Source: Acidobacteria bacterium RIFCSPLOWO2_12_FULL_66_21 (lineage in GTDB: Bacteria > Acidobacteriota > Vicinamibacteria > Vicinamibacterales > 2-12-FULL-66-21). From it: DNA of 64,000 bases. The notes beneath the pieces were generated by a model. It was not told where the DNA came from, did no database searches, and saw only the letters and a list, made by a program, of their open reading frames with translations. Positions 1-64,000 of the stretch are shown piece by piece. Location of the stretch: contig MELC01000086.1 in assembly GCA_001767455.1 (NCBI GenBank), positions 295,149-359,148 on the forward strand, in the 5' to 3' direction. Positions within the stretch are counted from its first letter, which is position 1, and each line of letters begins with the position of its first letter. Both the position numbers and the translations under genes were made by a program.

Positions 1-1
1 C

Positions 2-223
2 ATCTGCCACGGGATGGTGGACACGAACGTGCACTTCCAGGACTCGGTGCGCCTGGCGCAGCGGCTGATCGAGCTCCGCAAGGAGAACTGGTCGATTGCG
101 CCGTACCCGGTGGAGAACCACGGCTTCACGGAGGAGACGAGCTGGGCCGACGAGTACAAGCGGATCCTGAAGCTGTTCGAGGACAACCTGCGGACGACGA
201 AGGCCGGAAAGGCGACCAACTGA
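2..223 (+). CDS. S9 family (prolyl oligopeptidase/DPP-IV type) peptidase, C-terminal end only
   Basis: Only the last 73 or so residues are present; the gene begins before the window. The fragment has the layout of the C-terminal alpha/beta-hydrolase domain of S9 peptidases. A CHGMVDTNVHFQDS segment corresponds to the region around the catalytic Asp (HG..D..V...Q), and YPVENHGF supplies the catalytic His (usually E-x-HG). The nucleophile Ser lies outside the window. The stop codon is one base before the pyrE GTG, so the two genes are probably co-transcribed, although no functional link is evident. The family assignment comes from these motifs alone; the exact substrate class cannot be told. 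Confidence 0.75.
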   Translation: MCHGMVDTNVHFQDSVRLAQRLIELRKENWSIAPYPVENHGFTEETSWADEYKRILKLFEDNLRTTKAGKATN

Positions 224-224
224 C

Positions 225-797
225 GTGATGGACTCGGAAGCGGTGCTCGATCTGTTCCGCGACTCCGGCGCACTGCTCGAGGGGCACTTCCGGCTCTCGT
301 CGGGGCTGCACAGCGAGCGGTACCTGCAGAGCGCGCTGGTGCTGCAGTTCCCTGAGCTGGCGGCGCGGCTCGGCGACGCGCTTGGCGCGCGCACCCGGCA
401 CCTGCAGCCGACCGTCGTGCTCTCGCCGGCACTCGGCGGTATCGTCATCGGCCAGGAGGTCGGCCGCGCGCTCGGCATCCGCGCCATTTTCGCGGAACGG
501 CAGGAGGGAGCGCTGACGCTGCGCCGGGGCTTCACGCTCGATCGCGCCGATCGCGTGCTGGTGGTCGAGGATGTGATCACGACCGGCGGCTCCACCCGCG
601 AAACCATCGACGTCGCGAAGGCCGCCGGCGCGCACGTGCTGGGAGCCGCCGCCATCATCGATCGCGGCAACGACGCGACGCGGGTGAACCTCCCGCTGTT
701 CTCCCTGGCGCAGCTCGTCGTCCCCGCGTATCGCCCGGAGGCGTGCCCGCTTTGCGCGAAAGACGTGCCGGTCGTGAAGCCGGGCTCGCGGGCGTAA
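225..797 (+). CDS. pyrE: Orotate phosphoribosyltransferase
   Basis: Transfers the phosphoribosyl group of PRPP to orotate to make OMP in de novo pyrimidine synthesis; cytosolic. The 190-residue length is usual for the family. The PRPP-binding signature VLVVEDVITTGGST is at about residues 111-124, with the paired acidic residues E115/D116. Upstream LSPALGGIVIG and the FAERQEG segment match the flexible-loop region. GTG at 225 and ATG at 228 are adjacent in-frame starts and cannot be separated by a ribosome binding site. The gene follows the S9 peptidase by one base and is followed by an inverted tandem-repeat array before truA. Confidence 0.93.
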   Translation: MMDSEAVLDLFRDSGALLEGHFRLSSGLHSERYLQSALVLQFPELAARLGDALGARTRHLQPTVVLSPALGGIVIGQEVGRALGIRAIFAERQEGALTLRRGFTLDRADRVLVVEDVITTGGSTRETIDVAKAAGAHVLGAAAIIDRGNDATRVNLPLFSLAQLVVPAYRPEACPLCAKDVPVVKPGSRA

Positions 798-802
798 TCT
801 GT

Positions 803-922
803 AGTTGGTGAATTGGTGAATTAGTGAATTAGTGTGTTGGTGAGTTGGTGAATTGTGCCCCAGCTGCTTCGGACCACCCGGTACACAATTCACGAACTCA
901 CGAATTCACCAACTCACGAATT
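803..922. repeat. Inverted array of 8-nt tandem repeats between pyrE and truA
   Basis: The left arm (about 803-855) is a degenerate run of the octamer ttggtgaa. The right arm (about 889-922) carries the complementary sense as cacgaattcacc units. A spacer of about 33 nt lies between. RNA from here would fold into a long imperfect hairpin, ending only six bases before the truA ATG. It belongs to the same architectural class as the arrays near 14.4, 24.0, 31.7, 42.5 and 48.7 kb, but uses a different unit. Confidence 0.8.
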
Positions 923-928
923 GCCCTG

Positions 929-1708
929 ATGCGCACGCTGAAATTCACCATCCAGTACGACGGTACGGCCTACGTGGGGTGGCAGCGGCAGGCGAGCGGC
1001 ACGTCAATCCAGGGCCTGCTCGAGACGGCGCTGGGCCGGATCGAAGGGGCCCCGGTCTCGGTCCAGGGCGCGGGGCGGACGGATGCGGGCGTCCATGCGC
1101 TCGCGCAGGTCGCCAGCGCTCGGGTCGTCACCGCCCTCGATACCGCAACGCTCGCGCGCGCGCTCAACGCGACGCTGCCGCCTGATGTCCGGGTGGTCTC
1201 TGTCGAAGAGGCCGCTCCGGGTTTTCACGCGCGGTTCGGCGCAGCGGGGAAGGCGTACGACTACCGCATCTGCAACGGCCCGATCGTGTCGCCGTTCCTT
1301 TACCGGTACGCGTGGCACATCCCCCAGGCGCTCGACATCGCCGCGATGCGCGAGGCGTCGGAGGCGCTCGTAGGGGCGCACGACTTCGCGGCCTTCCAGG
1401 GCTCCGGCTCCGCCGTCAAGTCAACCGAGCGGGAGATCACGGCGATCGAGTGGCGGGATGAGGCGGGGCTGCTCGTGATGCGGATCGAAGGGAGCGGTTT
1501 CCTTCGGCACATGGTCCGGAACATCGCCGGCACGCTCGTCGAGGTCGGCCTGGGGCGGTCGAGCCGGGCGACGGTCCGCGAGATTCTCGCCTCGCGCGAC
1601 CGGACGCACGCGGGGCCGACGGCCCCGCCTCAGGGCTTGTTCCTCGTCGGCGTCCGCTACGGCCCCTTTGACACACCCCCACTAAGAGCCGGTATTATCG
1701 ACGTTTAG
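929..1708 (+). CDS. truA: tRNA pseudouridine(38-40) synthase TruA
   Basis: Isomerises uridines 38-40 in the tRNA anticodon stem to pseudouridine. The protein is 259 residues. The catalytic aspartate is in GAGRTDAGVHA (D52). C-terminal segments FLRHMVRNIAGTLVEVG and the GLFLVGVRY tail are typical of TruA. The reading frame stays open upstream to 845, but that extension is only translation of the repeat array, so ATG 929 (MRTLKFTIQYDG) is taken as the start. The 3' end overlaps the likely promoter of uppS. Confidence 0.95.
   Translation: MRTLKFTIQYDGTAYVGWQRQASGTSIQGLLETALGRIEGAPVSVQGAGRTDAGVHALAQVASARVVTALDTATLARALNATLPPDVRVVSVEEAAPGFHARFGAAGKAYDYRICNGPIVSPFLYRYAWHIPQALDIAAMREASEALVGAHDFAAFQGSGSAVKSTEREITAIEWRDEAGLLVMRIEGSGFLRHMVRNIAGTLVEVGLGRSSRATVREILASRDRTHAGPTAPPQGLFLVGVRYGPFDTPPLRAGIIDV
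1668..1698 (+). promoter_or_regulatory. Possible sigma70-type promoter for uppS-cdsA-dxr
   Basis: TTGACA (1668-1673) and TATTAT (1693-1698) are separated by 19 bp, inside the last codons of truA. The spacing is longer than ideal, so this is a moderate call. It would drive the uppS-cdsA-dxr-rseP run starting at 1724. Confidence 0.45.
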
Positions 1709-1723
1709 ATTGCTCCAACCGCC

Positions 1724-2509
1724 ATGAGCCTTCAGGAAATCCTCGCCGTCGTCGCGCCGGGCTCGCCCGAAGAGGGACTGGCGCGGCAGGTCGACTTCGA
1801 CAGGCTGCCCCAGCACGTCGCGGTGATCATGGACGGCAACGGCCGGTGGGCGGCGCAGCGCCACCTGCCGCGCGTCGAGGGGCACCGCGCCGGCATCGAA
1901 TCGGTTCGCGACGTGGTCGAGGGATCCGCCCGGCTCGGCATCAAGGTGCTGACGCTTTATGCGTTTTCCGTCGAGAACTGGAAGCGCCCGCCGAGCGAGG
2001 TCTCGACGCTGATGGCGCTGTTGAAGCGGTACCTGCGGCTGGAGCTGAACACGCTGCTCGGGAACAACATCCGGTTCAACGTGATTGGCGGGCGCGACGA
2101 GCTGGCGCCCGACATCCGCGGCGAGCTGAAGATGGCCGAGGAAAAGACCGCGGGCAATGGCGGCATGCTCTTCAATATCGCGCTGAATTACGGCGGCCGC
2201 GCGGAAATCGTGGAGGCGGCGCGGCGCGCGATGGCGGCCGGCGTCACTCCCGACGCGCTCGACGAGCAGCGATTCAGCGAGTTCCTCTACACGTCGGGCC
2301 AGCCGGATCCGGATCTGCTCATCCGCACCAGCGGCGAGATGCGCGTCAGCAATTTTCTCCTCTGGCAGATCGCGTATGCCGAGATCTGGGTGACCGACAC
2401 GCTCTGGCCGGACTTCCGGAAGCGCCACCTCCTCGACGCGATCCTCGCGTACCAGAAGCGCGACCGCCGCTATGGCGGCATCAACCAGCCGGCGGCGGCC
2501 GGGCGGTGA
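1724..2509 (+). CDS. uppS: Isoprenyl (undecaprenyl) diphosphate synthase
   Basis: A cis-prenyltransferase that extends farnesyl diphosphate with isopentenyl diphosphate units to make the C55 carrier lipid for peptidoglycan and other envelope polymers. The protein is 261 residues. The VIMDGNGRWA motif near residues 34-43 contains the catalytic Asp (D37). SVENWKRPPSEV and RTSGEMRVSNFLLW are further family signatures. An N-terminal extension of about 28 residues precedes the core. Its stop overlaps the GTG start of cdsA, showing translational coupling in a lipid and isoprenoid operon. Confidence 0.95.
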   Translation: MSLQEILAVVAPGSPEEGLARQVDFDRLPQHVAVIMDGNGRWAAQRHLPRVEGHRAGIESVRDVVEGSARLGIKVLTLYAFSVENWKRPPSEVSTLMALLKRYLRLELNTLLGNNIRFNVIGGRDELAPDIRGELKMAEEKTAGNGGMLFNIALNYGGRAEIVEAARRAMAAGVTPDALDEQRFSEFLYTSGQPDPDLLIRTSGEMRVSNFLLWQIAYAEIWVTDTLWPDFRKRHLLDAILAYQKRDRRYGGINQPAAAGR

Positions 2510-3297
2510 CTCGAGTACTGAGCGCCCTTGTCCTGCTCACTGTCGTCATCGGCGCGGTGTGGTTCCTGCCGCCGGTCGCGACGTTGGTCCTCGCGCTCGT
2601 GGCCGCGGCGCTGGCCTTCCTCGAGTACGCCTCGATTGCGGCGGCGCTCGGCGCGCGCGTGCCGCGCGCCGTCTCCCTCGCCGGCGTGCTCGCCGCATGC
2701 GTCGCGCTCGGCGGCGGATACGCCGCCGCCGACGTCGTCCTGCTGACGGCGGTCATCATTCTCGGGGCGCTGGCGGTCGCCTCCGGACAGCCCGGCCCCG
2801 CGATCCTCCGCGATGTTTCGGCGGGGCTGCTGCCGGTCGTCTACATCGGTCTCGCGCTCGGGGCGCTTGCCGCCGTGCGCGCGGCCCCCGGCGGCCGCGA
2901 GGCCGTGCTGCTGCTCATGGCGGCCATTGTCGTCAGCGACTCCGCGCAGTACTACACGGGGCGCGCGCTCGGCCGCCGGAGGCTGGCGCCGTCGATCAGC
3001 CCCAAGAAGACGGTGGAGGGAGCGGTTGGCGGCCTGGTGTTCGGCACCATCGCGTTTGCCGCGGCCGGCCGGTCTGTGTTCCCCGCCACGCCCCTCGTGC
3101 TGTTGACGCTCGTCGGCGCGTCGATTGCGGCGCTCGGCATCGTCGGCGACCTGTTCGAGTCGCTCCTCAAGCGGAGTGCCGGCGTGAAGGATTCGAGCGG
3201 CCTGATTCCGGGCCACGGTGGGGTCCTCGACCGGATCGACAGCTGGCTGTTCGCCGCGCCCGTGTATTACGTGTTCGTCCGGTACCTCCAGTACTGA
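2506..3297 (+). CDS. cdsA: Phosphatidate cytidylyltransferase
   Basis: Integral membrane enzyme converting phosphatidic acid and CTP to CDP-diacylglycerol, the precursor of bacterial phospholipids. The 263-residue protein is almost entirely hydrophobic helices. It ends with the family signature: SLLKRSAGVKD followed by GLIPGHGGVLDRID. SPKKTVEGAVGG lies upstream of it. The start GTG at 2506 overlaps the uppS stop, and its own stop TGA shares a base with the dxr ATG, so uppS, cdsA and dxr are translationally coupled. Confidence 0.93.
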   Translation: MTRVLSALVLLTVVIGAVWFLPPVATLVLALVAAALAFLEYASIAAALGARVPRAVSLAGVLAACVALGGGYAAADVVLLTAVIILGALAVASGQPGPAILRDVSAGLLPVVYIGLALGALAAVRAAPGGREAVLLLMAAIVVSDSAQYYTGRALGRRRLAPSISPKKTVEGAVGGLVFGTIAFAAAGRSVFPATPLVLLTLVGASIAALGIVGDLFESLLKRSAGVKDSSGLIPGHGGVLDRIDSWLFAAPVYYVFVRYLQY

Positions 3298-4490
3298 TGG
3301 GACCCAAGAAAATCGCCATCCTCGGCTCCACCGGGTCGATTGGCCAGAGCGCGCTTGCCGTCGTGGATGTCCATCCCGAACGGCTGCAGGTCGTGGCGCT
3401 GGCGGCCGGCGGCAATGCGGCGCGGTTTGCCGCGCAGGTGGCGAAGTACCGCCCGGACACGATCGCGATGGGCACGGCCGAAGCGCTTGCGGAGGTCGGC
3501 GCGCTTCTTCGCCGGGCCGATGCGCGGGTGCCCGGCAGGTCACTCGCGGGCGGCGACGGCCTCATCGCCGTGGCCACGCACCCGGACGTCGACGTCGTGC
3601 TGTTCGCCTCGTCCGGCACAGCCGGGCTCGACGCCGTGCTGGCGGCGATCGAGGCGGGAAAGACCATCGCGCTCGCGAACAAGGAAATCCTCGTGATGGC
3701 CGGCGCGCTCGTCATGGACGCCGCGCGTCGCAAGGGCGTCGCGGTCCTGCCGGTCGACAGCGAGCACAATGCCATCCATCAGTGCCTGGACGGCCGGAAA
3801 GGCGACGAGGTCGCGCGGCTGATTCTCACCGCGTCCGGCGGGCCCTTCCGCGGGACCAGACCCGAGGATCTGCTGAGCGTGACGCCGGAGGATGCGCTGC
3901 GGCACCCGACGTGGAACATGGGGCGCAAGATCACGATCGATTCCGCGACGCTCATGAACAAGGGGCTCGAGGTGATCGAAGCGCGCTGGCTGTTCGGGAT
4001 TGGCGCGCGGCGCATCGACGTGCTCGTCCACCCGCAGTCGATCGTGCACTCGATGGTCGAGTTCGTGGACGGGTCGATCCTCGCGCAGCTCGGCGTGACG
4101 GACATGCGGCTGCCAATCCAGTACGCGTTCTCGTATCCGGAGCGCTGGGCCGCGCCGGTGCCGCCGCTCGATCTCACGCGTGCCGGAGGCCTGGAGTTCG
4201 AGAAGCCGGACACCGCACGGTTCCCCTGCCTCGGGCTCGCCTTCCGCGCGCTCGAGGGTGACGCGGGGCTTCCGATCGTGCTCAACGCCGCGAACGAGGT
4301 GGGGGTCGCCGCGTTTCTCTCGGGCCGACTCTCGTTTCCCGGCATCGCGGACCTCATCCGTACCGCGATGGACGAGCACGAACGGAGGCCCGTCGCCCCG
4401 GTGCACACGCTGGCCGACGTGCGGGCGGTCGATCGATGGGCGCACCAGTTCGCGGCCCGTTCGACAGGTGGGTTACAATCAAAGGTTTAG
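3297..4490 (+). CDS. dxr: 1-deoxy-D-xylulose-5-phosphate reductoisomerase
   Basis: Rearranges and reduces DXP to MEP with NADPH, the first committed step of the non-mevalonate isoprenoid pathway. The protein is 397 residues, standard for the family. It has the NADPH-binding loop GSTGSIG (residues 10-16), ALANKEILVMAG, the metal-binding DSEHNAI, and GRKITIDSATLMNKGLE. The ATG overlaps the cdsA stop. With uppS upstream and ispG at about 8-9 kb, this window covers the first committed step, a late step and polyprenyl elongation of one pathway. Confidence 0.95.
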   Translation: MGPKKIAILGSTGSIGQSALAVVDVHPERLQVVALAAGGNAARFAAQVAKYRPDTIAMGTAEALAEVGALLRRADARVPGRSLAGGDGLIAVATHPDVDVVLFASSGTAGLDAVLAAIEAGKTIALANKEILVMAGALVMDAARRKGVAVLPVDSEHNAIHQCLDGRKGDEVARLILTASGGPFRGTRPEDLLSVTPEDALRHPTWNMGRKITIDSATLMNKGLEVIEARWLFGIGARRIDVLVHPQSIVHSMVEFVDGSILAQLGVTDMRLPIQYAFSYPERWAAPVPPLDLTRAGGLEFEKPDTARFPCLGLAFRALEGDAGLPIVLNAANEVGVAAFLSGRLSFPGIADLIRTAMDEHERRPVAPVHTLADVRAVDRWAHQFAARSTGGLQSKV

Positions 4491-4502
4491 GGGTTCTGCC
4501 AC

Positions 4503-5819
4503 GTGACAAGTACTTTGGCCTTCGTGTTCGTGCTCGGCGTGCTGATTTTCGTGCACGAGCTCGGGCACTTCCTGATGGCGCGCCGGATCGGCGTCCGCGT
4601 CCTCACCTTCTCGCTCGGCTTCGGGCCGAAGCTCCTCCGCTTCACGCGCGGGGACACGGAGTACTGCGTGAGCGCGATCCCGCTCGGCGGCTACGTGAAG
4701 ATGGCCGGCGAGAACCCCGAGGAAGCACGCTCGGGCGCCTCGGACGAATTCCTGTCGAAGTCCAAGTGGCAGCGCTTCCAGGTGCTCGTCATGGGCCCCG
4801 TGATGAACCTGGCGCTCGCCTTCGTCGTGATGGCGCTCGTCCTGTACCAGGGCGCGGAAGTGCCCGCCTTCGGCCAGGAGCCTGTGGTCGTCGGGGCTTT
4901 CTCCAGGGACTCGGTCGCGAAGGCCGCGGGCGTCCGCGCAGGCGACCGCATTGTCTCGATCGACGGCAAGCCGGTCGACACCTGGGAGAAGTTCCAGATG
5001 ACGATCATCCAGCGGGCGAAGCGCGAGGTGACGCTCGGCATCGATCGCGGCGGCACCGCCGCCGAGGTGCGGGTCGTCCCCACGGCCGACAAGTACGAGA
5101 TCGGGGACATCGGCATCGCGCCGGTCATGCATCCCCAGATTACCGCCGTCGAGAAGGGTGAGGCCGCGTCTCAGGCGGGGCTGCGGCCGGGGGACGTCGT
5201 GCTGGCCGCGGCCGGCGAGCGCGGGATCTCGCACGAGCGGCTCGTCGAGGTCATCAAGTCGCACCGCGACCTGCCGGTGCCGATGGAGATCAAGCGCGGC
5301 GGAGGGGTCCAGCAGATCACGGTGGTGCCGCGCGCGCGCGGCGACCTCGTCAAGATCGGCGTGACGCTCAGCTCGTGGGAACTGCGCAGCGTGCAGCCCG
5401 GCGCGATCGAGGCGGTGAAGATGAGCGCGGAGCGCAACTGGGAATGGGCGACCATGATCGTCCAGACGCTCGGCGGCCTGATCACGCGCAACACCTCGGT
5501 CAAGCAGTTGATGGGGCCGGTCGCCATCGCGCAGGTCTCGGGCTCGGCGGCCGAGGCGGGCTGGGTGGAGCTCTTCGGCCTGCTGGCGATGATCAGCCTG
5601 AACCTCGGGCTGATCAACCTGATGCCGGTGCCCGTGCTCGACGGCGGTCACATCGCGATTCTCGCGCTCGAGGGGCTGTCGCGGCGCGATTTCAGCCTGA
5701 AGGTGAAGGAGAAGATGCTGATGGTCGGCTTCGTGCTCCTGCTCATGCTGATGGTGACGGTCATCTACAACGACCTGACCCGCGTCCAGTGGGTCGAGCG
5801 GCTCATGCCGTGGCGGTGA
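4503..5819 (+). CDS. rseP: Site-2 (RseP-type) intramembrane zinc metalloprotease
   Basis: Membrane-embedded protease that cleaves transmembrane anti-sigma factors after a first cut, releasing envelope-stress sigma factors. The HELGH zinc motif sits in the first hydrophobic segment (residues 18-22). Two PDZ-like domains fill about residues 110-290. The third zinc ligand is in NLMPVPVLDGGH near residue 380. The protein is 438 residues and starts at GTG 4503. A TACAAT hexamer at 4477-4482 could be a -10 element for it. Its place after dxr, cdsA and uppS is a widespread bacterial arrangement. Confidence 0.93.
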   Translation: MTSTLAFVFVLGVLIFVHELGHFLMARRIGVRVLTFSLGFGPKLLRFTRGDTEYCVSAIPLGGYVKMAGENPEEARSGASDEFLSKSKWQRFQVLVMGPVMNLALAFVVMALVLYQGAEVPAFGQEPVVVGAFSRDSVAKAAGVRAGDRIVSIDGKPVDTWEKFQMTIIQRAKREVTLGIDRGGTAAEVRVVPTADKYEIGDIGIAPVMHPQITAVEKGEAASQAGLRPGDVVLAAAGERGISHERLVEVIKSHRDLPVPMEIKRGGGVQQITVVPRARGDLVKIGVTLSSWELRSVQPGAIEAVKMSAERNWEWATMIVQTLGGLITRNTSVKQLMGPVAIAQVSGSAAEAGWVELFGLLAMISLNLGLINLMPVPVLDGGHIAILALEGLSRRDFSLKVKEKMLMVGFVLLLMLMVTVIYNDLTRVQWVERLMPWR

Positions 5820-5823
5820 GGCC

Positions 5824-6576
5824 GTGAAGCACCTCCTCGCGCTTGTCGCCGTCCTGTGTCTCGGTGTCGGCACGCGAGCCACGAGCCACGAGTCGCGAGC
5901 CACGGAGCCGGAGTTCCCCGGAACTTTTTCGATTCTCGGCTACGACCCGCAGACCGGCGAGGTGGGCGGCGCCGTCGCCTCGCGCGTGTTCTCGGTCGGC
6001 AACGGCGTGCTCTGGGGCGAAGCGGAGGTTGGCGTCGCGGCGACGCAGGCCATCGTCGACGTGAGCTACGGCCCGAAGGCCCTCGCGCTCCTGCGCGCCG
6101 GGCTCGCGCCCGACACGATCGTCAAGGCGATTCTCGACAGCGATCCCGACCCAGGCCTGCGCGGGCAGAGGTGGCCGAAGGAAGGACGCCAGTTCGCGGT
6201 GATGGACGCGAAGGGCAATTACGCGGCGTACACGGGGCCCAGGGCCGACGCGTGGGCCGGCAACAAGGGCGGGCAGCATTGCACGGCGCAGGGGAACATC
6301 CTCGCGGGCGAATCGGTGGTCTTGGCGATGGTGGATGCCTTCGAGAAGACGCCGGGTCACCTCTCGCTGCGGTTGATGGCGGCACTCGATGCCGGCAACG
6401 CCGAGGGAGGCGACAAGCGGGGCAGGCAGTCGGCCGCGATGCTCATCGTGAAGAAGGACGGCGGCGTCTGGCTGCACAACGACGTCGTCCTGCGCCTGCA
6501 GGTGGACGACAACCCCGAGCCCATCAAGGAGCTGCGGCGCCTCGTGGAGATGAATGCGCGCCGCTTCCGGCGATAA
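5824..6576 (+). CDS. DUF1028 family secreted protein
   Basis: A 250-residue protein with an N-terminal hydrophobic signal-like stretch followed by a DUF1028 domain. The domain is recognised from TFSILGYDPQTGEVGGAVAS and the QAIVDVSYGPKAL region. DUF1028 is an Ntn-hydrolase-like fold of uncertain activity, so no reaction is assigned. Between the signal sequence and the domain, codons for TRATSHESRATE come from a tandem 7-nt gagccac-type repeat (5871-5907), which seems to have entered the coding region at a tolerant site. The start is four bases after the rseP stop. Confidence 0.8.
   Translation: MKHLLALVAVLCLGVGTRATSHESRATEPEFPGTFSILGYDPQTGEVGGAVASRVFSVGNGVLWGEAEVGVAATQAIVDVSYGPKALALLRAGLAPDTIVKAILDSDPDPGLRGQRWPKEGRQFAVMDAKGNYAAYTGPRADAWAGNKGGQHCTAQGNILAGESVVLAMVDAFEKTPGHLSLRLMAALDAGNAEGGDKRGRQSAAMLIVKKDGGVWLHNDVVLRLQVDDNPEPIKELRRLVEMNARRFRR
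5871..5907. repeat. Short tandem repeat inside the DUF1028 gene
   Basis: Degenerate copies of gagccac/gagtcgc run through the codons just after the signal sequence and keep the frame open. It is one of several short-period repeats in this window that lie within coding ends. Confidence 0.6.
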
Positions 6577-6595
6577 TCCCGCTGCCGCGGTGACG

Positions 6596-7942
6596 ATGCC
6601 GCCGCCCCTCCACAGCCTGCGCCGCGAATTCGCGCCGATGTTCCGGCTGGCGCTTCCGGTGGTCCTCGCGGAACTCGGCTGGATGACCATGGGCCTGGTC
6701 GACACGCTCATGGTGGGCCGGATCAGTCCGGAGGCGATCGGCGCTGTCGGCATCGGCTCGGCGCTGTTCATGGGAGTCTGCATCTTCGCGATGGGGCTCC
6801 TGCTCGGCCTCGACACGCTCGTCTCGCACGCGTTCGGCGCGGGCAGCGTCGACGAGTGCCATCGATGGCTGGCGCATGGCGTGGCGGTCGGCCTGGTCCT
6901 CGCGATTCCCATGACGCTCATCCTGCTCGCGCTTCGCTCGGCGCTCGGCGCCTGGGGCCTGCACCCCGACGTGCTGCGGCTCGCGGTTCCATATCTTGGC
7001 ATCGTCACCTGGAGCCTGCTGCCGCTCCTGCTCTACGCCTCATTCCGCCGGTACCTCCAGGGCATGGGAGTCGTCAGGCCGGTGATGATCGCGCTCTTCA
7101 CGGCGAACGCGCTCAATGTGATCGTGAACTGGATCCTGATCTTCGGGAAACTGGGCGCGCCGGCGATGGGCGTGCGCGGCGCGGCGTGGGCCACCGTCAT
7201 CTCGCGCATCGGGATGGCCGTGTTCCTCTGGGGCGCGATCGTGCAGCGGGAGCGCGGGCGGCGGCCTGGACTCTTCGAGACGCGGGTCCGGATCGAGTGG
7301 CGGCGCTTGAAGCGGCTCGCGCGGCTCGGACTCCCGGCCGCCACCCAGGTGACGCTCGAAGTCGGCGTGTTCGCCGCGGCGACGGCGCTTGCGGGACGGC
7401 TGCCGCCTGATTCGCTCGCCGCGCACCAGATCGCGGTGAACCTCGCGGCCTTCACGTTCATGGTGCCGCTCGGCGTGGCCTCCGCCGGGGCCGTGCGTGT
7501 GGGACATGCCGTCGGACGGCGCGATCCGGAGGGGGCCGCGCGCGCCGGATGGACCGCGCTGCTGTTCGGCACGGCGTTCATGTCGTGCGCAGCTGCCGCG
7601 TTTCTCGTGATCCCGCGCGTGCTCATCGGCGCGTTCACCACCGATCCGGCCGTTCTGCGAATTGGCGCGTCGCTTCTGTTCGTCGGCGCGATCTTTCAGC
7701 TCTTCGACGGGCTACAAGGGGTCGCCACCGGCGTGCTGCGTGGCCTCGGCGATACGCGGTCGCCCATGTTGTGGAACCTCGCGGGTCATTGGTTCATCGG
7801 CCTGCCGCTCGGGTACTTCCTCTGCTTTCGCGCGGGCATCGGAGTGATTGGGCTGTGGTGGGGACTGTCGATGGGCCTCATTATCTGTGGCATCGCTCTC
7901 CTGGCGGTGTGGTCGAGGCGGATAGGAAGGCTGATCGGCTGA
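6596..7942 (+). CDS. MATE family multidrug/toxin efflux transporter
   Basis: A polytopic membrane protein of 448 residues with two repeats of about six helices. It would exchange Na+ or H+ for organic cations or drugs. Family features include LPVVLAELGWMTMGLVDTLMVG in the first helix and the matching second-half segment with [17 protein letters not shown]. The frame also has an ATG at 6554 inside the DUF1028 gene; 6596 (MPPPLHSLRREF) fits the family N-terminus better. Substrate cannot be inferred. The gene ends convergent with ispG, and a short repeat lies between them. Confidence 0.9.
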   Translation: MPPPLHSLRREFAPMFRLALPVVLAELGWMTMGLVDTLMVGRISPEAIGAVGIGSALFMGVCIFAMGLLLGLDTLVSHAFGAGSVDECHRWLAHGVAVGLVLAIPMTLILLALRSALGAWGLHPDVLRLAVPYLGIVTWSLLPLLLYASFRRYLQGMGVVRPVMIALFTANALNVIVNWILIFGKLGAPAMGVRGAAWATVISRIGMAVFLWGAIVQRERGRRPGLFETRVRIEWRRLKRLARLGLPAATQVTLEVGVFAAATALAGRLPPDSLAAHQIAVNLAAFTFMVPLGVASAGAVRVGHAVGRRDPEGAARAGWTALLFGTAFMSCAAAAFLVIPRVLIGAFTTDPAVLRIGASLLFVGAIFQLFDGLQGVATGVLRGLGDTRSPMLWNLAGHWFIGLPLGYFLCFRAGIGVIGLWWGLSMGLIICGIALLAVWSRRIGRLIG

Positions 7943-7993
7943 GTCTCTACGTTCGACATTCGTCTTTGACCGGCCTTCTACGTTCCGCCTTTC
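7943..7993. repeat. ctacgtt-type short repeat at the MATE/ispG convergent junction
   Basis: Copies of a ctacgttc-like unit occur on both sides of a short spacer. The ispG stop codon and the last codons of ispG (KKGGT) are encoded by the repeat. It shares its unit with the arrays near 10.5, 14.4 and 49.3 kb. Confidence 0.55.
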
Positions 7994-9213
7994 TTCGGGT
8001 ATTTCCTCTCGATGTAGTCGTCCACGAGCGTGCGGAACGCGACGGCGAGCTCCTCGTACGAGCCGCGCAGCGTGGTGTGGTGCTTCCCGTCGACGTAGAC
8101 GGGACAGTTCGGCGCCTCGCCCGTTCCGGGAAGGCTGATCCCGATGTCGGCGGCCTTCGACTCGCCGGGGCCGTTGACGACGCACCCCATGACGGCGAGG
8201 GTCATGGATTCGACGCCGTCGTAGCGCGTCTTCCATTCCGGCATCCGCTCGCGGATGTATTCCTGCGTGCGCTCGGCCAGCTCCTGGAAGGTGCTGCTCG
8301 TCGTGCGGCCGCAGCCCGGGCACGCCGTCACGCTCGGCGCGAACGTGCGCAGCCCGAGCGCCTGCAGCAGCTCGCACGCGGCGTACACCTCTTCGCGTCG
8401 ATCGCCGCCGGGGCGCGGCGTCAGCGACACGCGGACGGTGTCGCCGATCCCTTCGTTCAGCAGCACGCCCATCGCCGACGCGGACCAGATGAGCCCCTTC
8501 GTCCCCATGCCGGCTTCGGTCAGGCCGAGGTGCAGCGGCTGGTCGGTCCGGCGCGAGAGCTCGCGGTAGACGGCAATGAGATCGCGCGGCCGCGACGTCT
8601 TGCACGAAATGATGATCTGATCCTTGCGGAGGCCGGATTCGAGCGCGAGCTCCGTGGACTGCAGCGCCGACAGGATCATGCACTCGTTGATGATCTCTTC
8701 GGAGCTGAGCCCGAGGTCGCGGTCCGTGTTCTCCTGCATCTTGACGACGACGAGCTCCTGGTTGAGCGAGCCGCCGTTCACGCCGATGCGGACCGGCTTG
8801 TGGCGGTCGCGCGCGACCTGGCAGATCGTCGCGAACTGCTCGTCGCGGCGCCGGCCGGTACCGACGTTGCCCGGGTTGATGCGGTACTTGTCGAGCGCCT
8901 CGGCGCACGCCGGATAGCGTGTCAGCAGCAGGTGTCCGTTGTAATGGAAGTCGCCGATGAGCGGTGCGGTCACGCCCGCGTCGAGCATCCGCCGCTTGAT
9001 TTCGGGGACGGCCTGCGCGGCCTCGGGGACGTTGACGGTGACGCGCACCATTTCGGACCCGGCCTCGGCGAGTTCGATGCACTGCGTCGCGGTTCCCGCT
9101 GCATCAGCCGTATCGGTCATCGTCATGGACTGCACGACGACCGGCGCGCCGCCGCCGACCTGGACGGGACCGACCTTGATCCCGACGGTTCTGTGTAGCT
9201 TCAGGATTGCCAT
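7978..9213 (-). CDS. ispG: (E)-4-hydroxy-3-methylbut-2-enyl diphosphate synthase
   Basis: [4Fe-4S] enzyme that reductively opens MEcPP to HMBPP, the penultimate step of the MEP pathway. The protein is 411 residues from ATG 9213. It shows [18 protein letters not shown] near the N-terminus, the RINPGNVG barrel motif, and the cluster-binding cysteines in TACPGCGRT and [14 protein letters not shown] at 9225 would add four residues. A TATGAT hexamer at 9229-9234 places transcription just before 9213, favouring the ATG. The gene stands alone, convergent with the MATE gene. Confidence 0.94.
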
Positions 9214-9299
9214 GAAACGAGACACCCGATCATACCATCCAGCCGGCAGGTCTCCCCGGGCGACCGCCCGTAACTGCCGAGCGTCTAACCAGTTGCGCG

Positions 9300-9450
9300 T
9301 GGCGTGGGCCAGACCGGGGTCGCACCGGGGTCAGACCGGGGTCAGACCCCCCACCGGGCTGGCACGAGGTCGATAAGGGGTCTGACCCCAAATGGAAGGC
9401 TCGGGCGGCAAATCGGGGTCAGACCCCGACAGGGCGCCTGACCCCGGCGG
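9300..9450. repeat. Cluster of ggggtcagacccc palindromes
   Basis: The 13-bp palindrome ggggtcagacccc, or recognisable partial forms (ggggtctgacccc, cctgaccccgg), occurs about six times between ispG and the glycine-zipper gene. This is a REP-like palindrome cluster. No transposase is nearby. Confidence 0.7.
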
Positions 9451-9553
9451 ACGCAGGGGCGGTGATCTTGCATTGACCCCCGGATGGCCCGAGGAAAAGG
9501 CCTTCAGCGGACCGGGTGTCACACCGCGGTCCGACAGGCGAAGTGAGGGACAG

Positions 9554-10480
9554 ATGACTCGACAGCGATGGATTTCCCAATGTGGCGCGGCCGCAATCGT
9601 GATGGCGTTCGCGTCGGCCGCCGCCGCCCAGATGAACGTGACGACCTCCGACATCCAGCGACTGCAGGACGATGCGTACCAGGCAGGCGCCGACGTGTCC
9701 CGGCTGCGCTCGACCGACCCGAACCTGGCGGCGCAGCTGCAAACCGAGCTCGACGATCTGCGCGATGAAGTGGTGTATCTGAAAGTGAAGCTCCGCAAGG
9801 AGGGCAGCGTCAGCCGGAACGATTACGCGGACGTGCGCGATCGGATTCAGGATCTGCGCTCGCGCGCGCGCGGCGACTCCGGCACGGCGCGCCAGGGATC
9901 GGGCACGTGGGGCACGGGCACCTCCGGCGGCGTGAGCGGGGGAGTCGTCGGCAGCGAACGTCCGCAGCGCACCCACGGCGGGTCCACCGCGATTGCGTCA
10001 GGGCAGGAAATCGACGTGCGCCTCGAGGGCACGCTCGATTCCGGCACGGCGCAGGTCGAGCAGCGGTTCCAGGCGACGACGGTCGTCGATCTCTATCGCG
10101 GCAACGACGTGCTGATTCCCGCCGGGTCGATGCTGCGCGGCGTGATCAGTTCCGTGACGAAAGCCACGCGGACCGAGCGGAAGGGCAGCATGACGATCTC
10201 GTTCGATCAGATCACGATCCGCGGGCGCGCCTATCCGATGCGCGGCATCGTCACGCAGGCCATCGAGAGCGAAGGGATCAAGGGTGAGGCCACCCGGATC
10301 GGCGCGGGCGCCGGCGTGGGCGCGATCATCGGCGGGATCATCGGCGGCGTCAAAGGCGCACTCCTGGGCGTTCTCATCGGCGGCGGCGGCACGATTGCCG
10401 CGACCGAAGGCAAGGACGTGACGCTGCCCGCGGGAACGATCCTGCGCGTGCGCCTGGATCAGCCGCCGGGCGTGAAGTAA
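9554..10480 (+). CDS. Secreted glycine-zipper protein of unknown function
   Basis: A 308-residue protein with a signal peptide ending near AFASAAAAQ. A helical, coiled-coil-like region follows (about residues 30-95, rich in D, R, L and Q). Next come a Gly/Ser linker and a beta-rich segment containing DVLIPAGSMLRG. The C-terminus has a glycine zipper (GAGVGAIIGGIIGGVKGALL, near 250-275) before TLPAGTILRVRLDQP. The duplicated PAG(S/T) phrase, once on each side of the zipper, resembles envelope proteins with a Gly-zipper insert. A purine-rich gagggacag sits before ATG 9554. The frame is open upstream to 9392, but that stretch is only palindromic repeat. No function is assigned. Confidence 0.7.
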   Translation: MTRQRWISQCGAAAIVMAFASAAAAQMNVTTSDIQRLQDDAYQAGADVSRLRSTDPNLAAQLQTELDDLRDEVVYLKVKLRKEGSVSRNDYADVRDRIQDLRSRARGDSGTARQGSGTWGTGTSGGVSGGVVGSERPQRTHGGSTAIASGQEIDVRLEGTLDSGTAQVEQRFQATTVVDLYRGNDVLIPAGSMLRGVISSVTKATRTERKGSMTISFDQITIRGRAYPMRGIVTQAIESEGIKGEATRIGAGAGVGAIIGGIIGGVKGALLGVLIGGGGTIAATEGKDVTLPAGTILRVRLDQPPGVK

Positions 10481-10487
10481 ACGCCGT

Positions 10488-10530
10488 GACACGTAGAACG
10501 CTACTTTCTGCCTTCTACGTTTCTCATTGC
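10488..10530. repeat. cgtagaa-type repeat at the convergent end of hemL
   Basis: Inverted copies of cgtagaac/ttctacgt overlap the stop codon and final codons (VEGRK) of hemL. A hairpin here would serve both convergent transcripts, so it may act as a bidirectional terminator. Confidence 0.5.
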
Positions 10531-11811
10531 CTCCCTCGCGGCCGCGATGGTCTTGTCGATGTCGCGCGACGTGTGCGCGCCGGAGATGAACCACGCCTCG
10601 AACTGCGAGGGAGGCGGGTAGACACCGCGCGCGAGCATGCCGCGGAAGAACGCGGCGTACGCGCCGGTGTCGGCGGCAAGCGCGGACTGATAGTCGCGGA
10701 CCGGCTGATCCGTGAAGAACGGCGTCAGCAGCGATCCGAATGCGTTCACCTGGAGCGGAACGCCCCGCTGCCGTGCGGCGTCCGCCAGGCCCGCCGCGAG
10801 CCGCGCGCCGAGCTGGGCGAGATGCGTGTAGAGTCCCGGCGACAGTTCCTCGAGTGACCAGAGTCCGGCGGCCATGGCCAGCGGATTGCCGGACAGCGTC
10901 CCCGCCTGATAGACCGGCCCCGCCGGCGCCACCAGTCCCATCAGATCGGCGCGGCCGCCATAGGCGCCCACCGGCAGGCCGCCGCCGATGATCTTTCCGA
11001 GACACGTCAGGTCGGGGCGGATCCGGAAGATCTGCTGCGCGCCGCCCGCCGCCGCGCGGAACCCGGAAATCACTTCATCGAACACGAGGAGCGCCCCCTC
11101 GCGATCGCACACCGCCCGCAGTCCAGGGAGGAAGCCGTCGCCGGGCGGGACGAGCCCCATGTTCCCCGCGATCGGCTCGACGAAGATCGCGGCAATCTGC
11201 CCGCGGTGGCGGGCGAAGACCCGCTCGACCGAGTCGAGGTCGTTATAGCGCGCCAGCAGCGTGTCGCGCGCCGCGGCCGCCGCGACGCCGGGGCTCGTCG
11301 GCACACCGAGCGTCATCGCGCCCGAGCCGGCCTGCACGAGAAACGGGTCCGCGTGGCCGTGGTAGCAGCCTTCGAACTTGACGATCTTGTCGCGCTTGGT
11401 CGCGGCCCGCGCGACGCGCGCCGCGCTCATCGCCGCCTCGGTGCCGGAGCTGACGAAGCGCACGCGCTCCATCGACGGCATCAGCGTGGCGACGCGCTGC
11501 GCGAGGCGTGTTTCTAGCTCGGTCGGCGCCCCGAAGCTCGTGCCCTTCGCGGCGGTCGCGGCGAGCGTCTTCAACAACCCGCGCGGCGCGTGTCCGTGGA
11601 TGAGCGGCCCCCACGACATCACGTAGTCGATGTAGGTGTGGCCGTCCTCGTCCTCGATGCGGGCGCCCCGGCCCCGCACGATGAACACCGGCGTGGCGCC
11701 GACCGACTTGAACGCCCGGACAGGGCTGTCGACGCCGCCAGGCAGGATGCGCGACGCGGCGGCGAAGAGCTTGTCCGATCGCGGAGTGCGTGAACGCGGC
11801 TTGCGGAGCAT
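10501..11811 (-). CDS. hemL: Glutamate-1-semialdehyde 2,1-aminomutase
   Basis: PLP enzyme that makes 5-aminolevulinate from glutamate-1-semialdehyde, the second step of the C5 heme pathway. The protein is 436 residues from ATG 11811. The N-terminal segment FAAASRILPGGVDSPVRAF is diagnostic. The PLP lysine lies in TCLGKIIGGGLPVGAYGG and the cofactor-binding aspartate in LVFDEVISGFR. An 18-residue upstream extension of the frame is not homologous. This is the last gene of the heme operon, and its 3' end runs into a short-period repeat. Confidence 0.94.
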   Translation of the reverse strand: MLRKPRSRTPRSDKLFAAASRILPGGVDSPVRAFKSVGATPVFIVRGRGARIEDEDGHTYIDYVMSWGPLIHGHAPRGLLKTLAATAAKGTSFGAPTELETRLAQRVATLMPSMERVRFVSSGTEAAMSAARVARAATKRDKIVKFEGCYHGHADPFLVQAGSGAMTLGVPTSPGVAAAAARDTLLARYNDLDSVERVFARHRGQIAAIFVEPIAGNMGLVPPGDGFLPGLRAVCDREGALLVFDEVISGFRAAAGGAQQIFRIRPDLTCLGKIIGGGLPVGAYGGRADLMGLVAPAGPVYQAGTLSGNPLAMAAGLWSLEELSPGLYTHLAQLGARLAAGLADAARQRGVPLQVNAFGSLLTPFFTDQPVRDYQSALAADTGAYAAFFRGMLARGVYPPPSQFEAWFISGAHTSRDIDKTIAAAREAMRNVEGRK

Positions 11812-11868
11812 CCGAAAACGATAGCACGGTCTCGACAGGAGGAGAGAGGCAGAGAGAGCTGACACGAG

Positions 11869-12894
11869 TCACAACGCGCGGACGGCGTCCCGGGCGTAAT
11901 ACGTGATGATGATGTCGGCGCCGGCCCGGCGGATCGCGGTCAGCGTCTCCATCATCGCGCGCGGCTCGTCGAGCCATCCGTTGCGGGCGGCCGCCTTGAG
12001 CATCGCGTACTCGCCGCTGACGTGATATGCGGCCGTGGGCAGGCCGAACTCCGCCTTCACGCGCGCGATCACGTCCAGGTACGTCATCGCCGGCTTGACC
12101 ATGACGATGTCGGCGCCCTCCTCGATGTCGAGCTCGACCTCGCGCAGCGCCTCCTCGACGTTGCAGGGATCCATCTGGTGGGAACGGCGATCGCCGAAGG
12201 CCGGGGCCGAGTCTGCCGCGTCGCGGAACGGCCCGTAGAACGCCGAGCAGTACTTCGCCGCGTAGGACATGATCGCCGTCTGCGTGAAGCCTCCCTGATC
12301 GAGCGCGCTGCGGATGGCGCCGACGCGGCCGTCCATCATGTCGGACGGCGCGACGATGTCGGCGCCCGCCGCGGCGTGCGAGAGCGCCGAGCGCACGAGC
12401 TGCCCGACGGTCGCGTCGTTCTCGATTTCCTCGTCCACGAGAATGCCGCAGTGTCCGTGCGAGGTGTACTCGCAGAGGCAGACGTCGGTGACGACGAGCA
12501 GCCCCGGCACCTCGCGCTTCAGCGCGCGCACGGCCGACTGCACGGGCGCCTCGGGGTCGTAGGCGCCCGATCCAATCGGATCCTTCTCGTCCGGCAGGCC
12601 GAAGAGCAGGACGCCGGGGACCCCCTCGGCCTTCGCGGCCGCGGCCTCGCGCACGACTTCGTCGACCGACAACTGGAACACGCCCGGCATCGACCTGACT
12701 TCGCGGCGCTGCCCCTCCCCCGTGCAGACGAACAGGGGGTAGATGAACATGTCGGGCGACAGCCGCGTCTCGCGCACGAGCGATCGAATCGCCGGCGAGC
12801 GGCGGAGCCGCCGCGGGCGGCGGGGCAGATCGAGCGGCGCGCCCGGAGAGCTGGCTTCGTGACGGGTCTCGTGGAGGGAGCTCTTGGTGGTCAT
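11869..12894 (-). CDS. hemB: Porphobilinogen synthase (delta-aminolevulinic acid dehydratase)
   Basis: Condenses two 5-aminolevulinates to porphobilinogen. The protein is 341 residues. Schiff-base lysine context [10 protein letters not shown] and the [12 protein letters not shown] segment are present. [16 protein letters not shown] carries the cysteine-rich metal-site pattern of zinc-type enzymes. The first 25 or so residues are a basic, Pro/Arg-rich extension. It overlaps the cobA-hemD stop by four bases, so the two are translationally coupled. Confidence 0.95.
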
Positions 12895-14435
12895 GATCGT
12901 ACCGTGTCAGGTCCGGGGTTCCGGGTGAAGTGCTCGACGAGCGCGTCGACGAGATCCGGGATCGTGTAGCGGGCCGGCATCACGGTCGTGGCGATGTCGA
13001 GCTGCTGGGCCGCCTCCGCCGTGACGGGACCTATCGACGCGACGACGGTGGAACGCAGCAGGTCGGCCGCCTGCTCGCGGCCGATGATGTTGACGAAGTT
13101 CCTCACGGTCGACGCGCTGGTGAAGGTGACCGCGTCGATCTGCCGATCGAGCAGCATGCGGTAGAGATCCTGATCGCTCTCGCGCTCGCCCGGCCCTTCG
13201 ACCGTGCGGTAGGCGGTGACGTCGGTGACATCGGCGCCCGCCTCGCGCAGCGCGTCGGCGAGGACGTCCCGCGCGATGTCCGCGCGCGGCAGCAGGATCC
13301 GCCGTCCGTTCAGCTCCTCCATCTTGCCGAGCGCATCGACGATCGATTCGGCGCGGAACTCGGCGGGGGTCAAATCGACGCGGATGCCGAACCGCTGGAC
13401 GCGCGCGGCCGTCGACGGCCCCACGGTGCAGATGCGAACGCCCTTCAAATCGCGCACATCGTGCGATGCCAGCAGCCGGCTCATGAAGTGATCGACGCCG
13501 TTCGCGCTGGTGAAGACGATCCAGTCGTACGTCGAGGCTTCGGCGCACGCCGCGTCGAGCGGCACGCCATCCTCCGGCGGCGCGATGCGGATCGCGGGCG
13601 CCATGATGGCTTCGGCCCCGCGCTCCTCCAGCATCTCCACGAACTCGCCCGCCTGCTCCCGCGATCGGGTCACGACGATGCGGCGTCCGAAGAGCGGCCG
13701 ATCGTCGAACCAGCGCAGGTGCGATCGCAGCCCCGCGACCCGGCCCACGACGAGCAGCGCCGGCGCGTCCTCGCGCGCGAGTCCCGCGATCGTTCCGATG
13801 GTGCCGGCGAGGGTCTGCTGCGAGGGCAGCGTCGGGTTGTAGATCAACGCCGCCGCCTCGTCCGCGCTCCGGCCGTGCGACACCAGCGCGCGCGCGATCG
13901 CGTCCACCTGGCGCGCTCCCGCGTAGCACACCAGCGTGCCGCCGACACCCGCGAGATGCGCCCACTCGACGTGCGGCGGGGCGTCCGATTCCCCCTCGTG
14001 GCCGCGCACGAACGAGACCACGTCCCCCGCGTCCGGGTACGTCAACGGAATGCCCGCATAGGCGGGACCGCCGATGGCGGCCGCGATGCCGGGCACGACC
14101 TCGAACGGGATTCCCTGTTCGTGCAGGAACAAGGCTTCCTTGCCGCCGCTGTCGAAGAGGAACGGATCCCCCCACTTCAGGCGGACGACCGTCTTGCCCT
14201 CGCGCGCTTTCTCGACGAGCAGGATCGAGATCGCGTCCTGATCGAGTGCCCGCGGCGCCGCCGGACCGACGTCAATCCGTTCCGCATCGGGCCGCGCGCT
14301 GCGCAGCAGACGCGGGTGCACCCGGTGGTCGAACACCACGACATCGGCCACTTCGAGGCAGCGGCGGCCGCGCACGCTGACGAGCGAGGGATCGCCCGGG
14401 CCGGCGCCGACGATATAGACACAGGGAGACTTCAT
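12891..14435 (-). CDS. cobA-hemD: Fused uroporphyrinogen-III C-methyltransferase / uroporphyrinogen-III synthase
   Basis: A bifunctional 514-residue protein. Residues about 1-250 are a SAM-dependent tetrapyrrole methylase ([40 protein letters not shown]), which diverts uroporphyrinogen III to precorrin-2 for siroheme or cobalamin. Residues about 260-505 are HemD, which cyclises hydroxymethylbilane ([10 protein letters not shown] and [11 protein letters not shown] phrases). The methylase motif usually read as RLKGGDPFVFGRG is [14 protein letters not shown] here, an unusual change near the SAM site. The fusion lies between hemC and hemB and links the heme and siroheme branches. Confidence 0.92.
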
Positions 14436-14436
14436 A

Positions 14437-14520
14437 AACGTGGAACGTAGAACGTAGAAGGCAGAACCCTTTCCACTGCCCGTGATTCTGTATTCTACCT
14501 TCTACGTTCTCTCTTCTACG
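14437..14520. repeat. Inverted 7-nt tandem array (aacgtag unit) between cobA-hemD and hemC
   Basis: The left arm carries three to four tandem copies of aacgtag/aaggcag. The right arm carries the complementary ttctacg/ttctacc units. A spacer of about 25 nt separates them. It fills the only sizeable gap inside the heme operon and covers the hemC stop, so it may give internal termination or mRNA processing between hemC and cobA-hemD. Confidence 0.75.
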
Positions 14521-15454
14521 CCTTCCTGGCGTCATTCAGGATCGCCCTCGCGCCACCCTCAGCCAGTGCGTCCGCGAGCTGTCGTCCCAGCGCGGCGGCA
14601 TCCGACGCGGGGCCCGTGGCCTCGCGCCTGATGACCTGCCGCCCGTCGGGCGACGCGACCACGCCGTACAACTGCAGCCCGCCTGAGGCGTGCAGCGCGA
14701 TTGCGCCAAGTGGAAGCTGACAGCCGCCCCCGAGCGCCTCGACGACCGTGCGTTCCGCGATCAGCGAGACCGCCGCTGGGTGATCCGAGATCGGCGCGAG
14801 CGCGCGCCGCGTCTCGTCGTCGTCCGACCGGATCTCGACCGCGACGATCCCCTGTCCGGGCGCGGGAACGCAGACCTCGACCGGGATCGCCGCGGAGATG
14901 CGGGCGGCAAAGCCGAGCCGCCGCATGCCCGCGGCGGCAAGCACGATCGCATGGAACTCTCCGGCGTCCAGCTTCCGCAGCCGCGTGTCGACGTTTCCGC
15001 GGATGGGCGCGAAGGTCGCCTGCGGCAGCAGCCCGCTCAGCTGGGCCACGCGGCGCACGCTGCTGGTCCCGACCACCGGCGTCTCGCCGAGATGGGCGAC
15101 GGCCGCGGCCAGATCGACGACCTTCACGGACTCGCCGAGCACGAGCGCGTCGCGCGGATCCTCGCGCGGCAGCACGGCGGCGATGTCGAGGCCGTCGGGC
15201 AGCACCGCGGGCATGTCCTTCGCGCTGTGGACGGCCAGATCCACGTCGCCGCGCATCAGCGCGTCCTCGATTTCCTTGACGAAGAGGCGCTTGGTCCCCG
15301 TCTCGGTGAGCGGCCGCTGCTGGAGCCGATCTCCCTCGGTCCTGATAATCGCGAGCTCCACGCGCGCGCCGCTCGCCTCGAGCAGGCCGGCGACCGTCCG
15401 CGCCTGCCACAGCGCCAGCGCGCTCCCGCGGGTTCCGAGCGTCAGCGTCCTCAC
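14516..15454 (-). CDS. hemC: Hydroxymethylbilane synthase (porphobilinogen deaminase)
   Basis: Polymerises four porphobilinogens into hydroxymethylbilane. The protein is 312 residues from GTG 15454. It shows LGTRGSALALWQA at the N-terminus and the catalytic-Asp region VDLAVHSAKDMP. The cysteine in GGGCQLPLGA attaches the dipyrromethane cofactor. The start overlaps the hemA stop by four bases. The frame remains open far upstream through hemA in another phase, but the first family residues begin at 15454. Confidence 0.94.
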   Translation of the reverse strand: MRTLTLGTRGSALALWQARTVAGLLEASGARVELAIIRTEGDRLQQRPLTETGTKRLFVKEIEDALMRGDVDLAVHSAKDMPAVLPDGLDIAAVLPREDPRDALVLGESVKVVDLAAAVAHLGETPVVGTSSVRRVAQLSGLLPQATFAPIRGNVDTRLRKLDAGEFHAIVLAAAGMRRLGFAARISAAIPVEVCVPAPGQGIVAVEIRSDDDETRRALAPISDHPAAVSLIAERTVVEALGGGCQLPLGAIALHASGGLQLYGVVASPDGRQVIRREATGPASDAAALGRQLADALAEGGARAILNDARKA

Positions 15455-16773
15455 GACCGTCCGCCGGTCTTCGTCTCCGGCCCGCCGGCGTCCGCCGCGT
15501 CGGGGCTCTCGTTCGCGGCGAGGCTGAACAGCCGGTTCAACGCGTCGGCGTACGCGGCCACCATCGCCTGGTCGCTGACCGCCTTGAGCTGCTCGGTCGG
15601 CGTGAGCAGCAGCTTCTCGACGATCAGATGCGTGATCTCGTCGAGCCTCGCCCGCGCTTCCGGCGGCAGGTTCGACATCTTCGACTCGAGGCGCGCCAGC
15701 TCCGATTGCCGGATGGACTCGAAGCGCTGGCGGAGCGCAACGACGGTCGGAATGATCTCGCGCGACTGCATCCACGAGGCGAACCGCGCGACCTCCTCTT
15801 CCACGATGGCCTCGGCGTGCGCCAGCTCTCCGGCGCGCCGCGCCATGTTCTCGTGCACGATCGTCTGCAGGTCGTCGATGTTGTACAGGAACACCTGATC
15901 GAGGTTGCCGACCTCCGCCTCGACGTCGCGCGGCAGGGCGATATCGATCACGAACAGCGGCCGCCGGCGGCGCGCGCGCATGATGTCCTCGACGCGGCGG
16001 CGCGTGAGCACCGGCTCGGTCGCGCCGGTGGCGGTCACGACAATGTCGGACGCGGCCAGCGCCTCGTCGAGCGCGGTCCACGGCACCGCGCGCCCGCCGA
16101 GGTGTCCCGCCAGGTTCTGCGCCGTCTGCAGCGTCCGGCTCGCGATGGTGATCTGCGTGACCTGCTGCGCCTGCAGGTGGACGCCGGTGAGCTTCGCCAT
16201 CTCGCCGGCGCCGAGGATCAGGACGCCGAGCCCCTTCAGATCCCCGAGGATCTTCTTCGCGAGCGCGATGGCCGCGTAGCTGACCGAGACCGCCCCTTCG
16301 CCGAGGCCGGTCTCGGACCGGACCCGCTTGCCGACGGCAAACGCGGCGTGAAAGAGACGGTTGGTGAGCGCCCCGGTGGTCTTGTGCTCGGCCGCCGCGG
16401 AATACGCGCTCTTCACCTGGCCGAGGATCTGCGGCTCGCCGACGACGAGCGAATCGAGGCCCGCGGCGACGCGGAACAGATGGCGCGCGGCATCGGCCCC
16501 CCGCCTCGTGTAGAGATGCTCGGACATCTGCGCGTGCGGCACCCCGTGATAGTCGCCGAAGAACCGCTCGAGCGCCTCGACCGTCGCGTCCGTGTCGCCC
16601 GCGGCGTAGATTTCCGCGCGGTTGCAGGTGGAGAGCACGACCGCCTCGCGGCCGGCGTTGCGCTCGACGAGCGCCGACAGCGCGGCGTCCACGCCGTCGC
16701 GCGAGAAGTCGACGCACTCGCGCAGCTCGACGGGCGCGGTGCGGTGGCTGAGGCCGACTGCGAAAAGGCGCAT
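15451..16773 (-). CDS. hemA: Glutamyl-tRNA reductase
   Basis: Reduces glutamyl-tRNA(Glu) to glutamate-1-semialdehyde with NADPH, the first and rate-limiting step of C5 heme synthesis. The protein is 440 residues. The nucleophile Cys is in STCNRAEIY (C50). LDSLVVGEPQILGQVK is the family signature, and the NADPH domain shows LILGAGEMAKL. A helical dimerisation region closes the protein. It lies eight bases after the HemX/CcsA-like gene, as hemX-hemA pairs often do in other bacteria. Confidence 0.95.
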   Translation of the reverse strand: MRLFAVGLSHRTAPVELRECVDFSRDGVDAALSALVERNAGREAVVLSTCNRAEIYAAGDTDATVEALERFFGDYHGVPHAQMSEHLYTRRGADAARHLFRVAAGLDSLVVGEPQILGQVKSAYSAAAEHKTTGALTNRLFHAAFAVGKRVRSETGLGEGAVSVSYAAIALAKKILGDLKGLGVLILGAGEMAKLTGVHLQAQQVTQITIASRTLQTAQNLAGHLGGRAVPWTALDEALAASDIVVTATGATEPVLTRRRVEDIMRARRRRPLFVIDIALPRDVEAEVGNLDQVFLYNIDDLQTIVHENMARRAGELAHAEAIVEEEVARFASWMQSREIIPTVVALRQRFESIRQSELARLESKMSNLPPEARARLDEITHLIVEKLLLTPTEQLKAVSDQAMVAAYADALNRLFSLAANESPDAADAGGPETKTGGRS

Positions 16774-16781
16774 CGTCCGGC

Positions 16782-17600
16782 TTAGAAGTTGTGGCTCTTC
16801 GTCAGGAAGAACCCGACGGGCACGAAGTTGAGGAGCACGATGACGAATCCGATCGCCGAGAGCCACGCGGCCCGCCGCCCGCTCCATCCGATGGCGCGCC
16901 GCGCGAAGAACGCGAACGAGTAGATGCCCCAGCTCAGGAGCGCGACGAGGATTTTCGGATCGGCGACCGACATGGCCTGCGCGCGCGGATCGGGCGAACT
17001 GTGGATCTGGGTGGCCCAGATGCCCCCGATCGTGACGCCCGCCGTCAGGAAGATCCAGCCGACGGTGATCGCCCGCCCGTTCATCACGTCGAGCACGTGC
17101 AGCGACGGCAGCCGCGCGTAGAAGAACCCGAGATGCTTGGCCTTGATTTCGTTGAAGAGCAGGACGTACGTGATCCCGAGCACGAAGGCGAGCGCGAAGC
17201 TGGCGTACGCGAACAGCATCGACACCACGTGCACCGTGAACAGCGGGCTCCGCAGGAGCGGCGGCCGCGGCGTCACGGTGGGGTCGAGCGCGGGAATGAC
17301 GTCGAGCGCGACGAGCAGCACCGCGACGAACGCGCCCATCGCCCGCTCGTCGGAGCTCAGCTCCACATACAGGTACGACAGCCCGAGCAGCCAGACGAAC
17401 GCGGAGATCGCCGCGCTCGTCCCGACGAGCGGCGCGTGCCCGGCCTCCACGGTCTGCATGCCGATGAGGAACGTGTGCGCGAGCACGCCGGCACCAAGCG
17501 CGGCGGTCGCGAGCCGTCCCACCCGCGGGTCGCGCCACGCGAAATGGGCGACGTACGCGGCGGTGGCGGCGGCGTAGAGCAGCAGCGGCACGAGATGCAT
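16782..17600 (-). CDS. HemX/CcsA-like cytochrome c assembly family membrane protein
   Basis: A 272-residue polytopic membrane protein of the CcmC/CcsA/HemX family. Supporting segments are FTVHVVSMLFAYASFALAFV, ITYVLLFNEIKAK, and GGIWATQIHSS, the counterpart of the G-x-x-W-A motif. Conserved His residues lie in helices. In other bacteria HemX homologues sit immediately upstream of hemA and limit HemA level, while CcsA homologues handle heme for cytochrome c. Position favours a HemX-type role. The true CcsA tryptophan-rich motif is not obvious. Confidence 0.75.
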   Translation of the reverse strand: MHLVPLLLYAAATAAYVAHFAWRDPRVGRLATAALGAGVLAHTFLIGMQTVEAGHAPLVGTSAAISAFVWLLGLSYLYVELSSDERAMGAFVAVLLVALDVIPALDPTVTPRPPLLRSPLFTVHVVSMLFAYASFALAFVLGITYVLLFNEIKAKHLGFFYARLPSLHVLDVMNGRAITVGWIFLTAGVTIGGIWATQIHSSPDPRAQAMSVADPKILVALLSWGIYSFAFFARRAIGWSGRRAAWLSAIGFVIVLLNFVPVGFFLTKSHNF

Positions 17601-17608
17601 CGAGGTCC

Positions 17609-18535
17609 TCAGCGTCCGTGCGGCGCGGACGGCGCGTAATACCCCTGGCGCGTGCGCGCGATCGCGCCCGACCGTTGCACGCGCACGATGATGCGGCGCC
17701 AGGCGCCGTTGCGCAGGGGGTTCTTCGGCGTATAGGCCATGCTGTACTGGCTCGCCAGTTCTTCCGAGATCTGCTGGTAGATCTTCGGCAGTTCGATCAC
17801 GCTCGACGCGAAGAACAGGCGCCCGCCGGTCTCCTGCGAGAGTTGCCGCAGCACGAACTCCGCTTGCTTGAACCGCTGGCGGCCGGGTTCCTGCTGCCGC
17901 AGTCCGATCGCGTAGATCGCGGTCTCCGACCGTTGCGCGAGGTTCAGCACGTCCTCATATCCGACGAGGCTCGACGTGTCGTCGCCGTCCGACAGCACGA
18001 TGATCGCCTGCCGCCGGATCTCCTCCGCCGAAAGGGCCCGCTCCTTCTTCAGCTCCTTCAGCGAGATGTAGATCGCGTTGTAGAGCGAGGTGGACCCGTT
18101 CACCGACGTGCCGCGAATCGCCCGCTCGAGCGCGGCGGCGTCGTTCGTGAACGGATGCGCGACGCGGACCTCCTTGTTGAAGTCGATTACCTCAATCGCG
18201 TCCTCGCGGCGCATGCGCCTGACGAACCCGACCGCCGCCTCCTGCGCGGTGGCCAGCTTGTCTTCCATGCTGTTGCTGGTGTCGAGCAGGATCGCGAGCG
18301 CGATGGGCTGCAGCTCGCGCGAGAAGAACGAGATGGTCTGTCTGGCCCCGTCCTCGAAGATCTCGAAGTCCTCCTGGCTCAGGCCGGTGACGTACTTGTT
18401 GCCCTCGGTCACCGTCACGTTGAGGGACACCATGTCGATGCCGCCGCGAAACGGCTCCGGCTTCTGCGCGAGGCCGGCGGCGGCCGCCGCCAGCGCGAAC
18501 CCCAGCGCCACGAGCGGCCGGCTGCTGGGGATCAC
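17609..18535 (-). CDS. Secreted VWA-domain protein (acidobacterial VWFA-related type)
   Basis: A 308-residue protein with an N-terminal signal sequence (LVALGFALAAAAAGLAQ). A short N-terminal beta domain (VSLNVTVTEGNKYVTGLS) precedes a von Willebrand A domain. Its metal-ion-dependent adhesion site reads LLDTSNSM (DxSxS), with VLSDGDD further on. The C-terminus ends RTRQGYYAP, typical of the VWFA-related acidobacterial family. The exact role is unknown; it probably acts in the periplasm or on the envelope. It overlaps its VWA neighbour by four bases and begins the run into the heme operon. Confidence 0.85.
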   Translation of the reverse strand: MIPSSRPLVALGFALAAAAAGLAQKPEPFRGGIDMVSLNVTVTEGNKYVTGLSQEDFEIFEDGARQTISFFSRELQPIALAILLDTSNSMEDKLATAQEAAVGFVRRMRREDAIEVIDFNKEVRVAHPFTNDAAALERAIRGTSVNGSTSLYNAIYISLKELKKERALSAEEIRRQAIIVLSDGDDTSSLVGYEDVLNLAQRSETAIYAIGLRQQEPGRQRFKQAEFVLRQLSQETGGRLFFASSVIELPKIYQQISEELASQYSMAYTPKNPLRNGAWRRIIVRVQRSGAIARTRQGYYAPSAPHGR

Positions 18536-19416
18536 CGGTCTGCCGTGCGCTTCCTGGCGCGGACCGTGACTCCGGGGCGGGTCGTCGTCACCTGGATCTT
18601 CTCGGGCGGGATCAACGCGTCAGAACGGCCGTAGGTGACGACGTACTGGTGGAGCAGTTCGTCGGCGAGCTGCGCCATCCGTTCGGGAAGCGCGATGTGG
18701 CTCAGGACCTGGTCGCGGCGGCCGCCGGTGTTGTCCGTGCCGTCGGCGATCACCGTGTTGCGGTTGCGCATCTCGTCGTCGACCGACGACGTCGGCGCCC
18801 CAACCTCGAGGGCGTGCAGCGTCGCGCCGCTCGCATACAGATCCTGGAGGACGCGTGGATACGGCAGGTTGCTGAACTCGACACCCTCGAACGTGATCGC
18901 GACGATGACCGGCCGTTCTGCCTTGCGCTTCTGCACGCCGCGGATCACCTCGCGCACGCCTTCCGTGAAGTACGCGCCGGAGCCCGGACGCGCGAAGATC
19001 CGGTTGATCCCGTTCTTCACGGCCGTCACGTCGGGCGTGGAGGCGACAACCGAGGTCGGGCGCTCGCCGATCGTCACGAGGCCGATTTCGCCGTGTCCCT
19101 TGATCTGGTCGACAAACGCGGTGAGCGCCAGCCGCAGATCGTGCACGGCGAGTCCGGCGGCCTGGCTGTCGTCGACGAGCAGCATCACCTGCATCGGCGC
19201 GGTCGCCGGCGCGACCTTGAGCACTTCGCGCGCGACGCCGTCCTCGCGCACCTTGAAGTCCTCGACGCCGAGGCCGGTGACGGGCGCGCCCGTCGCGTCG
19301 ATCGCGCTGACGTAGATGTCGCGCGTCCGGTCCGATGGCCGCTGGGGCGCCTGCGAGCCACCTGGTATGGAGAGTGCAAAGGCAAACAGCATCGCGGCAA
19401 GTGGACTGGTGGACAT
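18532..19416 (-). CDS. Secreted VWA-domain protein, degenerate metal site
   Basis: A 294-residue paralogue of the next gene, with a signal peptide (MSTSPLAAMLFAFALSIPGG). The N-terminal VSAIDATGAPVTGLG segment corresponds to the beta domain of its neighbour. The VWA core begins MLLVDDSQAAG, so the MIDAS DxSxS is degraded to DDSQA and metal-dependent ligand binding may be lost. It is the first gene of the minus-strand operon. A TTGACG-18-TATACT promoter lies 16 bases upstream of ATG 19416. The frame extends to 19515, but the shorter start gives a proper signal peptide. Confidence 0.8.
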   Translation of the reverse strand: MSTSPLAAMLFAFALSIPGGSQAPQRPSDRTRDIYVSAIDATGAPVTGLGVEDFKVREDGVAREVLKVAPATAPMQVMLLVDDSQAAGLAVHDLRLALTAFVDQIKGHGEIGLVTIGERPTSVVASTPDVTAVKNGINRIFARPGSGAYFTEGVREVIRGVQKRKAERPVIVAITFEGVEFSNLPYPRVLQDLYASGATLHALEVGAPTSSVDDEMRNRNTVIADGTDNTGGRRDQVLSHIALPERMAQLADELLHQYVVTYGRSDALIPPEKIQVTTTRPGVTVRARKRTADR

Positions 19417-19431
19417 GATGATGATGGTTCG

Positions 19432-19461
19432 AGTATAGGCTCGCCGCGAGCGGAGCGTCAA
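19432..19461 (-). promoter_or_regulatory. Promoter for the VWA-heme operon
   Basis: On the minus strand TTGACG (19456-19461) and TATACT (19432-19437) are separated by 18 bp, close to the sigma70 consensus. Transcription would start about nine bases before the ATG at 19416. It is divergent from the nuo promoter. Confidence 0.65.
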
Positions 19462-19508
19462 GAAACGGCATGGCCGAAAATTGTTGGTACACAGGGGTTT
19501 GCCGTTTG

Positions 19509-19537
19509 TTGACACCCCCTGGGGCGCATGCTATAAC
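19509..19537 (+). promoter_or_regulatory. Promoter for the nuo operon
   Basis: TTGACA (19509-19514) and TATAAC (19532-19537) with a 17-bp spacer form a near-perfect sigma70 promoter. The predicted leader to nuoA ATG 19617 is about 70 nt and contains a GC-rich inverted segment. Confidence 0.75.
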
Positions 19538-19616
19538 CGAGCCCGTTCAGCCGGGCCAGACCCTTGGGTCCTGCGGGCTCCTCACCTCCACAGTCGCAAG
19601 TCGGCGGGTTCAGACC

Positions 19617-19976
19617 ATGCTCACGTCCTATGTTCCAATATTCATATTCATCGTGATTGCGGCGGCATTCGCGGCCTTCACGATCGTGTTCGCGAGACTC
19701 GTCAGCGCGCAGAAGCCCAACGCGATCAAGCTCGAGCCGTACGAGTGCGGCATCGAGGCGGCCGGCGACGCGCGGGATCGTTACAGCATCCGGTACTACC
19801 TGATCGCGATGCTGTTCGTCATCTTCGACGTGGAGACCGTGTTCATGTTTCCCTGGGCGGTTTCGCTCGGCAAACTCGCGGTCTTCGGCCTGATCGAGAT
19901 GCTGCTGTTTCTGTTCATCCTCGTCGTGGGGTACTTCTACGCGTGGCGGAAGGGCGCGCTGGAGTGGCAACTGTAG
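19617..19976 (+). CDS. nuoA: NADH-quinone oxidoreductase subunit A
   Basis: A 119-residue membrane-arm subunit of complex I with three hydrophobic helices. The loop between helices 1 and 2 has the conserved KLEPYECGIEAAGDAR segment, whose Cys lies at the quinone-site loop. FVIFDVETVFMFPWAV in helix 2 is diagnostic. The ATG at 19617 is chosen; the open frame before it lies in the leader. It opens a nuo operon in which nuoB, normally next, is missing. Confidence 0.94.
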   Translation: MLTSYVPIFIFIVIAAAFAAFTIVFARLVSAQKPNAIKLEPYECGIEAAGDARDRYSIRYYLIAMLFVIFDVETVFMFPWAVSLGKLAVFGLIEMLLFLFILVVGYFYAWRKGALEWQL

Positions 19977-20059
19977 GGCCGATCGCCGATCGATGATCCG
20001 CCCTCTGATTCCCGATTGGTTTCCGGCATTCAACGTGCATCGTCCGCCCGCACAACATC

Positions 20060-20794
20060 ATGAGTGAACCTCCGAACCCACCGGAGGGCGCCGGCGGCAG
20101 GCCCGCCGGCGAGGGGAAATCCGAGCCTCTCGCTGGCCAGGCCCCGCGCGCCGGAGCCCAGCCGCCCGCATCTGTACCTGCTGCCGCGAAGCCGCCCGTT
20201 GCCGGAAAATCGGCAGAGCAGGCGAAGATCGCCGCTCTGCCCGCGGGTCCACCGGATCCGCCGCCGCCTGCCGACACGCCGCTTCCCGGATTCATTTCAG
20301 CGCTCCAGACGGCACTCGCGGGCGCGGTGACGCACGTCTCACTGTGGGTGGGGGACTGGTCGATCGTCGTGCCGGCATCGCGGCTGCTCGACGTGGCGGC
20401 GCACCTGCGCGACACGCCCGGCGCGCTGTTCGATTTCTGCTCGGACGTGACGGCGACGGACTGGCCGCCGCGGGCGGACCGCTTCGATGTCATCTACTGC
20501 CTGTACTCCACGCGCCTGCGGCACCGCGTGCGCGTGAAGGTGCGGGTCGCGGACGGCGTGGCCCTCCCGTCGGTGACCGGCATCTGGCCGTCGGCGAACT
20601 GGCTGGAGCGCGAAGTATTCGACCTGTTCGGCATTCCGTTCGAGGGCCATCCGGACTTGCGCCGCATCCTGATGCCGGAAGAGTGGCAGGGCCACCCGCA
20701 GCGCAAGGACTATCCGCTGGAAGGGCCCGGCGAGCTGCTGCTCGAGAGTCCCGCTGACTGGCTCAAGGTCAAAGCCGCGCGGGAGATCGAATGA
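20060..20794 (+). CDS. nuoC: NADH-quinone oxidoreductase subunit C, with Pro/Ala-rich N-terminal extension
   Basis: Peripheral-arm subunit of complex I. The core (about residues 80-244) shows the 30-kDa subunit features: [43 protein letters not shown] and the terminal [11 protein letters not shown]. The first 78 residues are low-complexity Pro/Ala/Gly and have no counterpart in short NuoC proteins. nuoB should lie between nuoA and nuoC, but the gap is only 83 bp. Its stop overlaps a small 42-codon frame before nuoD. Confidence 0.92.
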
Positions 20795-20919
20795 TGGTCT
20801 GTCTTTCGAATGAGAATGCGGCGCGAATGCGCCGCCATGGGTACAAGGAGTACGGCGCCTGCGGCTTGCGCGAGGCGCTGGAAGGAAGCGCCGCGAAGCG
20901 GCGCCGCCGAGCGCAGTAA
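20791..20919 (+). CDS. Possible 42-residue protein between nuoC and nuoD
   Basis: An open frame from ATG 20791, overlapping the nuoC stop as ATGA, to TAA 20917-20919, three bases before nuoD. It begins [20 protein letters not shown] and ends with a strongly basic KRRRRAQ. The translational-coupling geometry on both sides fits a real operon gene. The sequence matches no family I recognise, and its GC-rich second half may be a hairpin spacer instead. Confidence 0.35.
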
Positions 20920-20922
20920 ACG

Positions 20923-22023
20923 ATGTTCGATACGAACGAGCTGGTCATCAACATGGGGCCGCAGCACCCGAGCACGCACGGCGTGCTCCGCGTGATCCTG
21001 CGCCTCGACGGCGAGCGCGTCATCGGCAGCGACGTCGTGATCGGCTACCTGCACCGGGGCGTCGAGAAGCTGTGCGAGCACCGCGACTGGGCGCAGATCG
21101 TCCTCATCACGGATCGCATGGACTACGTTGCGGCCGCGAGCAACAACCTCGGGTACGTCGAGACGGTCGAGAAGCTGATGTCGATCGAGGTGCCGCGGCG
21201 GGCGCGCTACATCCGCACGATCCTCGCCGAGCTGCAGCGGATCGCGAGCCACTGCCTGTGGCTCGGGACGCACGCGATGGACATCGGCGCGATGACCGTC
21301 TTCCTCTACGCGTTCCGCGAGCGCGAGCTCGTCCTGGATCTGTTCGAGGAGTACTGCGGCGCGCGGCTCACGTACAACGCGATGCGCGTCGGCGGCCTGC
21401 CGCTCGACATTCCACCCGGCTGGGACCGCAAGGTGCGCGACTTCTGCGACATCCTCGGACCGAAGGTGGACGAGTACGAGCAGCTGCTCACGCACAACCG
21501 CATCTGGCTGGAGCGCACGCGCGGCGTCGGCGTCATCCCGGGCGAGGACGCGGTCGCGATCGGCCTGAGCGGTCCGCCGCTGCGCGGATCGGGCATCCCA
21601 CGCGACGTCCGCAAGGACGAGCCTTACGCGGCGTACGCCGAGTTCGACTTCGACATCCCGATCGGCGCGGCCGGCGACACGTACGACCGGTACCTGGTCC
21701 GCATCGAGGAGTTCCGGCAGTCGGTGCGCATCATCCGGCAGGCGCTCGACGGGCTGCCCGAGGGGCCGATCCTGGGCAAGGTGCCGCGTCTCATCAAGCC
21801 GCCGGCGGGGGAAACCTACCACGCGATCGAGGCGCCGAAAGGGGAGCTCGGCTACTTCATCGCCAGCGACGGCAAGTCGAACACGCCCTACCGCTTTCGC
21901 GTCCGTCCGCCGTCGTTCTGCAACCTCCAGGCGCTGTCGCGCCTGATCAAGGGCCACCTGGTGGCTGACGTCGTCGCGCTCATCGGCTCGCTCGACATCG
22001 TCCTGGGCGAGGTGGATCGGTGA
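20923..22023 (+). CDS. nuoD: NADH-quinone oxidoreductase subunit D
   Basis: The 49-kDa peripheral-arm subunit that lines the quinone pocket, 366 residues. It shows [15 protein letters not shown], whose His lies in the quinone site, and [38 protein letters not shown] and the C-terminal [14 protein letters not shown] segment with [18 protein letters not shown] are also typical. The family retains the nickel-hydrogenase large-subunit fold without the metal. It is 3 bp after the possible small frame and about 150 bp before nuoH. Confidence 0.95.
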
Positions 22024-22170
22024 GCGCCTGCGGCCAAGGCGGGGTCCCCGGCGCGCTGGGGTCCCCGGCGCGCTGGGGTGCCCGTGCGGGGGTGCCGCCC
22101 CCGCCAGGGCTGCGGCGAGCCTCGCCGAAGCGAAGCGAAGGCGGGGGGCACCGCGAGCAACGAGAGAGGC
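22024..22170. repeat. nuoD-nuoH spacer with direct and hairpin repeats
   Basis: The spacer contains tandem gtccccggcgcgctggg units (about 22043-22078) and then a REP-like element, ccgaagcgaagcgaaggcgg (22123-22144). The latter resembles copies at 44169-44194 and 50516-50541. In other nuo operons NuoE, F and G would be encoded here; none is present. Confidence 0.6.
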
Positions 22171-23190
22171 ATGGTTGACATCTACGTCGTTCCCATTCTG
22201 AAGATCGTCGTTCTGCTGAGCGCGGTGCTGCTGGCGGTCACCTACCTGACGCTGCTCGAACGCAAGGTGATCGCGTGGGTCCAGGTGCGGCTCGGCCCGA
22301 TGCGTGTCGGCCCGCAAGGCGTTCTGCAGCCGATCGCCGACGCGGTGAAGCTCCTGCTGAAGGAGGACATCACGCCGTCGCGCGCCGACAAGTGGGTGTT
22401 CACGCTCGCGCCGATCGTCTCGATGGTGCCGGCGCTCATCGCGTTCGCCGTCATCCCGTTCGGCGCCACGGTTTCGATGTTCGGCCACCCCGTGTCGCTG
22501 TACATCGCGGACGTCAACGTGGGGCTGCTCTACATCGTGTCGGTCACGTCCATCGGCGTCTACGGCATCATCCTGGCGGGCTACTCCTCCAACAGCAAGT
22601 TTCCGCTGCTCGCGGGGCTGCGCGCCTCCGCTCAGCTCATCAGCTACGAGATCGCCGTCACGATGATGCTCGTCAGCCTGGTGGTCGTCGCGGGCACGCT
22701 GAGCATGGTCGGCATCGTCAACGCGCAGCTGTCGCAGGGCGTGTGGTACGTGTTCCTCCAGCCGGTCGCCTTCGTGATCCTGTTCATCGGCGGACTCGCC
22801 GAGACCAACCGCGCGCCGTTCGACCTGCCGGAAGCGGAGCAGGAGCTGACCGGCGGCTTCCACACGGAGTACAGCGGCATGCGCTTCGCGCTGTTCTTCC
22901 TGGCCGAATACGCCAACATGATCGTCGTCTCCGCCGTCGCGACGACGCTGTTCCTGGGCGGATGGCTGCGGCCGTTCCCGAACGTGCACGTGCTGTCGTT
23001 CCTCGGCTTCGTGCCCGGATGGATCTGGTTCCTGCTGAAGACGTTCGTCTTCATCTACGTGTTCATCTGGATCCGCGCGACGCTGCCCCGCTACCGGTAC
23101 GACCAGTTGATGCGGCTTGGATGGAAGGTGCTGATTCCGCTGGGGATTGCGAACCTCGTGGTGACCGCGATTCTCAAGGTGCTGCTGTAA
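22171..23190 (+). CDS. nuoH: NADH-quinone oxidoreductase subunit H
   Basis: A membrane-arm subunit of 339 residues at the junction with the quinone site. It shows [20 protein letters not shown], the acidic loop [20 protein letters not shown], and several long hydrophobic helices. ATG 22171 follows an agagaggc purine-rich stretch. The frame open upstream is repeat-derived and is not used. The stop TAA shares its last base with the nuoJ ATG; nuoI is absent between H and J. Confidence 0.95.
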
Positions 23191-23708
23191 TGTTCGAATC
23201 GATCCTGTTCTACACGCTCGCGGCGTTCATCCTCGGCTTCGGCGTGCTCGTGGTGACGGCGCGGAACACGGTGCACTGCGTCGTGTTCCTCGTGGCGAAC
23301 TTCTTGTGCGTCGCGATGATCTACGTGATGCTCGGGGCCGAGTTCCTCGCGATCATCCAGGTCCTCGTCTACGCCGGCGGCATCGTCGTGCTGTACTTGT
23401 TCGTCGTCATGCTGGTGAACCTGAAGCGCGGGCCGGACGCCGCGCCCGATCGCCGCCGCCAGTCGCGCGTCGGCTTCGTGCTGGCGGCCGTCATGCTCGC
23501 GGAGATCTCGGCGATTCTCGTGTACTCGGCGGCACGCCCGGCCAGCGCCGTGGCGGCCGCGGCGGCCACGCCACTCCAGACCGTGGGCAACACCGAAGTG
23601 GTGGGGATGTTGCTCTATACGGATTACCTGATCCCGTTCGAGGTCGCGTCGATGCTGCTCCTCGTCGCGATGATCGGGGCGATCCTGCTTGCGAAAAAAG
23701 AGATATGA
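23190..23708 (+). CDS. nuoJ: NADH-quinone oxidoreductase subunit J
   Basis: A 172-residue membrane subunit with five hydrophobic segments. The conserved helix ALFMVYVGAxxVLFLF-type sequence appears as [21 protein letters not shown]. It overlaps nuoH by one base and nuoK by four, so translation is coupled. In most nuo operons nuoI precedes nuoJ; here nuoH joins directly to nuoJ. Confidence 0.92.
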
Positions 23709-24013
23709 CGCCGATTACGCCTTACCACTATCTCGTGCTCTCGGCGGCGCTGTTCATGCTCGGCGTGATCGGCGTGATGACGCGCCGGAACATCATCATC
23801 ATCTTCATGTCGATCGAGCTGATGCTCAACGCGGTCAACATCAACCTGGCCGCCTTCTCGCAGCAGCTGCACAACGCGGTCGGGCAGGTGTTCGCGATTT
23901 TCGTGGTTGCCGTCGCGGCCGCGGAGGCCGCGATCGGGCTGGGCATCATCCTCGCGTTCTACCGCAACAAGGAAACGCTGAACATCGACGAAATGAACAT
24001 ATTGAGATGGTGA
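23705..24013 (+). CDS. nuoK: NADH-quinone oxidoreductase subunit K
   Basis: A 102-residue, three-helix antiporter-like subunit. The proton-path glutamates lie in [16 protein letters not shown] and in [19 protein letters not shown]. The ATG overlaps the nuoJ stop as ATGA. A long inverted-repeat array separates it from nuoL. Confidence 0.94.
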
Positions 24014-24014
24014 T

Positions 24015-24133
24015 CAAGGTGCTCAACGGTGCTCAACGGTGCTCAAGGGTGCCACAGGCCGTCACGGCTAGGGGCACCTATCAGCAGCCCTCAGCACCCC
24101 TGAGCACCCTTGAGCACCCTTCAGCACCCTGAT
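24015..24133. repeat. Inverted 10-nt tandem array between nuoK and nuoL
   Basis: The left arm has three copies of ggtgctcaac/g. The right arm has four copies of the complementary agcacccttg/c unit, ending just before the nuoL ATG. The central part is ccacaggccgtcacggctag. The predicted hairpin would divide the nuo transcript into ACDHJK and LMN parts and may sequester the nuoL start. Confidence 0.8.
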
Positions 24134-24135
24134 CT

Positions 24136-26370
24136 ATGCGATTCATCTGGCTCATTCCTCTGCTTCCCGCGGCCGGCGCGCTGGTCAACGGGCTGTTCGG
24201 CATCCGGTGGTTCAGCCGGACGGTGTCGGGCCTGCTCGCCTGCGCGACGATGGCCGGCGCGCTTGGGCTGTCGCTGTGGGCGTTTTCCGAACTGCTCGGC
24301 CTGCCGGCCGACGCGCGCGTCCATGACGTCGTCCTCGGCCACTGGATTCCGCCGATGGCGCTCCAAACCGCGCACGACATCGGCATGTTCCAGGTGCCCT
24401 GGCAGTTCCGGCTCGATCCGCTCTCGGGTGTGATGATCCTCGTCGTCACCGGCGTCGGGTTCCTGATCCACGTGTACTCGACCGCGTACATGAAGGACGA
24501 GGCGCCGGGCGGCTACGCGCGGTTCTTCTCCTACCTGAACCTGTTCTGCTTCTTCATGCTGGTCCTGGTGCTCGGCGCGAACTTCCTCGTGATGTTCGTC
24601 GGGTGGGAGGGCGTCGGCTTGTGCTCGTACCTGCTCATCGGATTCTGGTACGAGAAGAAGAGCGCGTCGGACGCGGGCAAGAAGGCGTTCATCACGAACC
24701 GGATCGGCGACTGGGGCTTCATCCTGGGGATGTTCCTCGTCTTCTTCACCTTCGGCACGCTGGATTTCCGCGCCGTGGCCGACGCGGCGGGCGCGATGCC
24801 GATCGAGTCGGCGGGGTTCGGGGTGCTCTCAATCATCTGCCTGACGCTCTTCATCGGCGCCACCGGCAAGAGCGCGCAGATTCCGCTGCACGTCTGGCTG
24901 CCGGACGCGATGGAAGGCCCCACGCCGGTCTCCGCGCTGATCCACGCGGCCACGATGGTGACGGCGGGCGTCTACATGGTGGCGCGCAACGCGGTGCTCT
25001 TCCAGCACGCGCCGCACGTGATGCAGATCGTCGCCATCGTCGGCGCGCTGACCGCGCTGATGGCGGCCACGATCGGGCTCGTGCAGAACGACATCAAGCG
25101 CGTGCTCGCGTACTCCACCGTGTCGCAGCTCGGCTACATGTTCCTGGCGACCGGCGTCGGCGCGTTCGCCGCGGGCATCTTCCACTTGATGACGCACGCC
25201 TTCTTCAAGGCGCTCCTCTTCCTCGGCAGCGGCTCGGTGATTCACGCGATGGCCGGGGAGCAGGACATGCAGAAGATGGGCGGCCTGCGGAAGTACATGC
25301 CGGTGACCTTCGTCACGATGATGATCGGCACGCTGGCGATCGCGGGCATCCCGCCGCTCGCGGGGTTCTTCAGCAAGGACGAGATTCTCTACCAGTCGTT
25401 CCTGAACAACCGGTTCCTGTGGCTGATCGGCGCGGTGACGGCGCTGCTGACCGCCTTCTACATGTTCCGGCTGATCCTGCTGACCTTCTACGGCACGTAC
25501 CGCGGCGCGCCGTGGGCGCGCGTCGCGGCCCCGGCGGCGGCTATGGAGGCGGCGGCGCACGGCGTGAGGCACCCGCTCGACGGCCAGGCGCAGAAGGACG
25601 ACCACGAGGTGTCGCACGGCGCGGCCGACGTGCGTGCGGCCGGGCACGCCCACGCGTGGCACGGCCCGCACGAGTCACCGCGCGCGATGACCGTACCGCT
25701 GATGGCGCTCGCCGTCGGCGCGATCGTCGCCGGGTTCCTGGGCATCCCGCAGGCGTTGAAGGGCGCGAACACGATCGAGCATTTCCTCGCGCCGAGTTTC
25801 GAGAGTCACACGGCCGCCGCGCGTGAAGCCGGGGCAGGCGCCGCCGCCGGCGCCGAACACGGCCCCGGGGCGGCCGCGGCCGAAGAGGGGGCACACCATC
25901 TGTCGACAGCCGGCGAGCTCGGCCTGATGGTGCTGTCCGTTCTGATTGCGGTCGCCGGCGTCCTGGCCGCCCGCCGCTTCTATTTCACGCATCCGGAGCT
26001 GCCCGATCGGCTGGCGGCCCGGTGGCGCGGCGCCCACGCGCTCCTGTTCAACAAGTACTACGTCGACGAGCTGTACGACGCGACCGCCATCAAGGGGACC
26101 GTGGCCGGCGGCCGCGGCCTGTGGACCTTCGATCGCGTCGTGATCGACGGCGCCGTCGACGGCTCCGGCTGGCTCACGCGCGTGTCGGCCTGGGGCTCCC
26201 ACATGTTCGACAAGCACGTCGTCGACGGGCTCGTGAACCTCGTCGGCTGGATCGCGGAAGAAGGCAGCTTCTTCGTGCGTCGGCTGCAGACCGGGCTCGT
26301 GCAGAACTACGCGCTGCTGATGGTCGTCGGTGTGTTCGCGTTCCTGACTCTGTATCTCGTCGCCAGGTGA
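24136..26370 (+). CDS. nuoL: NADH-quinone oxidoreductase subunit L
   Basis: The most distal antiporter-like proton pump subunit, 744 residues, with its long lateral C-terminal helix. Family hallmarks are GWEGVGLCSYLLIGFWY, KSAQIPLHVWLPDAMEGPTP, LIHAATMVTAGVYM and HAFFKALLFLGSGSVIH. Compared with shorter NuoL, two polar inserts are rich in His, Ala and Gly: about residues 465-520 and 555-595. They are probably surface loops. The ATG follows the repeat array by two bases. Confidence 0.95.
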   Translation: MRFIWLIPLLPAAGALVNGLFGIRWFSRTVSGLLACATMAGALGLSLWAFSELLGLPADARVHDVVLGHWIPPMALQTAHDIGMFQVPWQFRLDPLSGVMILVVTGVGFLIHVYSTAYMKDEAPGGYARFFSYLNLFCFFMLVLVLGANFLVMFVGWEGVGLCSYLLIGFWYEKKSASDAGKKAFITNRIGDWGFILGMFLVFFTFGTLDFRAVADAAGAMPIESAGFGVLSIICLTLFIGATGKSAQIPLHVWLPDAMEGPTPVSALIHAATMVTAGVYMVARNAVLFQHAPHVMQIVAIVGALTALMAATIGLVQNDIKRVLAYSTVSQLGYMFLATGVGAFAAGIFHLMTHAFFKALLFLGSGSVIHAMAGEQDMQKMGGLRKYMPVTFVTMMIGTLAIAGIPPLAGFFSKDEILYQSFLNNRFLWLIGAVTALLTAFYMFRLILLTFYGTYRGAPWARVAAPAAAMEAAAHGVRHPLDGQAQKDDHEVSHGAADVRAAGHAHAWHGPHESPRAMTVPLMALAVGAIVAGFLGIPQALKGANTIEHFLAPSFESHTAAAREAGAGAAAGAEHGPGAAAAEEGAHHLSTAGELGLMVLSVLIAVAGVLAARRFYFTHPELPDRLAARWRGAHALLFNKYYVDELYDATAIKGTVAGGRGLWTFDRVVIDGAVDGSGWLTRVSAWGSHMFDKHVVDGLVNLVGWIAEEGSFFVRRLQTGLVQNYALLMVVGVFAFLTLYLVAR

Positions 26371-26392
26371 TGGACTTTCTGCTGATACTGAC

Positions 26393-28051
26393 ATGACTCT
26401 CTTCCAGAACCATCTGCTCTCCGTCATCCTGTTCACACCCACCGTGGGCGCCCTGCTCCTGTTGTTCATCGGCAAGGAGCGGGACAACGCCATCCGGTGG
26501 ATCGCGAACATCTTCGGGGTGCTCGGCTTCCTCGTCTCGCTGCCGCTCTGGTTCCGCTACCAGCCGCAGGGGGCCGCCTGGCAGTTCGTCGAGCACGCGG
26601 ACTGGATCCCCGCCATCGGCGCGACCTACTTCCTCGGCGTCGACGGCTTCAGCATGCTGCTCGTGCTGCTGACGACGCTGATGGGGCTCATCGCGATCCT
26701 GTCGTCGTGGACGGCCATCACGGAGCGCGTGAAGGAGTTCTACATCTTCATGCTCGTCCTGCAGACCGGCATGATCGGCGCGTTCGTCTCGCTCGACTTC
26801 CTGCTCTTCTTCCTGTTCTGGGAGGTCATGCTCGTCCCGATGTATTTCCTCATCGGGATCTGGGGCGGCGGGCGGCGGCTCTACTCGGCGATCAAGTTCT
26901 TCCTCTACACCCTGGTCGGCAGCGTCGTCATGCTGCTCGGGATCCTGGCGCTGTATTTCTACGTCTACACCGCGACGGGCGTCTACACGTTCGACATCAC
27001 CCAGTTCCAGCAGCTCACGATCCCGTCGAACGTCCAGAAGTGGATCTTCCTCGCCTTCTTCCTCGGCTTCGCCGTGAAGGTGCCGATGTTCCCGTTCCAC
27101 ACCTGGCTGCCCGACGCGCACACCGACGCGCCGACCGCCGGCTCGGTCATCCTCGCGGCCGTCCTCCTGAAGATGGGGACGTACGGGTTCATCCGGTTCA
27201 GCCTGCCGATTCTCCCCGACGCGTCGCGCGCGTTCGTGCCGATGATGATCGGGCTGTCCCTCGTCGGCATCATCTACGGCGCGCTCGTGGCGCTGGCGCA
27301 GACCGACTGGAAGCGGCTCGTGGCGTACTCCAGCGTGAGCCACATGGCGATGGTCATGCTCGGCATGTTCGCGCTGACCCCGGTCGGCATCACCGGCAGC
27401 ATCGTCCAGCAGCTCAACCACGGCATCTCGACGGGCGCGCTCTTCCTCATCGTCGGCATCGTGTACGAGCGGCGGCACACGCGCGAGATCTCCGAGTACG
27501 GCGGCCTCTCCAAGGTGATGCCGATCTACGCCGCGGTCTTCATGATCATGACGATGTCGTCGATCGGCCTGCCGGCGCTCAACGGGTTCATCGGCGAGAT
27601 CCTGATCCTGCAGGGCGTCTACGTGGTCAACAAGATCTGGGCGGCGGTCGCCGCGAGCGGCATCGTCCTCGGCGCCGCATACATGCTCTGGCTGTATCAG
27701 CGCACGATGTTCGGCAAGATCGAGAACCCGGCGAATGAAAAGCTGAAGGACCTGAACCTCAGGGAGATCGCCACGTTCGCCCCGCTCATCGCGCTGGCGT
27801 TCTGGATCGGCATCTACCCGACGCCGATTCTGCGGCGGCTCGAGTCGTCGGTCACCCGGGTGGTCCTCCGGGTGAACTCGGTCTACGGGCCGGCGATGGC
27901 GAAGGCGGCCGCCGACTGCAACAACCCGCCCTCAGCCGCGGCCGTGGCCGCGGCCCAGGCGAACGCGCCGGCGGGCTTCACGATCGAGCCGCCGTGCACG
28001 ACCGAGCCCGCGCCGGCGGCCCCTCCCAGGCGTGAAGGGGAGCGTCGCTGA
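26393..28051 (+). CDS. nuoM: NADH-quinone oxidoreductase subunit M
   Basis: An antiporter-like membrane subunit of 552 residues. It shows FFLFWEVMLVPMYFLIGIWGG with the essential Glu, KVPMFPFHTWLPDAHTDAPT, and SSVSHMAMVMLGMF. The C-terminal 60 residues are a Pro/Ala-rich tail beyond the last helix (PPSAAAVAAAQANAPAG region). Its TGA overlaps the nuoN ATG. Confidence 0.95.
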   Translation: MTLFQNHLLSVILFTPTVGALLLLFIGKERDNAIRWIANIFGVLGFLVSLPLWFRYQPQGAAWQFVEHADWIPAIGATYFLGVDGFSMLLVLLTTLMGLIAILSSWTAITERVKEFYIFMLVLQTGMIGAFVSLDFLLFFLFWEVMLVPMYFLIGIWGGGRRLYSAIKFFLYTLVGSVVMLLGILALYFYVYTATGVYTFDITQFQQLTIPSNVQKWIFLAFFLGFAVKVPMFPFHTWLPDAHTDAPTAGSVILAAVLLKMGTYGFIRFSLPILPDASRAFVPMMIGLSLVGIIYGALVALAQTDWKRLVAYSSVSHMAMVMLGMFALTPVGITGSIVQQLNHGISTGALFLIVGIVYERRHTREISEYGGLSKVMPIYAAVFMIMTMSSIGLPALNGFIGEILILQGVYVVNKIWAAVAASGIVLGAAYMLWLYQRTMFGKIENPANEKLKDLNLREIATFAPLIALAFWIGIYPTPILRRLESSVTRVVLRVNSVYGPAMAKAAADCNNPPSAAAVAAAQANAPAGFTIEPPCTTEPAPAAPPRREGERR

Positions 28052-29556
28052 TGCCGCCGGGATTTTCCTCGTCGGATTTCTACTATCTGATGCCGGAGCT
28101 GGTGATCACCGCCGGCGCGCTGCTCGTCCTGGCGCTCGACGTGCTCCTGCCGCGGGCGTGGGAGCGGGTGCTGTCGTGGGTGACGGTTGCGGTCATTCTG
28201 GGCGCCGGGCTCGCGCTCGTTCCTTCGGCCGGCCAGAACCTGACGATCGCCCGTGACCTCGTCGCGATCGACGGCTTCGCCACGTTCTTCAAGGTCCTGT
28301 TCCTCGTCGCGGCGGCGCTGACGGTGCTGATGTCGCCGCGCTATCTGACGCTCGAGAACGTCCACCCCGGCGAGTACTACTTCCTCGTGCTGTGCGCCAC
28401 GCTCGGCATGATGTTCATGGCCGGCGGCGTCGATCTCATCACCCTGTTCATCGGCCTGGAGACGATGGCGGTCTCCTTCTACGTGCTCACGGGCATCATC
28501 CGGCCGAACAAGCGTTCGAACGAAGCCGCGATCAAGTACTTCGTGCTCGGCGCCTTCTCGCTGGGCCTGCTGCTCTACGGCATGTCGATCCTGTACGGGC
28601 TCACCGGCAGCACGCACCTGCGCGTGATCGCCACGTCGCTCGTCGCGGGCGACGGCGGCCTGCTGCTGCCGTTCGCGGTCATGCTGCTCGTGGCCGGGAT
28701 CGGCTTCAAGATCGCCGCCGTGCCGTTCCACATGTGGGCGCCCGACGTGTACGAAGGCGCGCCCACGCCGATCACGGCGTTCCTGTCCGTCGGATCGAAG
28801 GCCGCCTCGTTCGCGATGCTGCTGCGCATCTTCGTCGCGGGGCTGCCGGCGTTCCGCGCCGACGGGCTGGGCACGGCGTGGGGGCAGCCGTTCGGCTGGG
28901 GCGCGTTCTTCTACGTCCTGGCGGTGGTGACGATGACGGTCGGCAACCTCGCGGCGCTGACGCAAGGCAACATCAAGCGCCTGCTGGCCTATTCGTCCAT
29001 CGCGCATGCCGGCTACATCCTGATCGGCATCGTCGCCGGATCCACGCGCGGCGTCAGCGCGGCGCTCGTCTACCTCATGATTTATGCCTTCATGCAGCTC
29101 GGTGCCTTCGCCGTCGTCGTCATGCTGCGGCGGAAGGACATCATCGGCGACGAACTGAAGGACCTGACAGGATTGTACGCAACGCATCCCGGCGCCGCGA
29201 TCGCCATGCTGGTTTTCATGCTGTCGCTCGGCGGCATTCCTCCGACCGCCGGCTTCATGGGCAAGTTCTGGGTGTTCGGCGCGGCGATCGACGCCGGGTA
29301 CGTCTGGCTCGCGGTCATCGGCGTCCTCAACAGCGCGGTGTCGCTGTACTACTACATCCGGATCGTCGTCTTCATGTGGATCTCGGAGGAGGAGGAGAAG
29401 TCGGCGGCGTTCGGCATCTCGCCCGCCGTCGCGACGGTCCTCGCCGTCACCCTCGCGATGACGGTGCTGCTCGGGATCTATCCGCGGCTGCTCTTCGACT
29501 TCGCGCAGGCCTCGGCCGCCTCGCTCGGCTCGGTGCCGAGCCTCGGCCTGCGGTGA
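28051..29556 (+). CDS. nuoN: NADH-quinone oxidoreductase subunit N
   Basis: The third antiporter-like subunit, 501 residues. Hallmarks are LFIGLETMAVSFYVLTG, KIAAVPFHMWAPDVYEGAPTP and AYSSIAHAGYILIGIV. A G-x-P-P-T-A-G-F motif occurs at GGIPPTAGFMGKFWVF. It ends the nuo operon; a repeat-bearing spacer of 250 bp then leads into the ATP synthase genes. Confidence 0.95.
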   Translation: MPPGFSSSDFYYLMPELVITAGALLVLALDVLLPRAWERVLSWVTVAVILGAGLALVPSAGQNLTIARDLVAIDGFATFFKVLFLVAAALTVLMSPRYLTLENVHPGEYYFLVLCATLGMMFMAGGVDLITLFIGLETMAVSFYVLTGIIRPNKRSNEAAIKYFVLGAFSLGLLLYGMSILYGLTGSTHLRVIATSLVAGDGGLLLPFAVMLLVAGIGFKIAAVPFHMWAPDVYEGAPTPITAFLSVGSKAASFAMLLRIFVAGLPAFRADGLGTAWGQPFGWGAFFYVLAVVTMTVGNLAALTQGNIKRLLAYSSIAHAGYILIGIVAGSTRGVSAALVYLMIYAFMQLGAFAVVVMLRRKDIIGDELKDLTGLYATHPGAAIAMLVFMLSLGGIPPTAGFMGKFWVFGAAIDAGYVWLAVIGVLNSAVSLYYYIRIVVFMWISEEEEKSAAFGISPAVATVLAVTLAMTVLLGIYPRLLFDFAQASAASLGSVPSLGLR

Positions 29557-29806
29557 GATCGTCTCGCTGCGGTCGCGACCAAACAAACAAGAGTAACGGA
29601 GTAGGGGAGGCGCTCCGTTGACACGGAGTCACGGAGCACACGGGGACGCGCGGCCCGCCAGTTCCCAGCTACGGGTCTGGCGCGGCCCAGACCCGTTTCA
29701 CGACTGGTTTTGTTGAGTCCATCCAAAATACGGCTTTCCTCCTCCCTTCTCCTGTTCGTTTTTGACAAGCCTCCCCTGCTTCCCTACTCCTGTTACAGTT
29801 ATCGGC
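29557..29806. repeat. Spacer with gtaacggagtaggggag inverted repeat
   Basis: The left arm (about 29590-29612) and a right arm (about 29770-29797, cctcccctgcttccctactc) are complementary. A second acggagtcacggag tandem lies next to the left arm. No gene is seen here. The end of the stretch holds candidate promoter elements for the atp genes: TTGACA at 29762-29767, and TACAGT at 29794-29799 only seven bases before the GTG at 29807. Confidence 0.6.
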
Positions 29807-30025
29807 GTGGCAAAGCGCCCTCTGTCGGAAACCGTTCGCGAGCTTGGTGCGCTGAGCACCGTCGGCCTCTCGTTCGTGCTCGCGATTGTGCTGGGCGCCT
29901 GGTTCGGATGGCTGCTCGACAAATGGCTCGGCACCCGGCCCTGGCTGTTCTTCCTCTTCTTCTTCTTCGGGCTGGTCGCCGGGGTGATCAACGTCTACCG
30001 GACGGCCGGGCGGTTCCCGAAATAG
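29807..30025 (+). CDS. AtpZ/AtpI-family F0F1-ATPase assembly protein
   Basis: A 72-residue protein with two hydrophobic helices separated by DKWLGTRPWLF. This is the pattern of the small ATPase_gene1 (AtpZ-like) proteins encoded ahead of atpI/atpB. The GTG start (MAKRPLSETVRELG) follows a TACAGT hexamer closely. AtpZ-type proteins assist c-ring assembly and ion supply; the exact role here is inferred from family and context. Confidence 0.75.
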   Translation: MAKRPLSETVRELGALSTVGLSFVLAIVLGAWFGWLLDKWLGTRPWLFFLFFFFGLVAGVINVYRTAGRFPK

Positions 30026-30027
30026 CC

Positions 30028-30432
30028 GTGGACGCCGACGCCACGCTGCGCCGTGTCGAGCGGACGTCGATCGCCGCCTGTCTCGTGATGGCGGCGGCGG
30101 CGCTGGTGCTCGCGCGCGGGACGGTGTGGCCGGCGGTGGGCGTCATCGGCGGCGGGCTGCTGATCGCGGTCAGCTATCACACGATCGCGTCGAGCGTGAC
30201 CGGCCTGGTGCGGCAGGTGGCGCCTGGCCCGGACGTGGAGGCCATCGCCCGTCCGCGCCCGAAGTTCGCGTGGATTCTGGTGAAACTGGCGCTGCGGTAC
30301 GCTTTACTCGCTCTTCTGGCGTACGTTATGATTGCTCGTTTGCGCCTGCACCCATTGGGGCTGATGGCGGGCGCGTCCTCGGTTGTGGCGGCGGTGTCGA
30401 TCGAAGCCGTCCGCGTCCTCTTGAAGAAATGA
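30028..30432 (+). CDS. atpI: AtpI-like ATP synthase subunit I
   Basis: A 134-residue membrane protein with four hydrophobic helices. It starts at GTG 30028, two bases after the previous gene, and is followed by atpB. Its topology and position fit the ATP synthase I chain family, which helps assemble the c-ring. Sequence conservation in the family is weak, so context carries much of this call. Confidence 0.65.
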   Translation: MDADATLRRVERTSIAACLVMAAAALVLARGTVWPAVGVIGGGLLIAVSYHTIASSVTGLVRQVAPGPDVEAIARPRPKFAWILVKLALRYALLALLAYVMIARLRLHPLGLMAGASSVVAAVSIEAVRVLLKK

Positions 30433-30468
30433 ACCCTGCGCTCCGGCGGGACCGGGGCGCGCGTGAGA

Positions 30469-31269
30469 ATGAAGGAACATCCGCTCCTGATCGTCGAGGC
30501 GGTGAACGCCGTGCTCGGACCGCTCGTGGCGGCGGCGCTCGGGCCCCTTGGATTTCATGTCGAGGGGCACGAGGTGATTCCGCCGTACCTCGTGATGGTG
30601 CTGTTGATCGTCGCCGGCCTGACCGTGCTGTCGCTCGTGGTGCGGTCGCGGCTGAGCGTGGACAACCCGGGCAGGCTGCAGATCCTGATGGAGGACGCGG
30701 TGCGCGCGGTGCTCGGGCTGCTCGAGGAGTGGATCGGACCGGGCGGCGCCCGTTTCCTGCCGCTCGTCGCCACCCTCGGGCTGTTCATCCTCACGGGCAA
30801 CTACATGGGGCTCGTGCCGGGACTGATGTCGCCGACGAGCAGCATCAACGTCACGCTCGGCTGCGCCTTGACGATCTGGGTGTACTACCACTTCCAGGGG
30901 ATCAAGACCCAGGGCGTCGTCGCGTACGTCAAGCACTTCGCGGTACCGCCAGGCGCGCCGGTGTTCATCGCGCCGATCATGCTGCCGATCGAGATCATCA
31001 GCCACCTGTCGCGGGTGCTGTCGCTGTCGCTGCGGCTGTTCGGCAACATCTTCGGCGAAGAGATGGTGATCGTGATCCTGTTCAGCATCATCCCGTTCCT
31101 GGTACCGCTGCCGATGATGTTCCTCGGGCTCGTGACCGGCGGTCTCCAGGCGTTCATCTTCGTGCTGCTGTCGATCATCTACCTTCAGGGGGCGGTGGCG
31201 GTGGAGCACCACGTGGACGAGCACGGCCACGACGCGCCGAGCGGACACGAGGCGCCGGCGGCGGCATAG
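30469..31269 (+). CDS. atpB: F0F1 ATP synthase subunit a
   Basis: Stator subunit that forms the ion half-channels against the c-ring, 266-268 residues. The essential arginine is in SLSLRLFGNIFGEEMV. Preceding PIEIISHLSRVLSLS and following FLVPLPMMFLGLVTGGLQAFIF are typical. The C-terminal tail is His-rich. GTG 30463 is an alternative start two codons upstream of ATG 30469. Genes for subunits b, delta and F1 are not adjacent. Confidence 0.94.
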   Translation: MKEHPLLIVEAVNAVLGPLVAAALGPLGFHVEGHEVIPPYLVMVLLIVAGLTVLSLVVRSRLSVDNPGRLQILMEDAVRAVLGLLEEWIGPGGARFLPLVATLGLFILTGNYMGLVPGLMSPTSSINVTLGCALTIWVYYHFQGIKTQGVVAYVKHFAVPPGAPVFIAPIMLPIEIISHLSRVLSLSLRLFGNIFGEEMVIVILFSIIPFLVPLPMMFLGLVTGGLQAFIFVLLSIIYLQGAVAVEHHVDEHGHDAPSGHEAPAAA

Positions 31270-31315
31270 GAGTAATTCACCAATTGTGGTTGTCATACAT
31301 GAGGAGGCTTGGGTC

Positions 31316-31666
31316 GTGAGTAAACGTACCGTTCTGACATGTGCACTCGTCGTGGGTGCCGGACTGTTCGCCCCGCTTTACGCGCAGGAAGCCGCGGTGT
31401 ACTCGACCCCCGGCGGCGCCGACATGGTCCGCTGGTCCATCATCGCCGCCGGGTTCGCGCTGGCGTTCGCCGCGGGACTCGCGGCGCTCGGCCAGGGCCG
31501 CGCGGTCAGCGCGGCGGCCGAGGCCATCGCCCGCAACCCCAGCGCGGCCGGCGACATCCGCGGCGCGCTCATCCTGGGCCTCGTCCTGATCGAGTCGCTC
31601 GTCATCTACGTGCTGCTCATCTCGCTGATCCTGTTCTTCCTCCAGCCGTTCGTGCCGAAGCCATAG
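31316..31666 (+). CDS. atpE: F0F1 ATP synthase subunit c with signal-like extension and Na+-type ligand set
   Basis: The rotor-ring proteolipid, 116 residues from GTG 31316, preceded by a strong AGGAGG (31302-31307). Residues 1-24 (ending APLYAQ) look like a signal peptide, longer than classic c subunits. The hairpin follows: helix 1 with GLAALGQGRAVSAAAEAIAR, the RNP loop, and helix 2 with GLVLIESLVIYVLL. The ion carboxylate is E93. Q60, S94 and Y98 match the Gln/Glu/Ser/Tyr ligand pattern of Na+-coupled c-rings (Q32, E65, S66, Y70 in Ilyobacter tartaricus). The water-ligand Thr is replaced by Leu. Coupling ion is therefore an open question. Confidence 0.93.
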   Translation: MSKRTVLTCALVVGAGLFAPLYAQEAAVYSTPGGADMVRWSIIAAGFALAFAAGLAALGQGRAVSAAAEAIARNPSAAGDIRGALILGLVLIESLVIYVLLISLILFFLQPFVPKP

Positions 31667-31670
31667 GACA

Positions 31671-31752
31671 GTTCCCAGCTTCCAGCTTCCAGCTTCCAGT
31701 TTCCGGCTTCCAGCAAGGCAGGAAGCTGGGAGCTGGGAACTGGGAACTGGAC
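31671..31752. repeat. Inverted 7-nt tandem array (cttccag unit) after atpE
   Basis: About five tandem copies of cttccag/tttccag are followed by a short spacer (aaggcagg) and about four copies of the complementary gggaact/ctgggag. A long hairpin would form directly after the atpE stop, in the position of a terminator. The same unit recurs at 42.5 and 48.7 kb. Confidence 0.8.
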
Positions 31753-31757
31753 ACGAC

Positions 31758-32732
31758 TTGTCTCGCCGTTTCAGCTCGCTCGACGCCCTTCTTCTCGTGA
31801 TGACCCTGATCTGGGGCACCAACTACTCCATCGTCAAGCACGCGTTCACCGAGATGGATCCGCAGGCGTTCAACGCCGCGCGCATGCTCATCGGGTCGAT
31901 CGTGTTTCTCGCGATCATCTATGCCCTGCAATGGAAGTGGGCGCGCGCGCCGGAGAAGGACGGCGACGACCGCGGGCGGAAAGCCATAGCCAGCATCTTT
32001 CATTCACCCGCGCCGATCACCCGGCGCGACTGGCTCGGTCTGATTGGCCTTGGGATCGTCGGCCACTTCCTTTATCAGTACTTTTTCATTGGCGGCCTCG
32101 CGGCGACGAGCGTGGCGAACAGCTCGCTGATTCTCGCGGCCACGCCGGTCGTGATCGCGCTGATGACGGCGGCGCTGGGGCAAGAGCGCGTGAACGCGCT
32201 GCATTGGCTCGGCGCCGCGTTGTCGATGGGAGGCATCTATCTCGTCGTCGCGGAGGGGGGATCGGATGCCGTGGGCTCGTTGCGCGGCGATCTCACGATG
32301 TTCGCGGCGGTGTGCTGCTGGGCGATCTATACGATCGGCGCGCGCGCCCTGATGGTCCGGCATTCGCCGGTCGGCGTGACCGGCGTGTCGATGACGATCG
32401 GCACGGTGCTGTACGTCACGGCGGTCCTGCCGCACCTCACGCGGCTCGACTGGAGCACCGTCGGCGTCGGGGCGTGGGTGGCCGTCGTGTACTCCGCGCT
32501 GTTTGCGCTGTGCGTGGCCTACACCATCTGGTATGCGGCGGTGCGCGCGATTGGCAGCGCCAGGACGGCCGTCTATTCCAACCTGGTGCCGCTCGTGGCC
32601 CTTGGGACGGCCGTCGTGGCGCTCGGCGAGTCCTTGAGCGCCTTGAAGATTGCGGGCGCCGCCGCGGTGCTCGTCGGTGTCGCCCTTACGAGAGTCGGGC
32701 GCACGAAGCTCGCAATTCCTGCCGAAGAGTGA
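31758..32732 (+). CDS. EamA/DMT superfamily transporter
   Basis: A 324-residue membrane protein with about ten hydrophobic helices in two EamA repeats. The first repeat begins LLLVMTLIWGTNYSIVKHAF and the second ends with SNLVPLVALGTAVVALGE; both are typical drug/metabolite transporter phrases. A polar loop of about 25 residues follows the second helix. The start is TTG 31758, directly against the repeat array. Substrate unknown; no operon partner. Confidence 0.85.
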   Translation: MSRRFSSLDALLLVMTLIWGTNYSIVKHAFTEMDPQAFNAARMLIGSIVFLAIIYALQWKWARAPEKDGDDRGRKAIASIFHSPAPITRRDWLGLIGLGIVGHFLYQYFFIGGLAATSVANSSLILAATPVVIALMTAALGQERVNALHWLGAALSMGGIYLVVAEGGSDAVGSLRGDLTMFAAVCCWAIYTIGARALMVRHSPVGVTGVSMTIGTVLYVTAVLPHLTRLDWSTVGVGAWVAVVYSALFALCVAYTIWYAAVRAIGSARTAVYSNLVPLVALGTAVVALGESLSALKIAGAAAVLVGVALTRVGRTKLAIPAEE

Positions 32733-32974
32733 CGGCTGTCACGCTGTCGCGCCGTCAGCTGAGACGGACCGACGGTATATCGCACGAAGACCGCGAAGAT
32801 CACGAAGCACACGAAGACGGAATTCATTCGACGGCTTGACGGCGTGCTTCTCTGTACGGTCGCGACCGTGCTATGCCCGTGACCACTTAGTGGCCTTCGT
32901 GTGAGACCGTGTCGCCGGGAAGCGGGAGGACGGCAGTCCTTTGACACCCGCCACCAGCACGTTACAATCGAACG
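32733..32974. other. Intergenic spacer with acgaag repeats and the desaturase promoter
   Basis: No gene is seen. About 32785-32818 holds a degenerate cgaagatcacgaagcac tandem, with a partial inverted partner near 32891 (ggccttcgtgtgag). The spacer ends in the promoter described separately. Confidence 0.5.
32941..32968 (+). promoter_or_regulatory. Promoter giving a leaderless desaturase mRNA
   Basis: TTGACA (32941-32946) and TACAAT (32963-32968) with a 16-bp spacer. The -10 box ends six bases before ATG 32975, so transcription should begin at or next to the start codon. Confidence 0.7.
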
Positions 32975-34027
32975 ATGGTGGTCGCGGAGGCCGGCGTTGC
33001 CACGCCTGGCAAGTCACACTACTACTCGCAGCACGCCGCGGGCTTGAGGGCGGAGCTCGGGCGCGCGATCACGCGCGACCAGATGCGCGTCTTTCATCGA
33101 AAGTCCGGCGCACGGCATCTGCTGGTCGCGTTCCGCCAGTTCGCGATTCTCGGGCTGGCGACCTGGGGACTCGTCCATTTCGAGAACCCGCTCGTCTGGA
33201 TCCCCCTCGCGATCGTGGAGGGACTCACCATCTTCAATTTCACGGTCCTCCTGCACGAGGTCGTGCATCACACGGTCTTCGAGGGGAATCACGAGCGGGC
33301 CTATCGACTGCTCGGCTATCTCTATGCCATCCCGAGCGGCCTCTCAGCCAGCCAGTTCACACGGTGGCACCTCGATCACCATGCCGAGCTGGGATCCGAG
33401 GAAGACGATCCCAAGCGCCACCACCTGTCGCCGAAGGTGAACGCACGGTGGTACAAGCTGCTGTACTGCACGCCGGCGCTGTTCCCGATCTACTTCCGCG
33501 CGGCGCGGCGCGAGTCCGCCACGTACCCGGAAGAGCTCCAGCGGCAGATCGCATTCGAGCGCAGGCTCGCGATGGCGGCGCACCTCGGCGCCCTGGCAGC
33601 GCTGTGGTACTTCTTCGGTTTCTACGCCGCGCTGCGGACGAGCATCGTTCCCGTGTTCTTCGTGTTCCCCGTGGCGTTCACCGTGAACCGGCTGGGCCAG
33701 CACTACGACATCGATCCGGATGACCCCGCGAAGTGGGGCACCCTGATGCGCGGCAACTGGTTCTGGGATTTCGCCTTTCTCAACTCCAACTACCACCTCG
33801 AGCACCATTACTTTCCAGGCGTGCCGTTCTACCGCCTCCCCGCCCTCCAGCGCGCGCTGGTTCCGTTCTACGAATCGAAGCACATGCGCTGGCAGAGCTA
33901 CGGCCGCCTCCTGTACGGCTGGTTCATCCTGAACCGCGCGCCACACACGGATTGGAGTGCTGTGAAGCAGGCAGCAGGCAGCACGCAGCCGGCAGCGCAC
34001 CCGAACGCACCTGGCACCCAGCACTGA
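32975..34027 (+). CDS. Fatty acid desaturase family protein
   Basis: A 350-residue membrane di-iron desaturase or hydroxylase. Three histidine boxes are present: HEVVHH (near 93), HLDHH (near 130) and HLEHHYFP (near 272), separated by paired hydrophobic helices. It would act on acyl chains or other lipids; the exact substrate is unknown. The last 25 or so residues (QAAGSTQPAAHPNAPGTQH) are encoded by a ggcagca-type tandem repeat and are not part of the fold. The mRNA looks leaderless. Confidence 0.85.
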   Translation: MVVAEAGVATPGKSHYYSQHAAGLRAELGRAITRDQMRVFHRKSGARHLLVAFRQFAILGLATWGLVHFENPLVWIPLAIVEGLTIFNFTVLLHEVVHHTVFEGNHERAYRLLGYLYAIPSGLSASQFTRWHLDHHAELGSEEDDPKRHHLSPKVNARWYKLLYCTPALFPIYFRAARRESATYPEELQRQIAFERRLAMAAHLGALAALWYFFGFYAALRTSIVPVFFVFPVAFTVNRLGQHYDIDPDDPAKWGTLMRGNWFWDFAFLNSNYHLEHHYFPGVPFYRLPALQRALVPFYESKHMRWQSYGRLLYGWFILNRAPHTDWSAVKQAAGSTQPAAHPNAPGTQH

Positions 34028-34086
34028 GCACCTCCGTGCACCTTTGTGTGCACCCTTCAGCACCCCTGAGCACCCCTCAAGGTAGA
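33963..34086. repeat. ggcagca and gcaccc tandem repeats overlapping the desaturase 3' end
   Basis: A caggcag/cacgcag tandem inside the last desaturase codons is followed by degenerate 10-nt gagcacccct units, the same unit family as the nuoK-nuoL right arm. Confidence 0.6.
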
Positions 34087-34154
34087 CTGATCCGGGAGTG
34101 TCGTGACCGCCTAATGGACAGGTTCGGCCGGCGGTTCAAACGCGCCGGAGGACT

Positions 34155-34809
34155 GACGCTCTGGATCCTCAGCCACGCGACCAGCGTGTGGCCGGCCGTC
34201 GCGAATAGCTGTCGTCCTGTGGGTCATCGTCCACGTACGCCAGGAAGAGCTGGCAGATCGCCGCGCGAAAGGCCTCGACCGCCGGGACGAAATGTGGGAG
34301 GGCGTGCTGCACATGACCCCGGCGCCAACCCTAGAGAGCACCAGCGCATCCTCGGCGACCTGATCGAATTCCTGCGTCCCCGCCTGCGGGAGACGCGCCG
34401 GGGCACGCTCGCTGTCGGCATCAACGTTTTCAGGGAATGGGGAGCGGCGCTCGACTACCGAATCCCCGACCTGACGTTTGTCGCGGCCGGCCGCGAGCAT
34501 GTCCTCCGGGACGATGGCGTCCGCGGCGGAGGGCCGGACGCGGTCATCGAGATCCGCTCGCCCGAGGACGAGACGTACGAGAAGGTTCCCTTCTACGCCG
34601 CCCTGGCGGTGAAGGAAGTGATCGTGTGCCAGCGCGGCTCGAAGGTGCCTGAGATCTTCCGGCTGGGCAGATCGCTCGCCCTCCAAGCGGATCGGGATGG
34701 GTGGCTCGACTCGACCGCGCTGGGCGTCCGGTTCCGGTGCGTCGTCGACGCGCCGCCGCGCCTGCGCGTCGAAGACGCCTCCGATCCCGCAATCAGCGTC
34801 GAGATCTGA
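34155..34809 (+). pseudogene. Uma2-family (DUF820) PD-(D/E)XK endonuclease, frameshifted
   Basis: The C-terminal part from about 34338 to the stop reads as a Uma2 protein: GINVFREWGAALDYRIPDLTF, then GPDAVIEIRSPEDETYEKVPFY with the D...E-x-R nuclease core, and VKEVIVC. The N-terminal part (VRQEELADRRAKG ... DEMWEGVLHM) is in a different frame. The two join only across a shift near 34327-34338. The upstream frame has no ATG, GTG or TTG at a suitable place either. It is probably a decayed gene, although one sequencing error in the ccc run would explain the shift. Confidence 0.65.
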
Positions 34810-35017
34810 TCGACCGCCTTCTGATTCCCGTTCACAGCGGGTAGTCAGACCGTCTGGTCCGCCTCCTCTGACGCTTATCGCGCGGAGCCTCCAGCGCTGG
34901 GTTTCGAGGATCGATCCGACGCGCTTCCGGTCTACCCGCAGTCATTCAGCCGCCATGACAGAGAGGCGATGACCGTTCTGTGTGCGTCCGGCCTCCATCT
35001 GTGGCCTAATGACGGGC

Positions 35018-36544
35018 ATGCGACGAACCTCTCATGCGCTCCTCGCCGCTTCGCTGGTCTGGCTGCTGCCCGCGCCGTGGGCGCCGCCCGTTCGCGCGCA
35101 GGCCTCTCCCCTGGCGGGATTCGACGCCCACACCGCCAAGGCCGCGGCCGACTGGCACGTCCCCGGCTTTGCGATCGCGGTCGTGAAGGACGGACGGGTC
35201 GTGGTGGCGAAGGGCTACGGCGTCCGCGAGTTGGGCAAGCCGGACCCCGTCGACGAGCACACGCTCTTCGCCATCGGATCGACGACGAAGGCGATGACCG
35301 CGGCGATGCTCGGGATGCTCGTCGACGAGGGGAAGCTGACGTGGGACGATCCGGTGATCAAGCACCTTCCGGCCTTTCAGCTCAAGGACCCCACCGCGAC
35401 GCGGGAGCTGACCGTTCGCGACCTGCTGACGCATCGCGGCGGCCTCGGCAACGCCGACTTCCTGTGGTACGGCCAGGACAACACGACGGAGCAGATCCTG
35501 TCGCGCGTGCGCCTGCTGGAGCCCGCCTACTCGATCCGATCCCGGTTCATCTACCAGAACATCATGTACGCGGCGGCCGGACGCGTGATCGAGGCGGCGA
35601 GCGGCCGGTCGTGGGCCGAGTACATCCGGACCCGCATTTTCGAGCCGCTCGGAATGCGCGACACGGCGCCGACGCTCGCGATGGTGCCGAAAGGCGCGAA
35701 CGTCGCCTCGCCGCACGATCGGGTTGGCGGCACGATCACGGTCATCGAGAACATGCCGGTCGATTCCGTCGCGCCGGCCGGCGCCGTCTGGTCGAGTGTG
35801 CACGACATGGCGAAATGGATGCAGTTCCTGCTCGACGGCGGCGTCGCGCCCGGGGGCAAGCGCCTGCTGTCGGAGCGGGCGTTCGCGGAGCTGTTCAAGC
35901 CGCAGACGATCGCGCCGGACAACCAGTATCCGGCGACCCGCATCGTCAAGCCGCACTGGATGACGTACGGTTTTGGCTGGTTCCAGGAGGACTACCGCGG
36001 GCGCGCCGTGGACTTCCACACGGGCAGCATCGACGGCATGATCGCGATCATCGGGCTCATCCGGGACGAGCGCCTCGGCGTCTACGCCCTCGGCAACCTC
36101 GACCACGCGGAGCTGCGCCACGCGCTGATGTACACCGTGTTCGATCGGTATGCGGGGCGCTCCGATCGCGACTGGAATGCGGAGCTGCTGACGCTCTACG
36201 CCGAGGAGGCGAAGCGCGCCGATGAGGCGCAGAAGCGGCTCGAATCGCAGCGCGTGGCCGGCACGGCGCCGTCGCTGCCGCTCGACCGCTATGCCGGCAC
36301 GTACTCCGACCCGCTGCGCGGAGACGTGGAGGTGACGCTCGAAGGAGGAGGCCTGAGGATCCGATACGGCAGGGTATTCACCGGGCCGCTGGAGCACTGG
36401 CACTACAACACGTTCCGCGCGGGGTGGACGCAGGAGTGGCGCGGCACCGCGCTCGTGAATTTCGTGATCGGACCATCGGGGCGCGTCGAGGCGGTTGAGA
36501 TGAGCGGCGGGCGGTTTCCGAAGACCGTGCCTCCGTCACGCTGA
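35018..36544 (+). CDS. Serine hydrolase, class C beta-lactamase/penicillin-binding protein family
   Basis: A 508-residue exported protein. The signal peptide is residues 1-28, ending PPVRAQ. The catalytic SxxK is S88-TTK91 in FAIGSTTKAMT, the YxN motif is in FIYQNIMYAAAG, and the third motif appears as HTGSIDGM. The last 130 residues form a separate beta domain (LDRYAGTYSDPLRG), as in many DUF3471-bearing homologues. Likely a periplasmic peptidase or esterase; beta-lactam hydrolysis is not implied. A start at 35009 would add three residues. It is flanked by unrelated genes. Confidence 0.88.
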   Translation: MRRTSHALLAASLVWLLPAPWAPPVRAQASPLAGFDAHTAKAAADWHVPGFAIAVVKDGRVVVAKGYGVRELGKPDPVDEHTLFAIGSTTKAMTAAMLGMLVDEGKLTWDDPVIKHLPAFQLKDPTATRELTVRDLLTHRGGLGNADFLWYGQDNTTEQILSRVRLLEPAYSIRSRFIYQNIMYAAAGRVIEAASGRSWAEYIRTRIFEPLGMRDTAPTLAMVPKGANVASPHDRVGGTITVIENMPVDSVAPAGAVWSSVHDMAKWMQFLLDGGVAPGGKRLLSERAFAELFKPQTIAPDNQYPATRIVKPHWMTYGFGWFQEDYRGRAVDFHTGSIDGMIAIIGLIRDERLGVYALGNLDHAELRHALMYTVFDRYAGRSDRDWNAELLTLYAEEAKRADEAQKRLESQRVAGTAPSLPLDRYAGTYSDPLRGDVEVTLEGGGLRIRYGRVFTGPLEHWHYNTFRAGWTQEWRGTALVNFVIGPSGRVEAVEMSGGRFPKTVPPSR

Positions 36545-36633
36545 GTCTGCCGATCGCGAGTGGCGTGGGACGGCGCGCGGGGGAAACACTCCGGGCGTAT
36601 ACTGGCGGCTGAGCTGGCCCAAGGAGCGCCCCG

Positions 36634-37758
36634 GTGCGAACCGTTTCCGGTCGTTTGGCTGCACCCGCAGTTGGCCTCGCCGCACTGTTTCTCGCCGCCT
36701 GCGGCGGTCCCACGTCGCCGACCACCCCGACCCCGCCATCCGACCCAACGACGCACTACAACGTCTCGGGTTCGGTGTTCGACGCACTCACAGGGAGTCC
36801 TGTGGGCTGGGTATCGATTTACCTGAACGAGCAAGTATTCGAGAAGGCGGCCGAATCCGGCGCGAACGGAGCGTTTGCCGGCACCGTCACCAGCCCCGCT
36901 GAGGTGCGCATCTACACGAGTCATCCCGACTACGTCTCCCACATCACGTACATGCGCGTGACGGATCCACCGAAGACGATCTCGCTCATCCCGGCGAGCT
37001 TCAGCCTGGGAGTGTTCGACGACGCGCTTGCACGGGATGTGCACGGCCTCGGCATCGTGCGGTGAATCTCCACGCCTCGGCTGGTGCTCATCGCTCGCGA
37101 GACCCAGTACGTGCGTTGGGCAGATGATCCGGTTGCCCTCGAACAGAACGTGAATCCGGCCACGGTGGCTGCACAGACGGCCGATTTCCGAGACGCGTTC
37201 CTGAAAATGACCGACGGACGCCTTGGTGATTTCACCTCAGTGGACCTGGAGTATCTCACCCCTGGCGCCGTGGTGCCGATTCGCAGAGCCGGCGCGATCG
37301 TCGTCGCACGGGCAAAAGACCTCGGTCCGGTTGGCGGATGGAGTGGCGGGACATGGTGGATGTGGGGAGAAAAGCGGACCGTGATCGCCGGAGCGGGAAT
37401 CATGCTCGATCCCGGGACTGACGACACACCGCACTTCAACTACGCGCGGCACGTCCGGCAGCACGAGATGGGACACGCCGTCGGGTTCGATCACGTGGAT
37501 CACATCGATATTTGGCCTACGGTAATGCTCGATCACACTTACCGTGTGGGAGGCGACCACCTCAGCGTGACCGAATGGGACATGCAGGCCGGGCGGATCG
37601 CATATCAGCGGCCACCGGGCAATCGGAGTCCGGACACCGACCCTCATGGGGACCAATTGGCCGCCTCCGGGTTCGTCCTGCTGTCGCGTCCGGGAACTGC
37701 GTTGATGTCGTCTCCCGATAACAAGGGATTCGTAGTGTGCTCGAAACCTGGCCGTTGA
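36634..37758 (+). pseudogene. Lipoprotein zinc metalloprotease interrupted by one in-frame TGA
   Basis: One frame of 374 codons broken only at 37063-37065 (TGA). The first part starts GTG 36634 after a ggagcg motif. It has a lipobox LAALFLAACGG, a Pro/Thr linker and a carboxypeptidase-regulatory-like beta domain (YNVSGSVFDALTGSPVGWVS). The second part has the zincin motif HEMGHAVGFDH (H-E-x-x-H-x-x-G-x-x-H). Read through, the junction would be VR-x-ISTPRLVL, where a Trp codon (TGG) would fit. The second part alone has no signal or good start. A nonsense mutation is the simplest view; two separate genes are less likely. Confidence 0.65.
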
Positions 37759-37820
37759 TCGCCCTGATCATCATTCCATGAGGACACGAAATGCCGGTCA
37801 AACCGGTTTGGGCGTAACTC

Positions 37821-38231
37821 ATGGTCGATGGAAAGAGCCTCGCGGTTGCTCTCGCTGATCGTTTGCGCGGCATAGCACCGCCTGATGTCACAATCGAAGC
37901 CTCGGACGGACGAATTGACATCCGCTTGGCTGATGCCGCGTACGGGACGGGAAGCTATACGGCGATGTTGGTTCGGGATATGCCCGATGCTGCCTGGGCG
38001 ATCACTGGGGCCGCCAATGACGCACTAAACACGCTGCAAGATTAGATCTGCGAGCATACGACCGACCTGTGGCCGGTGACCGGCGACGACCTCACCGGCG
38101 AGCGAAGGCCGGCAAATCCACATGTGGAGGTCTCAGAGGACAGGGTCCGGATGTGGTTCGGCGATCGCCAGCACCCCATGTTCACGCTACAAGATCTGAT
38201 CGTCTGCGATTATTGCCTTGCTGACTCATGA
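37821..38231 (+). pseudogene. Broken first copy of an uncharacterised 136-codon gene
   Basis: The frame MVDGKSLAVALADRLRGI continues to TGA 38229-38231 but is cut by TAG at 38043-38045. The intact paralogue at 39233-39643 has a Tyr codon there (LQDYLCEY). The two share sequence along the whole length, including RVRMWFGDR and DLIV.DYCL. It is the upstream member of the duplicated block that flanks the HEPN/MNT pair. No known family recognised. Confidence 0.7.
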
Positions 38232-38242
38232 CGATCTTTTCG

Positions 38243-38425
38243 CGCTGGGCTGCCTTCGGCGATCCGAGAGAACGAGGTAAACGCCCCCTGCGACCGCGAA
38301 GCCGACGGACCAGGCGTGGGCATAGAGCGGCCGCAGCACCGGAATGATCAGGCCGCCCCACGCGAGCGCGCGACCCGCGACGGTCGCGATGATGCTCGCC
38401 ACGTTCCAGCCGCGTACACGTCAGC
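38243..38425 (-). pseudogene. Remnant of the 3' end of an NCS1 permease gene
   Basis: About 180 bp closely resemble, in the same relative place and orientation, the last 60 codons of the permease at 39662. The stop has changed (TAG to CAG) and homology stops near 38425. With the pseudogene before it, this shows a duplicated gene-plus-permease-end block. Confidence 0.65.
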
Positions 38426-38531
38426 GCTGATGGCCGGCGGCTGAACGAAGGTCCTGCTGCCCTCCGACACCCCATCGCGCGCCGCGTAGCCGCGCGTTGC
38501 GCGAAAGGTGATGTTGTGGGAGCATGGCCCC

Positions 38532-38924
38532 GTGGCTGAACGTTCGAAGGACTGGCTGCGGCAGGCGGACGCCGATCTCGCGGCCGCCCGGCACGCGCGG
38601 GCGGGCGGTCACCACGAATGGGCGGCGTTCGGCGCCCAGCAGGCGGCGGAGAAGGCGCTCAAGGCGCTGTATCAGAAGCTCCATCTCGACGCCTGGGGTC
38701 ATGTGCTGACGGACCTCTTCGCCCAGCTTCCCCGAGATCTGCGATCGGATGTGGCCCTGACGGATGCCGCCAAGGCGCTCGACAAGCACTACATTCCCAC
38801 GCGGTACCCGAACGGATTCGAGCGCGGCGCGCCGGCCGACTTCTACACGGCCGCCGAAGCCGATCGCGCGCTCGCCGATGCGGAGCGGATCATTGAGTGG
38901 TGTCGTCGTCAAATCGATCGATAA
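38532..38924 (+). CDS. HEPN domain protein
   Basis: A 130-residue all-helical protein from GTG 38532. It is recognised by SKDWLRQADADLAAARHA, WAAFGAQQAAEKALKALY and the C-terminal HYIPTRYPNGFERG...YTAAEADRALADAERI, the classic short HEPN (PF05168) layout. Such proteins pair with MNT nucleotidyltransferases as toxin-antitoxin modules. The RX4-6H RNase motif of active HEPN toxins is not clear here, so the toxic activity is unproven. It overlaps the MNT gene by 32 bp. Confidence 0.85.
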   Translation: MAERSKDWLRQADADLAAARHARAGGHHEWAAFGAQQAAEKALKALYQKLHLDAWGHVLTDLFAQLPRDLRSDVALTDAAKALDKHYIPTRYPNGFERGAPADFYTAAEADRALADAERIIEWCRRQIDR

Positions 38925-39243
38925 GGCCGCTGTTCGCCGGGCCGTGGACGCGTACGCGGCGGAGCTGCTGCAACGGCCAGAGGTCGAGGAGGTGGTCGTC
39001 TTCGGATCGTTCGAAACCGACACCTATGCGCCAGGCAGCGATCTCGACGTGCTAATCGTCTTGAGAGTATCGGCGCTGCCCATCCATGACCGTGCGGCGC
39101 ATTACAGAGGCGGTGCGTTGCCCGTTCCGCTCGATTTGTTCCCCTTCACACGCTCGGAGCTCCAGGCCCGCGCCGACGCGCCGTTCACCCGCGCGCTGAA
39201 CGCCAGCCGCTGGCGGTACCGCCGCGATGCAAGTGACGATTGA
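38893..39243 (+). CDS. MNT-type nucleotidyltransferase (HEPN partner)
   Basis: A 116-residue minimal nucleotidyltransferase from TTG 38893, overlapping the HEPN gene. The catalytic motif is VVFGSFETDTYAPGSDLDVL (GS-x-D-x-D). A third acidic residue is likely in PVPLDLFPF. In known HEPN/MNT modules the MNT neutralises HEPN by adding AMP. The C-terminus overlaps the start of the next gene by 11-17 bases. Confidence 0.85.
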   Translation: MSGVVVKSIDKAAVRRAVDAYAAELLQRPEVEEVVVFGSFETDTYAPGSDLDVLIVLRVSALPIHDRAAHYRGGALPVPLDLFPFTRSELQARADAPFTRALNASRWRYRRDASDD

Positions 39244-39643
39244 TGGACAACGTCTCGCGGTCGCTCTCGCCGAGCGCCTCCGTCGCATCGCCCCGGCGGA
39301 TGTCATCATCGAAGCTCGAGAAGGCCGAGTGGATATCCGCTTGGTCGATGCCGGATACGGCACGGCAAGCTGTACCGCGCTGCTGGTCGCGGACGCGCCT
39401 GACGCTGCCTCGGCGATCAGCCACGCGGCATACGACACGCTCGATACCTTGCAGGATTACCTCTGCGAATACACGACGGAACTGTGGCCCGCGGTCGACA
39501 GCGTCAACGGCAAGCGAACGGCAGCCAATCCAAGCGTGGAAGTTTCAGCCGACAGGGTCCGGATGTGGTTCGGCGATCGCGAGCAGCCCCTCATTGTGCT
39601 CGAGGATCTGATCGTCAGCGATTATTGCCTTGGCGACCCATGA
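39233..39643 (+). CDS. Uncharacterised 136-residue protein
   Basis: Starts at GTG 39233 or ATG 39227 and overlaps the MNT end. The sequence is mixed alpha/beta, with IEAREGRVDIRLVDAGYG and VRMWFGDREQPLIVLEDLIV. I do not recognise a family. It is the intact copy of the broken gene at 37821. It ends 18 bp before the convergent permease. A functional tie to the HEPN/MNT pair is possible only from adjacency. Confidence 0.55.
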   Translation: MTIDGQRLAVALAERLRRIAPADVIIEAREGRVDIRLVDAGYGTASCTALLVADAPDAASAISHAAYDTLDTLQDYLCEYTTELWPAVDSVNGKRTAANPSVEVSADRVRMWFGDREQPLIVLEDLIVSDYCLGDP

Positions 39644-39661
39644 CGATCTCTTCGCCCTGGG

Positions 39662-41119
39662 CTACCTTCGGCGGCCCGCGAGAACGAGATACACTCCCGC
39701 GGCGACCGCGAACCCTACGAACCACGCGTAATCATACAGAGGCCGCAGGAACGGAATGACCAAGCCGCCCCACGCGAGCGCGCAACCCGCGACAGTGGCT
39801 ATGATCCCTGCCGCGTTCCACCGGCCGTAGCGGCCGGTCGTCAGATACAGATCTTCGAGCGACAGCGCCTTGCGCCGCACGATCCAGTAGTCCGCGATCA
39901 ACACGCCCGCAATCGATCCCAGTCCGCCGGAGTAGCCGAGCAGCCACGAGAAGATGTAGCCGGACGGATCCGCCAGCAGCCGCCACGGCTGGATGACGAT
40001 GCCGAGGACGCCGGTGATGAGGCCGCCGGTGCTGAACTTGATCAGGCGCGGAAACGCGTTGGCGAAATCGTTGGCGGGGGAGACGACGTTGGCCGCGATG
40101 TTGACCGCGAGCGTCGCGACGACGGCAGTGAACATCGAGACTGCGATCACGAGCGGTGACGAGAAGCGTCCGACCAGCTTGATCGGGTCCCAGATGACCT
40201 CGCCGTAGATGATCGTCGTGGCGCTCGTGATGAGCACGCCCATGGCCGCGAAGACGAACATCGTGGTCGGCAGTGCCACGGTCTGGCCGATGACCTGCTC
40301 GCGCTGGCTGCGCCCGAACCGCGTGAAGTCCGGCATGTTGAGCGAGAGCGTCGCCCAGTAGCCGATCATCGCCGTCAGCGACGGGATGAAGACTGGCATG
40401 AACTCACCGAGCGTGCCGAACTTGCCGGGCTGCGCAAGCAGCGGCCCGAGCCCCTTGGCCTCCGTCACTGCCCACGCGAGGAGCAACGTCGTCATGATGA
40501 GCACGAACGGCGCCGCCCAGTTCTCGACCTTCCGCAGCAGGTCCATGCCGCGATACACGATGAAGATGTTCAGCGACCAGAAGAGCAGGAACGAGATCCA
40601 CTCGGTGGTGGAGTGTCCCTGGAACCCGGCGCCCAGTAAACCGTGCCAGCCCGGGATGATGCTCGTGAAGAACGTGTTCAGCGCCTCGCCGCCGATCCAC
40701 GCCTGGATGCCGAACCAGCCGCACGCCACGACCGCGCGCATCAGCGCCGGCACGTTCGATCCGATCGTGCCGTACGCCGCGCGCGCGTAGACCGGGAACG
40801 GAATCCCGTACTTCGTGCCTGGATGGGAGTTCAGCAGGATCGGGATGAGGACGATTGTGTTGCCGAGCGCCACCGTGAAGAGCGCCTGCCCCCAGCTCAT
40901 GCCCGCGGCCATCAGGCCGGCCGACAGCATGTAGGTGGGGATGCAGTGCGCCATGCTGATCCACAGCGCCGCGTAGTTGTACGTCGTCCAGGTGCGCCTG
41001 GCGATGGGCACGGGCGCGAGGTCGTCGTTGTACAGCACGCTCCGCTGCACGCGGGACAGGTCGACCAGATCGACGCGGCCGTCGGGACGCTCGATTTGAT
41101 TGGTTGTCGCCTCGGGCAT
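39662..41119 (-). CDS. NCS1 family nucleobase/hydantoin:cation symporter
   Basis: A 485-residue, twelve-helix permease of the purine/pyrimidine NCS1 family. Recognised by YNYAALWISMAHCIPTYMLS, NSHPGTKYGIPFPVYARA, AWIGGEALNTFF and the GLGSIAGVLIADYWIVRR segment. Context with dihydropyrimidinase and beta-ureidopropionase suggests uptake of uracil, thymine, dihydropyrimidines or hydantoins. Its ATG overlaps the dihydropyrimidinase stop. Its 3' end is partly duplicated at 38.3 kb. Confidence 0.9.
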   Translation of the reverse strand: MPEATTNQIERPDGRVDLVDLSRVQRSVLYNDDLAPVPIARRTWTTYNYAALWISMAHCIPTYMLSAGLMAAGMSWGQALFTVALGNTIVLIPILLNSHPGTKYGIPFPVYARAAYGTIGSNVPALMRAVVACGWFGIQAWIGGEALNTFFTSIIPGWHGLLGAGFQGHSTTEWISFLLFWSLNIFIVYRGMDLLRKVENWAAPFVLIMTTLLLAWAVTEAKGLGPLLAQPGKFGTLGEFMPVFIPSLTAMIGYWATLSLNMPDFTRFGRSQREQVIGQTVALPTTMFVFAAMGVLITSATTIIYGEVIWDPIKLVGRFSSPLVIAVSMFTAVVATLAVNIAANVVSPANDFANAFPRLIKFSTGGLITGVLGIVIQPWRLLADPSGYIFSWLLGYSGGLGSIAGVLIADYWIVRRKALSLEDLYLTTGRYGRWNAAGIIATVAGCALAWGGLVIPFLRPLYDYAWFVGFAVAAGVYLVLAGRRR

Positions 41120-42519
41120 CACAACCCTGCGGGGGCGCGGCTGGGACCGCGGCGCAGGAACCGGCCGGCGCCTTTCTTGCCGACGAACTTGTCGCCGTCG
41201 ATGATCACTTGCCCGTTGCAGATGACCGCGGACGGCGAGCCCTGGACTGTCGTGCCTTCGTACGGGTTGTAGTCCACGTTCATGTGGAGCGTCCTGACCC
41301 CGAGCGTCTGCTTTCGATCCGGATCGAAAATGACGATGTCGGCGTCGCTGCCGACGGCAATCGTGCCCTTGCGCGGGAAGAGGCCGAACATGCGCGCGGG
41401 CGTCGTGGAGCAGACCTCGACGAAGCGGTTCAGGCTGATCCGGCCGGAACGCACGCCGCCGTTGTGCACGAGCGTCAGACGCGTCTCGATCCCCGGCGCG
41501 CCGTTCGGGATCTTGCTGAAGTCATCCTTCCCGAGCGCCTTCTCCTGCATGCAGAACGGGCAGTGATCCGTTGAGATCACCTGCAGGTCGTTCTTCGACA
41601 GTCCCTTCCACAGGACGTCCTGGTGCCACTTCTCGCGCAGCGGCGGCGACATCACGTACTTCGATCCTTCGAATCCCGGCTCCTCGTAGTTGTCGTATGA
41701 CAGGAACAGGTACTGCGGGCACGTCTCGGCATAGGCGGGCAGTCCCATGTCGCGCGCCTGCTTCACCTTCTCGAGCGCCTCGGCGGCGGAGAGGTGGACG
41801 ATGTAAATCGGGACGCCGGCCATTTCGGACAGCGCGATGGCACGGCCGGTCGCTTCACCTTCCGCGCGGCTTGGACGCGTCAGCGCGTGATACTTCGGCG
41901 CCGTCTGACCCTTGCGCAGCGCCTCCTTGACCAGTTCGTCGATGACGCCGCCGTTCTCCGCGTGCATGCACACCAGGCCGCCGTTGGTCCCGGTCCTCTT
42001 CAGCGCGCGGAAGATCGTCTGGTCGTCCACCATGAAGACGCCCGGGTAGGCCATGAACAGCTTGAAGCTCGTGACCCCTTCGTCCCTGACCATCCGGTCC
42101 ATCTCGCCGAGGCCGGCGTCTTCAAGCTCCGTCACGATCATGTGGAAGCCGTAGTCGATGACCGCTTTGCCATCGCCGCGCTTCATCCAGTCGTCAAGCG
42201 CATGCCTCATCGTCTGGCCGCGGTACTGGATCGCGAAGTCCACGATGGACGTCGTGCCGCCGAAGGCGGCGGCGATGGTGCCGGTCTCGAAATCGTCGGC
42301 GGACGTCGCGCCGCCGAACGGCATGTTCAGGTGGGTATGGACGTCGATACCGCCCGGGATGACGTACTTGCCGGACGCGTCGATCGTCTTGTCCGCCTGG
42401 AACCGGTGGGACGGCAGGTCCTTCCCGATTGCCGCGATGGCGCCGTTGTCGCAGTAGACGTCAGCGACATAGTCGTCAGTAGCCGTGATGATTCTGCCGT
42501 TCGTGATGAGTAGAGACAT
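41119..42519 (-). CDS. hydA: Dihydropyrimidinase (hydantoinase)
   Basis: Zinc amidohydrolase that opens dihydrouracil or dihydrothymine to N-carbamoyl-beta-amino acids. The protein is 466 residues from ATG 42519. Metal ligands: HTH in GGIDVHTHLNMPFGG, the carbamylated Lys in SFKLFMAYPG, His in CMHAENGG and VHLSAAEALE, and Asp in STDHCPF. The frame is open upstream to 42645 only because a cttccag array translates as repeated GSWKLET; that extension is rejected. Confidence 0.94.
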   Translation of the reverse strand: MSLLITNGRIITATDDYVADVYCDNGAIAAIGKDLPSHRFQADKTIDASGKYVIPGGIDVHTHLNMPFGGATSADDFETGTIAAAFGGTTSIVDFAIQYRGQTMRHALDDWMKRGDGKAVIDYGFHMIVTELEDAGLGEMDRMVRDEGVTSFKLFMAYPGVFMVDDQTIFRALKRTGTNGGLVCMHAENGGVIDELVKEALRKGQTAPKYHALTRPSRAEGEATGRAIALSEMAGVPIYIVHLSAAEALEKVKQARDMGLPAYAETCPQYLFLSYDNYEEPGFEGSKYVMSPPLREKWHQDVLWKGLSKNDLQVISTDHCPFCMQEKALGKDDFSKIPNGAPGIETRLTLVHNGGVRSGRISLNRFVEVCSTTPARMFGLFPRKGTIAVGSDADIVIFDPDRKQTLGVRTLHMNVDYNPYEGTTVQGSPSAVICNGQVIIDGDKFVGKKGAGRFLRRGPSRAPAGL

Positions 42520-42525
42520 GAGTAT

Positions 42526-42656
42526 CAGCTTCCAGCTTCCAGTTTCCAGCTTCCAGCTTCCAGTTTCCAGTTTCCAGCTTCCAGCGAGGTTTCCAGTGTC
42601 CAGTTCCAGCGGAACACGTCCGGGCTGGTAACTGGAAGCTGGCAACTGGAAACTAG
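42526..42656. repeat. Inverted 7-nt tandem array (cttccag unit) upstream of dihydropyrimidinase
   Basis: About nine degenerate cttccag/tttccag copies (42530-42603) face ctggaag/ctggcaa copies (42628-42654). The array fills the gap between aldehyde dehydrogenase and dihydropyrimidinase and touches the former's stop codon. It is the longest array in the window. Confidence 0.85.
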
Positions 42657-44132
42657 CTAATACAAATTTCCCGCGCGCTTGCCGCCCGTGTAATCAACGT
42701 AGACGACTTTCAGTTCCGTGTAGAAGTCGATCGCGACGCGGCCCATCTCGCGCAGGCCGACGCCGGTCGCCTTCATCCCGCCGAACGGGATGTGCGCCTC
42801 GCCGCCGACGGTGGGGGAGTTCACGTGGACGATGCCCGCCTCGAGCCGATCGACGAACCGGAACATCGACGCGACGTCGCTTGTGTAGATCGAAGCGGAC
42901 AGGCCGAAGCGGACTCCGTTGGCGGTGGCCAGCGCGGTCTCCGCGTCCTTGACGCGGATCAGCGAGAGGACCGGCCCGAAGATCTCCTCCTGCGCGATGC
43001 GCATCGATGGATCGACGCCATCGAAGATCGTCGGCGCGACGAAGAACCCGCGCTCGTGCCGGCCGTCCTTCATGCGTGCGCCGCCGGCAACGACCCGGGC
43101 GCCTTCGTTCCTGCCGACCGAGATGTAGCTCAGCACCGTCTCGAGCTGGCGCTCGTCGACCGACGGGCCGAGGCTGGTCGCCGGGTCCATGCCGTTGCCG
43201 ACGACGAGCGATGAGGTGCGTGCCTGGAGACGGTCGAGAAACTCGTCGGCAATGGAGTCGACGACGACCGCGCGGCTGGTGGCGGTGCAGCGCTGACCGG
43301 TGGAGCCGAAGGCCCCCTGGATCGTGCTCTCGACGGCGAGCGCGAGATCCGCGTCGCCGAGAATCACGATGGGGTTCTTGCCGCCCATCTCGCACTGGCA
43401 CTTGATGCCGCGCGCCGCCGCGGCGCCGTACAGGCCGACGCCGACGTCGTTGGAGCCGGTGAACGAGACCGCCTGGATCGCGGGGTGACGGACGATCGTG
43501 TCGCCGACCTCGCGGCCGCCGCCGTAGACGAGGTTCAGCACGCCCGGAGGCAGGCCGCATTCGTCGAACATCTCGACGATCAGTGCCGCCGTCAGCGGCG
43601 TCAGGGTCGCCGGCTTGAAGACGACGGTATTCCCGGAAACGAGCGCCGGCGCCATCTTCCACACCGGGATGGCGACAGGGAAGTTCCACGGCGTGATGAT
43701 TCCGACCGGACCGACCGGCTGCTTGACCGTGTAGCAGAAGTTGTGCGGCAGCTCCGAGGGAATGGTCTCGCCGGTGATCCGCCGCGCCTCACCCGCGAAG
43801 AACTCGATCACGTTGATGGCGCGCTGCACTTCACCGCGCGACTCCGCGATCGTCTTGCCTTCCTCGCGCGTGAGCGCCTCGGCAAGCTCCTGCCGGCGTT
43901 CCTCCATGCGGCGCTGGACTTTGTAGAGGATCTGTCCGCGCACCGGCGCCGGCGTGTTGCGCCAGCCCTCGAACGCCTTCGCGGCCGCTTCGCAGGCTTC
44001 GGCCGCTTCCTTCGACGTGGACGAAGGGGCCTCGGCGATCACCTCGCTCGTGTCGGCAGGATTCAGATCCTGGACCTTGCCTCCCGCCGACTCCCGCCAC
44101 TCGCCGCCTATGAAGTTCTTGAGTGTTCGCAT
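42657..44132 (-). CDS. NAD(P)-dependent aldehyde dehydrogenase
   Basis: A 491-residue ALDH. It shows GIITPWNFPVAIPVWKMAPAL (cofactor binding), the general base Glu in CEMGGKNP, and the nucleophile Cys in GSTGQRCTATSR. EEIFGPVLSLI comes near the end. In this cluster it probably oxidises malonate semialdehyde (from beta-alanine) or its methyl analogue, but sequence alone does not fix the substrate. It lies between beta-ureidopropionase and dihydropyrimidinase in the same direction. Confidence 0.88.
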   Translation of the reverse strand: MRTLKNFIGGEWRESAGGKVQDLNPADTSEVIAEAPSSTSKEAAEACEAAAKAFEGWRNTPAPVRGQILYKVQRRMEERRQELAEALTREEGKTIAESRGEVQRAINVIEFFAGEARRITGETIPSELPHNFCYTVKQPVGPVGIITPWNFPVAIPVWKMAPALVSGNTVVFKPATLTPLTAALIVEMFDECGLPPGVLNLVYGGGREVGDTIVRHPAIQAVSFTGSNDVGVGLYGAAAARGIKCQCEMGGKNPIVILGDADLALAVESTIQGAFGSTGQRCTATSRAVVVDSIADEFLDRLQARTSSLVVGNGMDPATSLGPSVDERQLETVLSYISVGRNEGARVVAGGARMKDGRHERGFFVAPTIFDGVDPSMRIAQEEIFGPVLSLIRVKDAETALATANGVRFGLSASIYTSDVASMFRFVDRLEAGIVHVNSPTVGGEAHIPFGGMKATGVGLREMGRVAIDFYTELKVVYVDYTGGKRAGNLY

Positions 44133-44168
44133 GCTCTCGTTGCTCGTGCCCCGTGGCTCGTCCTGCCG

Positions 44169-44194
44169 CGCCGAAGCGCGCAGCGCGAAGGCGG
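44169..44194. repeat. REP-like hairpin element, copy 2
   Basis: A 26-bp element containing ccgaagcgcgcagcgcgaag, identical to the one at 50516-50541 and similar to 22123-22144. It ends at the beta-ureidopropionase stop. Confidence 0.6.
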
Positions 44195-44195
44195 G

Positions 44196-45065
44196 TTAAA
44201 TGGCGGTGATGGCGCCATACGTCTCAGGACGGCGATCGCGGTAGAACTGCCAGGTGTTACGCACCTGCTGAATGAGTCCGAGGTCGAGATCGGCGACGAC
44301 GAGCTCGTCCTTATCGCGGCTGGCGATGGCCACGATCTGCCCTCGAGGATCGCAGAAGTAGCTCTGGCCGTAGAACTCGCCGATGTTCCACGGCGCCTCG
44401 ACGCCGACGCGGTTGATCGCGCCCACGAAGTACCCGTTGGCGACAGCATGCGCCGGCTGCTCGAGCTTCCACAGGTACTCGGACAAGCCGGCAACCGTGG
44501 CCGAAGGGTTCATCACGATCTCCGCGCCGTTCAAGCCGAGGATGCGCGCGCCCTCGGGAAAGTGCCGGTCGTAGCAGATGTACACGCCGACCTTGCCGGC
44601 GGCCGTGTTGAACACGGGGTACCCGAGGTTGCCCGGGCGGAAGTAGAACTTCTCCCAGAAGCCGGGGCCGACGTGCGGAATGTGATGCTTGCGGTACTTC
44701 CCGAGGTACGTGCCGTCGGCATCGATCACCGCGGCGGAGTTGTAGTACACGCCGGTGATCTCCTCCTCGTAGATCGGCACGACGATCACCATTCCGTGCT
44801 TCTTCGCCACGTCCTGCATCAGCCGAATCGTCGGCCCATCGGGGATCGGCTCGACCATCTCGTACCAGCGGGGCTGCTGCTCGGCGCAGAAATACGGGCC
44901 GTTGAACAGCTCCTGGAGGCACAGGAGCTGGACGCCGCGCCGCGCCGCCTCCTCGATGAACGGCAGATGCTTGTCGAGCATGCGCTGCTTGATGTCGGCG
45001 GCGGTGCCGTCGAGCGAGATGTCTGCTTTCGTCTGTATCAATCCGGCGCGAACCACGCGACCCAT
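44196..45065 (-). CDS. Beta-ureidopropionase (N-carbamoyl-beta-alanine amidohydrolase)
   Basis: A carbon-nitrogen hydrolase (nitrilase superfamily) of 289 residues. It releases CO2 and ammonia from N-carbamoyl-beta-alanine, giving beta-alanine. The catalytic triad is visible: Glu in LCLQELFNGPYFC, Lys in GKYRKHHIPH and Cys in GVYICYDRHFPEGAR. The length and the EQQPRWYEMVEPIPDGPT region match plant-type and bacterial beta-alanine synthases. First gene of the minus-strand pyrimidine cluster. Confidence 0.9.
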   Translation of the reverse strand: MGRVVRAGLIQTKADISLDGTAADIKQRMLDKHLPFIEEAARRGVQLLCLQELFNGPYFCAEQQPRWYEMVEPIPDGPTIRLMQDVAKKHGMVIVVPIYEEEITGVYYNSAAVIDADGTYLGKYRKHHIPHVGPGFWEKFYFRPGNLGYPVFNTAAGKVGVYICYDRHFPEGARILGLNGAEIVMNPSATVAGLSEYLWKLEQPAHAVANGYFVGAINRVGVEAPWNIGEFYGQSYFCDPRGQIVAIASRDKDELVVADLDLGLIQQVRNTWQFYRDRRPETYGAITAI

Positions 45066-45160
45066 GGGGCACTCCTAGATTTAGAGAAGGGGCAACATTA
45101 CCGCACGTCCAGGGGGGCCGCAAGGCCCTGCCGCCGCTTTACTCCACCCGCCGCGCCAAA

Positions 45161-45166
45161 TACACT
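45161..45166 (+). promoter_or_regulatory. -10 element of the carbonic anhydrase gene
   Basis: TACACT lies five bases before GTG 45172, so the mRNA would be leaderless. A weak TTTACT lies 17 bp upstream. This supports GTG 45172 over ATG 45184 as the start. Confidence 0.5.
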
Positions 45167-45171
45167 CGCGG

Positions 45172-45840
45172 GTGCGGCCCCTCATGACGACCCTTCAGGA
45201 TCTCTTCGACAACAACCGCCGCTGGGCGGGCGCCATGGAGGCGCGGGATCCCGGGTTCTTCCGGCGCCTCGAGATCCAGCAGGCCCCGCAGTATCTCTGG
45301 ATCGGGTGTTCCGACAGCCGCGTGCCGGCCAACGACATCGTCGGGCTGATGCCCGGGGAGCTTTTTGTCCATCGCAACGTCGCGAACATCGTCGTCCACA
45401 CCGATCTGAACTGCCTCTCGGTGATTCAGTACGCCGTCGAAGTGCTGCGGGTCCGCCACGTCATCGTCTGCGGCCATTACGGGTGCGGCGGCGTCGAGGC
45501 GGCATTCGAGCGGCGCAAGCTCGGCACCATCGACAACTGGCTCCGGCAGGTGCAGGAGGTGCACGCGAGGCACGCGGCCGCCCTCGATCGACTGGGCTCG
45601 AAGCAGGAGCGTCTGCGCCGATTGTCCGAGCTGAACGTCATCGAGCAGGCGCGCAGGGTGTGCGAGACGACGGTGGTGCAGGAGGCGTGGTCGCGCGGCC
45701 AGTCCCTGTCGGTCCACGGGTGGATCTACGCCGTCAGCGACGGGCACCTCCGCGATCTCGGCTTCGAGAGCGCGTGTGCCGAGCAGACCGCGGCCGCCTA
45801 CCTGTCGAGCGTGGCGCCGGCACGTCCCCCGGCCAAATGA
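45172..45840 (+). CDS. Beta-class carbonic anhydrase
   Basis: Interconverts CO2 and bicarbonate. The protein is 222 residues. Zinc ligands and the active-site pair are in WIGCSDSRVPAND (Cys, then Asp/Arg dyad) and CGHYGCGG (His and Cys). The C-terminal SVHGWIYAVSDGHLRDLG is typical. It stands between the two pyrimidine-degradation strands. Since beta-ureidopropionase releases CO2, hydration of that CO2 is a possible link. Confidence 0.93.
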   Translation: MRPLMTTLQDLFDNNRRWAGAMEARDPGFFRRLEIQQAPQYLWIGCSDSRVPANDIVGLMPGELFVHRNVANIVVHTDLNCLSVIQYAVEVLRVRHVIVCGHYGCGGVEAAFERRKLGTIDNWLRQVQEVHARHAAALDRLGSKQERLRRLSELNVIEQARRVCETTVVQEAWSRGQSLSVHGWIYAVSDGHLRDLGFESACAEQTAAAYLSSVAPARPPAK

Positions 45841-46172
45841 CGCTATAATCCGCGTTTCTAATGGAGGGGACTCGCCTCGTCGTCAAACAGGAGAAGGGGA
45901 GCAGGGGAGGCCTTCCACGCGAACAGGAGAAGGGGAGTAGGGGAGACTTTCTGGTTCTTGACAGAAGAAGGGGAGAAGACACTCTGAGTTAGGAGAAGAC
46001 GTGGAGCACCGAAGGCCGCCCGTCTCGCGGGTCGCGCCGCGCTTCGCGCGGTGCGGATCTTAGGATGCCGGCCGAAGGCCGGCGCGCGACCCGCGTCACT
46101 TGCGCCAGAGTTGCCTCCGTCCTCTCCTCCTCCTGTTGATGTTATCCACCCGGCCAGCGTGAGGGATCCACT
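45841..46172. repeat. Spacer with ggagaagggga tandem repeats before preA
   Basis: No gene is seen. TATAAT (45844-45849) could be a -10 element with no good -35. About 45885-45998 holds four to five copies of an aacaggagaaggggagtagg-like unit. The later part (46000-46070) is GC-rich with nested inverted segments (cgcgccgcgcttcgcgcg). Confidence 0.6.
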
Positions 46173-47309
46173 ATGGCAGCCGATCTGTCGGTGACGTTCA
46201 CGGGACTCCGTTTCGAGAATCCGTTCCTCCTGTCGTCGGCTCCGCCAACCGAGTCGGACAGCAACATCATGCGGGCGTTCGACGCCGGCTGGGGCGGCGT
46301 GGTCACCAAGACCATCGGCCTGCACCCGGTGACGAACGTCGCCGGCCCGAAGACGAAGTTCCTGCGCGCGACGCCCGATTCGTACCATCTTTCCATGGAG
46401 AAGCGGCCCGGCACGGCGCTGCACTCGTCGTGGAACTGGGAGCTCATCTCCGACAAGCCGCTCGACTGGTGGCTGCCGCGGCTCGCGCGCATCAAGCAGG
46501 CGCACCCCGATCGGATCCTCGTCGTGTCGATCATGGCGGGGTCGGGCAGCGACAAGGAGCTTCGCAACTGGCAGACGCTGGCGACCCAGTGCCAGCAGGC
46601 CGGCGCCGACGCGCTCGAGCTGAACCTGTCCTGCCCGCACATGGACCGCAAGGACATGGGCTCGAACATCGGCAGGGACGAAGGGCTCATCTCGATCGTG
46701 ACGGAAGTCGTCAAACAGGTCGCCAGGGTGCCCGTGTGGTGCAAGCTGACGCCGTCGACGACCGACATCGTCGCCGAGGCGCGGGCGTCGTTCCTGGGAG
46801 GCGCCGACGCGATCGTCTCGTCGAACACCTTCCCGTCCATCCCGCTCATCAACCCGGACACGCTCGAATTCGAGGTCAACGTCGATGGGTATACGTCGAG
46901 CGGGGGACTGGGCGGCCCCGCGATCCTGCCGCAGTCGCTCGCCAAGATGGCGCAGATGACCAATGCGTTTCCTGACCGGGCATTCTCGGGCGTCGGCGGC
47001 ATCGGCGAGTTCGCGCACGCCCTGAACTACTTCCTGCTCGGATGTGGCACCGTCCAGGTCTGCACCGCGGCCATGTTGGACCATGCGATCGGTCCAAACG
47101 TGATCACGGCCTTGAAGGACGGCCTGCGGCAGTTCCTCGAGCGAAACGCCGACAAGGGCTGGCGGACGCTCGAGGACTTCCGCGGGCTGCGGCGCGATCG
47201 CATCGTGGCGCATTCACAGATCAAGCGGCCGGAGACGAAGGAGTACCACGGCGGGCACGAGACCGCCGAAGGGTACGCCGCGGCCGAGGACGTCGAGAAG
47301 CAGTTATGA
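46173..47309 (+). CDS. preA: Dihydropyrimidine dehydrogenase subunit PreA-like, lacking the ferredoxin domain
   Basis: Reduces uracil or thymine to the dihydro form. The FMN TIM barrel is seen from the N-terminal NPFLLSSAPPTESDSNIMRAF onwards. VTKTIGLHP, NLSCPHMDRKDMG with the conserved Cys, and GGIGEFAHALNYFLLG follow. At 378 residues it lacks the C-terminal pair of CxxCxxC cluster motifs found in E. coli PreA, and no preT is beside it. Electron delivery must differ or come from elsewhere. It shares bases with the aminotransferase start. Confidence 0.88.
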   Translation: MAADLSVTFTGLRFENPFLLSSAPPTESDSNIMRAFDAGWGGVVTKTIGLHPVTNVAGPKTKFLRATPDSYHLSMEKRPGTALHSSWNWELISDKPLDWWLPRLARIKQAHPDRILVVSIMAGSGSDKELRNWQTLATQCQQAGADALELNLSCPHMDRKDMGSNIGRDEGLISIVTEVVKQVARVPVWCKLTPSTTDIVAEARASFLGGADAIVSSNTFPSIPLINPDTLEFEVNVDGYTSSGGLGGPAILPQSLAKMAQMTNAFPDRAFSGVGGIGEFAHALNYFLLGCGTVQVCTAAMLDHAIGPNVITALKDGLRQFLERNADKGWRTLEDFRGLRRDRIVAHSQIKRPETKEYHGGHETAEGYAAAEDVEKQL

Positions 47310-48679
47310 CCACAACAGACACGAAGCAGGCAGCGGGCAGCAGGCAGCAGGCGGCAGGGAGCACCCCGATGTCCGGAGCCGAGATCGTCGACCTCTGCCG
47401 GCAGCACACCTTCTTCGAATGGTCGGCGCAGGCGAGCGTCGATCCCATCCCGGTGGCCCGCGCGAAGGGGGTCTACTTCTGGACGCCCGAAGGGAAGCGG
47501 TTCATCGACTTCAACAGCCAGTTGATGTGCGTGAACATCGGGCACGGCGACGAGCGCGTCACGCGCGCCATTGCCGAGCAGGCGGCGACGCTCGCGTACG
47601 CGAACCCGTTCATGGCGACCGAGGCACGCGCCAGACTGGGCGCCAGGCTCGCCCAGATCGCGCCAGGCGACATCGACGTGTTCTTCTTCACCAACGGCGG
47701 CGCCGACGCGAACGAGAACGCGATCAAAGTCGCGCGGGCGTACACCGGCCGCCACAAGATCCTCGCGCGGTATCGTTCGTACCACGGGGGCACGGCGGGA
47801 GCGATCGCGCTGACCGGCGATCCGCGCCGCTGGAGCGTCGAGCCCGGCATGCCCGGCGTGGTGCACGTGCTCGATCCGTACCATGGCATCGAGCGCGGCT
47901 GGGACTCGGCCGCCCAGTCGCTCGCCATGATCGAAGAGATCGTCCAGCTCGAAGGGCCGCAGACGATCGCGGCGTTCTTCCTCGAGACGGTCAGCGGCAC
48001 GAACGGGATCCTCGTGCCGCCGGACGGGTATCTTCAGGGCATCCGCGACATCTGCACGAAGCACGGCATCCTGATGGTGTGCGACGAGGTCATGTCGGGC
48101 TTCGGCCGGACCGGCGAATGGTTCGCCGTCAACCACTGGAACATCGTCCCCGACATCATGACGATCGCCAAAGGGCTGACGAGCGCCTACGTGCCCATGG
48201 GCGCGGTGGGGATGCGGCGGCCGATCGCCGAGCATTTCCGCGACAACGTATTCTACGGCGGGCTGACCTACAACAGCCACACGCTGGCGTGCGCCGCGGC
48301 GCTCGCGACGATTGGCGTTTACGAAGAGGACGATCTCATTGGCAACGCCCGCCGCCTCGGTCCGGTCATGACGCGGCTGCTCGAGGAGCTCGCCGCGAAG
48401 CACCCGCTCGTCGGCGCCCACAGGAACATCGGGCTGTTCGGGATCGTGGAGCTGGTGCGCGACCGGAAGACGAAGGAACCGCTCGCTCCCTTCGGCGGCA
48501 GCTCCGAGGAAATGCGCCGGCTGTCGAAGCTGTTCCGCGAGGAAGGGCTCTATACGTTCACGCGCTGGCACACGTTCTTCACCAACCCGCCGCTCTCGAT
48601 TACGGAGGCGGAGCTGCGCGAAGGGTTCACGCTGATCGATCGCGCGCTCTCGAAGCTCGAACTGGAGATGAAGGGGTAA
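47306..48679 (+). CDS. Class III (omega) aminotransferase, probably beta-alanine utilising
   Basis: A 457-residue PLP enzyme. It has NGGADANENAIKVARAYTGR, the cofactor Asp in MVCDEVMSGFGRTGEW, and the Lys in IMTIAKGLTSAYVPMGA. Context places it after beta-ureidopropionase, converting beta-alanine or beta-aminoisobutyrate to the semialdehyde that the ALDH oxidises. Codons 7-20 (KQAAGSRQQAAGSTP) come from a ggcagca tandem repeat inserted before the fold begins. Start ATG overlaps the preA stop. Confidence 0.9.
   Translation: MTTTDTKQAAGSRQQAAGSTPMSGAEIVDLCRQHTFFEWSAQASVDPIPVARAKGVYFWTPEGKRFIDFNSQLMCVNIGHGDERVTRAIAEQAATLAYANPFMATEARARLGARLAQIAPGDIDVFFFTNGGADANENAIKVARAYTGRHKILARYRSYHGGTAGAIALTGDPRRWSVEPGMPGVVHVLDPYHGIERGWDSAAQSLAMIEEIVQLEGPQTIAAFFLETVSGTNGILVPPDGYLQGIRDICTKHGILMVCDEVMSGFGRTGEWFAVNHWNIVPDIMTIAKGLTSAYVPMGAVGMRRPIAEHFRDNVFYGGLTYNSHTLACAAALATIGVYEEDDLIGNARRLGPVMTRLLEELAAKHPLVGAHRNIGLFGIVELVRDRKTKEPLAPFGGSSEEMRRLSKLFREEGLYTFTRWHTFFTNPPLSITEAELREGFTLIDRALSKLELEMKG
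47324..47361. repeat. ggcagca tandem repeat inside the aminotransferase N-terminus
   Basis: Five or so copies of gcaggca/gcgggca occupy codons 7-19. The unit matches that at the desaturase 3' end. Confidence 0.65.
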
Positions 48680-48733
48680 GTTCCCAGTTTCCAGCCTTCT
48701 CAGCTGGAAGCTGGCAACTGGCAACTGGAACTA
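48678..48733. repeat. Inverted cttccag array at the aminotransferase/HD convergent junction
   Basis: cccagtttccagcc faces agctggaagctggcaactgg copies across a very short loop. It lies between two convergent stops, where a shared terminator would be expected. Confidence 0.75.
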
Positions 48734-49303
48734 ATATCCCATTTCCCGTTCGATTCCCCGGACGATGCGTTCGAGCTCGTCGACGAGCCTGCCGCCTCCC
48801 GCTTCCTTGTACGCGCGGACGAGTGAGTGGTAATACGCGAACACGTCGTCCGCGCCGGCGTTGAAGCGCGTCCACACCGCCTCGCCGACGTTTCGCAGGT
48901 CGCGGAGAATGGCGTAGGCGTTGTGGACCTTGTCCGCGGCCGAGACGCGCAGGCTCGGCGCCGGCAGGTGCCGCGCGTGCTCCACGAACGCCAGCTTCCG
49001 CTCGGCCCACGGCTTCTTCGGCTGATCCCAGCAGTCGGTGCAGTCCTCGACGATGCGCGCGACGGCGTCGCCGAAGCGCGTCCGGATGTCCTCGAGCCGG
49101 GCGCGGCCGCCGTGGTCCTCCGCCGCGTCGTGCAGCAGCGCCGCGATCGCCTCGTCCTCCGTCCCGCCGTCGTCCAGCACGATCGACGCGACGCCCATCA
49201 GGTGGCCGATGTACGGCGCCTCGGTGCCCTTGCGCGTCTGTGTCGCATGCACCTCGTGGGCGTAGCGGAAGGCGTCATCGAAGCGTTCGCTCAGGCGGGG
49301 CAT
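48731..49303 (-). CDS. HD domain phosphohydrolase (RelA/SpoT HD-like)
   Basis: A 190-residue HD protein from ATG 49303. Metal and catalytic motifs are YIGHLMGVASIVL, ALLHDAAEDHGG (H-D...E-D) and RVSAADKVHNAYAIL (D...N). This is the arrangement of the stand-alone RSH hydrolase (HD_4) group, which can act on (p)ppGpp or NADPH. No synthetase domain is attached. Function is inferred from motifs. It is convergent with the aminotransferase. Confidence 0.8.
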   Translation of the reverse strand: MPRLSERFDDAFRYAHEVHATQTRKGTEAPYIGHLMGVASIVLDDGGTEDEAIAALLHDAAEDHGGRARLEDIRTRFGDAVARIVEDCTDCWDQPKKPWAERKLAFVEHARHLPAPSLRVSAADKVHNAYAILRDLRNVGEAVWTRFNAGADDVFAYYHSLVRAYKEAGGGRLVDELERIVRGIEREMGY

Positions 49304-49830
49304 AGGACCTCCGAACGTGAAACGTGGAACTGAGAACATAGAACGTAGAATGCAGAATCACGGGCGGTAGCAAGGACAGATCATTCTACATTCTGAGTTC
49401 GTCCTTGTTCAGCCGCGGTGCCGCGACGAGGCCACATCACGCCCGCCGCGCCTCGGCCGGACGCGCGGAAAACGCGCACCTTCGGCGCGTGCCTGACGGT
49501 CCCGCTTCGGCTGGGGTTTTCCGAGCGCCGGTAGAGAATCGGTTGGGCAACCCGGTTTTCCGATCACCAGGGACGAAACAGCGCCTGCGCGGATCGGACC
49601 GCCTGCGGTGCGGTTTTCGACCTGACGCCCCGCGCTGGCCGCATCGCGCTGCGGTCCTGACGTGGCCTCGTCGCGGCGTCTCCCTGCCGGGCGGCTATCC
49701 CTTGGCGTGGCGGCGACACTGATTTCCCGGTTCGCGGAAGCCGGCCGCGGACAGGCAGTGTCGGCGACGCGCCCTCGGGAGCCGCTGAACAAAACCCGTG
49801 TTCTACATTCTTACGTTTTACAATTCACGG
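49304..49830. repeat. Repeat-rich spacer: cgtagaa array and a 258-bp element with 16-bp inverted ends
   Basis: Two parts are visible. About 49312-49400 is an inverted array of acgtaga/cattcta units. From 49420 to 49677 lies a stretch bounded by perfect 16-bp inverted repeats, gccgcgacgaggccac and its complement, extending imperfectly to about 25 bp. Inside are three cggttttcc/cggttttcg phrases. A frame open at 49405-49722 lacks protein character. The end (49797-49820) repeats ttctacattcttacg before the next promoter. Confidence 0.55.
49819..49824 (+). promoter_or_regulatory. -10 element giving a leaderless deacylase mRNA
   Basis: TACAAT ends six bases before ATG 49831, the same geometry as at the desaturase gene. 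No clear -35 is seen. Confidence 0.5.
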
Positions 49831-50319
49831 ATGTCCGATCCTCACCAGGTCTACGACGCCCTCGATACGCTTGGCATCAGCTACGAGACATACGAGCACC
49901 CGGCGGTCTTCACGGCCGAACAGGCGGCGGGGCACTGGGCCGCGATCCCGGCGACTCCCCTCAAGAATCTGTTTCTCAGGAACAAGAAAGGCGATCGGCA
50001 TTACCTCGTCATACTCGGTATCGACAAGCAGGCCGATCTGCGTCAACTCGTGAGGGTGATTGGAGACGACCGCTTGAGCTTTGGATCGCCCGAGCGGCTT
50101 ATGGCTCGTATGGGGTTGACGCCAGGCTCAGTCTCGCCGTTTGGACTGCTGAACGATTCGTCGCATTTGGTGCAGGTGATCATCGACGCCGATCTGCGCA
50201 ACGCCGAGCGGCTGATCTTCCATCCGAACATCAACACCCACAGCCTGACGATCGCATTCGCCGACTTCGAGAAGTTCCTCGCCTCGGTCGGCAACACCGT
50301 ACGATACGTGCAGATCTAG
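49831..50319 (+). CDS. YbaK/ProX-type aminoacyl-tRNA deacylase
   Basis: A 162-residue stand-alone editing domain related to the prolyl-tRNA synthetase INS domain. It shows YETYEHPAVFTAEQA, KNLFLRNKKGDRHYLVIL with the conserved Lys, GSPERLMARMGLTPGSVSPF, and FHPNINTHSLTIAF. These fit the ProXp-ala/YeaK group that clears Ala-tRNA(Pro) or related mischarged tRNA. The stop codon lies within the left end of a 165-bp inverted-repeat element. Confidence 0.85.
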   Translation: MSDPHQVYDALDTLGISYETYEHPAVFTAEQAAGHWAAIPATPLKNLFLRNKKGDRHYLVILGIDKQADLRQLVRVIGDDRLSFGSPERLMARMGLTPGSVSPFGLLNDSSHLVQVIIDADLRNAERLIFHPNINTHSLTIAFADFEKFLASVGNTVRYVQI

Positions 50320-50480
50320 TGTCCCGTCCCAGTGGTTCGCGACACAATTCCCGGGCGGGGCATCCCGCCTCGCGGCGTTGCTCCTCGCTCACATACGGCC
50401 TGTATGCTCGCTCGTCGCGCCTTGCGATCCGGGCGCCGCGCCCGGGACTTATGCCACGATCCACTGGGACGGGACACTAG
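50316..50480. mobile_element. MITE-like element with perfect 20-bp terminal inverted repeats
   Basis: Ends are ctagtgtcccgtcccagtgg (50316-50335) and its exact complement (50461-50480). The interior also folds back imperfectly. It encodes nothing. CTAG at both outer ends may contain a TA target duplication. The element supplies the deacylase stop codon. It could be a non-autonomous transposable element or act as a terminator hairpin. Confidence 0.6.
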
Positions 50481-50515
50481 CCTGTCGTTGCTCGGTGCTC
50501 GGCGCGCGCCTGGCC

Positions 50516-50541
50516 CGCCGAAGCGCGCAGCGCGAAGGCGG
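50516..50541. repeat. REP-like hairpin element, copy 3
   Basis: Contains ccgaagcgcgcagcgcgaag and is identical over 26 bp to 44169-44194. Confidence 0.6.
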
Positions 50542-50583
50542 CGCGCTCGGCGCGCTTGCGCGTTCGAGTGCAGCCGGGTACGG

Positions 50584-50589
50584 TACACT
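50584..50589 (+). promoter_or_regulatory. -10 element giving a leaderless SEC-C mRNA
   Basis: TACACT ends six bases before ATG 50596; no good -35 is visible. Confidence 0.45.
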
Positions 50590-50595
50590 GATTCC

Positions 50596-50871
50596 ATGGC
50601 TGCTTCGACCAATGCACGACCGGGGCGCAACGAGCCCTGTTACTGCGGCTCGGGCCGCAAGTACAAACATTGCTGTCTCGAGAAGGATGAGGCCAAGGCG
50701 GCGGCCGCACGCGTCAAAGCCGCGGCAAAAGCGGGTGCCGACTCGTCCGAGGCGCCCGCGCCAGCTCCCGCACGAGCCCCCAAGCCTCAGACCCACCAGC
50801 CGTGGAAGGCGACCACGTCTCGTGGCTTCGTCCCGCGCACGCGGACGCCACGCAAGGTCGGCGGCAGCTAA
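50596..50871 (+). CDS. SEC-C motif small protein
   Basis: A 91-residue protein. The N-terminus carries the zinc-binding SEC-C motif PGRNEPCYCGSGRKYKHCC (C-x-C-x8-C-C), as at the end of SecA. The rest is an Ala/Pro/Lys-rich, probably disordered basic tail ending in TPRKVGGS. SEC-C proteins may bind SecB, ribosomes or other partners; the specific role is unknown. It stands alone with a leaderless-type promoter. Confidence 0.75.
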   Translation: MAASTNARPGRNEPCYCGSGRKYKHCCLEKDEAKAAAARVKAAAKAGADSSEAPAPAPARAPKPQTHQPWKATTSRGFVPRTRTPRKVGGS

Positions 50872-50892
50872 TTCATCCCTCTTAGTTCCGCA

Positions 50893-50935
50893 CCAACCGG
50901 CCCGGTCCACGCGCGCCGCTTGTCCTGCCGGTTGG
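50893..50935. terminator. Possible bidirectional terminator stem
   Basis: ccaaccggc and gccggttgg form a perfect 9-bp stem around a 25-nt loop between convergent genes. No U-tract follows. Confidence 0.3.
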
Positions 50936-50939
50936 CACG

Positions 50940-51419
50940 TCAGTGGCTACGCCGCGGGGGCTGTGCCGCGCGGCGGCGGACGAACAGGACGCCGCCACCG
51001 GCCAGGAGCAGCCCGAGCACGCCGGTGGCGAGCGGAGTGAGGGCGGGCACGGGGTCCGTGATGTTGATCTGCCCGGTCATCGGCGAGTGAAACTGGCAAT
51101 TGTAGTACAGCACGGACGGCGCGTCCGGCGGCACGACCCACGTGATGGTTCCGGAGTCGATGCCGTTGTTCGTCACGCCGTTGTTGTAGGCGCTGCCGGT
51201 GCCCGTGATCTGCGCGGTCTTGATCCAGAACGGATGCCCGCTCGCGGTCAGGTTGAACGTGTACGTACTGCCGCGCGTCAGCGTGAGCGTCGGGTTGTCC
51301 ACCCCGTCGATCGTGTAGGCGATGGTGCCGTTGTTGACGACGGTGAACGGGGCGGCGATCGCGGGCAGCGGCACGGCGAGTGCAATGGACGCGAACAGGA
51401 GCGTGATGAACGTGCGCAA
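50940..51419 (-). CDS. Secreted cupredoxin-like protein with C-terminal sorting signal
   Basis: A 159-residue protein. A signal peptide ends near PLPAIAAP. The body is beta-rich with a type-1 copper pattern: His in TASGHPFWIK and the Cys/His/Met cluster in YYNCQFHSPMTG. The last 33 residues (PVPALTPLATG, a hydrophobic helix, then VRRRAA) resemble PEP-/IPTL-CTERM sorting tails used by exosortase-type systems. Electron transfer or copper binding in the cell envelope is likely. Convergent with the SEC-C gene. Confidence 0.75.
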   Translation of the reverse strand: MRTFITLLFASIALAVPLPAIAAPFTVVNNGTIAYTIDGVDNPTLTLTRGSTYTFNLTASGHPFWIKTAQITGTGSAYNNGVTNNGIDSGTITWVVPPDAPSVLYYNCQFHSPMTGQINITDPVPALTPLATGVLGLLLAGGGVLFVRRRAAQPPRRSH

Positions 51420-51522
51420 CGGTCACCTCCGGGCGATGAGAGCAAGCGGTGACTTGTGGGGTAGTCGCCGCCTCACGAGGAAACCGCAGGGGCGGGGCGT
51501 GAGCACCAGACAATAGGGAAGA

Positions 51523-51846
51523 TTACCCGACTCTGACGGCCCGCGCCACTCCGGGACAAAGGAGGGCGATCCGCAGATCGTCCGGCGACTTGCCGTCCCC
51601 CGTTGTGAGGTAGCAGACGTGCCCCGGTCCGACCGGGCTCCAAACGATTCGCCAGAAGCTCGCGGACGCCAGCGGTGTGCCACTTGGTTTGTCGAGCAAG
51701 CGGATCACGGGGTTCTCTCCAGAGACGAACACCTTCCCGATCTTCACGCCGTCCTGCACGCCGCCCGCCGCGGCCTGCGCCAACGCGAGCGCCGCGACGG
51801 CCAGGAGCATGCTCGTTACGATCTCAATCTGCCTTGCACGTTTCAT
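51523..51846 (-). CDS. Small secreted protein of unknown function
   Basis: A 107-residue protein from ATG 51846 with a clear signal peptide (TSMLLAVAALALAQAAAGG). The mature part is short and beta-rich, with VSGENPVIRLLDKP, ASFWRIVWSPVGPGHVCYL and two cysteines that could pair. No family is recognised. It is preceded by a divergent, broken secreted-protein gene; the two could share a control region. Confidence 0.5.
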   Translation of the reverse strand: MKRARQIEIVTSMLLAVAALALAQAAAGGVQDGVKIGKVFVSGENPVIRLLDKPSGTPLASASFWRIVWSPVGPGHVCYLTTGDGKSPDDLRIALLCPGVARAVRVG

Positions 51847-51950
51847 GCGCCATCCTCCCAGACGGCCACCCCGAGGCTGATCGTGACGACCGCGCCTGTC
51901 GGAGAGGCCGGTGTGTTGCTCTGAAAGAACCTGACGAAACATATCGCAGA

Positions 51951-52444
51951 ATGAATACGCTCTGGGCGGTGCCGTCGGCGACGGGGGGCAGTGGGCACAC
52001 GCTGAGGTTCGACAAAAACGACCACCCCGCGGGGGAGATCTCGCAGGCGTTGATCGAGGTGACTAATGGCGGCGCCGTTGACATGATCTACAACCTGGCG
52101 CCGGCATCGAACCAGACGCCGGGGAGCATCACGGTCGATGGCCCGGCGACGTTAATCGCGATCTGGGGTGGCGATTCCGCCGCACTGGATCACACCGCGG
52201 TGCCCGACAACGCGTTCACGGTGATCGACTCCTATCTGGACTTCGGCAACAACGGCGAGACGGCAGTCCAGTGCGCGGCGACAATTAAATCTGCCGCACC
52301 GGCAAAAGTAGTTGACGCCGCGCAGTCCAGGTCGCGATCGCCGCCAAGGAGGTCACCTCGCCGGGCACCTACACGGTGAAATGGACCTCGACGCCGGTCC
52401 AGAACGCCGCGTGCTATCTGATCGCGGCGCGCCACCCGCAATAG
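51951..52444 (+). pseudogene. Uncharacterised beta-rich protein, frameshifted
   Basis: ATG 51951 opens MNTLWAVPSATGGSG, and a beta-rich sequence continues to about 52310 (TIKSAAPAKVV). The same frame then turns into Arg/Ser-rich nonsense. A neighbouring frame carries a sensible end, EVTSPGTYTVKWTSTP through to TAG 52442-52444. A shift near 52300-52330 joins them. No signal peptide or family is evident. Either a pseudogene or a sequencing error. Confidence 0.5.
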
Positions 52445-52514
52445 GCGACCGTCTCCTCGATCCTCCGTCAGCCGGCGCGGTTGCGACAGGCAGCCGCGCC
52501 GGTCCGCGAAATCC

Positions 52515-53450
52515 TCATTCAAGTGGCAAGCCGAACTTCAGCGCAACCTTGGCTATTTCCCGCTCGTACCTGATCAGTTTCGATCGGCGCGCCGACTGTA
52601 AAGCACTCTTGAGCGCGTCGGTCGCCTCCACTTTTCTGCCGTCCAGAGCACAGGCCTCTGCGATGCGACGGTACTCGAACGCGCGACGGAAGCTGCCAGG
52701 CGGTCGGCAGAGCAGGCATGCCCTGAAAAGCCGCTCGGCTTCCCGATATCGACCCTTGCTCAGCGCGATCACTCCAAGCTGATGCCGCGCCGAGGTCTTT
52801 TGGTCTTCGGACGCAGCGCCCTTTTCGACGCGCCGAAGCATGACGGCGGCCTCGGCGAAGCGATGGGACGTCACGAGTAGAACGCCTGTTTGGTAGCAGG
52901 CCCAATAGTAGACGTCCGAATTGAAAGGTTTCTGTGATTCAAGTCGTTTGCGCAGCGCGCTCAGGCGGCTCAGGCCGCTGGCTCGCCGTCGACGATGGTC
53001 GTCAATCGAGGCCAGTCGAATGATCGCGGCGGCTCTTTGAGTCTCATCGTGGGCGATGGTGCAGAGGGCCTGAGCGATCGCGAATGCGGAATCAAAGTCC
53101 CCCAAGGCATCGAATGCAACCGCCAGGCCGTACAGAACCTCGGTGGCGGAGCGCTTCAAATGCGCTTTGTTCACCGTCAGGACCGCGCTGCCGAGCCCCG
53201 TGGTCCGAAAGGCCTGAAGATCCGACGACAGACCATAGGTAACGTCTGCGACGATGGCTTCCGGCTCAACCTGCAGAACTTTGGCGATGGCCCGAATCGT
53301 GGACCGAAATGCGGGATCGCCGGCCTCGAACTTCTGCCAGGCGCGTGTGGAATAACCAGCGGAATCTGAGGCCTCGGCAATCGTGAGACAGAGCCGTTCC
53401 CGAAGGACGCGAATCAGGCTGCCATTCAGTGGTTGTGATCGTTGTCGCAT
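52515..53450 (-). CDS. XRE-type helix-turn-helix regulator with TPR-like repeats
   Basis: A 311-residue protein. Residues about 10-65 are an XRE HTH (IRVLRERLCLTIAEASDSAG, STRAWQKFEAG). The remainder is helical with TPR-like pairs, for example EVLYGLAVAFDALGDFDSAF and RHQLGVIALSKGRYREAERLF. This domain order is common in regulators that sense a small ligand or peptide through the TPR part. It is divergent from the 53.6-64 kb cassette with a 155-bp control region between, so it is the natural candidate regulator. Confidence 0.75.
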   Translation of the reverse strand: MRQRSQPLNGSLIRVLRERLCLTIAEASDSAGYSTRAWQKFEAGDPAFRSTIRAIAKVLQVEPEAIVADVTYGLSSDLQAFRTTGLGSAVLTVNKAHLKRSATEVLYGLAVAFDALGDFDSAFAIAQALCTIAHDETQRAAAIIRLASIDDHRRRRASGLSRLSALRKRLESQKPFNSDVYYWACYQTGVLLVTSHRFAEAAVMLRRVEKGAASEDQKTSARHQLGVIALSKGRYREAERLFRACLLCRPPGSFRRAFEYRRIAEACALDGRKVEATDALKSALQSARRSKLIRYEREIAKVALKFGLPLE

Positions 53451-53560
53451 TCTCGAGCGTCCACGCGCCCAGTCAATCAGACGTGCGTACGCGTGCCGTT
53501 TCGACGGACACCGGACGTATCCGGTCGGCCGCGGACAAGCCGCATCCTACCAGAGTGCCG

Positions 53561-53589
53561 TTGAGAATTCGCTCGTGGCTCAGAACAAT
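53561..53589 (+). promoter_or_regulatory. Promoter of the 53.6-64 kb cassette
   Basis: TTGAGA (53561-53566) and AACAAT (53584-53589) with a 17-bp spacer. GTG 53606 lies 16 bases after the -10, so the leader is short. It lies in the control region shared with the XRE gene. Confidence 0.5.
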
Positions 53590-53605
53590 GCGCTAAAGTG
53601 GGCTT

Positions 53606-54700
53606 GTGTTGGATTCGACGGCTCTTCTCACACACCCGACGACGTGGCACAGGACCGCAATCGCAGTACCCAGAGGCTGTGTATTGCAGTTTGGCGCAGT
53701 CATGCCAGCAGCGGAACACCTCGACGACCCTCGTAACCCCGCGCGCGCGGGCCTCGTTCGGCATGGAGGGCTTGGCAAGCCCACGAGTCACGTTCCGGCC
53801 CACTATAAACGCTCCTATCGCGATCATCTTAAGATGTTCGTGAACCAGCAGGGTTCGCGCCGCGCACGGAGTTCGGCGTTCTTGGTGTTGGGCTCTCGAA
53901 ACTCCTTTCAGAACCTCTTGCTGCCGATTTGGCTGGCCGGCCGTTTCATTCACCGCCTCGACGAGCCCTGGCAGACCACGACGTATACAGCGCTCTGTCG
54001 AGTGCAGTCCGGAACGCTGGTCATCCAAAAGGTGCGATTTCGCGAATCATCGAGCGGCATCGTCGTCAAGGGCGAATCGGGAGAGCCGGTGCAGTTGGCT
54101 GTAGTTGGCCAGCCGATCTTGTTTCGGTCGGAGATTCCGCCTGTCCCGTTGCTGGCGGCGATGACCTACGATCAGCGACACATCGTGCATCTGTTATGGG
54201 AGGACTGGCAGACGCAGGCACTTCCGGAGCTGAGGTGGCATCGAGATGCTCATGACGAACTGATGAGCGCGTTCATGGCCAACTTGAATGCCCCGGTCGC
54301 CACACGCGCCGCAGCATTGGCGGACATCGTCGCCCGCCGAGGGCTGCAGGAAGAAGACGGCTACTTACACAGTTCATTAGGGTTGACACCGGACGGTAGT
54401 GTGGTCCTGCTGATGATGACGGGCTCGTTGGGCGACCACGGCCGGATGCAGCGCAGACTCGGCGCGGAGTCGGCGATCCTGCTCGACAACGGAGGCTCGG
54501 TGGGAGCTGCGTACTGGCCTGCCACTGCGGACCCCCGGGGGTTGGATGACGTCGCGCCGCGCGTCATTGGCGCTGGCAGTTACTTCCGCGACTCGGCGCT
54601 GACGACGCTGGTGTTTGAGCTCGATCGCAACTTTCTGGAGGCGCCGTTTGCGCCGCGGCGGCCCGGCGACGACGCCTTCACCGACTGGTCAGTATCATGA
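53606..54700 (+). CDS. Unknown protein with phosphodiester-glycosidase (NAGPA)-like C-terminus
   Basis: A 364-residue protein. The last 120 residues recall the NAGPA/phosphodiester glycosidase domain: LGLTPDGSVVLLMMTGS, then a helix, then GAESAILLDNGGSVGAAYW in place of the usual LDGGGS motif. GAGSYFRDSALTTLVFEL follows at the end. The N-terminal 90 residues are basic and unassigned. GTG 53606 is the longest start; ATG 53702 is possible. No signal peptide is seen, unlike secreted NAGPA proteins. Its TGA overlaps the ATG of the HD-ROK gene, so the two are coupled. Confidence 0.5.
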   Translation: MLDSTALLTHPTTWHRTAIAVPRGCVLQFGAVMPAAEHLDDPRNPARAGLVRHGGLGKPTSHVPAHYKRSYRDHLKMFVNQQGSRRARSSAFLVLGSRNSFQNLLLPIWLAGRFIHRLDEPWQTTTYTALCRVQSGTLVIQKVRFRESSSGIVVKGESGEPVQLAVVGQPILFRSEIPPVPLLAAMTYDQRHIVHLLWEDWQTQALPELRWHRDAHDELMSAFMANLNAPVATRAAALADIVARRGLQEEDGYLHSSLGLTPDGSVVLLMMTGSLGDHGRMQRRLGAESAILLDNGGSVGAAYWPATADPRGLDDVAPRVIGAGSYFRDSALTTLVFELDRNFLEAPFAPRRPGDDAFTDWSVS

Positions 54701-57700
54701 CGGACCTTCCTTTGTCTCATGACGGTCAGTCTAACCTGCCATCCTGGTGGTCTCGACGCCTGCAGGCAATCGAGGCCGAGTTCGATCAGCTCGTTCGCGA
54801 GAGACTTGAGGGCGCGGCTCCCATTCTCTTGCAGGCCAAGGAACTTGCCAGAAAGACCCACGAGCGACAAGCGCGTGAAGGCGGTGGACTCTACATCATT
54901 CACCCGCTGCGGGTCGCGATCTCGCTCGTTCGCGACCTCAGGCTGACTGACGTGACGCTCATCCAAGCCGCGCTGCTTCATGATGTCATCGAGGATGGCG
55001 GCTGCACCGAAGAGTCTCTGTCTGCCCAGTTCGGGCGTGGTGTCGCAGGACTCGTGGCGGCTGTCAGCCGGCAGGCTGACGAGAAGAGACCCCCGCAGGG
55101 CGATTCCTCGGAGTCGCCGTATTTCAGGCGCATCCGTGCAGGTGGCCAGGACGTGATCGCGCTCAAGATTGCCGACAAGATCGACAATCTCCGCGATGCT
55201 TTGTATCATCCCCGGCGGTCGAAGCGGCAGGTCCTCGTCAACGAAACGCACCCGGTCTACGGGCCGTTGCTCGAGTCGATCACCGATCCCGCTTTGCGAG
55301 ATCGGTCGCAAGCGCTCCTGCGCGGCGCCACGGAGGATCACGGGCTTGCGTCGCTGATGGGTGACCTGCACAGGGAAGCGCTGCGAGTGCGTTCGGGTGA
55401 ACGCCTGGCCGTGCCCCCCGCGTGCCTCGACGTCCCGCTCTTGCACTACCTGTTGTTCAACCCGAGCCTTGCTTGTTGGCTGAGCGACGACGGCGTTCAG
55501 CTCACGAAAAGTGTCCCGTCGCCGATCGACCTCGCGTGCAACGTCGCCCGGAAGTACGCCGCATTCATCGAGCGTGAGGGAGTCGGCGAGCTCCTCGAGG
55601 TCGCCGGAGTCCCGCGCGAGCTGACGGCGAAGGGAAACCGCCAGCACTGGGATCGCGTACTCAAGCTGGTGAAAGAGCTGGCTCGTCTCGCCACTGAAGA
55701 CGAGACGCCCCTCTGGTGTCAACCGGCCTTTTCTCCTGAGGCGTCGCGTTGGCTGTTCCTGCTGGTGCACTCGTTGCTGTTTCGGCCTGCAAACTGGATC
55801 TTCCCCATGTGGCACGGCGACTACGGAGCGGCGCTGGCGGGGCGACTGGAGCGGAGCCCGTACATCCACAACCATTCACAGTCCGAGACGGACGCCTTTC
55901 ATGGTTTCCTGCAACTCCTCCTGATCAGTCGTCAAGCGTTGTGGCGTTTGTCGACAGGTGCCGGAACGCGCGCCCGAACCAGTGCTCTGGTCGACGCCGC
56001 GCATCGATGCGGCGGTGTCTCATCCGAAGTCTTGTGGTCGATGAGACTGCTGAGCGAATACCTCGATGTCGTCACGGAGTTGGACGCGAGCGCCGCGGCG
56101 TCTCTGATGCCAGGCTTCACGGACGTGTGGAAGACGGTCGTCGCAGCCAGCTTCGATCCCGGCGCACTTGCAGGCGCGCTGGACGGGTCGCGCGCGGCAT
56201 CGAGCGATGTCGAGATCGTGGGCCTCGAGGAGGTCCGCGAGCTGTTCGCGCAGCATGGTCTGTCACGTCAGCTCGACCTGCTCTTGCGTCTCTTGACGCG
56301 GGAGTGCCAGGCGTCGTCTCGTGATGGATTGGCATGGATTTCGTTCGACACTTCCGAGTTTGCGAAGCGGCAGGAACTGTTTGACGCTCGCAACGGCTTG
56401 CGACTGGATGACCGGTCCGCTTTCGCAGATCTGGAGTCAGCGGGCATTCAGGCGCGCGCGGAGTCCGCCGACGGCATGTTCGTCCTGAGAGTCGCTCCAG
56501 CCAAGCGCTTCGCTCTTCAGAATCGGCTGCCTGAATTGTCGGCAGACGAGCGGGAGGAGATCGGCCGCAAGGGCTACTCCGCGGTGGCGATTTTCGACGC
56601 TCTCGTCGGCGAGGCATTCACGCCATCCGAGCCGGTCTGGGTCCCTCGCGTCTACAGGGTGCTCGATACGATCGCCGACCTCGATGCGGACAACGTGCAA
56701 CCCATAGAGGTCGAATTCAGCGGCCCCCAAGACCACGCATCATTCGTCGCCTATCTCCCTGTTCCGCGGCCGGGCGAGCCGTCGGCGTCACGGCAGGCAA
56801 ATCGCAAGCACCTGCTGGCCCGGTACATCGCGGCCCAGATTTACAACTACTCCGTCACGCGCCGCGTGCTCCTTGCGCGTCTCGAGTGCGGCGTGCTCGA
56901 GGAGTCGAGAGCTTCGCACGGCTTCTCGAATCCAGAACTCCTGAACGCGATTCGCCTCGCGGAGGCCGGGTGTGGGTATCGGGGCGTCTTTGGCCAGTTC
57001 ATTGAGAGCTTCAACTTCTCGCCGTTTCAGATCTCGACGGGTACCGATGGAGACAACCAGCTCGCGTTCGGCGAGGCCGACATGCGATCGGGCCTGTTCC
57101 TCGGCATCGACATCGGAGGCACGGACGTCAAGTTCATGCTGTTCGCCGGTGGGAAGCCGCAGATGGTGCGTGACACGGATGATCTCGGACGGGTGCCGAC
57201 CTTTGCGGGCAGGGTGCCTCCTCGCGTCGATGCCGCAGCGTTCTGTGAACGCCTGATTCTCGCGCTTGTCGATTGGCTTGCCGACGATGACATATGGCGC
57301 GGGATTTCTGGCATCGGCATCTCATGGCCCGGAGCCGTTCGGGAGAACCGCATTGTCTGCTTCTCGGGCACTCTGGGCAGTCTCGAGTACGACGGTAAAG
57401 GGTTCGAGGCAACATCGCCGGCGGCTGTCATTCACGCGTTTCCCTTCGTGGAGGTCTTCAGAAACGCCCTTCGAAAGGTCGCCGATGAACGCGGCTTCAC
57501 GCTGAATCCGAATCTGACCCTGACGCTCGAGAACGACGGGAATGCCGAAGCCTTCGGCAACTATTGCGCCCGTGTTCTCGCGCACAAGAACCGATCCGGC
57601 GGGAAGTTGGTGGTCAAGCTCGGAACGTCGCTGGCGGGCTGCCGCGTGCTGCCGAACAGTGCGATTGCGTCGGAGGTCGGTGAATTCTCGAAGATTGTAT

Positions 57701-58845
57701 TGGACCTGGCCGCGCCACCGGTGACGCTACCGACCGGCGTCGTTATGCCGGCGGGCGTTGCCCGTGAGTACGTTTCGTCGTTGGCGGTGCGCAATCTGTC
57801 CCGCACGTTTGTGTTCGACCCTCTTCGTCAGCTTTTTGAACCTCATGCCGGTCCTCATCGGCTTTTTGGACCTCATGCCGGGAGGAACGGCGAGGCCCAA
57901 CGAGACACGCGCATCGAGGCCGTTGAACTCGGTGACCTGCTGGCGCTGTGGCGTGCGGTCGGCGGCGATGGCGACTATCTCACGGAGCTCGCCCTCACCG
58001 ATAACAAGCCGTCGAACGCGTCTGCGGACCGAATCGCCTCGCGCATTCGGGAGGCGTTGAGTCTCGGGAGGCTGGAGGACGAGCTGGCGCGGTACGTGCG
58101 CCTGCGAGGCGAGGATCGAAGGTGGGCCGGCGTCACGAAGTGGCAGCGCGGTTGGGAGCGCCTCCATTGGTTGAGCACGGGCACGCCGGAGAGCTACCCG
58201 ACTCTCGCTGACGGCCTGGCTCCCTCGTCATTTCCGTACGACCATCTGGCGACCATGGTTCCCGGTGTGGTTGCGTTGTTCAGTCAAGTGGGGTTGCAGC
58301 TCGCACACCTGGTGGCCGCTCTGTACAACATCTATCGACGCCATTCGTTCGAAGAAGTGATTCTGGCCGGCGGCGTGCTGTCGGGCGTGACTGGCGAGTT
58401 GGTCAAGCGGCAGGCCGAGGCGTTTCTCGCTCGATACTACGACAAGATCTACGGGGCGGACCGGTATCTTCCCCTGGATGCGCTGCAACTCGCGGACAGC
58501 GCGAGCCGCGACGTGAGCGGGCCGCTGGGTGCGGCGATGCTCGCCAACCGCTCGCACAAAGCCGCCCGGCTGTCGGCGATGCGACGCGTCGTCGATTTCA
58601 TGGTCCGGGATTCGTCGCCAGGAGAACAGGTTCGCCTTGCGGATGTTACCGAGGCTCTTCGCGAGCGACACATCCTGGTGGCCGAGATCGATCTGCGCGA
58701 CTACCTGTTGACCAAGGTCAACGAGTCGTTGTTGATACCACAGAACGACGGTGTGAGCTTCACACGAGCGCTCGAGACGTCTCCGAAGGCGTCGGAGTCG
58801 ATCACCTGCGCGCGGGAGCTACCGGCGCGAATGCCGGGTAGCTGA
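54697..58845 (+). CDS. Fusion of RSH-type HD hydrolase and ROK-like sugar kinase domains
   Basis: A 1382-residue protein. Residues about 45-230 are a SpoT/MESH1-like HD domain with all key motifs: GLYIIHPLRVA (H69), ALLHDVIEDGG (H95, D96, E99, D100) and IALKIADKIDNLRDAL (D160, N164). Residues about 230-795 are unassigned and mostly helical. From about 796 an actin-like ATPase domain begins with FLGIDIGGTDVKFMLF, followed by LENDGNAEAFGNYC, VVKLGTSLAGCRV, ASEVGEFSKIVLD and EEVILAGGVLSGVTGELV. This is the ROK layout without the CxCGxxGC zinc motif. The C-terminal 110 residues look helical. Intact motifs suggest active hydrolase and kinase, but this is inference. Confidence 0.7.
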   Translation: MTDLPLSHDGQSNLPSWWSRRLQAIEAEFDQLVRERLEGAAPILLQAKELARKTHERQAREGGGLYIIHPLRVAISLVRDLRLTDVTLIQAALLHDVIEDGGCTEESLSAQFGRGVAGLVAAVSRQADEKRPPQGDSSESPYFRRIRAGGQDVIALKIADKIDNLRDALYHPRRSKRQVLVNETHPVYGPLLESITDPALRDRSQALLRGATEDHGLASLMGDLHREALRVRSGERLAVPPACLDVPLLHYLLFNPSLACWLSDDGVQLTKSVPSPIDLACNVARKYAAFIEREGVGELLEVAGVPRELTAKGNRQHWDRVLKLVKELARLATEDETPLWCQPAFSPEASRWLFLLVHSLLFRPANWIFPMWHGDYGAALAGRLERSPYIHNHSQSETDAFHGFLQLLLISRQALWRLSTGAGTRARTSALVDAAHRCGGVSSEVLWSMRLLSEYLDVVTELDASAAASLMPGFTDVWKTVVAASFDPGALAGALDGSRAASSDVEIVGLEEVRELFAQHGLSRQLDLLLRLLTRECQASSRDGLAWISFDTSEFAKRQELFDARNGLRLDDRSAFADLESAGIQARAESADGMFVLRVAPAKRFALQNRLPELSADEREEIGRKGYSAVAIFDALVGEAFTPSEPVWVPRVYRVLDTIADLDADNVQPIEVEFSGPQDHASFVAYLPVPRPGEPSASRQANRKHLLARYIAAQIYNYSVTRRVLLARLECGVLEESRASHGFSNPELLNAIRLAEAGCGYRGVFGQFIESFNFSPFQISTGTDGDNQLAFGEADMRSGLFLGIDIGGTDVKFMLFAGGKPQMVRDTDDLGRVPTFAGRVPPRVDAAAFCERLILALVDWLADDDIWRGISGIGISWPGAVRENRIVCFSGTLGSLEYDGKGFEATSPAAVIHAFPFVEVFRNALRKVADERGFTLNPNLTLTLENDGNAEAFGNYCARVLAHKNRSGGKLVVKLGTSLAGCRVLPNSAIASEVGEFSKIVLDLAAPPVTLPTGVVMPAGVAREYVSSLAVRNLSRTFVFDPLRQLFEPHAGPHRLFGPHAGRNGEAQRDTRIEAVELGDLLALWRAVGGDGDYLTELALTDNKPSNASADRIASRIREALSLGRLEDELARYVRLRGEDRRWAGVTKWQRGWERLHWLSTGTPESYPTLADGLAPSSFPYDHLATMVPGVVALFSQVGLQLAHLVAALYNIYRRHSFEEVILAGGVLSGVTGELVKRQAEAFLARYYDKIYGADRYLPLDALQLADSASRDVSGPLGAAMLANRSHKAARLSAMRRVVDFMVRDSSPGEQVRLADVTEALRERHILVAEIDLRDYLLTKVNESLLIPQNDGVSFTRALETSPKASESITCARELPARMPGS
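57831..57881. repeat. 30-bp tandem duplication inside the ROK domain
   Basis: gctttttgaacctcatgccg at 57831 recurs, with one change within the 21-bp copy, at 57861. The period is 30 bp, so ten codons are added without a shift (LFEPHAG then LFGPHAG). Confidence 0.7.
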
Positions 58846-58846
58846 C

Positions 58847-61800
58847 TTGCCGAACGTGATCTCTATGGCCATGCAGCCCGACACAAATCGCTTCGCTGAT
58901 TCGCGAGAGCAGGAAGAGCGGGAATTCAGGACGTTCATCACGAAACTGCTGCGAGCGCAGCGGTACGAGTTCCTCGAAGAACAGAGCCTCTTCTCTTCGG
59001 ACACGCTCCGCCGCACGATGGATCAACTGTGCGACATCATCGCGGAGGAAGTGTCGGCCGACTCCTGCACGATTCACCTCAAGCTCTACGACCCCAGGGA
59101 TCTCCTGTCACCGTCGCACGAGACAGCGCCGCAGAGCAAGATACCGCGTTGGAACCCTGCGTTGGACCGTTACATAGCGGACGTGGCCGCGAAGTCGGCG
59201 ATTCACCCCGCCGGCAGCGCCAACGCCAAGCGCGCGTTCGCCGTACTGCAGGAAGCGCGGTGGCGATCGGCATCGAGTACCCTGGCCTACCCCTACTGGA
59301 AGTACCCGAAAGGCGTCGCCCGGCTGGTCGCCTCCAACTGGTCTGGACCCTGGAAGAGACTCTGTCGCTCGGCGAGTCCGGGAGATCAGGACACGGGTTT
59401 CGTGACTCTCGATTCCGGCATCACGGCGGACATCGTTCAGGACAACCTGGCCAGGATCCGCGATCCGCTGAGTATTCGCGCGTCCAGGGATCTCCGGAAA
59501 CTGGGCGCTCTTGACCATCTCGTCTGGGACAACAAGGGGTGGCGGGGGTCGTTCAAGAACTTCTACGGTACTCCGATTCGCATTCACGCCGGCGGTGAAG
59601 TGATCGGTATCCTCAAGGTCGAGAACAAGCGAGAGATGGAGGAAGACAGGAAGCCGATCGACAAGATGTTGCATGGGTCCGTCAACGAGCTGCTCACAAC
59701 GACCAGCGGATTGACCAACTTCGAGCAAGCGATTCTGACTCTGGCCCAATCGAAACGAGATGTGGCACATTGCCGGGACATATCCCTGCTGGCACTGGCG
59801 TATTTGACGACAGATTTGCGGAGTGTCAAGAACAAAACAAAGAGGACCCTTGGCGACGTCGTCTTTGTCGCATATCCGCGTCGTTACGAGTCGATTCAGC
59901 CGCCGAAGAACAAGGTACTGCGCGATGTCGGCCTCGCGGCAGGCGGCGCCGTTCAAATCACTGCGGCGAGTATCCCCGATGAAAAGAAGTTGTGGGCTCT
60001 GCTGGACGACCGGCCGGACGATCTTGTCACCCCGGAACGGTATAGGCAGGTCAAGGAATTCTACGACGCAATCGCGTCACATTTCGAGACGAGCGGGGGT
60101 GTTACACCACTGAAGCTCGGAGGCGTCACCGTTACCTTTGAGGCGTTTTGGAAACCGCGAGGGGGCCACGTGGGCGGCGTGACGCTCCCGCACTGGCACT
60201 ATCGGGCCAAGGTCAAGAAAAGAAACGGTGCACCGATCTTCCTCTTCATCATGGCGCCGCCGGGCGGCAGTCGCACCGGCAAGATCTCATCTGCCTTGTT
60301 CAAAAGCGGCTGCCCGGAATGTGCCAGTGATATCGCCGCAGTGTACAGGCGCCTGGCCAGGCTGCCATCGAGGCCCGATCCTTCCGCGAAATCACGACGC
60401 AATGAGTTCGAAGGCTTCATCTCACGAAGGAACGGCGAGAGAATTGCACTCCAACGCGTCGTAAAGCACACCCGGCATACCCATTACGTGATCGATTGCC
60501 TAGTGGATCACTGGGCGGCGCGCGTCGAGTCGCTGAACCAGTGCGTGCCGATCCGGGAGTTTACACCCGAGGACACCAAGAAGCTGTGTTGGGCGGCTCT
60601 CGAGATCGGCAAGCTCGTCGAGCGTGAGATCTCCTACCGGGCGAATCATTCCGACGATCCCATTCCACTCACCGCGATGGAGTTCTATCGCATTCCGATC
60701 AGCGATCTCAGCTTCGTCGACGGCTTGCAGGCGCGTAGGGCCAACGCGAAAAAGGTCAAGGTACACATCGATCACCATCTGCAGAACACGTTATACACGA
60801 TGCGGATGCAGGACAGCATTCAGTTCAAGTCGCGTGTCAAGAGCCACCGCAGCTATCTGGGCCGTCTCGGAGAGCGCCACGAGGGGTTCGTTCGCGGCAA
60901 TCTGGCTGTATGGTTCTACTTGCTCTCGTTGAGCTTGTTGAAGATGCCGAACAGAGCCAAGGACACCGAACTTCGTCTATTCCGAAAGGCATTGTCTCTA
61001 TTTGGCAAAGATGTCGAGCGGCTCTTGAAGCAGGGAAGCGAGATCGATCCGGCAATCCGGAAGAATACCGCGACGAACATCAGCAGGCTCGCGGGTCAGC
61101 TTGCCAAGATCCTCGGTGACGCGAGATTCGGAAGCCCGCCGTTCTCTGAAATCAGGAACATCCGTGGGAAGAGGCGGCGCCTGAGGCTCAAGAGTCTCCA
61201 ACGCAGAGTTGTCAGAAACTTGCGGGCCGAGAACCTCCTTGACGCGGGCAACTCACGACCAAAGCGTGGCGGGCTCAAATGGGAGGGCGAGGCCGCTGTT
61301 GCCCTGGAGAAACTGATCTTCAGGAACTACGATTCCTACGCGGTCGCGGCGGCGTCACTGCTCTGTCAGTTGGTGAATCTCGGCAACATCCGCGGCTACT
61401 TGGCCTTTTACGAGGGTTGTTTCAACCTCCGGAACCTTTTGGCGTCGTCCGATCGCGATATAGAAGACACACCGCAGTTCGGTCCTCTTCGGGATCTGTT
61501 TCGGCGGACACGCGACAAGACCAGGGTCACCAAGAAGGTCACCAAGACCGTGTGGGTCGAGCTGTTGGAATTCGTCGAGACGCACGACACCGACGCGTTC
61601 GAGGCGCTGACGGGACTACCGGGGCCAAAGTTGTGGTTAAGCCCGAGCGGAATCTACAAAAGAATCAGAAACCTGAGCCACACCCTCTGGCAGCAGCGTG
61701 ATGTGGCGCACCTGGACTGGGATCTCGGTCGCTTCGATCTGCTTGGGTGTCGGCTCAACTGCTTGTACAAGAGTCAGGTGTTTGCGACATACGAGCAGCT

Positions 61801-63115
61801 ATGGAATAGGGGAGATCCTTTTTTTGGGATGAACACCGAGAGAATGGACAAGACGGCGGCTCAGACGCGGGCGTTTTTCGAGGAGCGTCCACATGTCAGG
61901 CAGCGTTGGCTCTGCACCCGAACGAAATACTTCAAGGGCGCCGACTATCACGCCCTGCAGATCGGCGCGCTGGTCGATCCGCGTGCCGTGCATGAGGCGT
62001 ATTGGGACGACGACGGCTACAATCTGAAACGCGTGCGACTTCTGATGGGTCGGATGTTCGCAGACTTGGATCCGAAGAGCGCTGACGAGTACAAGCGTCT
62101 GGCTCGAGCTCGCCATCATCTTCGCTGGGAGTACGGTGATTGGTTTGAAGTGGCGTCAGAGGCCGTCCGCAGTAGAGCCATCCCCGACTACCATCCGGAC
62201 GACGTGATGCTGGGCGTCGGATCGTTTCTTGGGGAAGCGGCGGTCGACTATCTCATGGGCCGACTCGACAGATTCCGCACAGCATCAGGCAAGGCTCACC
62301 CGGCTCCCGCGGCGGTCATCAAGGAAGCCCGCGACGCGATGCAGACGCTGTGGAAGTCTCTTCTGGAGGTACTGCGATTCGGCGAAGACTACTCGAAGCA
62401 ACTGGAGGCATGTTGGACTGGGCGCCAGCCAGCAGGGCAAGCGTTTTCGTTTGATGTAGGTGGGATGAACGTCGTCGGGTTCAGAGACGCGACCTCGTCG
62501 CTCTATAGTGCCATGACGAAGCTCGACCGCGATGGTCGAACTCTGGTCATTGAGAAGGAACATTATGCGAAGGTCTTTCGGCGTCGCCGAATCGGTTCCA
62601 AGGTCCCGCTCATATTCGTTCGGTCTGGCACGTGCCGCCGATTGCGTGGGATCAAGGCTCCTATGGAGCAGGATTCCTGGGTCAGTGTGTACTGGGCTTT
62701 GAACCAATTCAGACGCGAGCAACGGGACTATCTTTTCACAAACCTCGAGCGTCGTACGAATGAGAACGTCCTGCAGAGGCTTCAGAACTATGTGTTGCTC
62801 TGCGATCAGGAATACATCAACAAGTGCGACCGAGGCCACGCGGATAAAGAGCTGGCGGGCTGGACGTCGTACGATCTGTTTTACTACCTTCGCTCGTTGA
62901 TACCGGCGGAGATTCAGATCCGCACGATGCTGGCCGACACCATGGCAGAGCAGTACCACGGGCCGGTGTACAAGGGCTCGCCGCCAAAGGGCACGGAATT
63001 CGCGCGAGAACAGATGACAAGGGTCGCCGTTCAATTGGACAATCTCGATAAGGAACTGGAGATCGACTTCGAAGACTACATGAATCGGTATCACGTTCCC
63101 CGGAGGTCAGAGTAG
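58847..63115 (+). CDS. Large protein with GAF-like N-terminus and RelA/SpoT-like C-terminal signature
   Basis: A 1422-residue protein, from TTG 58847 or ATG 58865, right after the HD-ROK gene. Residues about 50-280 resemble a GAF sensor (TMDQLCDIIAEEVSADSCTI; YGTPIRIHAGGEVIGILKVE). The end (from residue 1353) reads PAEIQIRTMLADTMAEQYHG, the E-x-Q-I-R-T ... E..H.. core of RelA/SpoT nucleotidyltransferases. An earlier DLGRFDLLGCRLNCLYKS (near 965) recalls the D..G.R step of the same family, but about 390 residues separate them. The middle is basic, helical and unassigned. It may be an alarmone-type synthetase with a large insert, or a degenerate relative. Confidence 0.55.
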   Translation: MPNVISMAMQPDTNRFADSREQEEREFRTFITKLLRAQRYEFLEEQSLFSSDTLRRTMDQLCDIIAEEVSADSCTIHLKLYDPRDLLSPSHETAPQSKIPRWNPALDRYIADVAAKSAIHPAGSANAKRAFAVLQEARWRSASSTLAYPYWKYPKGVARLVASNWSGPWKRLCRSASPGDQDTGFVTLDSGITADIVQDNLARIRDPLSIRASRDLRKLGALDHLVWDNKGWRGSFKNFYGTPIRIHAGGEVIGILKVENKREMEEDRKPIDKMLHGSVNELLTTTSGLTNFEQAILTLAQSKRDVAHCRDISLLALAYLTTDLRSVKNKTKRTLGDVVFVAYPRRYESIQPPKNKVLRDVGLAAGGAVQITAASIPDEKKLWALLDDRPDDLVTPERYRQVKEFYDAIASHFETSGGVTPLKLGGVTVTFEAFWKPRGGHVGGVTLPHWHYRAKVKKRNGAPIFLFIMAPPGGSRTGKISSALFKSGCPECASDIAAVYRRLARLPSRPDPSAKSRRNEFEGFISRRNGERIALQRVVKHTRHTHYVIDCLVDHWAARVESLNQCVPIREFTPEDTKKLCWAALEIGKLVEREISYRANHSDDPIPLTAMEFYRIPISDLSFVDGLQARRANAKKVKVHIDHHLQNTLYTMRMQDSIQFKSRVKSHRSYLGRLGERHEGFVRGNLAVWFYLLSLSLLKMPNRAKDTELRLFRKALSLFGKDVERLLKQGSEIDPAIRKNTATNISRLAGQLAKILGDARFGSPPFSEIRNIRGKRRRLRLKSLQRRVVRNLRAENLLDAGNSRPKRGGLKWEGEAAVALEKLIFRNYDSYAVAAASLLCQLVNLGNIRGYLAFYEGCFNLRNLLASSDRDIEDTPQFGPLRDLFRRTRDKTRVTKKVTKTVWVELLEFVETHDTDAFEALTGLPGPKLWLSPSGIYKRIRNLSHTLWQQRDVAHLDWDLGRFDLLGCRLNCLYKSQVFATYEQLWNRGDPFFGMNTERMDKTAAQTRAFFEERPHVRQRWLCTRTKYFKGADYHALQIGALVDPRAVHEAYWDDDGYNLKRVRLLMGRMFADLDPKSADEYKRLARARHHLRWEYGDWFEVASEAVRSRAIPDYHPDDVMLGVGSFLGEAAVDYLMGRLDRFRTASGKAHPAPAAVIKEARDAMQTLWKSLLEVLRFGEDYSKQLEACWTGRQPAGQAFSFDVGGMNVVGFRDATSSLYSAMTKLDRDGRTLVIEKEHYAKVFRRRRIGSKVPLIFVRSGTCRRLRGIKAPMEQDSWVSVYWALNQFRREQRDYLFTNLERRTNENVLQRLQNYVLLCDQEYINKCDRGHADKELAGWTSYDLFYYLRSLIPAEIQIRTMLADTMAEQYHGPVYKGSPPKGTEFAREQMTRVAVQLDNLDKELEIDFEDYMNRYHVPRRSE

Positions 63116-63165
63116 ACAGACCCGGTGTGGAGCGCAACGGTAGGCATCGAATACGGGAGAGACAC

Positions 63166-64000
63166 ATGGACCACGGACTCAGTGAACGAGGTGGAGAGGT
63201 TCTGGCTGCGGAGATCTGTCGGTATTGCCGTCAGACCGTGCTCAAGGCCATGGACGCTGTGCGGAGCCGGATGCGGGGGTCCGACCGCCTGGCCCTGAAG
63301 GAAGCTGTCGTCGATCCCAGGACGGACAAGTCCGAGCTGAACTTGACCAAGGGGATCGATCGCGATGCGGAAGATCTCATCGTGACGGCCCTGCAAAAGA
63401 AGTTCTCGAAGCTCAAGGGTATCGGCTCATTCACGGTGTTCTCGGAAGAACTTGGCCTCCGCTCTTTTCCCGATGCGGGCAAGGAGGATGAGTCGGACTG
63501 GGTCGTCTTCATCGATCCGATCGATGGCACGGAGTTCATTGAGACCCTGCAGGGAGGATGGGCGCTCGTGGCCGTCTACAATCGCAGGGCGGACGAGGTC
63601 GTCGCGACGGTCGCCGGCGACATCTTCCTCAACCGCCTGTACTGGGGGATGAAGGGCGCCGTTCCGGAGTGCCTGGACTTGGTGACTCATTCCTGGTTCA
63701 AACTCGACGGTGGACCCAACCCCAGGCGCTCGTTGGCTGGAGCGCGCGTCAACTTTCTGACGACGAAAGTGTCTCGATTTCTGTCGGTCGCCCAGCAGAC
63801 ACGCCTCCTCAAGGCCATCGAAAAGGGTGACGGCCGGATCAATCTGTCGTGGGGTTCGAACATGATCATTCAAGTAGCGGCGGGATACGCGGACGCCGCC
63901 GTCGAGTTCACGAAGGGCTTCGCGACCTACGACGTGCTGCCGGGCTTGTACCTGGGTGAGCAGGCCGGACTCACGATCCTCGATCTGGACGGCAACCCCG
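63166..64000 (+). CDS. Inositol monophosphatase family protein (3' end outside window)
   Basis: The frame runs open from ATG 63166 to the window end, giving 278 residues. IMPase-fold metal motifs are clear: KGIDRDAEDLIV, the SEE of TVFSEELGL, and VVFIDPIDGTEF (DPIDGT). Late residues ATYDVLPGLYLGEQAG stand for the usual WD...G..I..EAG. Such enzymes remove phosphate from inositol phosphates, sugar bisphosphates or 3'-phosphoadenosine nucleotides. It lies 50 bp after the RelA-like gene in the same direction, so it is probably part of the cassette. Confidence 0.8.
   Translation, partial: MDHGLSERGGEVLAAEICRYCRQTVLKAMDAVRSRMRGSDRLALKEAVVDPRTDKSELNLTKGIDRDAEDLIVTALQKKFSKLKGIGSFTVFSEELGLRSFPDAGKEDESDWVVFIDPIDGTEFIETLQGGWALVAVYNRRADEVVATVAGDIFLNRLYWGMKGAVPECLDLVTHSWFKLDGGPNPRRSLAGARVNFLTTKVSRFLSVAQQTRLLKAIEKGDGRINLSWGSNMIIQVAAGYADAAVEFTKGFATYDVLPGLYLGEQAGLTILDLDGNP

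Follow-up and report, generated by a model that had tools for sequence, protein, structure and literature searches.

Gene organization and genomic setting

The window analyzed here is a stretch of 64,000 nucleotides, bases 295149-359148 of a 369 kb contig in a 6.5 Mb genome. Toward its 3′ end are five genes, all with open frames (Table 1). Four are on the plus strand and encode a phosphodiester glycosidase-like (NAGPA-like) protein, an HD-ROK protein, a very large protein (defined as the “giant”) and an IMPase-family phosphatase. The fifth encodes an XRE-TPR protein. An earlier note on this DNA described the four plus-strand genes as coupled by overlaps or short gaps behind one promoter, with a divergent HTH-TPR gene. 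The layout was confirmed: the first two genes overlap by 4 bases, gaps of 1 and 11 bases follow, and the XRE-TPR gene is divergent. The proposed single promoter may correspond to a promoter-like site at ~53561-53589 (+), a consensus match only, as is a second site for the other direction at ~53449-53476 (-). No unusual RNA fold was detected in the intergenic region (z -0.54).

Reading past the window end, as the earlier note had suggested, gave the 3′ end of the IMPase gene (134 bases beyond the window, the in-window part being 63127-64000), an integrase fragment and type I restriction-modification (RM) genes. The order 3′ of the cassette is integrase fragment, HsdM, HsdS, IrrE-type peptidase, DUF4411 and HsdR. 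On this part of contig C86 (L002 14690-20000 and L003 3443-10210), the type I restriction genes are thus interleaved with the IrrE-type peptidase and DUF4411, and a Peptidase_S24 domain is found at the HsdR end. The G+C content of the cassette is 0.58-0.63, compared to 0.67 for the first 52 kb of the window. In PADLOC, the cassette matched no model of a defence protein beyond weak hits to RmrA (HTH part) and PDC-M02B.

A stand-alone, SAH-like RSH-type HD_4 hydrolase (48731-49339, minus strand, 202 aa, 1.2e-22) is encoded about 4-5 kb upstream. It is near a YbaK-type aminoacyl-tRNA editing gene (49798-50319).

Table 1. Features of the cassette in the window and of its counterpart on the Aminicenantes contig (L009, own coordinates).
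Feature	Coordinates	Strand	Remarks
XRE-type HTH + TPR protein	52515-53450	-	311 aa; HTH_31 4.4e-6, TPR_2 2.1e-8
Divergent intergenic region	53451-53605		155 bases, between XRE-TPR and NAGPA-like genes
NAGPA-like protein	53606-54700	+	at most 364 aa; start possibly further downstream; first of the four
HD-ROK protein	54697-58845	+	1382 aa
RSH-type HD hydrolase domain	54835-55269	+	residues 47-191 of HD-ROK
Hexokinase/ROK-type (ASKHA) kinase region	57085-58566	+	motifs and predicted N-lobe fold
Giant protein	58847-63115	+	1422 aa; TTG start as listed
GAF-like sensor domain	58979-59632	+	PF01590, below cut-off
Most conserved giant block	60548-60946	+	AALEIGK..EREISYRAN..DDPIPLTAMEFYRIPISDL
SYNTH-like domain, first part	61655-61801	+	KRIR (938), DLLGCR with presumed catalytic Asp964
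SYNTH-like domain, second part	62858-62974	+	GW loop (1338), EIQIRT-x10-H-x3-YK (1355-1376)
IMPase-family phosphatase	63127-64134 (window-equivalent)	+	335 aa; PF00459 2.8e-18
L009 HD-ROK homologue	377-4375	same strand as rest	37% identical to window's along whole length
L009 giant homologue	4439-9928	same strand as rest	1829 aa, 36% identical to window's
L009 IMPase	10016-10978	same strand as rest	63% identical to window's
L009 NAGPA-like gene	10981-11922	same strand as rest	28% identical to window's

The HD-ROK protein

The RSH hydrolase domain proposed earlier for this protein is well supported. The HD_4 profile matches the window protein at 9.6e-18 and its Aminicenantes homologue at 1.8e-17, and alignment to Rel_Seq (4.8e-23) keeps every catalytic residue. 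The conserved positions are R60, H69, H95-D96, E99-D100, D160 and N164, with roles as in Rel_Seq. With both the profile match and the His, His-Asp, Glu-Asp, Asp and Asn residues, the domain belongs to the RSH hydrolases.

The second region had been called a ROK kinase. Four motifs, DIGGT (from about residue 805), LENDGN (944), KLGTS.AG (974) and ILAGGV (1222), are invariant in both HD-ROK homologues. A model of the N-lobe built from the two sequences, with modest scores (pLDDT 51, pTM 0.55), matched yeast hexokinase in Foldseek (E 2.5e-4); hexokinases were the best hits and ROK-type kinases came next. Structural comparison gave a VIA Z of 11.2 to hexokinase (rmsd 3.4, 140 aligned) and of 9.7 to ManNAc kinase (rmsd 2.8, 119 aligned). 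This fold match, with phosphate and adenosine motifs in the expected order, places the region in the ASKHA kinase fold. The ROK family profile (PF00480; cut-off 22.9 bits) scored the window protein at 10.7 bits and had no match in the Aminicenantes homologue; profile comparison with the ROK proteins of the same genome did not rise above shuffles. Since PF00480 stays below its cut-off, the kinase part of the original claim stands in a broader form, and the region is better called hexokinase/ROK-type (ASKHA).

The giant protein

The giant has a GAF-like N-terminus and, at its C-terminus, a SYNTH-like domain. Between them is a long stretch for which no relatives are known; it includes the most conserved block, which matched no known family. 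The GAF domain proposed in the earlier note scores weakly and recurs at the equivalent position of the Aminicenantes giant (PF01590 0.013 and 0.005, or 16.4 and 17.8 bits with the cut-off at 22.4).

A RelA-like signature had also been proposed. The RelA_SpoT Pfam profile is weak, at 0.072 for the whole giant and 0.0024 and 0.037 for the C-terminus (13.8 to 18.6 bits, with the cut-off at 27). More sensitive comparisons back the signature. In hhalign, alignment of the C-terminal 126 residues with a RelA set gave E 1.3e-5 and a score of 38, which none of 200 column shuffles reached (best 22). The KRIR/DLLGCR part aligns to the corresponding earlier stretch of the same set, with a score reached by none of 150 shuffles. 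The motif E-x-Q-x-RT-x10-H-x3-YK has identical spacing in both giants and in a bona fide RelA (that of L010, below); by chance it would be expected 1.5e-6 times in the two giants. The halves are in the right order and ~350 residues apart, so we read them as one RelA-type SYNTH domain, divergent in sequence and interrupted by an insertion of roughly 350 residues. Its assignment to SYNTH follows from the homology of both halves and the conservation of the catalytic Asp and the E-x-Q-x-RT motif.

We compared the donor site in the two-giant alignment to the residues named for FaRel2 (R-x-K, S and K; PMC11782079). R-x-R is kept, and the Ser and Lys are not conserved in the two giants. The G-loop Tyr is replaced by Trp. 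Because of these replacements, SYNTH activity is not assured. An AlphaFold model of the giant C-terminus from the two-sequence alignment had a pLDDT of 33.5. The matches to HD and RelA did not vanish in profile searches and comparisons, and the split proposed in the earlier note, with an RSH hydrolase and a RelA-type synthetase on two very large proteins, holds: HD is on HD-ROK and the SYNTH-like domain on the giant.

The IMPase, NAGPA-like and XRE-TPR proteins

The IMPase-type phosphatase was correctly recognized, as it belongs to the inositol monophosphatase family by profile and by its metal ligands (E107/E108, D130, D133 and D269), which are invariant in its relatives. The NAGPA-like assignment is consistent with a weak PF09992 match (1e-4) repeated at the equivalent position in the Aminicenantes homologue (0.046), at 23 and 14.4 bits against a cut-off of 25. 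Enzymes of sugar-phosphate type (kinase-like, IMPase and NAGPA-like) do accompany the HD and RelA-type domains, as had been claimed. The XRE-TPR protein is likely a regulator or sensor. Over 208 aa, its TPR part shares 35% identity with a STAND-TPR-NUDIX protein adjoining a close relative of the IMPase (L011, below).

A second cassette in a distant genome

We scanned about 85,000 genomes using an alignment of the window IMPase and a distant relative as the query, and found four close relatives (61-67% identity) and seven from Actinobacteria. One Aminicenantes contig carries the full four-gene set on one strand (Table 1). The NAGPA-like gene, first in the window cassette, has moved to the other end and is last. 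The flanking genes, a ComM-like gene upstream and a methyltransferase downstream, are of chromosomal type and unrelated to those of the window; no defence genes flank this cassette. It also lacks the XRE-TPR gene, which is therefore outside the conserved core. The G+C content of the Aminicenantes contig is 0.40, and given such different base compositions the split between the two cassettes is probably old.

These are the only two complete cassettes known; as the scan used the IMPase pattern alone, cassettes without that pattern may exist. Whole-genome searches found no giant besides these two in 297 and 396 (overlapping) genomes of its own phylum, in 392 genomes of the phylum of the L011 genome, in 246 of that of the L010 genome, or in 142 of the Aminicenantes genome's class. 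No other HD-ROK was detected in 162 genomes of its own order (161 others), and an IMPase of such similarity is absent from 296 other genomes of the phylum. Searches for the giant and HD-ROK in plasmids, phages and viral contigs returned nothing except ordinary SpoT-type HD proteins. We found no paper describing the cassette, and its architecture is described nowhere as far as a search of open-access literature showed.

Several of the Pfam scores above are below cut-off, as they would be if unrelated genes with random domain look-alikes had come to lie side by side. However, four rare genes recur together, at 28-63% identity and in changed order, in a distant genome, and the domain matches fall at equivalent places in both homologues. 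The Aminicenantes cassette rules out a chance neighborhood, to which we give almost no weight. That rare genes stay together across such divergence is strong evidence for a functional unit: the four genes form a real, conserved cassette, and the idea of the earlier note survives.

Neighborhoods of related IMPases

The three other close IMPases, of the same clade as that of the window (62-67% identity), adjoin conflict-type proteins directly and on the same strand. In a Thermodesulfovibrionia genome (L010 6600-15343), one strand encodes RyR, SLATT, TrkA-RyR, IMPase, a RelA-TPR-SLOG-RyR fusion, NUDIX and TIR. This IMPase is 62% identical to that of the window and adjoins the canonical RelA-TPR-SLOG-RyR protein; the locus is a candidate nucleotide-signalling conflict operon. 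RelA nucleotidyltransferase domains have been reported among the components of prokaryotic conflict systems (PMC7159879). In two Planctomycetota/Phycisphaerae MAGs, the relatives adjoin the STAND-TPR-NUDIX protein (L011 4934-9020) and a TIR-STAND protein (L012 1571-3761). Thus, the closest IMPases elsewhere sit in nucleotide-signalling conflict loci, with RelA-SLOG-RyR, TIR and STAND neighbors.

No HD-ROK or giant was found near the actinobacterial relatives (L013-L019). In Nocardia and Nonomuraea (L014, L016, L018 and L019, ~8500-10760; L005 12598-14690), the gene for a distantly related IMPase of this group comes after a conserved gene whose product is XRE-like at its N-terminus (RYAAGLSQ..AAERYNEVTGN). 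An Undibacterium plasmid has a more distant IMPase whose neighbors are only hypothetical proteins.

These neighborhoods bear on whether the cassette could be a metabolic pathway for a sugar phosphate or cyclitol phosphate. The kinase, IMPase and NAGPA-like proteins would make, remove or unmask a phosphorylated sugar, with the HD and SYNTH-like domains recruited as regulators or acting on a sugar nucleotide. Three modules do have folds of sugar-phosphate type, and the SYNTH site is divergent. On the other hand, the related IMPases have RelA, TIR and STAND proteins as neighbors instead of pathway genes. In neither genome is the cassette accompanied by transporters, glycosyltransferases or further genes of such a pathway, and the HD domain has the catalytic residues of an RSH hydrolase. 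We consider this explanation unlikely.

Possible function of the cassette

FaRel/ATfaRel sets a precedent for the pairing of an HD hydrolase and a RelA-type toxin, and small alarmone hydrolases neutralize RelA-type toxins in toxSAS-antitoxin pairs (PMC11782079). RelA-type toxins can be activated by phage and pyrophosphorylate tRNA (PMC9712102). By analogy, the cassette may be built around a pyrophosphokinase/hydrolase pair, a synthetase/hydrolase switch like those pairs, serving growth arrest under stress or phage attack; we judge the chances of this reading to be even. The GAF-bearing giant would sense a trigger, and its SYNTH domain would transfer pyrophosphate from ATP to a 3′-OH acceptor (a nucleotide or the end of a tRNA), so that growth slows. 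By removing this modification, the HD domain would hold the system off. The kinase-like part may sense or phosphorylate a ligand of sugar type, while trimming or recycling of the phosphorylated product could fall to the IMPase and the NAGPA-like protein. The role would be a stress or anti-phage growth arrest comparable to that of toxSAS-antitoxin pairs. The HD domain, SYNTH homology, kinase fold, IMPase with its ligands and four-gene co-conservation are established by sequence or fold; that the giant is catalytically active, which acceptor it uses, how the reactions are ordered, what triggers them and what role they serve are all inferred.

In favor of a switch are the Aminicenantes cassette, the HD and SYNTH domains, the neighbors of the IMPase clade, the integrase fragment and RM genes downstream, the lower G+C and the toxSAS precedent. 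Against it are the divergent SYNTH site, the pLDDT of 33.5, the lack of a PADLOC match, the chromosomal-type flanks in Aminicenantes and the existence of only two cassettes.

A defence role is plausible. In its fullest form, the cassette would be a system of anti-phage defence or conflict that has not been described before. The giant would act as a pyrophosphokinase gated by its GAF domain and would produce a toxin or messenger in the form of a modified nucleotide, tRNA or sugar-nucleotide. The product would be processed by the RSH hydrolase-kinase fusion, a phosphatase of the clade common to RelA-SLOG-RyR and TIR-STAND loci, and the glycosidase-like protein. We offer this only tentatively. 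Alternatively, the cassette could serve stress or starvation responses and not defence, as an accessory circuit of alarmones whose GAF and TPR sensors answer an internal metabolite. The presence of these domains, the host-like setting in Aminicenantes and the intact IMPase are consistent with such a circuit, but a mobile conflict system better accounts for the extreme rarity and for the adjacent integrase fragment and RM genes, which makes this alternative rather improbable.

The earlier note had envisaged a system that makes and removes a phosphorylated nucleotide or sugar signal. The conserved cassette, the split hydrolase and synthetase and the sugar-phosphate-type partners agree with this; the product may be a signal, and the role may be one in defence. 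If the switch reading is right, RelA-type signalling is not confined to single enzymes and small toxin-antitoxin pairs but also takes the form of a multi-enzyme cassette that brings its own hydrolase, kinase and phosphatase. The cassette also suggests that nucleotide-based conflict systems have an overlooked partner in the IMPase clade, and conservation across two distant bacteria provides an immediate, testable set of catalytic residues.

Comparison with known systems

Long RSH proteins (Rel, RelA and SpoT) share with the cassette the set of HD hydrolase and SYNTH. They have both in one chain with TGS and ACT, whereas the cassette has the domains on two proteins with extra modules and no TGS or ACT match. 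The genome encodes its own long Rel of 720 residues elsewhere, so the cassette is an addition, an accessory circuit. Two further SYNTH-type proteins are present in the genome, at C38:214901-215242 (L033) and C29:11294-11585 (L034, L035); the latter is in two frames and may be frameshifted.

The IMPase has the metal-ligand motifs and family profile of the IMPase/CysQ/SuhB superfamily, and falls in a group of its own, in which a VEF[TA]KGFA motif surrounds the last metal ligand. With the SLOG/RyR/TIR/SLATT/NUDIX conflict loci, exemplified by L010, the cassette shares this IMPase clade adjoining a RelA-type synthetase. It is without SLOG, RyR, TIR, SLATT and NUDIX, and has HD and kinase domains instead.

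Like toxSAS with a hydrolase antitoxin (FaRel/ATfaRel) and the fused CapRel, the cassette combines a RelA-type synthetase and an RSH-type HD hydrolase in one operon, is accessory to the housekeeping Rel and, in the window, has a mobile/defence setting. It differs in that there is no small antitoxin: the two enzymes lie within 1400-residue proteins with GAF, kinase-like and unknown domains, the SYNTH domain is apparently split by an insertion, and IMPase and NAGPA-like proteins are its partners.
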